From positions 1-42,308 of the forward strand of contig PNOC01000029.1 in assembly GCA_013824615.1 (NCBI GenBank): a stretch of DNA of 42,308 nucleotides, given 5' to 3'. Shown here piece after piece: positions 1-42,308 of the stretch. This DNA comes from Thermodesulfovibrio sp. GTDB taxonomy: Bacteria > Nitrospirota > Thermodesulfovibrionia > Thermodesulfovibrionales > UBA6898. A model generated the notes under the pieces. The model saw only the letters and a program-made list of their open reading frames with translations, was not told the origin of the DNA and did no database searches. Made by a program: the position numbers and the translations under genes. Numbering within the stretch: position 1 is the first letter of the stretch; each line of letters starts with the position of its first letter.

Positions 1-1
1 A

Positions 2-421
2 ACCCCCGTAATGAAAAAAGATTATATTGCGGGACTCCAGCAGGAGGACAGAAAAGTCATGATGGTCGGAGACGGCATCAACGATGCACCCGCCCTCACC
101 CTGTCGGATATCGGTCTGGCGATGGGCCGCGGCACGGATATCGCCATTGAGAGCGCCGATGCCATATTACTGCGGAACGACATCAGCCTGGTCCCGTTCA
201 TCCTCAGGCTTGCCAAGAGAACGAACACCATAATCCGGCAGAATATCTTTTGGGCCTTTTTCTACAACCTCCTGGCCATACCACTGGCCATGGCGGGCAT
301 TCTGCATCCTATTGTAGCAGCCGGAGCTATGGCAGCCAGTTCTCTCTTTGTTGTCGGCAATTCTCTCAGGATCAGGCTGGATACGTCGAATACAGGCAGT
401 CGGAAACAGGAGGTGATTTAA
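2..421 (+). CDS. Heavy-metal (copper) P1B-type ATPase, C-terminal fragment
   Basis: This is the 3' end of a metal-transporting P1B ATPase; the frame is open to the window edge, so the true start lies upstream. The visible part contains the hinge motif GDGINDAPAL of the P-domain, the following GTDIAIESADAIL segment, and the last membrane pair with NIFWAFFYNLLAIPLA and a closing AMAASSLFVVGNSLR, typical of copper ATPases. It pumps Cu+ across the inner membrane using ATP. ccoS begins 5 bases after its stop. In many bacteria a CcoI/CopA2-type ATPase sits with ccoS and supplies copper to cbb3 oxidase, so that role is likely here. The metal-selectivity CPC motif is outside the window, so the ion assignment is inferred. 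Confidence 0.9.
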   Translation, partial: TPVMKKDYIAGLQQEDRKVMMVGDGINDAPALTLSDIGLAMGRGTDIAIESADAILLRNDISLVPFILRLAKRTNTIIRQNIFWAFFYNLLAIPLAMAGILHPIVAAGAMAASSLFVVGNSLRIRLDTSNTGSRKQEVI

Positions 422-426
422 GCATA

Positions 427-600
427 ATGTGGACCATAGGATTTCTGATATTCCTGTCGATCATCCTCGGCATCGGGGCCTGGCTTTTCTTTGTCTGGTC
501 TGTCAAAAGCGGCCAGTACGACGACCCGGAGGGTCCGAAATACCGGATGCTCGAGGATGAGGATGACAAAAAAGACAGTGAAACCGGTGCAGACCATTAA
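427..600 (+). CDS. ccoS: cbb3-type cytochrome oxidase assembly protein CcoS
   Basis: A 57-residue protein with one membrane helix (about residues 3-24) followed by the CcoS signature FVWSVKSGQYDDPEGP and an acidic tail. CcoS is needed for cofactor (heme and CuB) insertion into the catalytic subunit of cbb3 cytochrome oxidase in the inner membrane. The start ATG at 427 is chosen because an AGGAGGTG ribosome site lies at 407-414 and the helix begins directly after it; a longer open frame upstream only overlaps the ATPase gene. The pairing with the upstream copper ATPase is the usual ccoI-ccoS arrangement. The oxidase genes themselves are not in the window. Confidence 0.9.
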   Translation: MWTIGFLIFLSIILGIGAWLFFVWSVKSGQYDDPEGPKYRMLEDEDDKKDSETGADH

Positions 601-607
601 ACCGTAA

Positions 608-662
608 TTATCCCCAACAGTCAGCATGGGGAATAATTCCCCGATAAACTGGGGAATTATTC
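608..662 (+). other. Three-armed inverted repeat after ccoS (terminator or attenuator-like)
   Basis: GAATAATTCCCC at 631-642 and GGGGAATTATTC at 651-662 form a perfect 12-bp stem with an 8-nt loop. The 628-642 arm is itself nearly palindromic and can alternatively pair with TTATCCCC at 608-615, so two mutually exclusive hairpins are possible. No run of T follows, so a simple intrinsic terminator is not certain. It separates ccoS from the sigma-54-like promoter. Confidence 0.55.
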
Positions 663-728
663 TACTTCAGGGCAGCACGACACCCCCCTGCCACAGCTAA
701 ATCCCTTATCCGCGCGCTTTTCCTCATA

Positions 729-744
729 TGGCACTCTCCTTGCA
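729..744 (+). promoter_or_regulatory. Sigma-54 (-24/-12) promoter
   Basis: TGGCAC at 729-734 and TTGCA at 740-744 place the invariant GG and GC exactly 10 bases apart, matching the RpoN consensus TGGCACG-N4-TTGCA except at one G. Expected transcription start is about 754-756, directly at the ATG of the next gene (757), so that gene would be read from an almost leaderless message. It would drive the receiver-like gene and probably the methyltransferase genes behind it. No activator gene is visible in the window. Confidence 0.6.
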
Positions 745-756
745 AACATAAGACAG

Positions 757-1113
757 ATGACTGACGTGCTATTATGCTCAAACAACCAGCTCCTGGCAAA
801 AAGCCTGTACGGTATGCTCCGGGACGAAGGGTATTCAGTAGAAACGGCAGACCATCCTGCCCTGGCGGTCCAGATGGTTCTCCGCAAAGAATACACGGCA
901 CTGGTTATTGATTTCGAACCCTTCGGCCTTTCGGTCGATGATGCAGTCAGAATTATCAGGACTATCAGGCCCGAGATCATCGTTTTGTTTGTAGGCAACG
1001 ATGCAGGTGATGATGTCAGCGCAGCCGACGGCCTCAGCATCGGGGCCCCGGTAGACCTTGCAGAATTCAGACAGACGATTCAGACCATGCATCGCCTGAA
1101 ATACGCAAAATAA
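757..1113 (+). CDS. Degenerate response-regulator receiver-like protein
   Basis: A 118-residue stand-alone protein with the alternating beta-alpha pattern of a CheY-type receiver: a first strand DVLLCSNNQLLAKSL, and ALVIDF near residue 50 where the phospho-acceptor Asp (D51) would sit. The N-terminal acidic pair that binds Mg2+ is replaced by S/N residues, and the conserved K-P of the fifth strand is replaced by GAPVDL, so phosphorylation chemistry may be altered or lost. There is no output domain. It lies directly after a sigma-54-type promoter with no clear ribosome site, and 24 bases before the first methyltransferase gene, so it may be a pathway-specific regulator. The receiver assignment is from fold pattern only. 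Confidence 0.6.
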   Translation: MTDVLLCSNNQLLAKSLYGMLRDEGYSVETADHPALAVQMVLRKEYTALVIDFEPFGLSVDDAVRIIRTIRPEIIVLFVGNDAGDDVSAADGLSIGAPVDLAEFRQTIQTMHRLKYAK

Positions 1114-1137
1114 AATCCTTATAAGGGGGCAGTAAAA

Positions 1138-2178
1138 ATGGAACCACGCGAGATTATCCTCAAGGCTTTTGAAGGCGGCAAACCTGAGCGGGTGCCGGTA
1201 ACGCTTTTTGGCGGCGGCATGTGGAGCATCAAGGACTATGGCTCAACATTTGAAGCACTCGGCAAAGACCCTGCAATGATGGCCGACATGTGCATCAAGG
1301 AGGCAGAGAAAATCAGAAGTGACGTTATCTATGTCGGCTCAGGCTATAACAACTTTCATGCCTCCTCGCTGGGAACTGCCTTTGGCTGCGGCATAAAATA
1401 CCGGGAAGTTGGCGCGCCTGACCTTACCTCACATTTCGTCAGTTCGGAAGAGGATATCGACAAACTGAATATGGACGACCTCTTCAAGGACCCGGTTATA
1501 CAGAACGTGTTTGAGGCCACGAGACTCGTCAAGAAGGCAATCGGCAATAAATACCTGGTAACCATGACCTGCTGGGGACCCTTTACACTTGCGGCCCGTT
1601 TCGTCGGGGAAGAGACCTTTATGAAGGCTACTTTCAAGAAACCGGCCTTTGTCGAAAAGATGGTCAATTTCTGCGCAGATCTGCTTATCCACCTGTATGA
1701 GCCGCTGGTTGCCGACGGTGCGATTGAATGCCTCAGCATCGCTGACCCTACGGCCTCGGGCGATCTGATCAACCCGAAACAGATGGCCAAGTTTGCGGTT
1801 CCACCCCTGAAGAAGATGAGTGACTGGGCCAAGTCGAAGAACGTCCATACCATCCTTCATATCTGCGGGAATACCGGTGACAGACTGGAACAATTCATAG
1901 ACACCGGCTGCAGCAGCATCTTCTTTGATCAGAAGGTCGATATAGCCAAGGCCAAGGAAGTCCTCTTCGGCAAGATGTCGTTTGGCGGCAATGTGGCCCC
2001 GGTCCATGTGCTCTTGAACAAGACAGCGGCCGAGGTCGAGACCGCCTGCAAAGAGGTGATTGAGATTGCAGGAAAAGACGGCGGCTTTATTCTCGTACCT
2101 GGCTGCGATATTCCGCCGACAATCTCGTATGAGAACCTCAAAATGTTTCACGACACGGCCTTTAACTGGAAATACTAG
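1138..2178 (+). CDS. UroD-fold corrinoid methyltransferase (MtaA/MtoB type), copy 1
   Basis: A 346-residue member of the uroporphyrinogen-decarboxylase-fold methyltransferases (MtaA, MtbA, MtoB/OdmB). The zinc ligands of methylcobamide:CoM methyltransferases are all kept: H241-x-C243 in LHICGN and C323 in PGCDIPP, close to their usual spacing. Family members either move methyl from a corrinoid protein to coenzyme M (MtaA/MtbA) or demethylate methoxy compounds onto the corrinoid protein (OdmB/MtoB). Ribosome site AAGGGGG lies just upstream. It heads a co-directional cluster with MtrH, a corrinoid protein and RACE. It is not HemE: it lacks the heme-pathway context and has the zinc motif. Substrate cannot be read from sequence; a second, diverged copy lies at 3861. 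Confidence 0.85.
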   Translation: MEPREIILKAFEGGKPERVPVTLFGGGMWSIKDYGSTFEALGKDPAMMADMCIKEAEKIRSDVIYVGSGYNNFHASSLGTAFGCGIKYREVGAPDLTSHFVSSEEDIDKLNMDDLFKDPVIQNVFEATRLVKKAIGNKYLVTMTCWGPFTLAARFVGEETFMKATFKKPAFVEKMVNFCADLLIHLYEPLVADGAIECLSIADPTASGDLINPKQMAKFAVPPLKKMSDWAKSKNVHTILHICGNTGDRLEQFIDTGCSSIFFDQKVDIAKAKEVLFGKMSFGGNVAPVHVLLNKTAAEVETACKEVIEIAGKDGGFILVPGCDIPPTISYENLKMFHDTAFNWKY

Positions 2179-2264
2179 ACATAGAGACAGAGAAGGTCCA
2201 CGTGATGGAAGGGAGGTGAGAGGACGCTTAACCGGAGTTAGACAAAAGATGTTTGGAGGCAGCG

Positions 2265-2777
2265 ATGGGATTATTTGATTTTATCAGGAAGCTTCTGGCC
2301 GTAGAGCCGGAAAAAACTACGAGGGAGGAATTAAAAATGGCAGAAAAGATGACAGTTGAACAGGTCAATGCGTACATGAAAGAGAAGTGCGGGTTTGTCC
2401 CGAGAATGTTCCAGATCATCAACACGGTTACCCCTGATCCGGGCAGGACATTTGCCGATTTCTATGAAAGCATCTTCGGCGATGGTGCGATCTCCAGAAA
2501 AAATAAGGAACTTATGTTTATGTCAGGCGGCGTTGCCTACTGCTCACCGCGCTGCATCATCCATGCTCTCCCGGCTGTCAACGCCGGTGCAACAGACGGC
2601 GAGATCTTCGAGGCTGCTGCTGTCGGTATGATCCTGGCAGGTTTTGTACCGGGCGGCCCTGGCATCCCCTATGCATTTGAATATGCCCTCAAGTGCATCG
2701 ATATGGTAGCCAAGTACCGTAAGGGCGAGGCCTGGGAGTATCTGCCGGCTCCGAAGTTTGATCACGGCGTATATTAA
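2265..2777 (+). CDS. Carboxymuconolactone-decarboxylase (AhpD-like) family protein with CxxxC motif
   Basis: A 170-residue alpha-helical CMD-family protein. The core ELMFMSGGVAYCSPRC, a His three residues on, then NAGATDGEIFEA is the AhpD-like active-site region, but the usual CxxC is CxxxC (CSPRC). Such proteins act as thiol peroxidase/reductase partners or decarboxylase-like enzymes; the reaction here is unknown. Two starts are each preceded by a good ribosome site: ATG 2265 (GGAGG 5 bases before) and in-frame ATG 2337 (GGGAGGAATTAAAA). The shorter form begins at the normal CMD N-terminus (MAEKMTVEQ); the 24 extra residues form a short amphipathic stretch. It sits between the first UroD-type methyltransferase and mtrH, suggesting a redox or accessory role in the pathway. 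Confidence 0.8.
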   Translation: MGLFDFIRKLLAVEPEKTTREELKMAEKMTVEQVNAYMKEKCGFVPRMFQIINTVTPDPGRTFADFYESIFGDGAISRKNKELMFMSGGVAYCSPRCIIHALPAVNAGATDGEIFEAAAVGMILAGFVPGGPGIPYAFEYALKCIDMVAKYRKGEAWEYLPAPKFDHGVY

Positions 2778-2791
2778 AGATTAAAAAAAAG

Positions 2792-2824
2792 GGGCAGCCC
2801 GTTCTTGCGGAACGTGGACTGCCC
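2792..2824 (+). other. Intercistronic hairpin before mtrH-like gene
   Basis: GGGCAG (2792-2797) pairs with CTGCCC (2819-2824), and inside it CGTTC (2800-2804) pairs with GAACG (2810-2814) around a 5-nt loop. There is no T-run after it, so it is more likely an mRNA processing or stability element, or a partial attenuator, than a full terminator. It lies in the 97-base gap between the CMD-family and MtrH-type genes. Confidence 0.5.
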
Positions 2825-2874
2825 TGAGGTTAACGACAACCTATTTTACCATAATCTCTATAAAAGGAGTCAGA

Positions 2875-3834
2875 ATGTTTAAATTTGCAAAGGAACAGAA
2901 AGTATTCAACATTGGCGGCATAAAAGTCGGCGGGCAGCCTGGGGAAAACCCTCCGCTGATGATTGCATCGCTGTTCCATAACAAGGACAGTGTCACCAAG
3001 ACAGACCGCAAGGGCAACTTTGACCGCGAAAGAACAAAAGAAATGCTGAAGCAGATGGAGCAGATTTCAGCTGCCACCGGTGTGCCCGGCATGGTCGCCA
3101 TGGTCGCCAACACCCCTGACGAGGCAAAGCTTTACATAGATTTTTATCTTGAAAACACTTCCATGCCTTTCGGCATCGATATGTGGGTTGCTGAGCAGAG
3201 GGCCAAGGCGACGGAATATGTATCGACACTCGGCGTGCAGGACAAGTTTCTCTATAACAGTATCACCCCCTGGGACAAGGATATTCCCGGACAGGTAAAG
3301 CGGCTGAAGGACCTCGGGATAAAGCATGTGGTCATACAGGCCTTTGACGATCAGGACCAGTCACCGGCAGGCAGAATGAAGTCTCTTGAAGCAATACTTG
3401 CCCAGGGAGCAGACTCGTTTGAATCGATTATCGTCGATACCTCAGTCATGAATATGCCCTCAACGTCCTTTTCCCTGGTGGCCAACCGGATGATCAAGGA
3501 AAAGCATGGACTCCCCTGCGGCGGGGCCTACTCAAACGGCACCCATATGTGGAAGGAATGCAAGGAGGCCTGGGGCCTCGACGGGTTCAAGGCCATGGAT
3601 GCCGTGGTGCAGGGCATGTCATCGGCGCTGTGGTCAGACTTTAATTTCAGCGGGCCTGCCATTACAGCCCCCCGGGTCTTCCCGGCCGTGGCAAGTGCCA
3701 ACATACTGCTGTCAACCCTTGTCTATGAGGAAACAGGAGTTATCTATGACTCACCTGAACTGCCGATACGGAAGATGTTTGGTGACTTCATTACCAAGCT
3801 TACCGAAGGCGGCTCAAGGAAAAAAGGCAAATAA
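2875..3834 (+). CDS. mtrH: MtrH-type tetrahydropterin:corrinoid methyltransferase
   Basis: A 319-residue protein of the MtrH family, with the characteristic opening MFKFAKEQKVFNIGGIKVGG, then QPGENPPLMIAS, GNFDRE and a TIM-barrel body. In methanogens MtrH moves methyl between tetrahydromethanopterin and the corrinoid of MtrA. In bacterial and archaeal O-demethylase systems (OdmD, MtvA, MtoA) the homolog moves methyl from the corrinoid protein to tetrahydrofolate/tetrahydropterin. No other Mtr subunit is present, so this is the soluble, stand-alone type. Ribosome site AAAGGAG lies 6-12 bases before the ATG. It is flanked by the two UroD-type methyltransferases, with the corrinoid protein two genes on. 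Direction of methyl flow is not decided by sequence. Confidence 0.9.
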   Translation: MFKFAKEQKVFNIGGIKVGGQPGENPPLMIASLFHNKDSVTKTDRKGNFDRERTKEMLKQMEQISAATGVPGMVAMVANTPDEAKLYIDFYLENTSMPFGIDMWVAEQRAKATEYVSTLGVQDKFLYNSITPWDKDIPGQVKRLKDLGIKHVVIQAFDDQDQSPAGRMKSLEAILAQGADSFESIIVDTSVMNMPSTSFSLVANRMIKEKHGLPCGGAYSNGTHMWKECKEAWGLDGFKAMDAVVQGMSSALWSDFNFSGPAITAPRVFPAVASANILLSTLVYEETGVIYDSPELPIRKMFGDFITKLTEGGSRKKGK

Positions 3835-3860
3835 TAATCCTGAAAGGAGAATCACCTTTA

Positions 3861-4889
3861 ATGAATTCACGTGAAAGAGTCTTAGGTCTTTTCAAAAAAG
3901 AAAAGATAGACAGGGTGCCCTGCTTCAGCGGCATGGGCAACATAACAGAGGCCGGCATTAATAAGCTCGGCTACAAATTCGCCGGCATTCATCTTGATGC
4001 CAAGCAGATGGCGGAAACGGCAGCAACCACCTTCAAACTTTATGGGTACGAATGCGGCGTTATGCCGGTAGACCTCTGCGTCGAGGCGGAGGCCATGGGC
4101 TGCCAGATCAATGTCTATCCTCACGCTGAGGGCATACTCTACCCGACAATCAAGGAAAAACTTATCCATAACGAAGCAGAAATGGATACCATTACCCTCC
4201 CGGCAAACATGGGAGAACTGGGCCGCGTGCCGATGATGCGCGAGGCGATTAAACTGCTGAAAGCCGATATCGGCAAGGATGTCGCTATCGGCTCCTATGT
4301 CCTCGGGCCCTTCACCCTGGCCGGTCAGATCATGGAACTGAACGACCTGCTGAAGCTTTCCTTCAAGAAGGCTGACAAAGTCGCCAAACTGCTCGATCTT
4401 ATGGCAGATGCGATTATCATCGTGGCCAAGGAATTTGAAAAGGCAGGCGTCGACTACATAACGGTCAGGGAGATGGGCGCCACCAGCGACGTGCTGAGTC
4501 CGCGGGTATTCAAGAACCTGATCGCCCCTCCGCTTAAGAAGGTGATCAGCCAGATTTCGGTCCCCTCGGTGCTGCATGTCTGCGGCAAGACAAACGACAT
4601 TGTCACCACGATGGTGGAAACCGGACCGACCGCGATAAGCGTGGAACAGAAGAACGACGTTGCAGAAACCAGGAAGAAACTGGGTGACGACGCCCTTATC
4701 TTCGGAAACATGGATGCCTATAATGTCCTTGTTTCCGGAAGTGAGGAGCTCGTCCGCTCGACCGTAAGGAAATGCATAGACGATGGGGTGAATGCCGTAT
4801 GGCCCGGCTGCGATATCTGGCCGTCAGTCCCCCCGGCAAATATGTTAGCAATGATGGATGAAACAAATAAATATGGAGGTAAAAAGTAA
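3861..4889 (+). CDS. UroD-fold corrinoid methyltransferase (MtaA/MtoB type), copy 2
   Basis: A 342-residue second UroD-fold methyltransferase. It carries the same zinc triad as copy 1: H239-x-C241 in LHVCGK and C317 in PGCDIWP, but differs through most of its length, so the two are not recent duplicates and may act on different substrates (for example a methyl donor on one side and coenzyme M on the other). AAAGGAGAATCACC precedes the ATG. Its stop overlaps the start of the corrinoid-protein gene by one base (TAATG), so the two are translationally coupled; this makes copy 2 the probable direct partner of that corrinoid protein. Family assignment is firm; whether it is MtaA-like or MtoB-like is open. 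Confidence 0.85.
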   Translation: MNSRERVLGLFKKEKIDRVPCFSGMGNITEAGINKLGYKFAGIHLDAKQMAETAATTFKLYGYECGVMPVDLCVEAEAMGCQINVYPHAEGILYPTIKEKLIHNEAEMDTITLPANMGELGRVPMMREAIKLLKADIGKDVAIGSYVLGPFTLAGQIMELNDLLKLSFKKADKVAKLLDLMADAIIIVAKEFEKAGVDYITVREMGATSDVLSPRVFKNLIAPPLKKVISQISVPSVLHVCGKTNDIVTTMVETGPTAISVEQKNDVAETRKKLGDDALIFGNMDAYNVLVSGSEELVRSTVRKCIDDGVNAVWPGCDIWPSVPPANMLAMMDETNKYGGKK

Positions 4890-5575
4890 TGGCAGATGAG
4901 GCACGCAAAAAGGAAATTTACGAGAAGCTCAGAAACGGTGTTATCCAGTATGATGAAGATGCCTGCAGAGAAGGGGCCCAGGAAGCACTGGACGCAGGAC
5001 TCGACGCCAACGAGGCGATCTTTGACGGCCTTGTTTCAGGCATGGAAGAAGTCGGCAGACTCTTTGAGGCACAGGAGTATTTCGTGCCCGAGATCCTGAT
5101 GTGCGCTGACGCACTCTATGCCGGACTGGACATCCTCAAGCCGCACTGCAAGCAGATGGACCTCGGAGTCAGAGGATCCGTGGTCATCGGTACCGTCGAA
5201 GGCGACGTCCATGACATAGGCAAAAACCTTGTCAAGATGATGTTCGATGTTGCCGGTTTTCATGTTTATGACCTTGGCAGGGACGTTCCCCTCGACAAGT
5301 TTGTTGATGAGCAGCTCAAGACCGACTCTGAACTGGTCTGCCTGTCAGCCATGATGACCACCTCAATGGTCGGCATGCCGACGGTCATCGAAAAGATCAA
5401 GGCAAAGAACCCCGACTGCATGATCATGATCGGTGGAGCACCTACCTCAAAGGACCTCGCTGACAAATGGGGCGCCGACGGTTATGCTGAAGATGCCAGC
5501 AACGCACTCAAAGAAGCAATCAAGATGGTAGGCTTTCTCAAAAAACTGAGAGACGAGAAGCTTAACAAGAAATAG
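4889..5575 (+). CDS. Methyltransferase corrinoid protein (MtaC/MtoC type)
   Basis: A 228-residue cobalamin-binding protein. Residues 1-90 are the helical B12-cap domain, and residues 95-225 the Rossmann B12-binding domain with the base-off/His-on motif GDVHDIGKN (D106, H108, G111), followed by the SAMMTTSM and IGGAP segments of that fold. It carries the methyl group as methyl-Co(III) between the methyltransferases encoded just upstream. Co(I) becomes accidentally oxidised to Co(II), which explains the RACE activase two genes downstream. The start ATG overlaps the stop of the upstream gene. Length and domain order match MtaC, MtbC and MttC-type proteins. Confidence 0.93.
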   Translation: MADEARKKEIYEKLRNGVIQYDEDACREGAQEALDAGLDANEAIFDGLVSGMEEVGRLFEAQEYFVPEILMCADALYAGLDILKPHCKQMDLGVRGSVVIGTVEGDVHDIGKNLVKMMFDVAGFHVYDLGRDVPLDKFVDEQLKTDSELVCLSAMMTTSMVGMPTVIEKIKAKNPDCMIMIGGAPTSKDLADKWGADGYAEDASNALKEAIKMVGFLKKLRDEKLNKK

Positions 5576-5582
5576 GCAACGG

Positions 5583-6230
5583 GTGGATGCAGAACCGCTG
5601 AAGCGTTTTCTGAAAACCGAAGGCGCAACACTTGTCGGCATCGGTGACGTTACGGCGGCGCTCTCAAGCGAGATTATCCATCTCAGGCGGGGCATTGCAA
5701 TTGCGGTCAACCGCAACCTTAACAGGGAAACGGTTGACCAGCTCATCCGCCTGCAGGCCCTGGCAGAGGGATGGCTGAGGGCAAAGGGGTACCGGAGTCT
5801 TTCGATCCCTGCTGACTCAGACAGAAAAAAAGACAAAATGATCACGAAGCTGTACAAGCTCTTCTGTCACAAGACGGCAGCGACGTGTTCAGGTCTGGGT
5901 TGGGTGGGCAAGAACGGGCTGCTCATAAACCGGGAGTACGGTTCGAAGCTTTCGTGGGCAACCGTCCTTACCAATGCGCCCTTCAGGGCAGATGCCCCGA
6001 CCTCACAGTCCGAATGCGGAGACTGTGACCTCTGTGTCAGACACTGCCCCTCGGGGGCGGTAAAAGGCGAACACTGGACGCTGGCTGATCCCCTCAAGGA
6101 GATCGTTTCATATGAAAAGTGTCGCGCGCTGAAGACCAGGAGGATCTCGCATAGCAGCAAGCCGAACTGCGGGTTCTGCATAACCGTCTGCCCTTATTCA
6201 CGTAATGGAAACAATCACGGGACAACATAA
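5583..6230 (+). CDS. QueG-like double [4Fe-4S] protein, corrin-pathway associated
   Basis: A 215-residue protein with a region like epoxyqueuosine reductase (HKTAATCSGLGWVGKNGLLI, residues 97-116) and two [4Fe-4S] binding sets: C145, C148, C151, C155-P and C180, C196, C199, C203-P. QueG and reductive dehalogenases use cobalamin with such clusters. This version is shorter than QueG (about 350 residues) and lacks its N-terminal half, so it is probably an electron donor or corrinoid-handling ferredoxin rather than a tRNA enzyme. The start is GTG 5583, 8 bases after the corrinoid-protein stop, with no good ribosome site; coupling to the upstream gene is likely. It may feed electrons to RACE for corrinoid reduction; that is inference from context. 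Confidence 0.75.
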   Translation: MDAEPLKRFLKTEGATLVGIGDVTAALSSEIIHLRRGIAIAVNRNLNRETVDQLIRLQALAEGWLRAKGYRSLSIPADSDRKKDKMITKLYKLFCHKTAATCSGLGWVGKNGLLINREYGSKLSWATVLTNAPFRADAPTSQSECGDCDLCVRHCPSGAVKGEHWTLADPLKEIVSYEKCRALKTRRISHSSKPNCGFCITVCPYSRNGNNHGTT

Positions 6231-6251
6231 CTGAAAATACATAGGGGTATC

Positions 6252-6304
6252 ATTCCGGCCCGTCCGGAATCGGCCTTTAATAATGATCCCGGACTAACCG
6301 GGAT
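6252..6304 (+). other. Tandem hairpins before the RACE gene
   Basis: Two adjacent perfect 7-bp stem-loops: ATTCCGG (6252-6258) with CCGGAAT (6264-6270), loop CCCGT; and ATCCCGG (6286-6292) with CCGGGAT (6298-6304), loop ACTAA. The stems resemble each other (ATYCCGG), suggesting a duplicated element. No T-run follows. The location between the QueG-like gene and RACE, 32 bases before the RACE start, points to mRNA processing or partial read-through control. Confidence 0.5.
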
Positions 6305-6335
6305 GACGAATGATACATATCAGGAGGATTGCTAT

Positions 6336-8330
6336 ATGAGCCGTAAATTCAAGGTAATATTCCAGCCGGCAGGCCGGCGTGGAGAAATAGAAGAAGGAAC
6401 CACCATACTTAAGGCGGCCCAGCAGCTGGGGGTTGACCTCGAAGCACTCTGCGGCGACAAAAAGGTCTGCGGCAAATGCAAGGTCAGGATAGAAGAAGGT
6501 TATTCAGAAAAAGACAATCTCGAATCTGGCATGGCTCATATCACGCCGCTGGAGCCGACTGCCGAGGAACTGAAGCATATCAAGCCGGAAGACGGCCCGG
6601 GTATCAGACTGGCCTGCTCCTGCGAAATACATGGGGACCTGAAGGTATTCGTACCGGAGAGGTCACGCGCCGGAAAGCAGGTTGTCAGAAAAGCAGCCGG
6701 AGAACTGACAATCGCCCTCGATCCTGCAGTAAAAAAGTATCCGCTGACGATGACTCCCCCCACCCTGCACGATATGACCACCGGTGACTACGAACGGGTC
6801 GTCAAGGCGATGGAGGATATCTACGGCATTAAAGACCTGAAATTTGATTTTGAGGTGCTGCTGCAGCTGCAGGACGCCCTCCGAAACGGCAACTGGACCA
6901 TCACGCTTACGGTCTGGCAGGGCAAAGAGATCATTAAGGTTGAGGCCGGGCATGTAGACGTATGTTACGGACTGGCCGTGGACGTCGGGACGACCACTTG
7001 CGTCGGGTACCTCTGCGATCTCAGCACAGGCAAGGTCATTAATACCGAATCCATGATGAACCCGCAGGTGCCGTATGGAGAGGACGTCATGTCGCGTATT
7101 ACCTATGCCATGACGAATCCTGAAGGCCTCAAGACCATGCAGAATGCGATCATCACAGGCCTTAACGAGATCATCAACAAGGTTTGTGCCGAAGTCCGGA
7201 AAGATGGCGCTAATCCGGGTTATGCAATCGATGACCTGACGATCGTCTTCAACACGGCGATGCATCACATATTCCTCGGGCTTAACCCCATTTATATCGG
7301 TCGTTCTCCGTTTATCCCGGCTGTTCAGAAATCGCTGGATATCAAGGCGCGCGACCTGGGGCTGAAGATCAACCAGGGGTCCTTTATCCACGTTCTGCCG
7401 ATCGAGGCAGGGTTTGTCGGTGCGGATAATGTAGGCGTTCTGATCGCAAGGGAACAATACTTCCAGGACGACATGGTGCTCGTCATCGATATCGGTACCA
7501 ATGGCGAACTGCTCCTTGGCAACAAAGACCGTGTATGTTCAACCTCCTGCGCAACCGGGCCTGCCTTCGAAGGGGCGCAGATCAAATTCGGCATGAGGGC
7601 CGCACCTGGTGCTATCGAAAAGGTAAGGATTGACCCGATCACCAAGGAACCCCAGTACAAGGTTATCGGCAAGGCAGACTGGCACACCCATATTGAAGGC
7701 AAGATCAATGCAAAGGGTATCTGCGGCTCCGCAATTATCGATGTGATCGCCGAGATGTTCAAGGCAGGCATTATCGACAAGACCGGGAAGTTCGTACCTG
7801 ACGCAAAGACCAATAGGGTCAGAATGGACGCAGCAGACGGCAAGCCGGAATATGTCCTTGCCTGGGCTGAAGAGACCTCCATCAATCAGGATGTCACCGT
7901 CACCCAAGGCGATGTCAGGGCCCTGCAGCTTGCAAAGGGTGCGCTCTATGCCGGTGTAAAGCTTATGATGCAGAAGATGGGTATCAAGAATATTGACCGT
8001 GTAGAGCTCGCAGGAGCCTTCGGCAGCCATATCGACCGGGAGGCGTCGCTCTGTCTCGGCCTGTTCCCTGATGTGCCTATCGAAAAGGTTGTTGTCGTCG
8101 GAAATGCGGCTGGTGACGGAGCGCGGATGACGCTTCTGAACAAGAGCAAGCGGATAGAGGCAGACGAACGCGCCCGCTGGGTCGAGTTCGTCGAGATCGC
8201 GACAGAGCCGACGTTCGAGAAGGAATTCATGCAGGCGATGCATATACCGCATATGAAGGACAAGTTCCCGAACCTCAAGACCATGTTGGAGGAGCAGAAA
8301 GCTCCCATAGCCTCCAGCATCAAGGGATAA
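6336..8330 (+). CDS. Reductive activator of corrinoid enzymes (RACE; DUF4445/ASKHA family)
   Basis: A 664-residue RACE protein. Residues 1-105 form a plant-type [2Fe-2S] ferredoxin domain (C39, C45, C48 and C94); after a linker, the DUF4445 ASKHA ATPase domain begins with YGLAVDVGTTT (about 211-221) and carries VIDIGTNGEL and the late GAFGSHID and VVVGNAAGDGA motifs. RACE proteins use ATP and low-potential electrons to reduce Co(II) back to active Co(I) in the corrinoid protein, here the one at 4889. ATG 6336 is preferred over in-frame ATG 6303 because TCAGGAGGATT precedes it and the ferredoxin fold starts directly. MtoD and the O-demethylase activating enzymes are the nearest functional equivalents. 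Confidence 0.93.
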   Translation: MSRKFKVIFQPAGRRGEIEEGTTILKAAQQLGVDLEALCGDKKVCGKCKVRIEEGYSEKDNLESGMAHITPLEPTAEELKHIKPEDGPGIRLACSCEIHGDLKVFVPERSRAGKQVVRKAAGELTIALDPAVKKYPLTMTPPTLHDMTTGDYERVVKAMEDIYGIKDLKFDFEVLLQLQDALRNGNWTITLTVWQGKEIIKVEAGHVDVCYGLAVDVGTTTCVGYLCDLSTGKVINTESMMNPQVPYGEDVMSRITYAMTNPEGLKTMQNAIITGLNEIINKVCAEVRKDGANPGYAIDDLTIVFNTAMHHIFLGLNPIYIGRSPFIPAVQKSLDIKARDLGLKINQGSFIHVLPIEAGFVGADNVGVLIAREQYFQDDMVLVIDIGTNGELLLGNKDRVCSTSCATGPAFEGAQIKFGMRAAPGAIEKVRIDPITKEPQYKVIGKADWHTHIEGKINAKGICGSAIIDVIAEMFKAGIIDKTGKFVPDAKTNRVRMDAADGKPEYVLAWAEETSINQDVTVTQGDVRALQLAKGALYAGVKLMMQKMGIKNIDRVELAGAFGSHIDREASLCLGLFPDVPIEKVVVVGNAAGDGARMTLLNKSKRIEADERARWVEFVEIATEPTFEKEFMQAMHIPHMKDKFPNLKTMLEEQKAPIASSIKG

Positions 8331-8344
8331 GGCCGAGCCGTCAC

Positions 8345-8686
8345 ATGACTAAAATAAGGATAAACCCCGGGGCCTGCGGCTTTGAAGCAATGGTGGAGCT
8401 GAAACAGAAGGACAAAAATACTGTTACGGTCAGCATCTCTTCCGAGTGCAAAATGGTCGAAAAGCTTGGCCAGGAACTGAACGAACTGGCCATGATGGAC
8501 GCCTTCAGGCATCTCCTGGGAAATCCTGTGTATGTAAAGGGGGCAGCATGCCTGAAGCATGCTGCCTGCCCTGTTCCAAGCGGCATTCTGAAGGCGCTCG
8601 AGGTAGAAGCAGGTTTTAATGTACCAAAAGATGTAACCATGACCTTCATAAAGGAGAACTCAGAAACAGAAGAGAAGCAGGAATGA
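8345..8686 (+). CDS. Small four-cysteine protein of the methyltransferase cluster, function unknown
   Basis: A 113-residue soluble protein starting MTKIRINPGACGFEA. It has four cysteines (C11, C35, C69, C75); C69 and C75 lie in GAACLKHAACPVPSG. The spacing could bind a metal or Fe-S cluster, but no known motif is matched with confidence. The start is 14 bases after the RACE stop, so it probably belongs to the same transcript, and the C-terminus is charged and glutamate-rich. I do not recognise the family securely. The context suggests a small accessory protein of corrinoid methyl transfer. Confidence 0.65.
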   Translation: MTKIRINPGACGFEAMVELKQKDKNTVTVSISSECKMVEKLGQELNELAMMDAFRHLLGNPVYVKGAACLKHAACPVPSGILKALEVEAGFNVPKDVTMTFIKENSETEEKQE

Positions 8687-8714
8687 TCCGGTTTCAGACG
8701 AATAACGGAACTAT

Positions 8715-8742
8715 TAAAGAAATTACTCTTTTATACCGATTA
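8715..8742 (+). promoter_or_regulatory. Possible sigma-28 (FliA) promoter for the chemoreceptor gene
   Basis: TAAA at 8715-8718 and ACCGATTA at 8735-8742 resemble the FliA consensus TAAA-N15-GCCGATAA, with a 16-base gap. Chemoreceptor genes are commonly FliA-dependent, and the MCP start is 66 bases downstream. The match is imperfect. Confidence 0.35.
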
Positions 8743-8751
8743 TTTAGTACA

Positions 8752-8781
8752 ATTAGGCGTACGGGGTACGCTTCCGCTAAT
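8752..8781 (+). other. Long hairpin in the leader of the chemoreceptor gene
   Basis: ATTAG (8752-8756) pairs with CTAAT (8777-8781), and inside it GCGTAC (8757-8762) pairs perfectly with GTACGC (8766-8771) around GGG. It lies between the putative FliA promoter and the ribosome site AAAGGGAG. It could be the 3' end of the methyltransferase transcript or a leader structure; no T-run follows. Confidence 0.45.
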
Positions 8782-8807
8782 ACTAAAATAAAAGGGAGTA
8801 ATAGACC

Positions 8808-10358
8808 ATGTCCGTCCTTCAGGTAATTCTCATCGTACTTATAATACTTTCTGTTGGTTTCAATTTTTTTCTGTTTTTCAGGCCCCGTACCGGCGACTTT
8901 AATAAATTTTTGCATACGTTTTTTGCAAAAAATATGGCTGGCCGTATAAGCCTTGCAAACACCCTTGAAAAAACCGGGGTGGGCGACCAGATCCAAAAAG
9001 AAAGCATATCCTTCCTGAATGAATTCATCCTGAAACTCAGACAGATACTCAGAAACAGCTTTTCGATAGGACATAACCTCACAACGACCTCAGACTCAAT
9101 GAAAAACGATGCCTCAAGACTGCTTGAAATGGCGGACAGTACCAGCATGCAGTCGACCCAGGTCGCTACTGCCATGGAGGAGATGAGCACCACCATCAGC
9201 GAGATAGCCAGAAATGCCTCTACCGTGGCAACCTCAAGCGTCTCAACCCTTGATAATGCGAGCCAGGCGGAACGTGACATAAACGAGAATGTACGGAGCA
9301 TTGAGATACTCTCAGGCAACGTATCGAACTGGGCTGAAACAAACAGGGCACTCTCTCAGGCAACCCATAAAATAGATGAGATCATCCTGGTCATCAACGA
9401 TATCGCCGACCAGACAAACCTGCTTGCCCTGAACGCGGCGATCGAGGCGGCCCGGGCAGGTGAACAGGGACGCGGCTTTGCGGTTGTTGCCGACGAGGTG
9501 AGGAAGCTTGCAGACAAGACCGGGAAGGCTACCAAAGAAATAGGCGGGATGATCCGGGATGTAAAGACCAAGGCCGACAACTCCCTCGGCACCATGGATT
9601 CGACGCTCTCCGGGGTGACCGAAAGCATACAGAGATCAAGAAGCGCTGAAGAGTCGCTGGTAAAAATCGTATCCGAAGTGCGGCAGATCACGGACATGAT
9701 CCAGCAGATAGCAACAGCATCAGAGGAACAGTCCAAGGTCTCGGAAGATGTTGTTGCGAATATGGAGAAGGTGGCCAGCTATGCAAACGAAACCAAGAGT
9801 CTCGCTCAGCACATAGCAACCTCAGGAGACTCTGTTGCCTCTCTGGCGATAAACCTGTACAGCAATCTCTGCGGCCTGAAAAAGGACCCCCTTGACGAGG
9901 CCATGGAGGGCCTGCTTATATCGTGTTCGTCAACTTTTCAATCAATGCTTGAAGAAGCAGTCAAAGCGGGAAAGGTTACACACAATGCCCTGTTTGATGA
10001 CAATTACGTCAAGTCCGGCGAAGAGGGAAAACTTTCCACGGGGGGCACGAGGTTCTTTGAGGACTCGGTACTTGCGCTGCTGAAACAATGGGTCCAGACA
10101 GACAAAAAGATAATTTATGTCGTAGCCATGGACAGAAACGGCTATATGCCGACACATCTTATGCCGGCCCGCTCAGGACTCAAGATGAGCGACCCTATTT
10201 CGCTCAATGGCGCCCGGAGTGAAAAACTGATCGGTCAGGCTTTCAGGCGGCCCATAGCTGCGGGCGGAGAACTGGTCATTGATATCGCGCATCCGGTTCT
10301 GCCGGGCGGCCGCCATTGGGGATGCCTGAGAATCGGATATATGCCGGATATGTCGTGA
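8808..10358 (+). CDS. Methyl-accepting chemotaxis protein with C-terminal cytoplasmic sensor
   Basis: A 516-residue chemoreceptor. It has a single N-terminal membrane helix (residues 2-25) and no periplasmic domain. Residues 45-350 are the coiled-coil signalling region, with the hairpin tip [20 protein letters not shown] followed by [20 protein letters not shown] that contacts CheA/CheW. After residue 365 comes a C-terminal domain ending in [17 protein letters not shown] and [17 protein letters not shown]; the DRNGYxPTH element is found in C-terminal sensor domains of some MCPs. The receptor therefore probably senses an intracellular or redox/metabolic signal. Ribosome site AAAGGGAG precedes the ATG. 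Its place between the methyltransferase cluster and the CoM operon suggests taxis linked to this metabolism; that link is inference. Confidence 0.9.
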
Positions 10359-10385
10359 TATATGGCCACAGTGCCCGGTAAGTGA

Positions 10386-11072
10386 ATGTATCAGCTGCTG
10401 GCTGTTGCTGCCTATATTGTTTATACTGTCTTCAGCCTGCGCCTTTTGTGGCACTTTCTGATATGGGTCAGAGCATCCCATGCCAACAGGGGGGTCTTTC
10501 GCTTTAAACTCAGTACTTCATTCAACACGGTGCTGCTCATGGCAATTGACCTTATTTCATTCAGAAGAGTCATGATCGCCAGCGGTCCGCTCTGGGTTGG
10601 CTCTCTGATCTTTCATCTGTCGTTCCTGCTGGTGTCCCTGGGGCACCTCAGATACTTTACCGACCCCGTCCCTGCCTGCATACAGGACCTGCAGCCCCTT
10701 GGGCTCATTGCGGGGTACCTCCTGCCGGCGTCTGTCATCTGGCTGTTGTCGATCCGGACCCTGTCAGTTAAACACCGGTATCTGACCTGGCACAACTATC
10801 TGATTCTTGGACTGGTACTCTGCATCAGCACGGGGGGACTGCTGCTCAGGACTGTCTTCAGGACCGACCTGGTTGCAATAAAAAGTTTCGCCTACGGGCT
10901 GCTCACACTGCAGCCCGCTCTGCTGCAGGACGCTTACCTCTTTGCCCTGCATTTCGCCCTGGTACTGATCCTGGTCCTGATACTCCCGTCGCATATTTTT
11001 TCTGCTCCTCTGATCATCATGGAGGCCAGAAGGCGCGAGCAGGAACTGAGGATGGTAATGCATGACCGCTGA
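10386..11072 (+). CDS. HdrE/NarI-like membrane cytochrome b subunit
   Basis: A 228-residue integral membrane protein with about five helices and the fold of NarI, DsrM and HdrE. Histidines inside helices that could hold two b hemes are seen in HLSFLLVSLGHLRYF (about residue 79) and in ALHFALVLILVL with a following PSHIF near the C-terminus. It would pass electrons between the membrane quinone pool and the Fe-S subunit encoded next. Its length fits HdrE, and the stop overlaps the start of the HdrD-like gene by 11 bases. Without the next genes it could equally be called DsrM-like; the partner and the CoM genes make an HdrE role the favoured reading. Confidence 0.8.
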   Translation: MYQLLAVAAYIVYTVFSLRLLWHFLIWVRASHANRGVFRFKLSTSFNTVLLMAIDLISFRRVMIASGPLWVGSLIFHLSFLLVSLGHLRYFTDPVPACIQDLQPLGLIAGYLLPASVIWLLSIRTLSVKHRYLTWHNYLILGLVLCISTGGLLLRTVFRTDLVAIKSFAYGLLTLQPALLQDAYLFALHFALVLILVLILPSHIFSAPLIIMEARRREQELRMVMHDR

Positions 11073-12300
11073 TAAGACAGAAGACCAGACTGCAGGATCC
11101 TTTACCGAAAACCTCTCGATGCTCCAGATGATAGAGCTGGACGCCTGTACTCAGTGCAGAGAATGTCTCAATGTTTGTCCTGTTCAGGAGGTGACCGGGA
11201 ACCCGGCGGTCTCTCCGCCGGAGAAGATAAGAATGTTCCGGGAGTTCATAAAAGCCACGGCCGGCCTTAAGTCCCGCTTTCTGAAACCAAAGGAAATCGA
11301 CCGCAAACTGCTCGAGGACTTCACAAAGGCGGTATTCGAATGCACCACCTGCGGTGCCTGCGGCAAGCACTGCACCGTGGGTATCTTTACGCAGAGGCTC
11401 TGGCCATTCCTGCGCAAGGAGATGATCTCCCGCGGGCTGGTTGATTTCAAGATCCTGACTGATATGCCCGAAGCAATCAGAAATACCGGCAACCCCTATA
11501 ACCTGCCGGCAGAAGACCGGTATCACCCGTGGCTTCCTGCGGGCATCACCATAGCAGAACAGTCGGAACTTGCCTATTATGCCGGCTGCACCGGCGCCTA
11601 TACTGCTCAGCCCATGGTTAAAGGAGACGTCAGCGTCCTTAATGCCATCGGCGACCCCTTCACCATGCTGAAAGAGGAAGATGAGGTCTGCTGCGGCTTC
11701 CCCCTGTTTATTTCAGGACAGCATGATATGCTGGAGGACCTTACCAGAAGACTGGTCACCTCCTATCAGGCCAAGGGAGTAAAGACCCTGATCTGCTCGT
11801 GCCCCTGCTGTGTGAATATTATGACCCGCGAGTGGCCGGTATTTTATGGGAAAGAACTGCCCTTCAGAATAATGCATATTACCCAGTTCGTTCTGAATGC
11901 CTTAAAACAGGGGAAGATTCGGATAACAGCCGGGCTGAAGACAAGGTTGATCTATCACGATCCCTGCTACCTCAGCAGAGGGGTAGGAGTCATCGAAGAG
12001 CCGAGGGAAATCTTGAGGAGCATCCCGGGAGTCCAACTCCTGGAATTCGAGCGCCACGGGCTTAACTCGCGCTGCTGCGGGGCCGGAGGCGCTGTCCGGA
12101 AGGTCTATCATGAAAATGCCATGGCCATGGGCAGGCTTGCCATTGACGAAGCCGTTGCCAAAAAAGCCGACCGCCTCGTCCTGAGCTGCCCGGCCTGCTA
12201 CGGCAAGGTGAATGAGGCCATGGTTGGTCATGACAAACAGATCCCCATCGTCGATATCATGGAACTTATAGCAGGACTACTGGAAAGGAAACAGATATGA
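11062..12300 (+). CDS. HdrD-like [4Fe-4S]/CCG-domain heterodisulfide reductase subunit
   Basis: A 412-residue protein with the HdrD layout. Two [4Fe-4S] sets come first (C29, C32, C35, C39-P and C93, C96, C99, C103). Two CCG domains follow: YYAGCTG, EVCCGFPLF, CSCPCC; and HDPCYLSRG, SRCCGAGGAV, SCPACY. CCG cysteines in HdrB/HdrD bind the non-cubane clusters that split the CoM-S-S-CoB disulfide; related proteins (DsrK, HmcF, TmcB, GlpC-type) use other substrates. Length is close to methanogen HdrD. It overlaps the cytochrome gene upstream by 11 bases and cysteate synthase downstream by 4 (ATGA). The family is certain; disulfide-of-coenzyme-M as substrate is inferred from operon context. Confidence 0.85.
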   Translation: MTADKTEDQTAGSFTENLSMLQMIELDACTQCRECLNVCPVQEVTGNPAVSPPEKIRMFREFIKATAGLKSRFLKPKEIDRKLLEDFTKAVFECTTCGACGKHCTVGIFTQRLWPFLRKEMISRGLVDFKILTDMPEAIRNTGNPYNLPAEDRYHPWLPAGITIAEQSELAYYAGCTGAYTAQPMVKGDVSVLNAIGDPFTMLKEEDEVCCGFPLFISGQHDMLEDLTRRLVTSYQAKGVKTLICSCPCCVNIMTREWPVFYGKELPFRIMHITQFVLNALKQGKIRITAGLKTRLIYHDPCYLSRGVGVIEEPREILRSIPGVQLLEFERHGLNSRCCGAGGAVRKVYHENAMAMGRLAIDEAVAKKADRLVLSCPACYGKVNEAMVGHDKQIPIVDIMELIAGLLERKQI

Positions 12301-13550
12301 GCCACTTTACCATCCGCTGCCGAAAATGCGGCAAAGAACTTAAAGACGTCTATTGTGCCTTCTGTGAACATTGCGACAATGCCCTGCTCCTGACCGAGTA
12401 TAGCGATCCGCTCAGGAATGACCTCGGCGAAGGTATCTGGAAATTCAACTGGCTTCCGGTCCACACGCCTTCCTTCAGTCAGCCCGGCACCGTCGTGTAC
12501 CGGTCCGAATGGCTCGCAAGGCATTGCGGTCTCGACAACCTGTATATTGCCTTTAATGGGTACTGGCCTGAACGCGGCGCATTTCTTCACACCTGCACCT
12601 TCAAGGAATTTGAGGCTGCGGTAGTTCTGCAGAATGCCAGGGAGAACGGCGTGAAAGGCCTGATCGTGGCCTCTGCCGGCAATACAGCCCGTGCATTTGC
12701 CCATCTCTCTATCGTCTCGAAATTCCCTGTGCTGATAGTCGTGCCAATGATGTGCCTGATGGAAATGTGGTATCTCGAAAGCTCCTCGATGGTGCCGACT
12801 CTGGCTGTCGGGGATGGAGACTATTCCGACGCCATTGACGTGGCCAAAAGAATTGCAGCCATATCCGGCTTCCCGTTTGAGGGGGGCGTTCGCAATGTAG
12901 CGAAAAGAGACGGGCTTGGCTCAACCATTCTGGAGGCGGTCTCGGTCATCGGCCGCATGCCTGATCACTACTTCCAGGCTGTCGGCAGCGGAACCGGCGG
13001 AATAGGCGTATGGGAGATGTGCGAGCGGCTCCTGCGGGACGGCCGTTTTGGAGACAGATTGCCCAGACTTCATCTGGCGCAGAATAGTCCTTTTGTCCCG
13101 ATGGTCCATGCGTGGGAACAGGGCAGCAGGAAGCTCTTTGACGAGGACCTGAGGCCTGAGCTTATCGGCCAGATTTCGACGCGGGTACTCTCAACCCGCT
13201 ATCCTGCCTACTCGATCCAGGGCGGAGTCTTTGATGCCCTCACCGCCACCAGCGGAAAAATGTATGGAGTCACCAACCGGGAAGTATTTGAGTCGATGGA
13301 AATATTCAGCAACCTCGAAGGCGTTGATATCGTTGCAGCCTCCGGCGTTGCGGTGGGAGCCCTTATACAGGCCGCCCGGTCCGGTAAGATATCGCCCAGA
13401 GAAACGGTGCTTCTGAATATCACCGGCGGCGGCGAGGTAATACTCGGGAGAGAGAGAAAAAGGTACAACGTGGAACCCATGTTCCTTTCAAAGAAAATCA
13501 CCGACAAGGAGATAGATGAGACCCTATGTTCAATCCTGAAGCCGAACTGA
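12297..13550 (+). CDS. Cysteate synthase (PLP-dependent, coenzyme M biosynthesis)
   Basis: A 417-residue fold-type II PLP enzyme. It makes L-cysteate from O-phosphoserine and sulfite, the first step of the Methanosarcina-type coenzyme M pathway. Visible features are an N-terminal Cys-rich ribbon (C8, C11, C20, C23, C26), LYIAFNGYWPERGAF and TCTFKEFEA with the likely PLP lysine K103, the phosphate loop ASAGNTARAF (125-134), and the very characteristic stretch RNVAKRDGLGS then DHYFQAVGSGTGGIGVWE and LPRLHLAQN. These distinguish it from ordinary threonine synthase, its ancestor. The ATGA overlap with the hdrD-like gene and the 25-base overlap with comDE show tight coupling. Presence in a bacterial genome is unusual. 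Confidence 0.88.
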   Translation: MSHFTIRCRKCGKELKDVYCAFCEHCDNALLLTEYSDPLRNDLGEGIWKFNWLPVHTPSFSQPGTVVYRSEWLARHCGLDNLYIAFNGYWPERGAFLHTCTFKEFEAAVVLQNARENGVKGLIVASAGNTARAFAHLSIVSKFPVLIVVPMMCLMEMWYLESSSMVPTLAVGDGDYSDAIDVAKRIAAISGFPFEGGVRNVAKRDGLGSTILEAVSVIGRMPDHYFQAVGSGTGGIGVWEMCERLLRDGRFGDRLPRLHLAQNSPFVPMVHAWEQGSRKLFDEDLRPELIGQISTRVLSTRYPAYSIQGGVFDALTATSGKMYGVTNREVFESMEIFSNLEGVDIVAASGVAVGALIQAARSGKISPRETVLLNITGGGEVILGRERKRYNVEPMFLSKKITDKEIDETLCSILKPN

Positions 13551-14674
13551 TCAGCATTATGCAGGAAGCAGGGACGGATTTCACCGCCTCCCTCCCCTGC
13601 GAAAAGATAAAGACCCTGCTGGAGATGCTGGGCGATCGCTTCCCGCACCTGCCGCTGACACGCGAAGAAGAGGGGGTTGGTATATGCGCCGGCGCAGCAC
13701 TTGCGGGAAAGCATCCGGCCATGTTCGTACAGAGCTCCGGCATCGGAAATATGCTGAACGCCCTGCTCTCCCTGACCCAGTTCTATGAACTGCCTCTCGC
13801 CCTCTTCATCAGTCAGAGAGGCATTTACAAGGAACGGATCGCCGCTCAACTGCCGGTGGGGCAGAGGCTGCCCGGAATGCTCAGAGGCGCTGGTATCGGC
13901 TATTCCGTAATAGGATCAGCAGCCGACTTTAAACTCGTGAGAAAGAAACTTGCAGAGGTCTACAGGAAAAATATTATTCATGCCTTTCTGCTCAGCCCCG
14001 CGATCTGGGAGGGGTCGGAGGCAAAACAGGCGGCAAGCGGCAGGCTGCAGGCTCCGATCTGCATACAGCAAGCTGCAGGAAGCAAGCGGCAAGCGGCAGG
14101 CTATAAACCACAGGCGCCGCGTTATACCCGCTATGAAATACTAGAGATCATCGCCCCCTGGCTCAAAGGGAAGGCTGTGGTCTGCAATCTGGGGATACCC
14201 TCGAAGGAGCTGTACGCGATTCTGAATCAGCCTTCCAATTTTTACATGCTCGGCAGCATGGGTATGGTGACACCCATCGGCCTCGGCATTAGTTTAACCT
14301 CAGACAAGGAAGTAGTGGTGATTGATGGGGACGGCAGTATTCTGATGAACCCCGGTACGCTTGCCACGGTCGCCTTCAGCAACCCGAAGAACCTGACTAT
14401 CATCGGGATCGACAACAGCTCCTACGGGTCGACCGGGAACCAGCAGACGCTGACCGGGAAGTGCGTTGATCTTGCACTGGTGGCAGAGGGCTTCGGAATG
14501 CATAACTCAATAAAGGCCGCAACAAAAAAGGAGCTTATCGCTGCCATGAAACTTAAAACCAGCGGACCAAAGTTCATCCACGCCCTTTCCGTATCCGGAA
14601 ACAGCGATGCCCCGAATATCCCCATCGGGCATATTGAGATAAAGGAACAGGTATGGGCCTTTCTGGCGAAGTAG
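13526..14674 (+). CDS. comDE: Fused sulfopyruvate decarboxylase ComDE
   Basis: A 382-residue TPP enzyme joining both halves of sulfopyruvate decarboxylase, which makes sulfoacetaldehyde for coenzyme M. Residues 1-163 are the alpha (ComD, PYR) half, with the cofactor Glu in TREEEGVGICAGAALAGK (E49). Residues 200-382 are the beta (ComE, PP) half, with CNLGIPSKELYA, FYMLGSMGM, the TPP/Mg motif GDGSILMN (D269, N275) and DNSSYGSTGNQ. The join (about 166-198) is a low-complexity Ala/Gln/Gly stretch encoded by 17-base direct repeats, see the repeat entry. Phosphonopyruvate decarboxylase is the close alternative, but adjacency to cysteate synthase decides for ComDE. The fused form is known from Methanosarcinales. 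Confidence 0.88.
   Translation: MFNPEAELISIMQEAGTDFTASLPCEKIKTLLEMLGDRFPHLPLTREEEGVGICAGAALAGKHPAMFVQSSGIGNMLNALLSLTQFYELPLALFISQRGIYKERIAAQLPVGQRLPGMLRGAGIGYSVIGSAADFKLVRKKLAEVYRKNIIHAFLLSPAIWEGSEAKQAASGRLQAPICIQQAAGSKRQAAGYKPQAPRYTRYEILEIIAPWLKGKAVVCNLGIPSKELYAILNQPSNFYMLGSMGMVTPIGLGISLTSDKEVVVIDGDGSILMNPGTLATVAFSNPKNLTIIGIDNSSYGSTGNQQTLTGKCVDLALVAEGFGMHNSIKAATKKELIAAMKLKTSGPKFIHALSVSGNSDAPNIPIGHIEIKEQVWAFLAK
14030..14102 (+). repeat. 17-bp direct repeats in the ComD-ComE linker
   Basis: GCGGCAAGCGGCAGGCT occurs at 14030-14046 and again at 14086-14102, 56 bases apart. Because 56 is not a multiple of three the copies are read in different frames, so the repetition is at DNA level. Flanking sequence is made of further CAGGCT/AAGCGGC/GCTGCAGG pieces. 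It behaves like a small repetitive element inserted without breaking the gene exactly at the junction of the two enzyme domains. Confidence 0.65.
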
Positions 14675-14707
14675 ACGTAGACCGGCATTCCATGACAAAG
14701 GTATGAA

Positions 14708-14773
14708 ATGAATAGATGGAATATCCCGAATTGGCTGGAACAAGAGGTCAGTGCACCCCGTGCCCATTTCTGA
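14708..14773 (+). pseudogene. Remnant of an HNH endonuclease N-terminus
   Basis: A 21-codon reading frame, MNRWNIPNWLEQEV plus seven residues. Its first 14 residues look like the start of small HNH endonucleases (pattern WNIPxWLExEV followed by xRDxxCVYC), but the cysteine/HNH part is missing and the frame stops at once. It is probably a truncated relic in the 142-base gap between comDE and the convergent flavoprotein gene. Identification rests on a short motif. Confidence 0.3.
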
Positions 14774-14816
14774 ACATCTGCTCAGGCGCTGTCTGGACTC
14801 TTTCTCCCTTCAGAAC

Positions 14817-16562
14817 TCAGCCCAGCTTTTTCTTCGCCTCTTTTGACCAGATCAGGCCTTCCTGGATCGAGGTCTCGATCGCGGCGTACATCCAGTTGTC
14901 CTGCTGGACAAAGAATACACGCTCTTTGAAAGGCCTGCGCAGGGTGTCGATGATCCCCCTGTTGATCAAGCCGGGCGCCTGGATCGGCATGGGGTGGCCC
15001 CAGCGAGCTATTCTGATATCCACGATCCTTGCCGGGTCAAGCTTCAGCTGAGGAAGGATCTCCTCCCTGATCTGCTTTGCAAACTGCGCATAGTACTTTT
15101 CGAATGCGCCATCCATATACAGCTTTCCGCGTCCTTCGCTGTAGGGAAATCCCCGGTAGAGCGTTAATACGGTATGCCCGGGCCGGCCTGCCGCCGTGAT
15201 ATCCGGTCGCGCATAGCTGCCATAAATCACATCAGTAACGCCCTGCTCGTCAGTCGTCTTCTCGATATTGGCACGGTCAAAGGTCCCGTTGCCCAGCAGA
15301 TAGTAATCATAAAACTCATCTTCACGAAAGGGTTGATCGACCAGGACGTTGGCCACCAGATACGCATTGTAGTTCAGCTGCTCAATAGCCTTCAGTCGTT
15401 CGGGTTCAAGATCGCGCAGGATCTTTCCGACCACGAACTTCGGACAGCCGAGGATGGCCACGTCGGCCTGGATCCTGGCCGGTTTTCCCTTATGATTTAT
15501 GTACGAAACCAGCACGCCCTGGCTGCTCACCTGAACATCGAAAACCAAAGCGCGGGGTCTGAAGTGACTCAGCGGCACGGTATCAGTCATCTTTTTCAGG
15601 GCTGCTTCGGCTATCGCGCCATTACCTCCGGGCATGACATAGATATCGCCGAATTCGGCGGCATACGCATTCATTCCCCCTGCGGCGCTCATCTGGTCGA
15701 GCGTACAGGCAAAGGTGGACCAGCAGTAATGCTCAAGCGCAGTTTCAATATGCGGATGGAGTCTGGCTCCGAGGACCTCTTCCAGATGTGCCCTGAACGT
15801 CATCCGGTCGAGTTGTTTGAGGCGTTGAAGGACTTCATCACTGCCGGGGGGGATCTCAGGATAAAGCTGCCCTTCTTTTTCTTCATTTACATCTTCGAAG
15901 TATTTTCTGAGCTTTAAAAACTGCGCCTCTGCTCCCGGTGCGGTCTCACCGTTCCAGAAATTCGTGTACCGTTTGCTGTTAAGGAGAACGGGGTCTTCTT
16001 CTTTCTTGGTCCTCCAGATCTTGTCGATGCCGATCTCCTGATAAAATTTCAGGATGCTGCTGTCGGCATCCTGACCGCAAAAATAGGCGGCCGCAGTCGA
16101 ATAGTCTGTCCCGCGCCAGGCTTCGCCCTGAGCATTGCCGCCGAAGCGCTGCCCCTGATCAAGCATAATGGGTTTGTAGCTGCGCAGTTCGTAGGCGGCG
16201 GTGATGCCTGCAATCCCGGCGCCGACGACAACCACGCGGGTCTTCTCGATGTCTTTGATACTGTCGGCCAGGGCCTTACGCTCAGCCCTGTTCTTAAACA
16301 GGAAGAAGTCGTGAGGGACGTCCGGTTTTTCGCCTCCGAACTCTTTCAACGCCAGATCGCCCAGCGTTCTGTCAAAGGGAGAAAAGCAGAGGCCGTCAGG
16401 ATTTGTCAGGGGGTCCTGAACAGAAGGAGCCAGGCCCGAAGCTCTTGGATTGAACGTAGTGCAGCTTGGCAACTGGGTGAGGATAAAGGTATAAAGTCCG
16501 CCCTGCCCAAGAAGTTTAACTGCCTGACGGCGTGTAATCGGTTGATCCAGTTTTTTTTTCAT
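14817..16562 (-). CDS. Exported FAD-dependent amine-oxidase-family oxidoreductase
   Basis: A 581-residue flavoprotein. The N-terminus has a twin-arginine element (TRRQAVKLLG, residues 10-19) and then TQLPSC, where C34 could be a lipobox cysteine, so it is probably exported folded by Tat and possibly lipid-anchored. The FAD-binding Rossmann motif VVVGAGIAGITAAYEL lies at 110-125, followed by GGNAQ; the late segment RVFFVQQDN fits the amine oxidase/protoporphyrinogen oxidase/phytoene desaturase superfamily. The substrate is unknown. GGAGGGG precedes the ATG. It lies 80 bases downstream of the MerP-like gene on the same strand, so the two may share a transcript. Long open frames on the opposite strand here are shadows. 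Confidence 0.85.
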   Translation of the reverse strand: MKKKLDQPITRRQAVKLLGQGGLYTFILTQLPSCTTFNPRASGLAPSVQDPLTNPDGLCFSPFDRTLGDLALKEFGGEKPDVPHDFFLFKNRAERKALADSIKDIEKTRVVVVGAGIAGITAAYELRSYKPIMLDQGQRFGGNAQGEAWRGTDYSTAAAYFCGQDADSSILKFYQEIGIDKIWRTKKEEDPVLLNSKRYTNFWNGETAPGAEAQFLKLRKYFEDVNEEKEGQLYPEIPPGSDEVLQRLKQLDRMTFRAHLEEVLGARLHPHIETALEHYCWSTFACTLDQMSAAGGMNAYAAEFGDIYVMPGGNGAIAEAALKKMTDTVPLSHFRPRALVFDVQVSSQGVLVSYINHKGKPARIQADVAILGCPKFVVGKILRDLEPERLKAIEQLNYNAYLVANVLVDQPFREDEFYDYYLLGNGTFDRANIEKTTDEQGVTDVIYGSYARPDITAAGRPGHTVLTLYRGFPYSEGRGKLYMDGAFEKYYAQFAKQIREEILPQLKLDPARIVDIRIARWGHPMPIQAPGLINRGIIDTLRRPFKERVFFVQQDNWMYAAIETSIQEGLIWSKEAKKKLG

Positions 16563-16642
16563 CTTTATAACCCCTCCGGATTGAAGTTCCCCTCATCAGG
16601 CCGGCTCCCGGAGCTGACCTGACGTCAATGTTCACCTTTTAT

Positions 16643-16945
16643 CTATTTCAGCAGTATCGGTTCCCCGGAAACAGGAAAGCCGCTCTTCTGCATCGATTTT
16701 CTTATCTCATCCAGACCGGTCTTTGTATCATCAAAAATAATCGTCAGGCTGAAGTCATCCGGATTGTCATCGGCATACTTCACACCAGGGATATCCTGGG
16801 CAGCAGAACTTGCCGCCATACCTGAAGTCGCTCAGGTGATTTTGGGAACGCTGAGCTTCATCTTCAGGTCAGCCGCAGATACACCAATCGCCGATGAATA
16901 AAAGATCAACGCCATCACGACTGCCTTTGCTCCTGCTGTTTTCAT
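16643..16945 (-). CDS. MerP-like periplasmic metal-binding protein, candidate selenoprotein (in-frame UGA)
   Basis: Read through an in-frame TGA at 16832-16834, the gene encodes 100 residues: a signal peptide (about 1-24, ending GVSAA) and one HMA/MerP-type ferredoxin-like domain. The domain shows LSVPKIT, then the UGA residue 38, then ATSGMAA, IPGVKYAD, a strand SLTIIFDD, LDEIRKSM and SGFPV, all regular for the family on both sides of the UGA. In MerP the position is the first Cys of CxxC; here it would be U-A-T-S, with the second Cys replaced by Ser. A 7-bp stem-loop starts 14 bases after the UGA. GGAG precedes the ATG. Alternatively the gene is a nonsense pseudogene, but the intact downstream frame ending in TAG argues against that. 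Confidence 0.7.
16799..16817 (-). promoter_or_regulatory. Candidate bacterial SECIS hairpin, MerP-like gene
   Basis: On the minus strand GGCGGCA (16817-16811) pairs with TGCTGCC (16805-16799), including one G-U, around the loop AGTTC. The loop starts 21 nt after the UGA, and the top of the hairpin (GCAAGTTCTGC) resembles that of the E. coli fdhF SECIS (GCAGGTCTGC). Confidence 0.6.
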
Positions 16946-16983
16946 GGACTCCACACACCTCACTTTTTTCTTATTTTCTTGCA

Positions 16984-17036
16984 CTCCGGACCCAAATGTC
17001 AAGAACAACTGACATTCTTGTGCTCTTTGTCCGGAG
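16984..17036 (+). promoter_or_regulatory. Nested inverted repeats in divergent promoter region
   Basis: CTCCGGAC (16984-16991) and GTCCGGAG (17029-17036) are perfect inverted 8-mers; inside them ATGTCA (16996-17001) and TGACAT (17010-17015) form a second dyad, overlapped by CAAGAA/TTCTTG. They lie between the divergently read MerP-like gene and the nucleoside transporter. A weak -10-like TACACT (17043-17048) follows on the plus strand. The layout suggests operator sites; the regulator is unknown. Confidence 0.45.
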
Positions 17037-17097
17037 ACATGGTACACTATTTTCATTATGGATTCAGAAGCATCTGCAGAAATGGGAAGTAGTCCGG

Positions 17098-18405
17098 ATG
17101 AAATATAACCTTATCAGTTTTTCAGGGATATTTATCATCATGGCGCTTGCCTGGCTTTTTTCATCAGACCGGAAGGTGATCAACTGGAGGGTCATTATCT
17201 GGGGAACGTTGCTTCAGCTGATCTTTGCCCTCTTCATCTTTATCATACCTGCAGGTTCTCAGTTTTTTCTCTTCATTAATGATGCGGTTGTAAAACTCCT
17301 GGATAATGCAACCGCCGGCATAAAGTTTCTCTTCGGCAGACTCGCACTGCCGCCGGGGGCCAGGAATGAGGCGGGAGAAGAATCACTCGGCTTTATCCTG
17401 GCCTTCCAGGCCCTGCCGACGATCATCTTCTTCTCAAGCCTTATGGCCGGCCTCTATTACCTGGGGATTATGCCGAAACTGATCGGTTTTTTTTCGAAGG
17501 TCTTTACAAAACTGCTGCGCATCAGCGGAGCAGAGTCCCTGAGTGTTTCGAGCAATATCTTTGTCGGAGTCGAGGCGAACATGACGGTCCTGCCGTATCT
17601 GAAGACTATGACTAAATCAGAGTTCTGCACCATCCTCGCAGCCGGCATGTCAACGACCGCCTCAAGTGTGCTGGCGCTCTACGTATTTCTTTTGCAGGAG
17701 CAGTTCCCGGCCATCGCCGGCCACCTGGTATCCGCCTCAATCATATCGGCTGTCGCTGCCATAGTCCTGTCAAAGATCATCCTGCCTGAAACAGGCCAGC
17801 CGATCACGCTCGGCATCGAGATTGCGCCCAATTATCAGCAGGAGGCATCCCTTATGGAGGCTGTCATAAACGGGGCCAATGAGGGAATGAAGATGCTGGT
17901 CGGAATTGTTGCCCTTCTGCTGGCCTTTCTGGGAATAGTCGCTCTTCTGGACTATCTGCTTTCAGCTGCAGGCGCCCAGGTAAACCTCCTGGCTGGCCTC
18001 AGCATTGACTGGTCACTAAAGGGACTCCTGGGATATCTCTTTTATCCCCTGACGCTTGTCATCGGGGTTCCTCCTTCAGACGCGTATGAGGTCTCAAGGC
18101 TGATCGGTGAGCGGACGGTGCTGACCGAGGTTAAGGCCTATCAGGACCTGGCCGTCCTGATGTCAAAGGGGATGCTCAAGGATCCCCGTTCTGCGGTACT
18201 GGCCGCCTATGCGCTCTGCGGTTTTGCGCATGTCGCCTCGCTTGCCATATTTGTCGGCGGCACTGCAGCCCTCGTACCGTCCAGAACAAAAGACATCTCC
18301 GAGATCGGTCTCCGCGCCCTGCTTGCAGCCACCCTCGCCTGTCTTATGACTGCTGCCGTCGCCGGGACCTTCTTTATGCAGGGATCGATTCTGCTGGGGA
18401 AATAG
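17098..18405 (+). CDS. Concentrative nucleoside transporter (CNT/NupC family)
   Basis: A 435-residue inner-membrane protein of the CNT family, which imports nucleosides with H+ or Na+. Characteristic stretches are QFFLFINDAVVKLLDN, SLGFILAFQALPTIIFFSSLMAGLYYLGIMPK, ISGAESLSVSSNIFVGVEANM, AAGMSTTASSVLALYV, VINGANEGMKMLVGI and LCGFAHVASLAIFVGG, in the order found in NupC. ATG 17098 is chosen: it follows a GGGAAG ribosome site, and the next residues start the first membrane helix. The frame is open to 16894, but that extension crosses the MerP-like gene and its operator region. No purine or pyrimidine catabolic gene is adjacent, so specificity cannot be narrowed. Confidence 0.93.
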   Translation: MKYNLISFSGIFIIMALAWLFSSDRKVINWRVIIWGTLLQLIFALFIFIIPAGSQFFLFINDAVVKLLDNATAGIKFLFGRLALPPGARNEAGEESLGFILAFQALPTIIFFSSLMAGLYYLGIMPKLIGFFSKVFTKLLRISGAESLSVSSNIFVGVEANMTVLPYLKTMTKSEFCTILAAGMSTTASSVLALYVFLLQEQFPAIAGHLVSASIISAVAAIVLSKIILPETGQPITLGIEIAPNYQQEASLMEAVINGANEGMKMLVGIVALLLAFLGIVALLDYLLSAAGAQVNLLAGLSIDWSLKGLLGYLFYPLTLVIGVPPSDAYEVSRLIGERTVLTEVKAYQDLAVLMSKGMLKDPRSAVLAAYALCGFAHVASLAIFVGGTAALVPSRTKDISEIGLRALLAATLACLMTAAVAGTFFMQGSILLGK

Positions 18406-18457
18406 CCGGGCCTTCCGAAAGTTTACGTCCAGTCCGGACAGAGAATGAAACCGCAAG

Positions 18458-19027
18458 CTAGTCTATAAAAAGATATCCGTATGACCCGATACGACCGTCC
18501 CTCACCGGCCATGCATATACGGTGGAACTGGCTGTCTTGGTGCCATAGCAGGCAAATGAGGTGACCAATCCTTCCAGATTAGTGCACCAGGCCCGCGACT
18601 GGTCCGCCACAAGGGTCGTTGCCGACCAATAGAAAGATGACTGTACATTGTTAAAAACATTTCCCTGTGCCCAAACTGCAACCCCAGAGCCATCTGTCAG
18701 CCTTGGGTCCATGCCCTGTTTTTTGGCACTTGCGGTCATCGCCATCCATTCCGTCTCGGTAGGCAACCGCCAGTCTCCTGCAGATGAACCATCATTCAAG
18801 CTGCAGATGCCCTGTCCAAGCCCTGCTGCCCAATTCATCGCATCATACCAGGACATTGCACCCGCGCAATTGGCGTTCTTAAGCCATATCAGCCCACCCC
18901 GGCAGTCTGTGACCGTGCCGTCGTTGTTGTCCTCATATCTGCCGCCATCGTTGCAGTCGGCTGCATATCCTGAAACGCACAGAGATAAAAAAAGTATGCT
19001 CGCCAGCCCTATAGACCATGTTTTCAT
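18458..19027 (-). CDS. DUF1566 (Lcl C-terminal-like) secreted protein, copy 1
   Basis: A 189-residue exported protein with a signal peptide (1-22, ending SGYAA). The DUF1566 domain follows: CNDGGRYEDNNDGTVTDC, GLIWLKNANC, GDWRLPTETEWMAM, NNVQSSFYWSATT and WPVRDGRIGSYGYL. DUF1566 domains resemble formylglycine-enzyme/C-lectin-like folds and occur in surface or periplasmic proteins of unknown function; paired cysteines suggest disulfides. ATG 19027 follows GGGAG. It is the most 3' of three tandem paralogs sharing the same architecture. Confidence 0.85.
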   Translation of the reverse strand: MKTWSIGLASILFLSLCVSGYAADCNDGGRYEDNNDGTVTDCRGGLIWLKNANCAGAMSWYDAMNWAAGLGQGICSLNDGSSAGDWRLPTETEWMAMTASAKKQGMDPRLTDGSGVAVWAQGNVFNNVQSSFYWSATTLVADQSRAWCTNLEGLVTSFACYGTKTASSTVYAWPVRDGRIGSYGYLFID

Positions 19028-19065
19028 ATAAACTCCCTTTAAGTACCGTAATCCGTCAGATGGGA

Positions 19066-19659
19066 TCAGTGGATATGCAGACTGCCGAAAGACCCGATCT
19101 GTCCGGCACGCACTGGCCATACAGGCAACAGATTATCTTTGTTAACACTGTATACTTTGCCATCACCCATAAAAACACTCCACGCCTGAGTCGGCGTGGA
19201 CGGGTTCGTCGTAGTCGACCAGTAAAAATCAGATTGTACCAGACTAAAGGTATTGCCGCCTGATCCTGTCCACTGGCTGGAGCCTGAACCGTCAGTCAGC
19301 GCAGGATTCGAAAAGCCAAGTTTTCTGGCATTTTCTACCATCGCCATCCATTCTGTTTTTGTGGGCAGTCTCCATGCCCCATTCGAAGACCCGTCGGACA
19401 ACCCGCAGATCCCATGGCCCAGGCCTGCCACCCATTTCACGGCTTCATCCCAGTAAAGTGTGCCGGCACTGTTCCCGATACCGCCGGATGTCTCATTGCA
19501 ACTGGCGTTCTTCAGCCATACCAGACCGGTCCTGCAGTCAGTGACCGTTCCGTCATTGTTGTCGTCATACCTTCCACCACCGTTGCATTCCGCCGCATAC
19601 CCGGCGCTACACCACAGCAATACCAGCACGAGAGAAAACAGACATAATTTTGAAAACAT
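19066..19659 (-). CDS. DUF1566 secreted protein, copy 2
   Basis: A 197-residue paralog of the genes on either side: signal peptide (1-22, ending AGYAA), CNGGGRYDDNNDGTVTDC, GLVWLKNASC, GAWRLPTKTEWMAM, SLVQSDFYWSTTT and WPVRAGQIGSFGSLHI. GGGGGACGGT precedes ATG 19659. It lacks the cysteine pair found near the end of copy 1 and carries an insertion (NETSGGIGNSAGTL) after the third cysteine, also present in another form in copy 3. It is likely secreted to the periplasm or cell surface; function unknown. Confidence 0.85.
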   Translation of the reverse strand: MFSKLCLFSLVLVLLWCSAGYAAECNGGGRYDDNNDGTVTDCRTGLVWLKNASCNETSGGIGNSAGTLYWDEAVKWVAGLGHGICGLSDGSSNGAWRLPTKTEWMAMVENARKLGFSNPALTDGSGSSQWTGSGGNTFSLVQSDFYWSTTTNPSTPTQAWSVFMGDGKVYSVNKDNLLPVWPVRAGQIGSFGSLHIH

Positions 19660-19693
19660 ACCGTCCCCCTTTTCAAAGATAACAGGCATCAGC

Positions 19694-20284
19694 TCATTCA
19701 ATAAACAGATAGCCGAACGACCCGACCTGACCGCCGCGCACCGGCCAGACGTGGAGGGTACTGTCACTGGCCACTGTATCTATAAAACCATTGCTTAAAC
19801 TGATGTACCATGCAAAATTCGCAAAGTCCGCGCGCGGAGTCTGAGACCAATAAACGGAACTCTGGACATTGTTAAAGGCATTTCCATTTGTGGTCCACTT
19901 CGAAGTCCCGAGCGTATCAGTAAGCACGGGGTTCTGAAATACCTGTCTTTTTGCGCTCGCTATCATCGCCATCCATTCTGTTTTTGTCGGTAATCTCCAA
20001 TCACCGGCAGCAGATCCGTCAGACAAACTGCAGAGGCCGTCTCCCAGCCCCGCAGCCCATTTCAAGGCGCTCGTCCAGGTCATAAACCCATTAACACCCG
20101 GAAGAACACCTCCTGAGGCGGTCGTACAGTTTGCATTCTGAAGCCATATCAGGCCGGTCCGGCAGTCGGTGACGGTCCCATTAGAATTGTCTTCGTAGCG
20201 GTCACCGGTGTTGCAGTCAGCAGAGCAGAGTGTCGTCAGCAGAAAGATTATCAACATAGTTACGGGTATGGTCCGCAGAATCAT
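19694..20284 (-). CDS. DUF1566 secreted protein, copy 3
   Basis: A 196-residue first member of the tandem trio, with a signal peptide (1-22) followed by CNTGDRYEDNSNGTVTDC, GLIWLQNANC, GDWRLPTKTEWMAM, NNVQSSVYWSQTP and WPVRGGQVGSFGYLFIE. GAGGAAAGGGG lies 6-16 bases before ATG 20284. The three genes are separated by only 34-38 bases and read the same way, so they are probably one transcript born by tandem duplication; divergence is spread over the middle and the C-terminal cysteines. No function can be given. Confidence 0.85.
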   Translation of the reverse strand: MILRTIPVTMLIIFLLTTLCSADCNTGDRYEDNSNGTVTDCRTGLIWLQNANCTTASGGVLPGVNGFMTWTSALKWAAGLGDGLCSLSDGSAAGDWRLPTKTEWMAMIASAKRQVFQNPVLTDTLGTSKWTTNGNAFNNVQSSVYWSQTPRADFANFAWYISLSNGFIDTVASDSTLHVWPVRGGQVGSFGYLFIE

Positions 20285-20424
20285 AGTTTCCCCTTTCCTC
20301 TTGATTCAGAATCAGCAGGACACTTGTGCCCCGGATCGAAACATCTGATGTATATTAGCTGGAGGAATTGTTGCCGGTCAATGAAAAATTCAATGCTTCT
20401 CATGCTTCTGCCCGCAGAATCATA
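20273..20424. repeat. 14-bp direct repeat flanking the DUF1566 copy 3 start
   Basis: CCGCAGAATCATAG covers the start codon of DUF1566 copy 3 (20273-20286) and recurs at 20411-20424 upstream of it. This suggests a further, lost duplicate or a recombination scar. Apart from the Hsp20 terminator, I see nothing else in the gap 20285-20523. Confidence 0.35.
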
Positions 20425-20477
20425 GCAGATTCCGAAGCTGATCCCGGGCATAGTTCGACTACAGGGGCTTCATGCAC

Positions 20478-20507
20478 AAAAAAAAGCCGGTGTCATCTGA
20501 CACCGGC
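20478..20507 (-). terminator. Intrinsic terminator of the hsp20 gene
   Basis: On the minus strand GCCGGTGTC pairs perfectly with GACACCGGC (9 bp, 4-nt loop), followed by eight T. It begins 16 bases after the Hsp20 stop codon, a textbook rho-independent terminator. Confidence 0.93.
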
Positions 20508-20523
20508 ACTGTATACAGATACC

Positions 20524-20997
20524 TCACCCGGTAATCGGGATTTTGGTGCTCTTATCCTCTACCTCATGCGTCCTGGATAGTCTGATCTCCAGCACTCCAT
20601 TTTCGAGATGTGCCTTTGATTTGTCAGTTTCGACGTCAAAGGGCAACTCGACGCTGCGGCAGAAGGAGCTTTCGCTGCGTTCGTAGCTGTAATATTCTCC
20701 CTTTTCAACCTTCTCTTCGGTCTTCCTTTCGCCGGAGATCGTGAGAATATTGTCATGGACAGTAATATTCACGTCATCTTTACCCATGCCGGGAATATCA
20801 GCCTTCAGCACAAGCTCTTCTCCCTCAGTGTACATATCAAGTTTCGGAAGCTTTGTTTCAAACTCCGTTGTACCGGTCGGCAGCATGGTTACCGTCAAAG
20901 GATCCTTCCAAGTCCCGCCAAACCATCTTCCCATATCCTCAAGATGTGACACATACCGTGGTGTTCTTACCAGTAAAAGATCTCTTGTTACCGTCAT
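20524..20997 (-). CDS. Small heat-shock protein, Hsp20/alpha-crystallin family
   Basis: A 157-residue small heat-shock protein that binds unfolding proteins without ATP as a large oligomer. The alpha-crystallin domain (about 50-140) shows PKLDMYTEGEELVLKADIPG, DDVNITVHDNILTISGERK, GEYYSYERSESSFCRSVELP and AHLENGVLEIRL (the A-x-x-x-N-GVL-x-I motif). The C-terminal tail KIPITG contains the I-x-I/V anchor. ATG 20997 is chosen because GGGAGTGG precedes it; a GTG three codons upstream is possible. It has its own promoter (21062-21090) and terminator, so it is monocistronic. Confidence 0.93.
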   Translation of the reverse strand: MTVTRDLLLVRTPRYVSHLEDMGRWFGGTWKDPLTVTMLPTGTTEFETKLPKLDMYTEGEELVLKADIPGMGKDDVNITVHDNILTISGERKTEEKVEKGEYYSYERSESSFCRSVELPFDVETDKSKAHLENGVLEIRLSRTHEVEDKSTKIPITG

Positions 20998-21061
20998 AAT
21001 GTCCACTCCCTTCCGCGGGTCCCTCTCAACTGCCTTGGGGATACCCCTTGCTCTTAATTAC

Positions 21062-21090
21062 ATTATATGCGTTGTTTCGTTACTTTGCAA
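21062..21090 (-). promoter_or_regulatory. Sigma-70 type promoter of hsp20
   Basis: On the minus strand TTGCAA (21090-21085) and TATAAT (21067-21062) are separated by 17 bases, a near-consensus housekeeping promoter, giving a leader of about 55 bases before ATG 20997. No CIRCE inverted repeat is seen. Confidence 0.75.
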
Positions 21091-21178
21091 CTAATAATTA
21101 GAGAACTCTTAGAAGAAAGTTTTTCTGTTGCTGTATCGTATATAAAATTAAATCACAACGTGCAGCGCAGCTGTTGCC

Positions 21179-21868
21179 CTACCGGGATGCCTGATTCCTT
21201 ATCCTCATCCTGACAATTTTCCAGGCATCCTCTGCCGGCATCATGCCGCTGAGCTCCTCAAAGGATCTTACCATCTCCTCCTGGCGCGCCTCTGAAAGTC
21301 CGGCTGCAGCTGCCCGCTCACTGACAAATTGCTGATATCTTGCCTTCATATCCGCAGGCTTCTCACTGGGACCGGTGCTACTGACGACGGGTGGTGCTCT
21401 GGCCGGCTCTGCCCCCGAAACTTCAGCCGACGTTTTGGCCCTGTCTGTTTCACCGTGCGGGACTTTCGGAGCAGGTGTGCGTATTCCCGTCTCAGGTCCC
21501 TCAGGAATTGACAGCGCCGGACTGTTTCTGTCAGGACCCGCCTCACGCTGCGGCCCGAAAGCAGGAGCCTCTTCCACCTTTTTTTCCTTATGAGGAGAGG
21601 CTGCACTCCTCTCATGAGCATACCCTTTGAACGCCTCATCGACCAGGGATATGGGAGTAAGGACGGAGTTGCCGGCAGGAGCTGCTTCGGCCTTCACCTT
21701 CGGTAAACTGTCAGGTTCTTTTTCCGGCAGAAACAGGCTGACCGCGCAGTTACGGAATGACTCCCGGTAAAGGGACTGAACCACGGCAAAGAAGATCAAA
21801 AGAAGCAGGGGTGACAGCACAAGGCTCAGGCCCTTTACCGGGGCCAGCCTCTGTGTCAGATTTTTCAT
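21179..21868 (-). CDS. Single-pass membrane protein with Pro-rich linker, unknown
   Basis: A 229-residue protein I do not recognise. Residues 1-13 are basic and cytoplasmic, 14-32 form one membrane helix (LSLVLSPLLLLIFFAVVQ), 45-170 are a disordered segment rich in Pro, Ala, Glu and Ser, and 175-229 form a helical C-terminal module (MKARYQQFVSERAAAAGLSEARQEEMVRSFEEL, split here only by its own helix breaks). The topology, with an anchored stalk carrying a small helical head in the periplasm, is like adaptor or TonB-style linkers but without their motifs. It lies 62 bases after the cytochrome c peroxidase stop on the same strand. Confidence 0.6.
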   Translation of the reverse strand: MKNLTQRLAPVKGLSLVLSPLLLLIFFAVVQSLYRESFRNCAVSLFLPEKEPDSLPKVKAEAAPAGNSVLTPISLVDEAFKGYAHERSAASPHKEKKVEEAPAFGPQREAGPDRNSPALSIPEGPETGIRTPAPKVPHGETDRAKTSAEVSGAEPARAPPVVSSTGPSEKPADMKARYQQFVSERAAAAGLSEARQEEMVRSFEELSGMMPAEDAWKIVRMRIRNQASR

Positions 21869-21930
21869 GATTATGCCTTCTTACTATATCTATCGGCATA
21901 ATCATGACGTTTATTTAGAGGAGAGGCACC

Positions 21931-23034
21931 TCAGGGTATTACAGGATACTGAAATGCCTGCTCTTCTCCGGAGAGCGCCTCAACCAGAAATGTCCTGAGG
22001 TATTTCCTCTCTTCAGCTGTCAGGCCGAGGGGCTTAAGGACAGTATTGCCCTTCCCTGCTCCCCTGTCAAAGAAGTCAATAACCTCTTCAAGGGTGACAA
22101 AGATTCCGTTATGCATGTACGGCGCTGTCCTGGAGACCTCTCTGAGCGTCGGGGTCCTGAAGGCCTTCCAATCTTTCCTGTTTTTGGAGATAAGATATCT
22201 GCCTGGGTCTTCTACGAGCGTCCGATAGTCTTTGTAATGTGAGACTTTGGCCACAAACCGCATTGTTGCGGTTACGGCCGGATCGTCCATCAGGACCGGG
22301 TTTTCAGGAACGTGAAGAGCATGAAACTGATTATCGCTGAGACTGGGACCATAATGACAGTCTGCGCATCCCCCCTTCCCCTTGAAGATTTCGAATCCCT
22401 TCAGTGCCTCCGCTGAAAGCGACTGCTGATCCCCCTTCAGGAAGCGGTCGAGTGGATTGCTGCCGGATACCAGCGTGCGTTCAAACGCTGCTATGGCCAT
22501 GGCTATACGCTCCCGGGTCGCCTCAGCGCCGAAGACTTTATTGAAGGCCTCAACGTACTCGGGCACCACCCGGATCTGCTCTTCAACATAATCAAGATTC
22601 TTATTCATCTCGAATGCTGACATCATGGGGAAAAGTGCCTGTTCCTCAAGACTCTTCGCCCGGCCGTCGTGAAAGAATCTTTTCTGGAACGTAATATTCA
22701 GAAGTGTTGGCGAGTTTCTCCAGTTCTTTGTCGTGGGGTAGCTCAGAGAAATGTCCAGCCCGTCGGCAAAGGCCTGCTCCGGATTATGACAGGTGGCACA
22801 GCTCATGGTTCCGTCTCCCGAAAGCCTCCGGTCAAAAAAAAGCTTTTTCCCGAGCTCGATCTTCTCCGGAGTCTGGGGATTGCTGCGTGGCACCGGCACC
22901 TGCTTAATCGTCTCGAGCGAACCGGCAAGAACAGAAACTGCAAACACTCCTATCCCAACCAAAACCAGCATCAGCATGAACAAAATAAATATCAGGCTAC
23001 TGTATCTGACATTGTGTCTGGACTTAGCGTGCAT
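21931..23034 (-). CDS. Diheme cytochrome c peroxidase (CcpA/MauG family)
   Basis: A 367-residue periplasmic diheme peroxidase that reduces H2O2 with electrons from cytochrome c. An N-terminal hydrophobic helix (about 12-38) exports or anchors it. Heme motifs are CATCH (C79-C82-H83) and CADCH (C223-C226-H227). Between them lie NSPTLLNITFQKRFFHDGR and FERTLVSGSNPLD, and FRTPTLREVSRTAPYMHNG follows the second heme, all regular for the family. ATG 23034 is preferred: GAGGAGGAG precedes it, and the ATG overlaps the stop of the DsbA-like gene by 11 bases. It is thus coupled to the formate dehydrogenase operon and may protect that oxygen-sensitive selenoenzyme or use formate electrons. Confidence 0.92.
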   Translation of the reverse strand: MHAKSRHNVRYSSLIFILFMLMLVLVGIGVFAVSVLAGSLETIKQVPVPRSNPQTPEKIELGKKLFFDRRLSGDGTMSCATCHNPEQAFADGLDISLSYPTTKNWRNSPTLLNITFQKRFFHDGRAKSLEEQALFPMMSAFEMNKNLDYVEEQIRVVPEYVEAFNKVFGAEATRERIAMAIAAFERTLVSGSNPLDRFLKGDQQSLSAEALKGFEIFKGKGGCADCHYGPSLSDNQFHALHVPENPVLMDDPAVTATMRFVAKVSHYKDYRTLVEDPGRYLISKNRKDWKAFRTPTLREVSRTAPYMHNGIFVTLEEVIDFFDRGAGKGNTVLKPLGLTAEERKYLRTFLVEALSGEEQAFQYPVIP

Positions 23035-23614
23035 TTGCCAGCTCCTCCTCAATAATCTTCTTTAAATATTCAAAAGGCCGGTTTCCAACAACCTGCCTGC
23101 CATTGATGTAGTAGGTGGGTGTGTTGAAGAGGTCCAGGCCGGCCGCAAGCTTCAGGTCCGCCTCGATTGCGGCGTCGTGCTTCTTTGCATCCAACGATGC
23201 GGTAAACAGCCTGATATCCAGCCCAATCTCCCGGGCATATTTAATAAGGCTCTCTCTGTCAAGTTTCGGCGAGTTCTTCAGCAGCAGGTCATGCATCTCC
23301 CAGTATTTACCTTGGTCAGCCGCAGCCAGCGACGCCTCAGCAGCTATCCGGGAATAGTCGCGGTATTTGTACGGATAGTTCTTGATCACCAGACGGACCT
23401 TGTTTTTATACGTATCGAGGATCTTCCTGACGGTCGGACCGGCCGCCTTGCAGTGAGGTCACTGAAAATCAAGGAACTCGATGATCGTAACCGGAGCATC
23501 TTTCGGCCCCTTCTGCGGCGAATCTCCGATCGGGACCGTAAAGCGCTTTTCTGCCGCAGAGACCACTGAAGCAAGCAAAAGCAGGAACATAATTGCGGAT
23601 TTCAACAGCTTCAT
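23024..23614 (-). CDS. DsbA-like thiol oxidoreductase, candidate selenoprotein with U-P-H-C site
   Basis: Read through a TGA at 23459-23461, the gene gives 196 residues: signal peptide (1-21), then VTIIEFLDFQ and residues 52-55 U-P-H-C, then KAAGPTVRKILDTY and a full DsbA-type fold with helical insert, DLFNTPTYYINGRQVVG (cis-Pro loop TPT) and a C-terminal helix. Homologs have C-P-x-C at this place, so the UGA falls exactly on the catalytic cysteine. A stem-loop follows at SECIS distance. GAGGTGG precedes ATG 23614. It lies between the NrfD-type subunit and cytochrome c peroxidase genes. It probably acts in the periplasm as a thiol oxidase or reductase. A frame interruption by mutation is the alternative, made unlikely by the position. 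Confidence 0.85.
23429..23444 (-). promoter_or_regulatory. Candidate bacterial SECIS hairpin, DsbA-like gene
   Basis: On the minus strand a short stem with one bulged C (GG, then CGG pairing with CCG and TC) closes the loop TCCGA; the loop begins 20 nt after the UGA. A G in the loop and a bulge in the stem fit the loose bacterial SECIS rules. It is weaker than the other two candidates. Confidence 0.45.
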
Positions 23615-23671
23615 ATGCCACCTCGGCAATTGACGGCCTGGACGGGCTGCCCGTCCAGGCCGCACATAGCG

Positions 23672-24814
23672 TTAATTCTTTACTTCTCCATACGAAAGCA
23701 CATTGAAATACTTGCAGGCGAATTTAAAGAGGAAAATTCCCAGGGCCACAAGAAACAGGGTGACCATAAACTCGTTGCCGGTGGGAAAATAGCTCACACC
23801 TCTTTCCTGCGCATGTCTTAAAAGCCCGAAAATAGACACATTCATGCGATTGATCACAATGCCAACGATAACAAAGCAGTTGACAAGAAATATACTGCCC
23901 ATGCTGTTGCGGACCGAAGGGAGGAGCAGCAATATCAGAGGCACAATCACCCCAACCGCCATCTCAAGCAGATAAAGCCTTGACTCCATGGTTCCGGCAA
24001 ACGCAGCCCCCAGGCCAGGTCCGCTCAGAAGAATGAAGATCTTCAGGACAAAGTAAAATCCGATCGCAACGATCGAACCTCTGGCAAGCCCGGAAAGAAT
24101 GCTCATATCAGCCTTATGTTTGAAGAATTTCGAACTCAGGATAGATTCAAAGCTGACCATGGAAAGTCCCATCATAATCGCAGAGACCAGGAAGCTGAAC
24201 GGCAGAAGACTGCTGTACCAAAGAGGATGAAGCTTATCAGGCACGATCAGATAAACCGCGCCTAATGATGACTGATGCAGCGTCGAAAGGAGCGTGCCGA
24301 AAAGGGCAATCGGCATCATGATCTTCTCCACAAATCTCTGCACGCCCTTAAGTCCGATCCGCTCAAAAAACATGGGGCTCGACTCCATGGCAAGGACCGT
24401 TGTGTAGATGACTACATGTATCGCCACGATGAACATGATCGAGTGAATCTGCCACATGACAACGGGATGCCAGATGCGAAACGGATGACCGATGTCCAGA
24501 AAAATACCCGATGCGGCCAACAGGTAGCCGAGAAAAGCGGTCAGTATGGCAGGTCGTGCGATCGGTTTGTATTTCTTCATATTGAAAAGATAAACAGCGC
24601 TGGCAATCACGAACCCGCCTGCCGCCATGGCAACCCCGCCCAACACGTCGAACCCAATCCAGAACCCCCAGGGGAAGTCATCCTGCAGATTTGTTGTTGC
24701 ACCAAGTCCGAGAGTCATCCGTTTATAAACAGACACCGCACCGGCAATAATAAGTATCAACAGCCCCAGCGTCATAGGGGTAAACATCTTTATTTCATGA
24801 CGTTCAGTGCTCAT
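23672..24814 (-). CDS. NrfD/HybB-type membrane quinone-reacting subunit of formate dehydrogenase
   Basis: A 380-residue polytopic membrane protein (about ten helices) of the NrfD/PsrC/HybB group. Visible features are an early YKRMTLGLGATTNLQDDFPWG loop (in two parts), GVAMAAGGFVIASAVYLF, ASGIFLDIGHPFR, TLLSTLHQSSLGAVYLI and a late IVGIVINRMNVSIFG. It anchors the dehydrogenase and passes electrons between the Fe-S subunit and menaquinone or ubiquinone without heme. This is not the cytochrome b subunit (FdnI) of the E. coli enzyme; the type is closer to hydrogenase-2 and polysulfide reductase. Start ATG 24814 overlaps the stop of the Fe-S subunit gene by 4 bases. Confidence 0.9.
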   Translation of the reverse strand: MSTERHEIKMFTPMTLGLLILIIAGAVSVYKRMTLGLGATTNLQDDFPWGFWIGFDVLGGVAMAAGGFVIASAVYLFNMKKYKPIARPAILTAFLGYLLAASGIFLDIGHPFRIWHPVVMWQIHSIMFIVAIHVVIYTTVLAMESSPMFFERIGLKGVQRFVEKIMMPIALFGTLLSTLHQSSLGAVYLIVPDKLHPLWYSSLLPFSFLVSAIMMGLSMVSFESILSSKFFKHKADMSILSGLARGSIVAIGFYFVLKIFILLSGPGLGAAFAGTMESRLYLLEMAVGVIVPLILLLLPSVRNSMGSIFLVNCFVIVGIVINRMNVSIFGLLRHAQERGVSYFPTGNEFMVTLFLVALGIFLFKFACKYFNVLSYGEVKN

Positions 24815-25644
24815 TGTTCATCCTCCTTGTCCATGTTCTTCATTCTCCTGGTGATCACCCAGCTTCCGATGCCAGCGGCAAGGACAACGCCGATAATCGC
24901 CGGGATACCGGAGATATACTTCCAGGTCAGATCAGGAAGGACCTGGTCCCCGACCTTGGCGTGGCCTATCTGATCGAGGGGAATTGCAGAAAGAAGAAGC
25001 ACGGAGGTGCCTCCTGCCTCTTTCTCGCCATAAATATGGTTATGGTATTTTCCGGGGTTTTCAGCAATCCTTTTCTTAGCCTCTGTCAGGTTCTTTTCGA
25101 TGCTGTCGCTGAACTGGATCGTCCCGGTAGGGCAGGTCTTTGCACAGGCCGGTATCATACCGGCAAGAAGTCTGTCATAGCAAAAATTACATTTCTGAAT
25201 GCTGGGTGAGAGCTTTTCCCACTCATATTTCGGGACATTGAAAGGACAGGCAAGCATACAATACCTGCAGCCCATGCAGCGGTCAGCACGGTAAATGACC
25301 GGCCCTTCTGGAGTCTTTACCAGGGCCTCCACGGGGCAGACTGAGGCGCAGGCCGGTTTTTTGCAATGAAAGCAGCCGTTTCTTGAGAAGTTCCATGTTA
25401 TCGCACCATTATGCTCGCTTTCGTAAAAGGCGATGTTCGTATAGGTCTTTGAGTTCAGTTTCGGGGGGTTGGTAAGAGTCGGGCCAGCCGTAGTCTTGTC
25501 TGTACCGTTCTGGTTCCACGACTTGCACGATATCTGGCACCCCCTGCAGCCGATGCACTTGGTGGTATCTATCAGGAAACTCGCCTCCATCTTCCTGACG
25601 GCCGGGTCAGTCGCTGTTTTTTCCATTATTGCATTCGTTCCCAT
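24811..25644 (-). CDS. Formate dehydrogenase iron-sulfur (beta) subunit
   Basis: A 277-residue four-cluster ferredoxin subunit of the FdnH/FdoH type. Cysteine sets are CIGCRGCQISC near residue 30, CFHCKKPACASVCP near 92, CMGCRYCMLACP near 125 and CNFCYDRLLAGMIPACAKTCP near 148. A C-terminal membrane helix (IIGVVLAAGIGSWVIT) anchors it. It carries electrons from the catalytic subunit to the membrane subunit. It begins 10 bases after the catalytic-subunit stop, behind GGGGGC, and overlaps the next gene by ATGA. Confidence 0.93.
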   Translation of the reverse strand: MGTNAIMEKTATDPAVRKMEASFLIDTTKCIGCRGCQISCKSWNQNGTDKTTAGPTLTNPPKLNSKTYTNIAFYESEHNGAITWNFSRNGCFHCKKPACASVCPVEALVKTPEGPVIYRADRCMGCRYCMLACPFNVPKYEWEKLSPSIQKCNFCYDRLLAGMIPACAKTCPTGTIQFSDSIEKNLTEAKKRIAENPGKYHNHIYGEKEAGGTSVLLLSAIPLDQIGHAKVGDQVLPDLTWKYISGIPAIIGVVLAAGIGSWVITRRMKNMDKEDEQ

Positions 25645-25653
25645 AGCAGCCCC

Positions 25654-28600
25654 CTAAATCTTTTCCACGTTGACCATAAAAGCCTTGGTCTCCGGGATCA
25701 TTGTATTTGCATCACCGATAGTCGGGGTCAGCAGATTTACAGCTTCCCCACCGCTGCCGTCTTCAGGGAACTGCCATCCGAAATGGTTCGGCAGACCGAC
25801 CTGATGTATTGTGGATCCTGCAATCTTAAAGGGCTTAAACCGCTTGGTAACCACAGCCACGGCCTTCACCTCTCCTCGACCGGACTTTACTTTCACATAT
25901 TCTCCGCCCTTAATACCCTTTTCAGCTGCAAGTTCTTCACTCATCTCGACAAAGAGCTGCGGAGCAGCCTCAAGCAACCAGGGCAGATGGCGCGTCAGAA
26001 CTCCTGTCTGCCAATGCTCGGTCATACGGTATGTTGTAGCAACATAGGGATACCGCATATCACATGAAAAAAAGACGTCCTCAGGAGAACCACCCTTACC
26101 GTCATGAAACAGTTTGACAGCCGGGTTGATCTTCGTTTTCGACATCAGATTTTCCTGAAGCGGGCATTCAAGAGCCTCGTAATGTTCAGGAAACGGCCCG
26201 TCAGCAAGACCGGGGCCAAAAATAGCGCCCATGCCGTCCGCTCTCATGATAAACGGATATTTCCCTGCCTTCTCATCCGCCATAGGGGGCGCCGGTCCAT
26301 CAGGCACATCACCGTCCCATCCTGGAGCAACCTTATTTGTCTTGGGATCCAGTTTGTCAGGATTCCATTTTATAACTTTTCTCTTGGGATCCCAGGGCTG
26401 TCCTGTCATATCAACGGCTGCGCGATTGTAGATGATCCTCCTGTTGAGCGGCCAGCACCACGACCATTCAGGGAACATGCCAAGCCCTGTAGGATCGGTC
26501 TTGCCCCTTCGCGCCATCATGTTTATCATCTTGCCCTCTTTATGCGTGTAGCTGCCGCTATAGATCCAGTTTCCGCAGGAGGTTCTTCCGTCGGCCTGAA
26601 GCGTCACAAAGTTGGTACAGAGCTCGCTCTTCTTACCCAGTTGCTTTGTCGCGTCCTTTGCATCAAAAATATCTTCCAGATAGTAACCATTTATCTCTCT
26701 GGCAACCAGGTGGGTATCAAACTCTTTATCCTTTGATTTATAGTTCCAGGTAAGGTTTGTAATAGGTGCAGGAAATTTACCGCCCTTGGTCTGGTAGAGC
26801 TTTTTTACGCGCTTATAGAGCTCATGGATCATCTCTCCGTCAGGTTTCGACTGACCAATAGGCTCAATCGCCTTATAACGCCACTGGGCCCACCGGCCCG
26901 AGTTCGAGATACTTCCTTCTTTTTCAACAGAAGATGTGCAGGGAAGCATGAAGACCTCAGTCTGGATATCCTTGGGATTCACGCCCGGCCCTCTCCAGAA
27001 GGACGCTGTCTCGTTATCAAAAAGATTCACGTTCACCATCCATTTAAGCTTTCCAAGAGCATTCCTCGTCTTATTCGAATTCGCACCTGAGCATGCCGGG
27101 TTCTGCCCCCAGGCAAAGAAGCCTTCAAATTTGCCTTTCGACATCTGGTCAAAAAGCATAAGCCATGAGCCGTTCTGGCCCTCATCCAGTTTCGGCAGCC
27201 AATGGTAGCCGAAGTCATTATCCTTCGTGGCGGCTGCGCCATAGATCGCCTTCAGATAGCTCGCAAAATACTTGGGACGATTGCCCCACCAGTTGACGCT
27301 CTTGGGATCCTTGGTCTTCGGTGTATACTTCTCGTTATATGCCTTGAGGTCAACCAGGGCAGCTGAAGGTACAGGAAGATATCCGGGCAATATATGGAAA
27401 AGCAGTCCCTGATCGGTCGAGCCCTGAACATTGGACTCGCCGCGCAGCGCATTCACGCCGCCACCGGCCAGCCCGATGTTGCCCAGAAGAAGCTGAATGA
27501 TCGTCATTGCCTTGATATTCTGCGTGCCGACCGTATGCTGGGTCCAGCCCATGGCATAACACTCTGTACCGACCCTGGTGGGTTTTCCGGTAGACCCGTA
27601 AATCTTATATACCTCAAGGAGCTTATCTTTCGGTGTCCCGGTTATGTCAGAAACCTTATCAGCCGTGTACCGTGAATAGTGTTTTTTCAGAAGCTGGAAC
27701 ACACAGTTCGGATCTTTGAGCGTCATGTCTTTTTTCGGAAGCCCCTTGTCATCCATCTGGAACGACCAGGTCTTCTTATCATACTTGCGGGTCTTCTCGT
27801 CATATCCGGAGAAAATGCCGTTGAGCTGGCCGGGCATCCGGAAGTCAGGATTTACCAGATAAGCTGCGTTAGTATAATTGGCCACATACTCTCTGAAATA
27901 CAGATTATTGTCGAGAATGTATTTGATCATGCCGCCGAGGAAAGCGATATCAGTTCCGGAACGGAGAGGAGCATACAGGTCAGCCTTTGCCGCAGTCCTG
28001 GTAAATCTGGGGTCAACAACGACAAGCTTTGCGCCCTTTTCACGCGCTTTCATGATCCATTTCATTGCTATGGGATGATTTTCGGCAATATTACTGCCCA
28101 TGACGAGAATTACATCAGCATTCCTGAGATCTATCCAATGGTTTGTCATTGCACCGCGTCCGAACGACTCTGCCAGAGCCGCAACAGTAGCGGAGTGTCA
28201 TATTCGGGCCTGGTGTTCTATATAGACAAGCCCCAGGGAACGGAGCCATTTCTGAAGGACATAGCATTCCTCGTTGTCCAGTGCTGCGCTTCCGACATGG
28301 GCAATGGCATCGGTCCTGTTAACCGTAAATTCCTTCTCAACCTCCTGATCTGTACCGTCAGGCTGCTTTTCCTTTACCTTCGACTTTGACACGAGTTTGA
28401 AGGTTCTGTCCCGGGTATCCTTGATCTTCTTTGCTATCTCGTCCAGAGCCCAGTCCCATTCGACGTCCTTCCATTCGGAAGCGCCTGCAGCACGATACTT
28501 GGGCTTAAGCAGACGCTTGTCATTATTCACGATCTGATAGAGAGATGCTCCCTTGGCACAGAGCGAGCCTTCATTGATCGGATGCTCCGGATCTCCCTCG

Positions 28601-28815
28601 GTGTTAATTACCTTACCGTCCTTTGTATGGACGATGATACCGCATCCCACAGCACAGTACGGACAGATGGTCTTTGTTTCTGCAGCGCCCTTGATGCGGG
28701 CATCGGGGACTTTAATCTGGACAGATTCAGCCTCCGGCGTCATTCCCGCCCCAACAGCCCCCGCTACCGCTGTCCCACCTGAAAACTTTAAGAAATCCCT
28801 ACGTGATAGCGCCAT
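25654..28815 (-). CDS. fdnG: Formate dehydrogenase catalytic subunit, selenocysteine-containing (UGA at residue 206)
   Basis: A 1053-residue molybdenum or tungsten bis-MGD enzyme that oxidises formate to CO2 in the periplasm. It has a Tat signal SRRDFLKFSGG (4-14) and a [4Fe-4S] site C51, C54, C58, C86. The active-site segment QARI-U-HSATVAALAESFGRGAMTNHW puts the in-frame TGA (28198-28200) at the classical Sec of FdnG. Downstream are NADVILVMGSNIAENHP, VVDPRFTRTA and the C-terminal MGD domain (TGVLTRHLPWL, HFGWQFP). The gene looks broken in two if UGA is read as stop; it is not. GAGGAGG precedes the ATG. It is first in the operon fdnG, Fe-S subunit, NrfD type, DsbA-like, peroxidase. Confidence 0.96.
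28164..28182 (-). promoter_or_regulatory. Bacterial SECIS hairpin in fdnG
   Basis: On the minus strand GCGGCTCT (28182-28175) pairs with AGAGTCGT (28171-28164), two G-U pairs included, around the loop GGC. The loop starts 23 nt after the UGA. This is the best-formed of the three candidate SECIS elements and sits in a gene where Sec is firmly expected. Confidence 0.75.
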
Positions 28816-28963
28816 GCCAAACCTCCTCAGATTTTATGAAATGATCTCCGTACGGGTAATGCTGATAGAACGGCAGAAAGATGAGAACTCCCGTTTGTTT
28901 GCAGTGGACCGTCATCCCAGTCTATTATTTATATTTATAAGCTCATAACCCATAACGCCGGTA

Positions 28964-28992
28964 TTTTTACAGACAGGGGTCTCTCATGTCAA
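28964..28992 (-). promoter_or_regulatory. Probable sigma-70 promoter of the formate dehydrogenase operon
   Basis: On the minus strand TTGACA (28992-28987) lies 17 bases before TAAAAA (28969-28964), giving a leader of about 145 bases before fdnG. The rest of the 324-base gap 28816-29139 shows no gene or further clear signal. Confidence 0.55.
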
Positions 28993-29139
28993 TAATTATT
29001 TCTGGCAACGCATGCGGAAAGTGGACAGGACCTGCGGTGAGCGGAAGCGGATACGTACCGGCACGGTATGGATGATTGATTCTGGGGAAGCGTTTTCGGA
29101 CTACGAAAGGGCGGCAGGCCGCTTGAATCTGACAATCAG

Positions 29140-29427
29140 TCAGATAAATATCAACCCGGCGCGATAGTGATCATTCAGTTTCTTTGCCCATCTCACCATG
29201 GCGATATGCAGCCTTCCTTCCTGATGCTTGTCGTCCCATTCAAGCACATGACCAGGCTCAAGAGGAAAGGTTGTAATCAGGCCCATCCCTGCCTTGCTGG
29301 CATCAAGGGCCTCGCCCTCGCTATGCTCCCTCATGAAATCGGAATTATCCATGAACAGGACCGTAAAATTGATAGACTCCTTATAGGGCTCCCGGTCATA
29401 CATTCGTTTGCATGAATATTCTTCCAC
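29140..29427 (-). CDS. PilZ-domain protein
   Basis: A protein of about 95 residues consisting of one PilZ-like domain: an N-terminal basic stretch (CKRMYDREPYKES), strand SINFTVLFMD, the D-x-S-x-x-G motif in DASKAGMG, LEPGHVLEWDD and a final MVRWAKKLNDHYRAGLIF. PilZ domains bind cyclic di-GMP through R-x3-R and D/N-x-S-x2-G; here the first motif is weak (only REPYK), so binding is uncertain. No ATG fits a ribosome site; GTG 29427 (or GTG 29430) after GGAGGC is the likely start. It is monocistronic with its own promoter. Confidence 0.7.
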   Translation of the reverse strand: MEEYSCKRMYDREPYKESINFTVLFMDNSDFMREHSEGEALDASKAGMGLITTFPLEPGHVLEWDDKHQEGRLHIAMVRWAKKLNDHYRAGLIFI

Positions 29428-29531
29428 CACGCCTCCATGCCGACCCCTCAAGAAAACCTGACGCCTGCCGGTAAAGACCAGATGTCCGGCTTACTGTCCA
29501 TAAATATTTATTAACAAACTACCAGTTTCAA

Positions 29532-29560
29532 ATATTAGTATACATGCAATAATATGTCAA
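29532..29560 (-). promoter_or_regulatory. Sigma-70 promoter of the PilZ gene
   Basis: On the minus strand a perfect TTGACA (29560-29555) is separated by 17 bases from TAATAT (29537-29532). It sits in an AT-rich patch about 100 bases before the PilZ start. Confidence 0.65.
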
Positions 29561-29592
29561 ATACAAAAATACTAAAAAAAAGATGACAATGG

Positions 29593-30351
29593 TTACTCCG
29601 GCAACGGCAAGCCGTATCTGCCGAATAAACCTCCTTTTCCGAATATTTTTTTGGCGTGCTCATATCTTTCCGGGGTACCGATGTCTATGAGACTTTCGTT
29701 GCAGAGAAAGCCATACATCTTCCTGCTAAGAAGCTTGGGAAAAAGGTCATATTCAATGGAAAATGGTATTCCAGGCGGTATCAAAGAAAAAACATCTCGC
29801 TGAAACAAATAGATCCCTGCATTAACACTGCCACGGCCCTTCTTCCCCTTCTCCAGGAAGGAACTGATTTTGAAAGCTGCATCCATGTTAACCGTTCCAT
29901 AATCGCCCATATCTTCAATCTCAGTCAAGGCTATGAGATATTCTGCCTTCCTGTCACTGTACGCGTTAAGAAAGTCCTGCATATCAACAGGACAAAAGGA
30001 ATCACCATTCATAACGATGAATGGATTGCTCAGGATCAATGGTTCAGCATTTTTGACTGCTCCTGCCGTCCCAAGGGGCATCTCTTCTTCTGAAACGATA
30101 ATCGTTACGTCAGCATTCGCTTCACGGTAATACTGCAGAATTACTTCCTGCATATGACCGGTGCAGAGAATAAATCTTCTGAATCCCTGCCCCTCCATGA
30201 ATCGAATAAGGATATCAAGGAAAGGATTCTCATTAATCGTAGCCATAGGCTTGGGCAGATGACTCAAAACAGAACGCAGCCGAGTACCCAATCCTCCACA
30301 GAGTATTACGACATCAAGCGCTGTTGGGCTCAGTCCCCCGACTGTGTTCAA
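29593..30351 (-). CDS. hddC: Sugar-phosphate nucleotidyltransferase (HddC-like)
   Basis: A 252-residue nucleotidyltransferase with the signature VVILCGGLGTRLRSVLSHLPKP (in the first 34 residues), IVMNGDSFCPVD for the metal-binding Asp, and GSVNAGIYLF and IDIGTPERYEHA. In the HddA-HddC pathway this step makes GDP-D-glycero-D-manno-heptose from the heptose 1-phosphate. The start is TTG 30351, overlapping the hddA-like stop (TTGA) with AGGGCAGG before it; no ATG lies before the nucleotide motif. It is the last gene of the surface-sugar operon. Specificity for heptose is inferred from the adjacent kinase. Confidence 0.8.
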   Translation of the reverse strand: MNTVGGLSPTALDVVILCGGLGTRLRSVLSHLPKPMATINENPFLDILIRFMEGQGFRRFILCTGHMQEVILQYYREANADVTIIVSEEEMPLGTAGAVKNAEPLILSNPFIVMNGDSFCPVDMQDFLNAYSDRKAEYLIALTEIEDMGDYGTVNMDAAFKISSFLEKGKKGRGSVNAGIYLFQRDVFSLIPPGIPFSIEYDLFPKLLSRKMYGFLCNESLIDIGTPERYEHAKKIFGKGGLFGRYGLPLPE

Positions 30352-31352
30352 TACCTGCCCTCAGGTTCAGGCTGATAAACAATGACCTGACTTCCATAAT
30401 TTTCAAATCGGAAAGGCACCATCAGCAGACTACTGAGCTTTTCCCGAATGGCAGGCTGGTCTTCCGGCCTCGCACAGATCAGCATAAAGCCGCCACCGCC
30501 AGCTCCAAGAAGTTTCCCGCCATAGGCGCCGGCACTGTATGCAGTTTCGTAAATCTCATCGATATGCCGGGTTGATATTTTATCGGTAAGGCTCCGCTTC
30601 AACTTCCACGATTCGTGCATCAGTTTGCCGAAATCAGCAATATCGGCAGTAGTACTGTGCAACAGAGAAATGGATTCATCTACCATCTCAGACATGATAA
30701 GTAATTCATTTTTCTTCTGGGGCGTCGCCTTAATCTGCTCCCGGGCTATCTCGGAGGCTGTCCTTGAAAAGCCTGTAAAAAAAAGCATCAGGTGATTCTG
30801 AAGCAACTCCAGCCTCGTCCTGTTTATAATGATCGTATCAACACTGAACAGGCCATCCTGAGTAAACGTTATCTTGTTAAACCCGCCAAAGGCTGCAGCC
30901 ACCTGGTCCTGGGACCCTACATCCTCGCGGATCATGGCATGCTCAATATGAATGGCCTCGCGCGCCAACTGCTCCTTTGAAACCATCTTTCCTTCCCAGG
31001 CATAGAGTGTATTGAGCAATCCTACGGTAAAAGATGAGCTTGACCCCAGTCCTGAGCGCGCCGGAAGATCTCCGTCATGGTGGACGCTGAGACCCTCCGC
31101 AATATTCATAAACCTGAACGTCTCCCTGACTGCAGGATGCTGAATCTCGTCAATGGAACTCACATACTCCTGGCGCGAGTAAACAATCCAGTGTTTGAAT
31201 TCAAAAAAGGACGGCAGTCTTCTGCAGGTTATATAGCAATACTTATCAATCGTTGTCGAAAGAACAGACCCGCCGTTCTCTCTGTACCACACGGGATAAT
31301 CGGTACCGCCTCCAAAAAAAGATATACGGAAAGGTGTTCTCGTAATAATCAT
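30348..31352 (-). CDS. hddA: D-glycero-D-manno-heptose 7-phosphate kinase-like GHMP kinase
   Basis: A 334-residue GHMP-family kinase. It starts MIITRTPFRISFFGGGTDYP, typical of HddA and fucose-kinase-like enzymes, has the ATP loop DLPARSGLGSSSSFTVGLLN, and closes with GAYGGKLLGAGGGGFML (third GHMP motif). It phosphorylates position 1 of a heptose 7-phosphate for nucleotide-sugar formation in the cytoplasm. GGAGGATGGC precedes the ATG. The HddC-type gene overlaps its stop. GmhA and GmhB, which complete the heptose route, are not in the window. Confidence 0.85.
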   Translation of the reverse strand: MIITRTPFRISFFGGGTDYPVWYRENGGSVLSTTIDKYCYITCRRLPSFFEFKHWIVYSRQEYVSSIDEIQHPAVRETFRFMNIAEGLSVHHDGDLPARSGLGSSSSFTVGLLNTLYAWEGKMVSKEQLAREAIHIEHAMIREDVGSQDQVAAAFGGFNKITFTQDGLFSVDTIIINRTRLELLQNHLMLFFTGFSRTASEIAREQIKATPQKKNELLIMSEMVDESISLLHSTTADIADFGKLMHESWKLKRSLTDKISTRHIDEIYETAYSAGAYGGKLLGAGGGGFMLICARPEDQPAIREKLSSLLMVPFRFENYGSQVIVYQPEPEGRY

Positions 31353-31367
31353 GCCATCCTCCGTGAA

Positions 31368-31880
31368 CTAAACAAAATGCCCGGCCTCATCTCTCCGTGA
31401 CAGGACAGGATTATTGATAGGCCACCAGATGCCCAATTCGGGATCATCCCACCGGAAGGTGAACTGACCAGAAGGGTTATAGTAGCTGGACTGCTTATAA
31501 TGAAAGATCGCGCGCTCACTGAGCACGAGGTGGCCGTTGCCGTGTTTGGGGGGCACCAGCACCTGATGCCTGTTTCTGTCAGAAAGAATAAACTCCTGCC
31601 ATTTCCCGAAATGCTCAGACTCCCGGTCACCGTTGACCACGACAAAATAAAATCGGCCATGCAGACAGGAAATAAGCTTCCAGGTATTGCCGTCCCCGTG
31701 AATGCCGCGCAACACGTGCCGGCCTGACACCGAAATATCGTCCTGCACAAAAGCAATGTCTATGCCATTTTTTTTGTACAGCTCCTCGTTGTATGTCTCC
31801 ACATACTCGCCCCTGTGGTCCTCGAAAATACCGGGCTTTATGAGCAGAACTCCATCCAGTTTTGTTCTCACAATCTCCAT
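31368..31880 (-). CDS. RmlC-like dTDP-sugar 3,5-epimerase family cupin
   Basis: A 170-residue cupin of the RmlC family: GVLLIKPGIFEDHRGEYVETYN, QDDISVSGRHVLRGIHGDG (with the conserved His after RG), KLISCLHGRFYFVVVNGD and VPPKHGNGHLVLSE. These epimerise C3 and/or C5 of 4-keto sugars. Several catalytic positions differ from canonical RmlC (R-G-x-H present, but GDGNTWKL replaces the usual Q-x-K stretch), so it may be a single-position epimerase acting on a GDP- or heptose-derived 4-keto sugar, in line with Gmd in the operon. ATG 31880 follows GGGAGG. Confidence 0.8.
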   Translation of the reverse strand: MEIVRTKLDGVLLIKPGIFEDHRGEYVETYNEELYKKNGIDIAFVQDDISVSGRHVLRGIHGDGNTWKLISCLHGRFYFVVVNGDRESEHFGKWQEFILSDRNRHQVLVPPKHGNGHLVLSERAIFHYKQSSYYNPSGQFTFRWDDPELGIWWPINNPVLSRRDEAGHFV

Positions 31881-31894
31881 GCATACCTCCCTGA

Positions 31895-33856
31895 TTAACC
31901 TTGGTCCGCCCTGCTGCACAAATACAGATACGCACCTTTTTTATTCCCGTACCAGATAACTTCCCGGCACCAGTCATCCCACGATGTCCAGGCTAACGTG
32001 GTACGGTCTATTCGATAATCATATATTCCCTTTTCAAGAGGAACCGACACGCCTTTAAGTGCTGCCTGGTAGACTTCCCAGATATTGTGCGTCAGTCTGA
32101 CCTGAAGGTCCTGACACTGAAAAGGCATTTTAATAAGCCGGTGGTTTAACGTAACCGCCTCTTTCAGCAACTCTTCAGAAAATTCTGTTCCCCTGTTTCT
32201 CAGAAAAGAGAGCAGCGCCTCAGCAGCCTCCTCATAAAACGCGTCAAGGCGACCTCCGGTGCAGAGCTTTATCAATATATACTCATCCGTCGGCCACCAG
32301 ATGTTCAGCCATTCAGCAGATTCAGTGTATTCCGCCCCCCCCTGCTGAATGGCCAGAGCCCTCTCGGTAAAAAACTGATGCAACTCTGAAAGCACCGGAG
32401 AGGTGACCGCACCATCTGTGAAAATTCCTATCATCTCCCTGAAACGCACCGGACAGTTCTTATGCGCAATGATCAGTGGAATCTGGAGTATCTTGTCAAA
32501 ATGCAGCAGGGCCGTCATCCAGCCGAAAACTCTCGCCCGCACCCAGTCATTTCCGGGCATAGTGTTCGTCCCGACAACGAGTTTCTGGGTCTCGTAGATA
32601 TCATCTGAGTCCGTAAGACTGCCATGGAGATTTATGATTTTTGTCTCGCGGATAACAAACCCGTATTTCTTCTGATACTCAGCATCCCCCATTTCAGCAT
32701 TATCAAGGACAACGAGGTTGTTGAACTGTATCCGGTTATGCTGGCCGTTTTCGATCACCGTCGAAACCCCGTCAACAAAAGATGGATAGGTCTCCTCCGG
32801 CAGTCCAAGAATGATATCAGTATAGGTCTCGATACCGTTGCGGGTAAATTCGCGTTGCAGTTCATGAAAAGTCTTCAGGGAAATGTTCTCCCGGTTGATG
32901 GCCCTGAGGGTCTTCGGGTTGAGCGACTGAAGGGAAAGCGTTACCCCTTTATTCAGACCGGCATCCGCCATATCTTTCTGTATCCGATACGTCCTATCGG
33001 TAGAATTCTTGGTATTCTGGACTGAAAAAGCCTTTGGATATCCATACTGCTTCTTGTTCGCAGCCATATAGTTCACGATCTCAAGGTCACGTTTGAGAAT
33101 GCCGAAATTGGCATCGCAGCAATAAACAAACTCAATATTCTTCCTGCTGAACCAGTCAATCTCAGCGTGGAGTCTTGCAAGATCAAATGAATAAACCCTT
33201 GACTGGGTCGCCGATCCCCAATCGCAATAGGAACAGCTAAAAGGACAGCCTCTGTTCGTCTCCCAGAGGGCAATCCAATCTTCTGCAGGATTATTCTCCA
33301 TCAGCGGATCAAATAAACCTTCCAGATAGGGTGATGGGATTGATTCGAGCTCTTCCGTACGCTCCGCAATTATATTTCGGATGAAAGTATTCGCACCATC
33401 CAGATAACTAACGGAGGGAACCGGGGACCAGTCCCGCGCCTCGAGGTTTTCCAGTATAGAGACAAAAGGCCGCTCTCCTTCGCCGTGGCAGACCAGATCA
33501 ACCTGCCGGTTGCTGCGCAGAAAATCCTCTGCCATACTGCTTTTCTCTGGAATATGCGGTCCGCCGAAAACAATAAGAGTCTCAGGCTTCAGGAGCTTGA
33601 GTTGTCGAGCAATTTCAAGAGACAGTCTGATATTCCAGACATACGCACTGAAAGCAACCACCTCGGCATCCTGCAGTTTTGCAGTAGCCTCGTCCACCGG
33701 AATCCTCTTGAATAGGGGGAGGCTGAACTCAAATCTCTCCGGCTCCTTCAGATGCTTCTGGGCAAAAACCTGCAACAGACCAACGGAATACGGGAAATAG
33801 TTCTGGTTCGAAAAACTGTTGTTTATCTGAACCAGGCCTACGGTGACTCTCTTCAT
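31895..33856 (-). CDS. B12-binding domain radical SAM enzyme
   Basis: A 653-residue class B-type radical SAM protein. Residues 1-150 are the cobalamin-binding Rossmann domain (VVAFSAYVWNIRLSLEIARQ, IVFGGPHIPE, VCHGEGERPF). The [4Fe-4S] site is C204-x3-C208-x2-C211 in NRGCPFSCSYCDWG. The SAM barrel continues with LSLQSLNPKTLRAINR and DIILGLPEETYPSF. Such enzymes usually methylate unreactive carbon or phosphorus or rearrange carbon skeletons. In a sugar operon a C-methylation or deoxygenation of the sugar is plausible, but the substrate is unknown. The ATG overlaps the stop of the SDR gene by 4 bases. Confidence 0.88.
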   Translation of the reverse strand: MKRVTVGLVQINNSFSNQNYFPYSVGLLQVFAQKHLKEPERFEFSLPLFKRIPVDEATAKLQDAEVVAFSAYVWNIRLSLEIARQLKLLKPETLIVFGGPHIPEKSSMAEDFLRSNRQVDLVCHGEGERPFVSILENLEARDWSPVPSVSYLDGANTFIRNIIAERTEELESIPSPYLEGLFDPLMENNPAEDWIALWETNRGCPFSCSYCDWGSATQSRVYSFDLARLHAEIDWFSRKNIEFVYCCDANFGILKRDLEIVNYMAANKKQYGYPKAFSVQNTKNSTDRTYRIQKDMADAGLNKGVTLSLQSLNPKTLRAINRENISLKTFHELQREFTRNGIETYTDIILGLPEETYPSFVDGVSTVIENGQHNRIQFNNLVVLDNAEMGDAEYQKKYGFVIRETKIINLHGSLTDSDDIYETQKLVVGTNTMPGNDWVRARVFGWMTALLHFDKILQIPLIIAHKNCPVRFREMIGIFTDGAVTSPVLSELHQFFTERALAIQQGGAEYTESAEWLNIWWPTDEYILIKLCTGGRLDAFYEEAAEALLSFLRNRGTEFSEELLKEAVTLNHRLIKMPFQCQDLQVRLTHNIWEVYQAALKGVSVPLEKGIYDYRIDRTTLAWTSWDDWCREVIWYGNKKGAYLYLCSRADQG

Positions 33857-34848
33857 GCCTGCTCATGGAGGTGATAATTCACCTTCTGTGTATGCTCCAG
33901 GGGATTCTTCAGGTACCACTCCCAAGTCTCCTGCAACCCTTCACGGAGGGAAGTCGTCGGATTGTAGGTCAGCAGTTTTCTGGCAAGACTTATATCCATG
34001 ACGCGGCTTTTTGCACCGGAGGGCTTTCCCGTGTCAAACCGGTAACTGAAATCAAGAAAACTGCTGAGGCATTCGGCAAGCTCCCGGATCGATGTCCCCT
34101 GGCCGCTTCCGAGATTGACCGGCATAGCCTTTGTCCCGTAGTAGAGCGCAAGGACTACTCCTTCGGCAATATCTCGGCTGAAGACAAAGTCTCTGACTGC
34201 AGAGCCGTCACCCCAGATCTCAACCGGCTGCACTCCGGAGCGGACTTTATGCATAAGGGAGGGTATCACCATTGCGGTCTCCGGATCAAAATTATCACCG
34301 GGGCCGTATACATGGGCAGGAACGACGATCGAAAAGTTCTCAAGACCATACTGGACACGGTAGGCATGTATCTGCAGTTCAGCCATCCTCTTTGCCCAAC
34401 CGGCAAAGTCCATCGGTTCCGATGCATAACTGAAGTCGCTTTCCCGCAGAACCTCGGCGGCGGCATAGGCGCCTATCGAGCTCGTATAAACAACCTTTGC
34501 AATCCGCTTGACCCGGCAGGCCTCAAGGACATTTGTATTCATCATCAGCGTTGGGACAAAATGACTTGCCAGTTTCTTCCCTGCAACTCCGGCAGATCCC
34601 TGGACGCCAGCCAGATGAAAGACGAAATCCATACCGCTGACTACTTCATTACAGAAGGCCTTTTCGGTAAGGTCGCCGAACAGATGCTCCGCGTCGTTGC
34701 TGAGCGTTATACGGTCAAGGGAGACTATCCTTACCTTTGCACCGGCAGCTACCAGAATTGCCACAACCTGCCGTCCAATAAGCCCGGTCCCGCCCGTTAC
34801 AAGAACATTCCTGCCGCTGAAACTCTCGAGAATCTCTTGTTTTATCAT
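33853..34848 (-). CDS. Extended SDR nucleotide-sugar epimerase/reductase, copy 1 (altered active site)
   Basis: A 331-residue extended short-chain dehydrogenase. The NAD(P) motif is VTGGTGLIGRQVV, followed by DFVFHLAGVQG, YTSSIGAY (serine), VYGPGDNFDP and INLGSG-like VNLGSGQGTSIREL. In the catalytic YxxxK position the sequence is DFAGWAKRMAE: the lysine is there, but four residues before it is Ala, with Phe one further, so the tyrosine is missing. Start ATG 34848 is chosen: it overlaps a small upstream frame (ATGA) and has GAGG before it; ATG 34866 is possible. It resembles GDP-fucose-synthase-like enzymes acting on Gmd products. Confidence 0.85.
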   Translation of the reverse strand: MIKQEILESFSGRNVLVTGGTGLIGRQVVAILVAAGAKVRIVSLDRITLSNDAEHLFGDLTEKAFCNEVVSGMDFVFHLAGVQGSAGVAGKKLASHFVPTLMMNTNVLEACRVKRIAKVVYTSSIGAYAAAEVLRESDFSYASEPMDFAGWAKRMAELQIHAYRVQYGLENFSIVVPAHVYGPGDNFDPETAMVIPSLMHKVRSGVQPVEIWGDGSAVRDFVFSRDIAEGVVLALYYGTKAMPVNLGSGQGTSIRELAECLSSFLDFSYRFDTGKPSGAKSRVMDISLARKLLTYNPTTSLREGLQETWEWYLKNPLEHTQKVNYHLHEQA

Positions 34849-34925
34849 GCCTCGAACATTCTGCATAATTCTTTTGCTATCGGCAGTTCCCGCTCTTTCA
34901 GGCTAAGAAGGTTTGTTCTATCCAT
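34845..34925 (-). CDS. Possible 26-residue small ORF coupled to SDR copy 1
   Basis: ATG 34925 opens a 26-codon frame (MDRTNLLSLKERELPIAKEL, then CRMFEA) whose TGA overlaps the start of the downstream SDR as ATGA. No ribosome site is seen before it, and I recognise no family. It may be a coupling or leader peptide, or chance; it fills part of the 165-base gap between two SDR genes. Confidence 0.25.
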   Translation of the reverse strand: MDRTNLLSLKERELPIAKELCRMFEA

Positions 34926-35013
34926 AATTGTGCTATTTTAATCTATCGGGATGGCTAAATGGTAGGTCACCACCACGACAACAAGATAATCGTGCAGGTG
35001 ATAATTGAGCAGT

Positions 35014-35976
35014 TTACGTCTTTGCTGCGGATACCTCTTCATACCACCTGACAGTATCTGTCAGGCCGTCTCTCAGAGCAATCAGCGGCTCGAAGCCGAG
35101 TATAGCTTTAGCCTGCGATGTGTCGACAACCCGGAAGGGAATCGTCACCGGTTTTGACGTATTGAATACCACCCTTGCGCCATGATAATTTGCCGCCTCC
35201 AGGATTATACCCGCAATCTCCCGTATGGTCGCCCCGCTCCCATACCCAAGATTCAGGGGTTTGCCGGTTGCGTATTTTTCGAGCATAAGCAGACAACCCC
35301 GGGCCAGATCAGTGACATGAAGAAAGTCTCTCACCTCGTCGCCGCTGCCCCAGACTTCGTAAGGGGTTGCCCTCTCAACAGCTTTTCTTATGAGCGCAGA
35401 AACCACGTGAGAGGTGCGCGGATCAAAATTATCCAGCCTGCCATAAACTGCCGTGGGTCTTACCACCGCAAGCTTCATTGTCGTCTTTGAAGCGACAAAA
35501 CCGGCAAGTTTCTCAAAATATCTCCGCATCCAGCCATATCCTTCATACGATGGATGAGGCGGCGCTTCCCAGGCCTCGTCTTCTTTCACCGGATGATCGA
35601 CAACAGGATAAACCGTGCTACTGCTGAACAGGAGAAAGCGCTCAACAGATGCAGATGCCGCCGCCTGCAGCATCTGTGCAGTAAGAACCAGGTTGGCGGT
35701 GATTCCCGCAACAGCTTCGGCTGGCGTGACTGCCGCGCCTGATACCGCACCCGCGGCATGAAAAACGAAATCAACATCCCGGACAGCACGGAGACAATCC
35801 TCTTGCCGCGTCAGGTCAGCCCTGACAACTGAAACCCTGTCATCGTTAAACGGCAACGGTCGTTCATGCACCGACACTCGAACTTCAGCCCTCTGCCTGA
35901 GCAACTCCTGCACGATATGCGCCCCGACAAACCCGCTCCCGCCGGTTACAAGGACTGATTTGCCCTCATAAAACAT
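35014..35976 (-). CDS. Extended SDR nucleotide-sugar enzyme, copy 2 (altered active site)
   Basis: A 320-residue extended SDR with VTGGSGFVGAHIVQEL, DFVFHAAGAVSG, FLLFSSSTVYP, VYGRLDNFDP, VWGSGDEVRDFLHVTDLARG and LNLGYGSGATIREI. The active-site motif reads Y-G-W-M-R, so the tyrosine is kept but the lysine of YxxxK is Arg. It is related to copies 1 and 3 over the whole length and stands 12 bases downstream of the methyltransferase gene at 35989. It likely acts as epimerase, reductase or dehydratase on a nucleotide-activated sugar in the cytoplasm; the exact step is unknown. Confidence 0.85.
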   Translation of the reverse strand: MFYEGKSVLVTGGSGFVGAHIVQELLRQRAEVRVSVHERPLPFNDDRVSVVRADLTRQEDCLRAVRDVDFVFHAAGAVSGAAVTPAEAVAGITANLVLTAQMLQAAASASVERFLLFSSSTVYPVVDHPVKEDEAWEAPPHPSYEGYGWMRRYFEKLAGFVASKTTMKLAVVRPTAVYGRLDNFDPRTSHVVSALIRKAVERATPYEVWGSGDEVRDFLHVTDLARGCLLMLEKYATGKPLNLGYGSGATIREIAGIILEAANYHGARVVFNTSKPVTIPFRVVDTSQAKAILGFEPLIALRDGLTDTVRWYEEVSAAKT

Positions 35977-35988
35977 GCTGTTGCCCAG

Positions 35989-36963
35989 TCATTTTTTCAC
36001 CGGCCTCCAGACACACAGTGAGTATCCCTCATGAAAAAGACTTCCAAAAGGCACCCGGTGAATCCTGAGGATTTCAATCCGGCCCTCCTCTTCAAGCTGC
36101 CTCAGTCGTGGCAGGTATCCTCTAAGATAATTGCGCTTTGCGTGATACTGCATTGCAAGATAGTCCGGCAAAATCTTCTCATCATAGAGTTCGTAAAAAG
36201 GTTCGGCATGGATACAGAGTGCGGGCGCCTTACGCAGAAAAAACTGTATAAGCTGCTCATGATCAGTCCCCAGCTGTTCAAGTGAATTTAAGGTCAGCAC
36301 TGCACTACCGGAAGGAAATACAAGTGTGTCATCCGGGGAAAACATGTCAAAAAGCAGCCCGGTGATGGCATAGCCTGTTGCTTCTGCAATCTTGTTGACG
36401 AGGTCTCTTGATGAGACCGACCAGTCGAGCCCATAGAGCTGCTTTTGAGGGAAAAGTCTGGCAAGCATCGCCAGATTATACCCTGTCCCGCAGCCGAACT
36501 CAAAGACCGTTCCTGCGTCATGCAGATACTGCCTGAAAAGCCAGTTTCTGAAAACAGTATAAAAATTCAGCTCGAATTCGGCACACACCGGCAGCACATA
36601 CTCCTGATGCAGCCTCACCGGCTGGTCAGGCCTGACATATTTGGGTGTAAGCTGGCCAAGATCAAAATCATGCTGGACAAAAGTCTGAAGGTTCTCGGCC
36701 CAGCCTTTTTCCCATTCCGGCCGTCTCTTTTCCCCGGAAACGCTCATATTCCCGGAGTCCAGCCTTCTGATCACTTCCAGAAGTATCCGGTCCCGTCCGG
36801 CCGTATCGGGCCTGCGGTACCTGAAATCAAGGTTATCAATCAACTCCCTGCATGCTGCAGGAAGTTCGCCGCTCTTAATCCCGAAGAGCGCCGAAAAATC
36901 TGTCTGCGTCAGCAGGGAAAAAGATGTATCGTCTGCAGCAGGCAGTGGAGAGGATTCGGACAT
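35989..36963 (-). CDS. Class I SAM-dependent methyltransferase
   Basis: A 324-residue protein whose middle part holds the SAM-binding motif TVFEFGCGTGYNLAMLARLFP and QLYGLDWS (acidic loop Asp), followed by a DMFSPDD segment and ALCIHAEPFYELYDE. The N-terminal 120 residues have no motif I know and may bind the acceptor. Position in the operon points to methylation of a sugar or sugar intermediate. The start ATG 36963 lies 4 bases after the transketolase C-half stop. Confidence 0.75.
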   Translation of the reverse strand: MSESSPLPAADDTSFSLLTQTDFSALFGIKSGELPAACRELIDNLDFRYRRPDTAGRDRILLEVIRRLDSGNMSVSGEKRRPEWEKGWAENLQTFVQHDFDLGQLTPKYVRPDQPVRLHQEYVLPVCAEFELNFYTVFRNWLFRQYLHDAGTVFEFGCGTGYNLAMLARLFPQKQLYGLDWSVSSRDLVNKIAEATGYAITGLLFDMFSPDDTLVFPSGSAVLTLNSLEQLGTDHEQLIQFFLRKAPALCIHAEPFYELYDEKILPDYLAMQYHAKRNYLRGYLPRLRQLEEEGRIEILRIHRVPFGSLFHEGYSLCVWRPVKK

Positions 36964-36967
36964 CGCC

Positions 36968-37843
36968 TTACCGGCACTGCTCCAGTTTCAGTTTCACCGT
37001 CTCTCGTATCGCATCAGGGTCCAAACCGATTTTTTTCCGTATATCATGCAGAGTCCCGTAAAAACTGCAGAACATATCAGGGAGCCCGTGATATGACACG
37101 CACAGGTCAGGCAGCTCCTGAACGGCTTCGTATAGGCCGAAGGCATCATGAAAAACAACTATTTTTGTCTCCCTGAACCTTTCAATCAGCTCTCTGTCGA
37201 TAGGCTTCAGAGTATGAAAGTATACAATGTTCACCTTCAGTCCTGCACAGGCCTCCATGACATTACCCAGCAGGGGACCGGCGGTCATTACGGTCACCGG
37301 GGCCCCGGCATCTCTGAGGAGCACCCCCTTGCCGAAGGCTACCTCATCCAGGGGGACAGTATGAGGATGGTCAGATAGTCTGAAATAGGTCGGCCTGCCG
37401 TTGTTATACTGGCTGCGGAGCAGTATGTCGAGCTCATGGCAGGAACCGGGCTGAACGACCTCGAGTTCAGGGATTAACCTCAGTATTGCCAGATCTGTAT
37501 AGCAGTGATGCGTGGCGCCGTCCCAGGCGTAATCAAACGTGGCACCGCAGGACGCAATATTTGCCCCGAACCGGTTATAGGCAAGATCAAGCTTGATCTG
37601 CTCCAGACTCCGTTCAGTGACAAAGGGGGCGATGGTATGGACAAACGGCGAAAATCCTTGGGAGCTCAGGCCGGCAGCAACGCTTATCAGCGTATTCTCA
37701 CAGATACCCATGTTAAAAAATCTGTCTGGATATTTTTCCCTGAAATCGTTAAAGAGATAAACGCTGACATCGCCGAGCACTACGACGATTGAGTCGTCAT
37801 GTCGCGCAAGGTCGACAATCGTATTTTTAAACTGTTTCCGCAT
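36968..37843 (-). CDS. Transketolase-like enzyme, C-terminal subunit (PYR + C domain)
   Basis: A 291-residue protein matching the pyrimidine-binding and C-terminal domains of transketolase or DXS: DDSIVVVLGDVSVY, FFNMGICENTLISVAAGLSSQGFSPFVHTIAPF (the E of GICE is the TPP N1' glutamate), FDYAWDGATHHCYTDLAILR and LKPIDRELIERF. It overlaps the N-terminal subunit gene by 17 bases, so the two polypeptides form one heteromeric enzyme transferring two-carbon units. In this sugar operon it may make sedoheptulose 7-phosphate for heptose synthesis or attach a two-carbon branch. Confidence 0.88.
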   Translation of the reverse strand: MRKQFKNTIVDLARHDDSIVVVLGDVSVYLFNDFREKYPDRFFNMGICENTLISVAAGLSSQGFSPFVHTIAPFVTERSLEQIKLDLAYNRFGANIASCGATFDYAWDGATHHCYTDLAILRLIPELEVVQPGSCHELDILLRSQYNNGRPTYFRLSDHPHTVPLDEVAFGKGVLLRDAGAPVTVMTAGPLLGNVMEACAGLKVNIVYFHTLKPIDRELIERFRETKIVVFHDAFGLYEAVQELPDLCVSYHGLPDMFCSFYGTLHDIRKKIGLDPDAIRETVKLKLEQCR

Positions 37844-38609
37844 CGAGCTCCTTTGTCAGTATCTCATACTCCGCCTCATTCGGGGACTTTCTGTGCCACT
37901 CGTACTGATTCTCGATGAGAGTGCTGCAGCCATATCCCTTTATAGTATTGGCAATTATCACCTTGACCGTATCGCTGTCTCTGCCCAGTTCTTTTTGGAT
38001 AAGTCCGATGTCATGCCCGTCGGTTTCTGACACCGCGCAACCAAAACCCCTGAAGTGAGCAGTCGGGTCCTGTATCTGGAGTCCTCTCGCATGCGATTGG
38101 TTATTATCATAAATTATGATCAGGTTGTTCAGCTTGAGATTGACCGCCACCATAACCGCTTCCCATACAGTCCCCTCATTCGACTCTCCATCGCCGATTA
38201 CGACAAAAACCCTTCGTGCTTCACGACGTATCTTGAAGGCGATGGCGATGCCGACGGCAACTCCGATACCATGTCCGAGAGAACCGGTAGAAACTTCTAT
38301 ACCAGGTACCTTCAACCTGTCTGCATGACAGCCAAACCTTGACATGAACGAGCCGAATGAATAGACTTCATCTATCCCGAAGTATCCGCACCGTGACAGG
38401 ACACAGTAATGGGCCAGTGCAGCATGCCCTTTGCTCAGGACAAAGATATCCCGACTTTTCAATGATGGGTTTTTAGGGTCATGGGACATGAAGTCATATG
38501 CGGCATATATGATTTCAACAACAGAAAAACAGGTTGGTATATGCCCGTGGCCACTGGCCTTTGAAATGCCCAGAATATCCTTCCTGATTTCCTTGCAGAC
38601 AGGAGTCAC
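37827..38609 (-). CDS. Transketolase-like enzyme, N-terminal subunit (TPP-binding PP domain)
   Basis: A 260-residue protein equal to the N-terminal third of transketolase: ISKASGHGHIPTCFSVVEIIYA, DIFVLSKGHAALAHY, TGSLGHGIGVAVGIA, the TPP/Mg motif GDGESNEGTVWEAVMVA ending in the NN of YDNNQSH, and GHDIGLIQKEL. The start is GTG 38609, coupled to the TylF-like stop as GTGA with GGAG before it. Together with the next gene it forms the complete TPP enzyme. Separate subunits of this type are common in secondary-sugar clusters and in archaea, unlike the single-chain central-metabolism enzyme. Confidence 0.9.
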   Translation of the reverse strand: MTPVCKEIRKDILGISKASGHGHIPTCFSVVEIIYAAYDFMSHDPKNPSLKSRDIFVLSKGHAALAHYCVLSRCGYFGIDEVYSFGSFMSRFGCHADRLKVPGIEVSTGSLGHGIGVAVGIAIAFKIRREARRVFVVIGDGESNEGTVWEAVMVAVNLKLNNLIIIYDNNQSHARGLQIQDPTAHFRGFGCAVSETDGHDIGLIQKELGRDSDTVKVIIANTIKGYGCSTLIENQYEWHRKSPNEAEYEILTKELDAETV

Positions 38610-39364
38610 TCAATCTCCAGGTACGAAATACGGGAGGTCATCGGCAGTCTCCTGACCCTGACATTGTTAAGCCCAAAGGTCTCCATAAGAGCAACCGTCT
38701 CACCGGGAAATATGTCGTCACATAACTCGTCAAACACCAGGATACTGCCTTTGCAGAGATGTGGCCTGACCGCTTCCAGTGCAGCCCTGGTCGGCGCATA
38801 GATATCGAAATCGAAAATGGCCAGCGATATTATCGTCTCGGGATGCCGCCGGAGATATTCAGGGACTGTCTGGATGGCATCCCCTTTAACAAGTTCGTAT
38901 CTCTTCAGATGGGACATCGGGTTTAACTGCTCCTGCATATGCAGGAGCTTGTCCAGGTACTCCTCATAGTCTGGTGTAACGGAAAAAGAACCGTCTTTAC
39001 ATTTGCAGGCATCACCGTCCTTCTCGGACATTCCCCTGAACCCCTCAAAGGTATCGAACCCTACAATTTTCCGGTGACGGTTAAAGGGCTCCAGGATACC
39101 CCTGAGCGCGGAGAGGACCGAGAGAGTCTGGCCCCATCTCACACCGAATTCGGCAATGATCCCATGGTTATGAACGATCTTCTTGTAAATCTCATAAAAA
39201 AACAGAATGCGCGAAAGGTTTTTTGAGGTAAGATAGAGTCCCAGATTAGCCAGAATCTCATCGTCGTGGAGTGGTGATGCCTTAAGGGAAGCGGCAAAAT
39301 TCTTCTGGACCGTTTTTTCATCGGCACTCGATAAAACTATTGCATCATGTTTTTCCGTTTTCAT
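38606..39364 (-). CDS. TylF/MycF-family sugar O-methyltransferase
   Basis: A 252-residue Mg-dependent SAM methyltransferase of the macrocin O-methyltransferase (TylF/MycF) family. Seen are IIAEFGVRWGQTLSVLSALRG (SAM loop), RKIVGFDTFEGFRGMSEKDG, LVKGDAIQTVPEYLRRHP, ISLAIFDFDIYAPTRAALEA (the D-x-D metal site) and GSILVFDELCDDIFPGE. These enzymes methylate a sugar hydroxyl. ATG 39364 is chosen since it overlaps the SDR copy 3 stop as ATGA and has GGAAGAG before it; a longer start at 39397 is less likely. It suggests an O-methylated sugar as product. Confidence 0.88.
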   Translation of the reverse strand: MKTEKHDAIVLSSADEKTVQKNFAASLKASPLHDDEILANLGLYLTSKNLSRILFFYEIYKKIVHNHGIIAEFGVRWGQTLSVLSALRGILEPFNRHRKIVGFDTFEGFRGMSEKDGDACKCKDGSFSVTPDYEEYLDKLLHMQEQLNPMSHLKRYELVKGDAIQTVPEYLRRHPETIISLAIFDFDIYAPTRAALEAVRPHLCKGSILVFDELCDDIFPGETVALMETFGLNNVRVRRLPMTSRISYLEIE

Positions 39365-40359
39365 CTCTTCCACCAACTCCTGTTTTCTATCCACCATGCG
39401 GTGGTTTTTTGTATGCCCTCTTCTATCGTATGATCAGGCTGCCATGCGAGAATATCACGTGCGCGGGTACAATCCAGTGCGCGGTATTTGATCGCCTCTA
39501 TTTTATCTGAAGCATAGACAATCTTTAAAGGGGTGTGTCCGGAAGACGCCAATGCCCACTGCACAACATCGCCGACAGTAACTTTCAGACCGCTGCCGAT
39601 ATTAAAGGTGTCGAAGGTCAGATCGGCTCTGTCCATCATCATAACCACAGCCTTCGCGAAATCCTCTGCATAGATGACATCACGGGTAACCTCAGGGCTC
39701 CCCCAGACCTCAAAGGGGTCCATGCCATCCACAGCCTTCCGTATGATGGCAGGAATAAAATTCGACGTGGCAGGATCAAACTTCGCATAGGGACCAAAGA
39801 TATTGGAAGATCGAGCAATGAGGACCTCCATTTCAAAGCGCTCGTGACAGAGCTGGCAGAGCTTCTCGGTAAGTCGTGCCATCCAGCCAAAGCCAAAATA
39901 GGCGGCGTGAGGGTCCTTGTTTAGGTCCAGTTCATCTTCCCTGATATGTCCCTCAAATTCCTGGTACAAAGAGGCCGAACCGATATAGACAACCCGCCTG
40001 ACCTTTTCGGCACAAAAGGCCTCAAGCATCCGTGCATTCATGATAAGGTTGTTGTTGATATGCATCCAGGGCTGTGTAGATGTCAGCCTTATCCCGCCGG
40101 TGTAGGCGGCTGCCATAATCGCACATTCACAACCGCTGACCATCCTTCGGCATTCCTCCAGAGACATAAGGTCACCGCAAACATATTCGATATTGGGATG
40201 CAGAATAAATGGTTCGGTCGTCAAAAAAGAGGCCCGAATCCTGGTCCGCGGAGAATGCTGTATAATATGGTGCAGAATGCTCGAACCTGCCAGCCCCGTG
40301 GCCCCTGCAACAAAAACAGTTTTGCCGGAAAGGTATCCGCCATTGAGTTCCGGAGGCAT
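39361..40359 (-). CDS. Extended SDR nucleotide-sugar enzyme, copy 3 (altered active site)
   Basis: A 332-residue extended SDR: VAGATGLAGSSILHHI for NAD(P), ECAIMAAAYTGGI, VVYIGSASLYQEF, NIFGPYAKFDP, VWGSPEVTRDVIYAEDFAKAV and FNIGSGLKVTVGDVV. The YxxxK site reads F-G-W-M-A, so both catalytic residues are lost if the alignment with copy 2 holds. It may have become a different catalyst or a structural partner. It starts a few bases after the gmd stop and its stop is coupled to the TylF-like gene. Confidence 0.85.
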   Translation of the reverse strand: MPPELNGGYLSGKTVFVAGATGLAGSSILHHIIQHSPRTRIRASFLTTEPFILHPNIEYVCGDLMSLEECRRMVSGCECAIMAAAYTGGIRLTSTQPWMHINNNLIMNARMLEAFCAEKVRRVVYIGSASLYQEFEGHIREDELDLNKDPHAAYFGFGWMARLTEKLCQLCHERFEMEVLIARSSNIFGPYAKFDPATSNFIPAIIRKAVDGMDPFEVWGSPEVTRDVIYAEDFAKAVVMMMDRADLTFDTFNIGSGLKVTVGDVVQWALASSGHTPLKIVYASDKIEAIKYRALDCTRARDILAWQPDHTIEEGIQKTTAWWIENRSWWKR

Positions 40360-40360
40360 G

Positions 40361-41356
40361 CTATTTGGTTACGGTCAGAGCCTTCCACGGATTTCTTGAC
40401 AGCTCCTCCCTCCAGTAGTCAAGAATGTCTATCAGGGTCTTCTCCAGGGGAATCTCAGGTTGCCAGCCAGTTTCAGCGGTAAACTTCTCGGTGCTCGGAA
40501 TCTGCAGCGTTACATCCGAGGGCCTGAGCAACTCAGAATCAACCATTACCTCCAGGGCTATTTTTGCATAGGACCTCAGCTTCTCGAGCCCTTCCCCGAT
40601 CGTCACGGTCTGATTGCCGCCTATATTGTAGACCTCGCCCGGCCGACATTTGTTTACCATAATCCAGTATGCCTTTACCGCATCCCGCACATCACAGATC
40701 GTGCGCACGGAATTAAGATTTCCAACACGGATCACCGGGTCCTTGAGCTTAAGTTCTGCTGCCGCTATCTGTTTTGCAAAGGCAGAAAAGGCAAAGACAT
40801 CTCCGCGGCGCGGACCGGTATGCGTAAACATCCGGGTACGTATAGTCCTGATACCGTACGAAAGCCAATACTGGTAACCAATCATGTCCTCCCCAACCTT
40901 ACTGACAGCATACGGAGATGCCGGTCTGAACGGACAGGCCTCGGTGATAGGGACATCAGCTGCACTCACCTGGCCGTATACCTCTGAAGATGAACAGATA
41001 TGAATGACTGGATCAATCCGGGTTATCCTGACGGCCTCAAGGAGGTTCGTCGTGCCGATAACATTCGACCAGAGGGTATGTACCGGTGAATTGAAGCTGG
41101 TCAAAACATAACTCTGGGCTGCAAGATGGAATATGACATCCGGCTTTATCAGTTCACAATGGCGAACAAGGGCTCCGAGGTCACAGAGATCAGCCTCGAC
41201 CAGTTTTACCTTATTGTATATCCCGGAGAGGTTGTCTTTTGGACTCCTCCACCTGCAGAGGCCGTAAACTTCATGCCCCTCATTAAGATTAAGAAGATAC
41301 TCCGCAAGATGACTTCCCACAAACCCGGTAATACCTGTAATCAATATTTTTTTCAT
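40361..41356 (-). CDS. gmd: GDP-mannose 4,6-dehydratase
   Basis: A 331-residue extended SDR of the GMD family that forms a GDP-4-keto-6-deoxy sugar from GDP-mannose or, in this context, possibly GDP-heptose. Key elements: ITGITGFVGSHLAEYLL (NADP), VIFHLAAQSYVLTSFNSP, ICSSSEVYG (Ser), intact SPYAVSKVGEDM (Tyr, Lys), TRMFTHTGPRRGDVF, NSVRTICDVRD and GEVYNIGG. GAGGGATT precedes ATG 41356. It is the only SDR in the operon with a full YxxxK, so it probably performs the first sugar-modifying step, whose product the other SDRs and the RmlC-like cupin process. Confidence 0.85.
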   Translation of the reverse strand: MKKILITGITGFVGSHLAEYLLNLNEGHEVYGLCRWRSPKDNLSGIYNKVKLVEADLCDLGALVRHCELIKPDVIFHLAAQSYVLTSFNSPVHTLWSNVIGTTNLLEAVRITRIDPVIHICSSSEVYGQVSAADVPITEACPFRPASPYAVSKVGEDMIGYQYWLSYGIRTIRTRMFTHTGPRRGDVFAFSAFAKQIAAAELKLKDPVIRVGNLNSVRTICDVRDAVKAYWIMVNKCRPGEVYNIGGNQTVTIGEGLEKLRSYAKIALEVMVDSELLRPSDVTLQIPSTEKFTAETGWQPEIPLEKTLIDILDYWREELSRNPWKALTVTK

Positions 41357-41367
41357 AAGTAATCCCT

Positions 41368-42117
41368 CTATGCCGCTTTGGTGAAGTTCAGGCCGGTGAC
41401 GTACTCAAATATAATGTGCAATAAAACCCCAAGACCATTTTTGAATACAGAAAGTTTTCTGACCCCTCCAATTCTCTTCGGTTCGTCCCCCGGAATTTCA
41501 GTAACCTTCATATTGAGTTTTACAGCCCTGATGCTGGACCCCAGTTCCCAGCTGTTCATCAGAAAGAATTTCTTTCTTAACCACCATTCCTCTTCCTGCC
41601 GGTCCAGTTTCATCCGGATAAGAGATTCACGGAGGTAACTCCGATACCCCACGAGGGTATCGGTATAATTTGCTCCGAAGAGGAGATTTACCATGCCGGT
41701 AAAAAACTTATTCCCAAACCCGGTAAAAAAATCATCATCATAACTTTTTGCCGTTCCAAGGTAGCGGGAAACAATGACCATATCATACCCTTCCATTGTT
41801 TTTTCTACCAGCACCGGAATAAGTTCCGGGATACTGTTGCCGTCCGGAGTAAACAGGATCACGATATCTTTTGTGCAATGTTTCAGGGCCTCCGTTTCAG
41901 CGTCAGGAAGCCCCTTGCCCGGTTGAAGATAGACCGGATAGCCATGCTCCCGGCAGTACTCTATGGTGCCGTCTGTTGACCCTCCATCGATGATCACAAG
42001 CTCGTCATACCACTCTTTCCTGATCCTCGGCATAATTACCTTCATGGGTTCGAGCTCATTCAAGGTAGGCAACATCAGGGTTACCGTTAGTCTTCTGCTA
42101 CTGCCAGTTTCTGCCAC
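41368..42117 (-). CDS. Family 2 glycosyltransferase (DPM1/polyprenyl-phosphate sugar type)
   Basis: A 249-residue GT2 enzyme with LPTLNELEPMKVIMPRI, ELVIIDGGSTDGTIEYC (nucleotide-binding), KGLPDAETEALKHC and VILFTPDGNSIPELI (in place of D-x-D), and a later ETSxRxG-like IGGVRKLSVFK. It has no obvious membrane anchor apart from a hydrophobic C-terminal stretch (GLGVLLHIIFEYVTG). It transfers an activated sugar to a lipid or growing glycan on the cytoplasmic face. The start is GTG 42117, with ACAGGAG before it. It is the first complete gene of the surface-sugar operon in the window. Confidence 0.85.
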   Translation of the reverse strand: MAETGSSRRLTVTLMLPTLNELEPMKVIMPRIRKEWYDELVIIDGGSTDGTIEYCREHGYPVYLQPGKGLPDAETEALKHCTKDIVILFTPDGNSIPELIPVLVEKTMEGYDMVIVSRYLGTAKSYDDDFFTGFGNKFFTGMVNLLFGANYTDTLVGYRSYLRESLIRMKLDRQEEEWWLRKKFFLMNSWELGSSIRAVKLNMKVTEIPGDEPKRIGGVRKLSVFKNGLGVLLHIIFEYVTGLNFTKAA

Positions 42118-42213
42118 GTTATTGACTCCTGTCTGAAATATTATCCTTTTACTTTACTAAAATCCTCCAGATTGGCGCAATTCAGCATACGCAGAGGCAA
42201 CGGGATCGCAGGG

Positions 42214-42308
42214 TCATTTTTTCAGGAGAGGCTGGAACCCAATTCCTTCGGTCGCTACTCTCTGCAAAGACCCCTGATATACATTATTCCAAGCCACGAT
42301 TTCCTGGC
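42214..42308 (-). CDS. Possible 3' end of an upstream gene in the sugar operon
   Basis: A frame open from the window edge to TGA 42214-42216 encodes about 31 residues (QEIVAWNNVYQGSLQRVATE, then GIGFQPLLKK). It reads like a protein C-terminus and would precede the glycosyltransferase by 96 bases on the same strand. It is too short to assign; chance is possible. The gap 42118-42213 shows nothing beyond the GT ribosome site. Confidence 0.25.
   Translation of the reverse strand, partial: QEIVAWNNVYQGSLQRVATEGIGFQPLLKK

Follow-up and report, generated by a model that had tools for sequence, protein, structure and literature searches.

Coenzyme M (CoM) is familiar mainly as a cofactor of methane-making archaea, and the only bacterial use described, to our knowledge, is in alkene-epoxide metabolism; in Xanthobacter, CoM is made by a ComA-like route. 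In the Methanosarcinales, the MtaABC, MtbA and MtsAB systems comprise a corrinoid protein, a UroD-fold zinc CoM methyltransferase and an activase, with CoM made through cysteate synthase and ComDE. The Mto, Odm and Mtv systems (PMC8630106) and CdmBCA (PMC13222342) place a UroD-fold protein, a corrinoid protein and a methyl-tetrahydrofolate (methyl-H4folate) methyltransferase in one operon, along with an activase in the case of Mto, and CdmB is zinc-free (PMC13222342). The type 1 mlp clusters of non-methanogens (Kountz and Balskus 2023, PMC10418091) encode, all in one direction, a corrinoid protein, a RACE and two or more MtaA-like UroDs with a His-Cys-Cys site, and the definition specifies no H4folate methylase within 20 kb. 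The same source ties the His-Cys-Cys zinc site to sulfur or selenium substrates, reports that the Cys zinc ligands are replaced in O-demethylases, and describes related UroD clusters that act on methyl-selenium or methyl-sulfur in organisms not known as CoM makers. The alkene-epoxide carboxylation of Xanthobacter, as cited in PMC10418091, is an instance of CoM in a bacterium. For archaea without Mcr, the fate of methyl-CoM was left open, the only remark being that it possibly has an alternate fate (Carr 2019, PMC6775978).

The locus described here occupies positions 1138-14674 of the window, i.e. the whole 42,308-nucleotide stretch of contig PNOC01000029.1 that was analysed, from a 100% complete Nitrospirota metagenome-assembled genome (MAG) of Thermodesulfovibrio sp. 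Profile searches recovered all the genes named in the sequence-only reading at their coordinates and on a single strand, including the complete corrinoid methyl-transfer set proposed for the 5' part (two UroDs, MtrH, corrinoid protein, RACE and redox proteins):

757-1113, + strand, response-regulator-receiver-like gene (Pfam Response_reg 23 bits, below the cut-off of 30)
1138-2178, + strand, UroD1, UroD-fold protein of zinc S-methyltransferase type (PF01208, 193 bits)
2253-2777, + strand, CMD/AhpD-like protein (PF02627, 27.5 bits)
2875-3834, + strand, predicted MtrH-family methyl-corrinoid:tetrahydrofolate methyltransferase (PF02007, 164 bits; NCBIfam MtrH family, 322 against 287)
3861-4889, + strand, UroD2, predicted MtaA/MtbA-like methyl-corrinoid:thiol (CoM) methyltransferase (PF01208, 230 bits; PRK06252, 248.9 against a subfamily cut-off of 244)
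4889-5575, + strand, corrinoid protein (PF02310 and PF02607; DVHDIG cobalamin motif)
5583-6230, + strand, QueG/RDH-like double [4Fe-4S] protein (PF13484)
6303-8330, + strand, RACE, AcsV-like corrinoid reductive activase (PF14574, PF17651, PF17650)
8345-8686, + strand, DUF6951 protein (PF22263)
8808-10358, + strand, methyl-accepting chemotaxis protein (PF00015)
10386-11072, + strand, HdrE/DsrM-like membrane cytochrome b (DsrM model 70.5 bits, below cut-off)
11062-12300, + strand, HdrD-like iron-sulfur protein with two CCG domains (PF02754)
12297-13550, + strand, cysteate synthase of the archaeal CoM type (TIGR03844, 460.5 against a curated cut-off of 324.9)
13526-14674, + strand, ComDE, fused sulfopyruvate decarboxylase (alpha, TIGR03845, 174 against 148; beta, TIGR03846, 219.7, just under 221.5)

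The response-regulator-receiver-like gene lies directly 5' of the operon and is conserved in that position, the same family recurring at 37 of the loci retrieved. The chemotaxis protein gene is accessory, with counterparts in few relatives only (loci L037, L069, L071, L224 and L227). In scans for promoters and terminators, the signal did not exceed that of shuffled sequence. A selenocysteine formate dehydrogenase is also encoded within the window. The genome contains an ACS gene, so the methyl branch of the Wood-Ljungdahl pathway is probably present.

Relative to the Methanosarcinales systems, the operon is bacterial, lacks Mcr, a methanogen-type MT1 and ComF, and includes MtrH with H4folate as the predicted acceptor. 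It differs from Mto, Odm, Mtv and CdmBCA in its His-Cys-Cys zinc sites, its two MtaA-side UroDs and the presence of CoM biosynthesis and HdrDE genes, and from type 1 mlp clusters in encoding MtrH, cysteate synthase, ComDE and HdrDE, the MtrH gene at 2875-3834 being an H4folate methylase of the kind that the mlp definition bars within 20 kb. CoM use in Xanthobacter involves no methyl transfer, and the route to CoM differs, no ComA having been found here. The sequence-only reading knew of no described bacterial system of this composition, and none came to light in the open-licence PMC papers searched.

The H-x-C...C zinc triad that both UroDs had been said to share with MtaA-type enzymes does align with that of MtaA (PDB 4ay7), and the His-Cys-Cys site is invariant across 91 sequences (45 of 45 for UroD1 and 46 of 46 for UroD2). 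MtaA 4ay7 is also the closest solved structure for both proteins: the UroD1 profile scored 130 bits against MtaA and 46 bits against CdmB, and a single-sequence PDB search with UroD2 recovered MtaA (160 bits), with CdmB missing from the hits at E <= 1e-5. A grouping with the MtoB/OdmB O-demethylases, which had been named as evidence that would count against CoM, is disfavoured in that both UroDs are far nearer to MtaA than to CdmB, the only solved MtoB-like demethylase, which stood proxy for MtoB and OdmB, whose own sequences were outside the trees. UroD2 was placed as sister of the MtaA and MtbA clade (support 97/90), a fork left open after an Acetoanaerobium Mlp was added, and it was not firmly grouped with the Acetoanaerobium Mlps. 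UroD2 passes the PRK06252 subfamily cut-off and scores under the equivalog cut-offs for MtaA (238.6 against 400) and MtbA (160.3 against 600), while UroD1 scores under even the subfamily cut-off. On sequence grounds, UroD2 is predicted to be an MtaA/MtbA-like methyl-corrinoid:thiol (CoM) methyltransferase, and UroD1 a second enzyme of zinc S-methyltransferase type.

Among the other methyl-block proteins, MtrH has the methylcorrinoid:tetrahydrofolate methyltransferase structure 6sj8 among its top matches, folD lies inside the same operon at eight relatives' loci, and the DVHDIG motif of the corrinoid protein is at residue 106. RACE scored 470 bits with the AcsV model, under the cut-off of 800, and the double [4Fe-4S] protein, with eight invariant Cys, is probably an electron donor. 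The CMD/AhpD-like protein is 62-93% identical among relatives and 58% identical in Pyrohabitans. DUF6951 has three invariant Cys and one invariant His; a sequence search recovered no PDB relative, and none of the Pyrohabitans loci examined encodes a member. Its AlphaFold model (pLDDT 89) has IscU, SufU and SufE among its best structural matches (Z about 6), and an IscU/SufU/SufE-like fold is predicted from that model. The HdrD-like protein contains two strict CCG motifs and two [4Fe-4S] motifs, and the HdrE-like protein has about five transmembrane segments and four invariant His, i.e. by sequence motifs the pair combines two CCG domains with a cytochrome b of two predicted hemes. An adjoining HdrDE is absent at three loci (L080, L118 and L119), and HdrDE is therefore not indispensable there.

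Cysteate synthase falls on the archaeal side of its tree, as sister of Hydrothermarchaeota, and its pairing with ComDE is the arrangement of most methanogen loci; among the bacteria inspected outside the Nitrospirota, those with cysteate synthase have neither ComDE nor the methyl block. ComF (MMP16/COG1900), searched as TIGR03287 and PF01837, was absent from the window genome and from 19 of the 21 other genomes tested, with only ferredoxin-domain cross-hits save in G174 and G186. The COG1900 locus of G174 was rejected as a CoM locus, as it holds 2-oxoacid oxidoreductase-like genes and no CoM genes. With a ComF/COG1900 protein missing from most carriers, Hydrothermarchaeota included, CoM synthesis is incomplete on paper. 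A cytosolic SsuA/TauA-fold protein is encoded 5 bp past ComDE in all five Hydrothermarchaeota genomes and close to ComDE at about 22 Nitrospirota loci. Genome G174, which has neither cysteate synthase nor ComDE, carries an SsuA-family importer (187 bits against 163.5) within its methyl block, and G173, which has no cysteate synthase, likewise carries an aliphatic-sulfonate importer there; a sulfonate importer in this position in genomes without cysteate synthase is counted in favour of a CoM-dependent module.

Dozens of Nitrospirota genomes carry the same single-strand operon; they cover many families within one order and extend to other orders and another class, and this phylum-wide recurrence of gene order is far more than chance would give. 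Within the order, the occurrence of one block is not independent of the other, a check that the sequence-only reading had proposed: across 176 genomes of the order, UroD1 and cysteate synthase were both present in 58, UroD1 alone in 5, cysteate synthase alone in 2 and neither in 111 (Fisher 6e-38, uncorrected for phylogeny), and the methyl block and CoM genes are physically joined at most informative loci. The CoM genes of G171 and G172 do not adjoin the methyl block. Contamination by an archaeal contig was ruled out, since dozens of independent MAGs carry the operon and it is also present on single-contig chromosomes (G144/CP070737 and G002). The carriers seen are MAGs, and record titles assign several to groundwater, sediment or other subsurface samples. 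The reported lack of mcr genes in the window extends to the entire 100% complete genome, in which no mcrA was found, and PF02249 was detected neither there nor in 14 others searched. Hydrothermarchaeota are archaea that also lack Mcr by the PF02249 search, and all five of their genomes carry UroD1 along with the nearest cysteate synthase-ComDE pair. Most of the cluster is present in the one genome examined in detail, that of Ca. Pyrohabitans, with relatives of UroD1, CMD, HdrD, UroD2, the corrinoid protein, RACE and MtrH, a cysteate synthase-ComDE pair and no Mcr; it differs in being archaeal and rearranged, with the CoM genes at a separate locus.

These observations are best read as a soluble, Mcr-independent module that connects H4folate and a corrinoid protein with CoM and, probably, with another S-methyl compound. 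A probability of roughly 0.6 is assigned to the operon serving such CoM-dependent methyl transfer by way of a corrinoid protein in a non-methanogenic anaerobic bacterium. Sulfoacetaldehyde, the CoM precursor, would come from cysteate synthase and ComDE, and the final step would fall to an enzyme other than ComF or to free sulfide. RACE and the Fe-S protein would hold the corrinoid protein as Co(I). MtrH would shuttle methyl groups between the corrinoid protein and tetrahydrofolate, and UroD2 would shuttle them between the corrinoid protein and a zinc-bound CoM thiol, with UroD1 probably handling a second S-methyl compound. The net result would be that H4folate, CoM and a substrate with an S-methyl group exchange methyl groups, most likely to the benefit of the Wood-Ljungdahl pathway, and HdrD with the cytochrome b would exchange electrons between the quinone pool and a CoM-derived disulfide. 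Counted against this reading are the missing ComF, the UroD scores under the cut-offs, the methyl-sulfur and methyl-selenium chemistry that SCMT-like proteins elsewhere carry out independently of CoM, the three loci lacking an adjoining HdrDE, and the separate CoM genes of G171 and G172. Interconversion of methyl-tetrahydropterin or a methylated substrate with methyl-CoM, with thiol recycling by HdrDE, had been suggested from the DNA and gains support from the linkage, the MtaA-side UroDs and the zinc sites. Gene content, linkage, motifs, trees and the lack of mcr are direct observations; that CoM would be the product and the UroDs' substrate is inferred, as are the other substrates, the direction and the part played by HdrDE. 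A wider proposal is tentative, at a little under even odds: that CoM serves as methyl carrier in a metabolism unrelated to Mcr, in a module common to Mcr-free Nitrospirota and Hydrothermarchaeota, tied to H4folate and the Wood-Ljungdahl pathway and, via HdrDE, to the quinone pool, with a new last-step CoM enzyme for which the IscU-like DUF6951 and the cytosolic SsuA/Thi5-like protein beside ComDE are candidates.

The same module could instead run toward CoM methylation, in which case MtrH, the corrinoid protein and UroD2 would pass the methyl group of methyl-H4folate to CoM as a soluble, non-pumping analogue of Mtr, and UroD1 would then methylate another thiol with methyl-CoM, or methyl-CoM would be excreted. 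Transfer from methyl-pterin to CoM is the exergonic direction, as in Mtr, the ACS gene makes a Wood-Ljungdahl methyl branch probable, and a single corrinoid protein is common to MtrH and the MtaA-like UroD. However, no enzyme that uses methyl-CoM was recognised and Mcr is missing, and this direction is considered unlikely, if the foremost of the alternatives.

Also unlikely is an mlp-type cluster for methyl-sulfur or methyl-selenium salvage without CoM, with cysteate synthase and ComDE yielding another sulfonate or sulfoacetaldehyde only. The link between His-Cys-Cys mlp clusters and CoM-free methyl-selenium demethylation (PMC10418091), the selenocysteine formate dehydrogenase and the missing ComF are in keeping with such a role, but the mlp definition excludes the H4folate methylase that is central to this operon, CoM genes are not reported with mlp clusters, UroD2 and the Acetoanaerobium Mlps do not form a firm group, and another reason would be needed both for the tight association of the methyl block with the cysteate synthase and ComDE genes and for the sulfonate importer in genomes without cysteate synthase. 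The four core parts (UroD, corrinoid protein, MtrH-like protein and activase) are those of an ordinary Mto/Odm/Mtv-type O-demethylase for methoxylated compounds (PMC8630106), beside which the CoM genes would lie by chance. This is very improbable given the His-Cys-Cys site in all 91 UroD sequences, where O-demethylases replace the Cys ligands (PMC10418091), the far weaker match to the MtoB-like CdmB than to MtaA, and a CoM-gene linkage kept across the phylum.

A phylum-wide operon joining CoM synthesis to B12-dependent methyl transfer points to an undescribed use of CoM without methane production. As a conserved bacterial gene set, it offers a concrete and testable answer for the fate of methyl-CoM, and it suggests proteins that might complete CoM synthesis by another last step. 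It also cautions against taking CoM genes, MtaA-like proteins or HdrDE in metagenomes as a sign of methanogenesis. Given that several carriers come from subsurface samples, a methyl-sulfur or methyl-group cycle may have been overlooked there.

The methyl-transfer and CoM genes claimed in the sequence-only reading were all found on one strand, alongside several other features of the window:

1138-14674 (+): UroD1, CMD, MtrH, UroD2, corrinoid protein, FeS, RACE, DUF6951, MCP, HdrE, HdrD, cysteate synthase (CysS) and ComDE
18458-20284 (-): three Lcl_C-domain proteins in tandem, alike in architecture
23672-24814: NrfD, after the formate dehydrogenase Fe-S subunit
24811-25644: Fe-S subunit, after the FdnG-type formate dehydrogenase
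25657-28815 (-): formate dehydrogenase of the FdnG type; residue 206 is encoded by a TGA in frame (ARI-U-HSATVAAL)
29593-42117 (-): probable surface-polysaccharide cluster (sugar epimerases, radical SAM/B12 protein, GHMP kinase, split transketolase and glycosyltransferase)

The formate dehydrogenase, which a plain ORF call cuts into two, is a probable selenoprotein given its in-frame TGA. The host genome measures 3.6 Mb and has a completeness rating of 100%. Gaps between the operon genes are small, with overlaps at UroD2/corrinoid protein, HdrE/HdrD, HdrD/cysteate synthase and cysteate synthase/ComDE. The cysteate synthase clearly exceeded its curated cut-off, and ComDE scored above cut-off for the alpha domain, 1.8 bits below it for the beta domain and far under that of the phosphonopyruvate decarboxylase model (196 against 312).

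Neighbourhoods of 57 cysteate synthase genes from the same order were fetched and the window proteins mapped onto them, the relatives from named collections being Nitrospirota, Thermodesulfovibrionia included. UroD1 and cysteate synthase lay on one stretch in 34 of these loci, in the single-strand order UroD1-CMD-MtrH-UroD2-corrinoid-FeS-RACE-DUF6951-(HdrE)-HdrD-CysS-ComDE, most genes being roughly 45-97% identical to those of the window and HdrE less so. Local exceptions were an ABC importer separating HdrD from cysteate synthase (locus L065), the lack of HdrDE (L080) and an undetected HdrE in a few loci. Contig ends interrupt many of the other loci of the order, and in two genomes (G171, L035; G172, L051) the CoM genes lie apart from the methyl block. 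The same arrangement recurred, wherever the contig extends, in 15 further loci belonging to other orders of this class or to a different class within the phylum. Co-occurrence of both blocks in related genomes, proposed earlier as a check, was borne out: across 176 genomes of the order, 58 carried UroD1 and cysteate synthase, five UroD1 only, two cysteate synthase only (each in an incomplete genome, at the edge of a contig) and 111 neither (Fisher p = 6e-38). Physical linkage is the stronger argument, because this p-value ignores shared ancestry. The methyl block and CoM genes are one operon, rather than two neighbours.

The best solved relative of both UroD-fold methyltransferases was MtaA (4ay7), and the zinc triad previously claimed for them, His-x-Cys...Cys, was present in 45/45 UroD1 and 46/46 UroD2 sequences. 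Per PMC10418091, a site with these ligands distinguishes S- or Se-methyltransferases from O-demethylases, in which the Cys ligands are replaced. In a maximum-likelihood tree with MtaA and MtbA sequences identified by NCBIfam, UroD1 formed its own strongly supported clade and UroD2 was sister to the archaeal MtaA and MtbA clade, a fork that lost resolution when Acetoanaerobium proteins of the mlp type (UroD clusters of PMC10418091) were included. Methyl-sulfur or methyl-selenium salvage of this type, without CoM, is the strongest rival explanation, and the window organism uses selenocysteine. On genomic grounds neither UroD qualifies as a proven CoM methyltransferase, since the curated equivalog cut-offs were missed. 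CoM-dependent methyl transfer is nevertheless the predicted working of the operon, well supported by genomics; no description of such a system was found in the open literature searched. MtrH is of the stand-alone kind, and its pterin is likely H4folate, given corrinoid:H4folate methyltransferases among its structure matches and folD within the operon in eight relatives. An acetyl-CoA synthase gene is present in the window genome.

Two strict CCG motifs in HdrD and four invariant His in HdrE fit a putative quinone-linked disulfide reductase; the adjoining pair was missing in three loci. L036, L055, L059, L068, L073 and L078 have a further HdrD-like protein near the operon, 26-28% identical and accompanied by a NarI-like cytochrome b, at times alongside the usual HdrDE. 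ComF (MMP16/COG1900), the enzyme accepted as completing CoM synthesis (PMC12068725), was absent from the window genome and most carriers. By analogy, a sulfide-rich cell may not need MMP16, because Methanosarcina acetivorans lacking it still grows if sulfide is present (PMC12068725). The predicted fold of DUF6951 resembles IscU/SufU/SufE, a likeness that is suggestive only at a Z of about 6; with invariant Cys11, Cys35, His72 and Cys75, it could supply CoM with sulfur or RACE with Fe-S clusters.

Of the five UroD1-only genomes, two were informative. Inserted between RACE and DUF6951 in G174, which had neither cysteate synthase nor ComDE, were genes for a permease, an ATPase and an exported protein of the SsuA family (187 bits against a cut-off of 163.5); G173 kept ComDE, lacked cysteate synthase and had the same importer insertion. 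The insertion also occurred in L055, L059 and L065, in the last of these at the HdrD/cysteate synthase junction, with a permease and ATPase resembling the Tau/Ssu type. Methanosarcina has an ABC transporter specific for CoM whose genes include ssuA and ssuC (PMC12068725). It looks as though what the methyl block needs is a sulfonate, the carriers either making or importing the same aliphatic one. Elsewhere in G174 (L081, contig C95), two COG1900 (MMP16-like) genes lie in a cluster differing from the operon, with genes for UPF0280-like, HdrD/GlpC-like and 2-oxoacid oxidoreductase-like proteins and a molybdopterin enzyme. Another SsuA-like protein, cytosolic and 304-312 aa long, was found near ComDE, with none in the surroundings of the window's operon:

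L125, L130, L132, L139, L141: 5 bp after ComDE (5/5 Hydrothermarchaeota)
L108:17702-18637 and about 20 other loci: near ComDE in Nitrospirota (about 22 loci)

By predicted fold it matches both TauA/SsuA and the enzyme Thi5. Its candidate roles are those of a sensor, a carrier or the missing CoM synthase.

UroD1 was present in each of the five Hydrothermarchaeota genomes examined, and mcrA and COG1900 in none. Within ~16 kb, Ca. Pyrohabitans jungbluthii encodes UroD1 (46%), CMD (58%), HdrD (40%), UroD2 (53%), corrinoid protein (62%), RACE (57%) and MtrH (42%), together with an Fe-S protein and OsmC; its cysteate synthase-ComDE lies at another place in the genome. Cysteate synthases without adjoining ComDE were observed in cyanobacteria, Bacteroidota and Spirochaetota (L146, L158, L160, L171, L172, L177 and others), and perhaps serve other sulfonates, e.g. 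sulfonolipids. The cysteate synthases sampled from bacteria outside Nitrospirota (these three groups, Aminicenantes and Gemmatimonadota) formed a different clade and had neither ComDE nor the methyl block. In the trees made, the nearest relatives of Nitrospirota UroD1, UroD2 and cysteate synthase were those of Hydrothermarchaeota, and the simplest reading would be an exchange of the module between these two Mcr-free lineages.

Follow-up and report, generated by a model that had tools for sequence, protein, structure and literature searches.

Coenzyme M (CoM) is best known from methane-making archaea. The first-pass annotation of a 42,308-nucleotide stretch of DNA from Thermodesulfovibrio sp. 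(contig PNOC01000029.1; hereafter the window) had matched two adjacent genes to the cysteate synthase and fused ComDE of the Methanosarcina-type CoM route, which raises the question of whether this bacterium makes CoM and, if so, how it is used. We judge it probable, with no CoM measurement in hand, that the locus is a bacterial operon that makes and uses CoM without methyl-CoM reductase (MCR); CoM itself, the last enzyme of its synthesis and the sink of the methyl group are inferred and have not been shown.

The operon and its terminal gene pair

Both open reading frames of the pair, 12297-13550 (+, 417 aa) and 13526-14674 (+, 382 aa), are real; their coordinates bear out the 25-base overlap reported earlier, and the motifs cited for them (RNVAKRDGLG, NLGIPSKELY, FYMLGSMGM and GDGSILMN) are present in the translations. 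The pair is the 3' end of a same-strand operon (1138-14674, +) that also contains two MtaA-like methyltransferases, MtrH, a corrinoid protein, RACo, a cytochrome b and an HdrD-like protein, and the eleven same-strand upstream genes (1138-12300), overlooked at first pass, belong with it. Among these are a carboxymuconolactone decarboxylase/AhpD-like protein to which no role is assigned (2253-2777, +; PF02627, 27.5 bits; operon recurrence), a 4Fe-4S protein with a QueG/reductive-dehalogenase-like C-terminus (5583-6230, +; family profiles, operon recurrence), a DUF6951 protein (8345-8686, +; PF22263) and a protein resembling methyl-accepting chemotaxis receptors (8808-10358, +), named by sequence appearance only, with a homologue in the operons of L051 and L073. 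Rfam gave no matches over the window. Base composition is uniform along the window and the gene order is repeated in many genomes of the class, so the pair is neither a chance arrangement nor a chimera.

The protein of 12297-13550 is a cysteate synthase: it scored 460.5 bits against the curated NCBIfam equivalog TIGR03844 (cut-off 324.9), which bears out this half of the annotated pair, and it matched PDB 9k3c with an E value of 9e-95. A threonine synthase identity was rejected, with scores far under all threonine synthase cut-offs. The phylogenetic tree, built from 43 of the 80 named loci, 15 of the 40 class loci, the window and eight other rows (six threonine synthases and two divergent enzymes), also separated the enzyme from threonine synthases, the grouping that would have spoken against the earlier reading. 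The cysteate synthases of the class, together with L121 and L124, formed one clade (100/100) and the other bacterial rows another (100/100); the class clade lies outside both the threonine synthases and these other bacterial, sulfonolipid-type enzymes. The window's enzyme thus belongs to a deep clade of its own and is not nested in Methanosarcinales, and the position of this clade relative to Hydrothermarchaeota and the remaining sequences was unresolved. Cysteate synthase on its own is no specific signature of CoM synthesis, since Bacteroidota, Cyanobacteriota and others carry one without ComDE seen nearby (none in 11 of 11 such loci).

We assign the protein of 13526-14674 as a fused ComDE-type sulfopyruvate decarboxylase whose two domains are joined by a linker that derives from a repeat. 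It passed the cut-off for the alpha subunit (TIGR03845, 174.3 vs. 147.95 bits), narrowly missed that for the beta subunit (TIGR03846, 219.7 vs. 221.5, i.e., 1.8 bits under) and clearly missed that for phosphonopyruvate decarboxylase (195.8 vs. 312.5). Seven relatives behaved alike (alpha 7/7, beta 4/7, phosphonopyruvate decarboxylase 0/7; 8/8, 4/8 and 0/8 with the window included), and a phosphonopyruvate decarboxylase identity, the other outcome named as damaging to the first reading, was rejected on profile scores, not on a tree.

Of 230 genomes from the class Thermodesulfovibrionia (Nitrospirota), 71 carry a cysteate synthase that scores over cut-off. In the 40 loci fetched, we counted ComDE in 39, cysteate synthase in 38, HdrD in 36, DUF6951 in 28, RACo and MtaA in 27 each, cytochrome b in 27 (with another type in 7), MtrH in 24, the Fe-S protein in 23 and the corrinoid protein in 22; these are lower bounds, because contig ends and a crude gene picker lose some members. 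FolD lies within the operon in 7 of the 40 loci, and SsuABC-type sulfonate transporter genes were seen in two genomes. The gene order is kept in the same-genus relatives L041, L051 and L061; L048 and L063 have cysteate synthase and ComDE without methyltransferase genes, and in G161 (L041/L107) cysteate synthase was not seen to be followed by ComDE. A search for a hidden MCR found its alpha subunit in none of the 71 cysteate synthase-positive genomes of the class (the controls, M. jannaschii and M. acetivorans, were positive). Hydrothermarchaeota have the same enzyme types as the operon, and MCR was found in none of the five examined. Among the papers listed that link CoM or methyl-CoM with Nitrospirota (Nitrospirae) or Thermodesulfovibrionia, none described the operon in its title or the opening of its abstract.

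A proposed last step of CoM synthesis

The type 2 (Methanosarcina) pathway consists of cysteate synthase, an aminotransferase, ComDE and ComF/MMP16, according to the accessible part of PMC12068725. In the window, cysteate synthase would form cysteate from phosphoserine and sulfite and the fused ComDE would convert sulfopyruvate to sulfoacetaldehyde, two steps supported by sequence, with a general aminotransferase presumed to bridge them. ComF, or any other COG1900 paralogue that might have gone unnoticed, was found in none of the 71 cysteate synthase-positive class genomes when all candidates were scored; MMP16 was over cut-off in 1 of the 230 class genomes (G181, which lacks cysteate synthase), with at most seven candidates scored per genome. 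The Methanosarcina-type route claimed at first pass is therefore present as far as cysteate synthase and fused ComDE but is not complete, and we do not assign the locus as a complete archaeal pathway. The lack of ComF does not mean a lack of CoM, since COG1900 was likewise not found in Candidatus Methanoperedens nitroreducens although MCR is present there. No MMP16 match at an E value of 1e-30 was obtained in nine Methanoperedens genomes searched; these negatives disagree with PMC4683180, the accessible part of which states ComDEF for a Methanoperedens-like genome.

We infer that the candidate for the last step, from sulfoacetaldehyde to CoM, is a cytosolic SsuA/TauA-fold protein that would act in place of ComF. 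Its gene lies elsewhere in the window's genome (G000:C50) and is cut by a contig end. Within the class, the protein occurs in 68 of 71 genomes with cysteate synthase and in 7 of 159 without (both 68, cysteate synthase alone 3, SsuA-fold protein alone 7, neither 152; Fisher p 3.9e-46). In 11 mixed genera, 47 of 52 genomes were concordant, a value reached in none of 20,000 within-genus shuffles. The p values are overstated because genomes are not independent. Linkage alone does not explain the co-occurrence, since 48 of the 68 SsuA-fold copies are not within 10 kb of cysteate synthase. The exceptions are G003, G030 and G035, which are cysteate synthase-positive without the SsuA-fold protein, and seven genomes with the protein and no cysteate synthase over cut-off. 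A further survey, for the SsuA-fold protein and MMP16, drew on 50 of the 80 named loci: those of 41 archaea and of 8 other bacteria, together with L124. The Nitrospirota loci and L121, L137, L159, L160, L163 and L167 were omitted and L170 was kept. In the 41 archaea, the SsuA-fold protein alone was found in 19, ComF alone in 18, both in 2 and neither in 2 (complementarity p 1.7e-7), so that the protein seems to replace ComF in archaea, and its gene lies directly 3' of ComDE in 5 of 5 Hydrothermarchaeota loci. In all 8 other bacteria with cysteate synthase that were searched, neither the SsuA-fold protein nor an over-cut-off MMP16 was found. The bacterium with L124 (G241), which has an operon-type pair, carries, besides the SsuA-fold protein, a COG1900 gene that stays under the MMP16 cut-off.

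The SsuA/TauA fold is common to sulfonate binders and to enzymes (Thi5, MqnA/MqnD and DszB). It is conceivable, if somewhat unlikely, that CoM is made by another, unrecognised enzyme and that the SsuA-fold protein is a carrier or sensor of CoM or another sulfonate, or an assembly factor. Both family and fold match sulfonate-binding proteins (TauA and SsuA chains, Z 27.6-28.7, rmsd 2.8-2.9 over 280-283 residues), and the operons of two genomes include a transport binding protein from this superfamily. However, the protein stays far under the SsuA family cut-off (86.3 and 93.4 vs. 163.5 bits), carries nine invariant His/Cys residues, two of them Cys, and shows no apparent leader peptide, its N-terminus beginning at the first strand (by inspection, not by a signal-peptide program); in Hydrothermarchaeota, no permease or ATPase gene directly adjoins it.

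Inferred methyl transfer and disulfide chemistry

The partners of the pair come from families that handle CoM or heterodisulfides. MtaA1 (1138-2178, +), an MtaA/CmuA-like methyltransferase of URO-D fold with the zinc motif HxC...C, scored under the TIGR01463 cut-off (192.6 vs. 235.4 bits). The MtaA-like methylcobamide:thiol methyltransferase MtaA2 (3861-4889, +) met the subfamily NF004889 (248.9 vs. 244 bits), missed the MtaA and MtbA equivalog cut-offs (238.6 vs. 400 and 160.3 vs. 600) and aligned to 4ay7 over 4-333. The HxC...C residues, which we take to be the zinc ligands, are invariant in 40 of 40 alignment rows, and MtaA1 and MtaA2 each group with their own Hydrothermarchaeota counterpart. 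Identity to the Methanosarcina enzymes is only about 25-31%; given this and the missed equivalog cut-offs, CoM is not proven as their thiol. The other genes of this set encode an MtrH-family methyl-tetrahydrofolate:corrinoid methyltransferase (2875-3834, +; NF002142, 322.1 vs. 287 bits), a cognate corrinoid protein with DxHxxG at residue 106 (4889-5575, +; TIGR02370, 205.3 bits, cut-off 215.3) and a RACo-type reductive activator (6303-8330, +; PF14574/PF17651/PF17650). We infer, as the likeliest use, that the MtrH-family enzyme, the corrinoid protein and the zinc enzymes pass methyl groups between tetrahydrofolate and CoM, in one direction or the other, and so do in soluble form what the Mtr complex does in archaea, with RACo keeping the corrinoid protein active. 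Methyl-CoM is without a known consuming reaction here.

The cytochrome b subunit (10386-11072, +; HdrE/DsrM/NarI-like; NF038037, 70.5 bits, cut-off 300) has four invariant histidines (H77, H87, H189 and H203, in 28 of 28 rows). The HdrD-like protein (11062-12300, +; PF02754) has two ferredoxin-type 4Fe-4S sites along with two complete CCG motifs, the eight ferredoxin cysteines and both motifs being invariant in 37 rows; its best NCBIfam relative is TfrB (176.8 bits, cut-off 385). Their substrate is inferred to be the CoM disulfide, which might be reduced with quinol, or the thiol might be oxidised.

CoM might be only a redox thiol for HdrD and cytochrome b, the adjoining methyltransferases acting on tetrahydrofolate instead, as bacterial MtaA homologues can. 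We regard this as doubtful. In its favour, HdrD is the commonest partner of cysteate synthase and ComDE (36 of 40 loci) and the MtaA-like proteins are divergent; against it, MtaA2 tracks cysteate synthase (5 of 5 positive vs. 3 of 53 negative genomes tested), which would be needless for a folate-only methyltransferase, and the operon already has MtrH for folate. A different end product, in which the sulfoacetaldehyde goes to taurine, isethionate or some other sulfonate instead of CoM, appears improbable. It would agree with the finding of ComF/COG1900 in none of the 71 genomes and with the service of cysteate synthase to sulfonolipids elsewhere in bacteria (a point for which only part of the source was accessible); it fits poorly with operon partners from families handling CoM or heterodisulfides, with M. 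nitroreducens, which has MCR and no COG1900 found, and with the position of the window's enzyme outside the clade of other bacterial cysteate synthases. Archaeal contamination or a chimeric contig, which would have refuted the first-pass reading, is excluded for practical purposes, the contig being bacterial and the gene, in its own clade, being present in 71 of 230 class genomes with gene order kept in L041, L051 and L061.

The reading of the pair as CoM genes is on the whole supported. Beyond it we propose, tentatively and at slightly less than even confidence, a CoM-based, methane-independent methyl and electron metabolism in many members of the class and in MCR-less Hydrothermarchaeota, in which a hitherto unrecognised enzyme family with the fold of sulfonate-binding proteins finishes CoM, taking the place of the non-homologous ComF in methane-oxidising Methanoperedens too, and the operon provides a soluble methyl-folate:CoM methyltransferase that is coupled to a quinone-linked CoM disulfide reductase.

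Comparison with known systems

The window shares with the type 2 pathway of Methanosarcina a cysteate synthase followed directly by a fused ComDE, and differs from it in its bacterial host, in having no ComF/COG1900 found and another candidate for the last step, and in that no MCR was found. The distribution analysis proposes a CoM-finishing protein for lineages in which ComF was not found, among them the methane-oxidising Methanoperedens, to which CoM is indispensable. In Xanthobacter, CoM serves epoxide metabolism. The pathway of Xanthobacter autotrophicus Py2 is the sole described bacterial one, a PEP route distinct from those of archaea, as given in the accessible part of PMC12068725. CoM in a bacterium (inferred for the window) is what the two have in common, whereas none of the Xanthobacter genes was seen in the window's operon, to which this comparison is limited. 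The sulfonolipid-type cysteate synthase of Bacteroidota (PDB 9k3c) belongs to the same enzyme family, but it falls in a separate clade (100/100), and ComDE was seen in 0 of 11 other bacterial loci.

The proposed transfer from methyl-pterin to CoM and the membrane-linked disulfide chemistry resemble the Mtr complex and HdrDE of methanogens; unlike these, the window encodes MtrH beside a soluble corrinoid protein and MtaA-like zinc enzymes, its HdrD and cytochrome b are divergent, and no MCR was found. An archaeal-type CoM route that is common in a bacterial class where no methane enzyme was found, and that operon structure ties to disulfide chemistry as well as to methyl transfer, would widen the purpose of CoM. 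For Hydrothermarchaeota, mtrH has been described as present, mcr as absent and methyl-SCoM as possibly having an alternate fate (PMC6775978); the accessible part of that paper describes neither CoM synthesis nor the SsuA-fold protein. These archaea share with the window related genes for MtaA, the corrinoid protein, RACo, MtrH, HdrD and cysteate synthase-ComDE, without an MCR found, and differ in carrying them in separate clusters; the related module makes the alternate fate of methyl-CoM directly testable.

The cysteate synthase and ComDE genes and their operon

The first-pass annotation had described two adjacent genes with a 25-base overlap, which is borne out by the ORFs at 12297-13550 and 13526-14674. 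The first was taken for a cysteate synthase and stands as such, with 460.5 bits against TIGR03844 (cut-off 324.9) and a cysteate synthase as the closest solved structure to its protein (9k3c, E 9e-95), threonine synthase structures ranking behind it from E 8e-12. A grouping of this PLP enzyme with threonine synthases would have refuted the claim; in a 67-row tree these lie far from the cysteate synthase clades. The second ORF, read as a fused ComDE-type sulfopyruvate decarboxylase, meets the alpha cut-off, misses the beta cut-off by 1.8 bits and scores far under that of phosphonopyruvate decarboxylase, the other family considered for this TPP enzyme. Seven relatives gave a similar picture: alpha was met by 7, beta by 4 and phosphonopyruvate decarboxylase by none. 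The linker joining the two ComDE domains (14020-14140) consists of an imperfect DNA repeat, in which a 17-base unit is present twice.

Eleven genes precede the pair on the same strand, beginning at 1138, in the order MtaA-like 1, AhpD-like, MtrH, MtaA-like 2, corrinoid protein, Fe-S protein, RACo (reductive activator of corrinoid protein), DUF6951, a chemoreceptor-like gene, cytochrome b and an HdrD-like protein, whose gene ends at 12300, four bases inside the cysteate synthase gene (start 12297). In alignments, every one of 37 HdrD-like rows retains eight ferredoxin cysteines along with a pair of complete CCG motifs, and four cytochrome b histidines (28/28) and the MtaA zinc-ligand residues (40/40) are invariant. 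Because the MtaA-like enzymes fall short of the CoM-specific equivalog cut-offs, we describe them as working like MtaA and do not file them as MtaA. The chemoreceptor-like gene (8808-10358), found within the operon here and at two further loci (L051 and L073), possibly encodes a sensor tied to the pathway. Three paralogous genes stand in tandem at 18458-20284, and an Lcl_C domain is present in the first of them. The source genome also has a second methyltransferase cluster (L235, G000:C26:23001-43000) with paralogues of MtaA-like (48%), corrinoid protein (53%) and RACo (55%).

Distribution in Thermodesulfovibrionia and phylogeny

Over-cut-off cysteate synthase was identified in 71 of the 230 genomes of the class. 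At 40 fetched loci the gene-cluster counts, all of them lower bounds, were at least 39 for ComDE, 38 for cysteate synthase, 36 for HdrD, 28 for DUF6951, 27 each for RACo, MtaA and cytochrome b (another type in 7), 24 for MtrH, 23 for the Fe-S protein, 22 for the corrinoid protein and 18 for AhpD-like; FolD lay within the operon at 7 of the 40. Where MtaA2 was searched for, it was present in 5/5 genomes with over-cut-off cysteate synthase versus 3/53 without. SsuABC-type sulfonate transporter genes lie inside the operon at L233 (genome G180) and L071 (G182). In G180 the operon includes ComDE, but cysteate synthase is absent from its place between that gene and HdrD, and the transporter genes sit between RACo and DUF6951, as if sulfonate uptake stood in for synthesis by cysteate synthase.

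Neither MCR alpha (methyl-CoM reductase) nor COG1900 (PF01837, the ComF family) was found in any of the 71 cysteate-synthase-positive genomes. Over-cut-off MMP16 occurs in one of the 230 genomes, G181, which lacks cysteate synthase and has the methyltransferase genes of the operon. Its MMP16 gene (L238, G181:C95) adjoins a second, shorter MMP16-like gene and an HdrD-like gene, and neighbours an apparent tripartite tricarboxylate transporter.

In a named-genome scan, among the best 80 of 583 confirmed candidates, ComDE accompanied cysteate synthase at 23 of the 26 class-clade loci from Nitrospirota or unnamed bacteria and was seen at none of 11 loci from other bacteria (Cyanobacteriota, Bacteroidota, Aminicenantes, Spirochaetales, Gemmatimonadales). 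The 67-row tree placed the class and two unnamed bacteria in one clade (100/100) and the remaining bacterial cysteate synthases in a separate clade (100/100), and left the order of the class clade, the Hydrothermarchaeota and the rest unresolved. An archaeal origin of the class gene is plausible, with no donor shown. Divergent PLP enzymes at G161:C8 (L189) and G179:C54 (L188), with 125-135 bits in the cysteate synthase model, score between cysteate synthase and threonine synthases.

A candidate for the last step to CoM

At five Hydrothermarchaeota loci (four so named in their records, L149 assigned by tree placement), the gene immediately 3' of ComDE overlaps it by 11 bases and encodes an SsuA-fold protein of 301-303 aa, homologues of which (40-48% identity) occur close to the cysteate synthase-ComDE pair at class loci and also in a Methanoregula. 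The predicted fold (pLDDT 86.2) matches that of SsuA/TauA as well as those of the enzymes Thi5, MqnD, MqnA and DszB. The protein scores well under the SsuA cut-off, its N-terminus is the first strand with no apparent leader, and H7, H13, C74, H79, H121, H216, C257, H300 and H305 are kept in two alignments (15/15 and 12/12 rows).

At E 1e-40 the protein is present in 75/230 class genomes: together with cysteate synthase in 68 and alone in 7, with cysteate synthase alone in 3 and neither in 152 (p 3.9e-46). Across 11 genera of mixed status the two agree in 47 of 52 genomes, a level of agreement that none of 20000 shuffles within genera attained. The seven genomes with only the SsuA-fold protein include G180, as well as G034 and G056, which show partial or split cysteate synthase matches. 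The copy lies within 10 kb of cysteate synthase in 20 of the 68 genomes and farther away in 48. That of the source genome is on another contig (G000:C50, L281:5966-6727, minus strand), interrupted by the contig end, with profile positions 59 onward present.

In a set of 41 archaeal genomes that carry cysteate synthase (SsuA-fold protein counted at E 1e-80 or better; weaker same-superfamily matches of other archaea, E 1e-25 to 1e-32, scored absent), 19 have the SsuA-fold protein without over-cut-off MMP16, 18 the reverse, 2 both (G232, G267) and 2 neither (G244, with 1.2 Mb of sequence, and G262, with an MMP16 fragment); p is 1.7e-7, uncorrected for relatedness. All nine Methanoperedens genomes are among the 19 with the protein (L139, L141, L143, L146, L148, L150, L158, L161, L169; seven so named in their records, L139 and L143 assigned by the cysteate synthase tree) and none has an MMP16 match, although they are methane oxidisers; PMC4683180, by contrast, states ComDEF for one Methanoperedens-like genome. 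M. nitroreducens has MCR and no COG1900 was found in it; it needs CoM, has the SsuA-fold protein and appears to lack ComF. In eight other bacteria with cysteate synthase, neither the SsuA-fold protein nor over-cut-off MMP16 was found; five have a COG1900-like match below cut-off. According to PMC12068725, M. acetivorans has been shown to rely on ComF as its primary CoM synthase, and its genes MA3297-MA3299 encode cysteate synthase, ComDE and ComF. On this distribution the SsuA-fold protein stands first among candidates for a second CoM synthase, although the evidence is still a correlation. The papers listed in the literature searches included none on the operon or on a role of this protein in making CoM; most preprints and subscription journals lay outside these searches, and we do not claim absence from print.

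Proposed pathway and the Hydrothermarchaeota

Sequence evidence establishes both biosynthetic enzymes, their operon and where it occurs. Judging by protein families, cysteate synthase would convert phosphoserine and sulfite to cysteate, which would be transaminated and then decarboxylated to sulfoacetaldehyde, and the SsuA-fold protein may convert this to CoM. Methyl groups would move between tetrahydrofolate and CoM via the corrinoid protein (direction not assigned), and HdrD/cytochrome b may carry out a quinone-linked disulfide step (partner thiol not assigned).

Candidatus Pyrohabitans has MtaA1-, AhpD- and HdrD-like genes, and MtaA2, corrinoid protein, RACo and MtrH in a run on one contig; in a quick tree both Hydrothermarchaeota MtaA types group with their bacterial counterparts. 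These genomes were annotated in PMC9635834, in section 9 of which this module goes unmentioned. MCR was found in none of the five Hydrothermarchaeota genomes, in agreement with PMC6775978, which holds an alternate fate for methyl-SCoM in this group to be possible.
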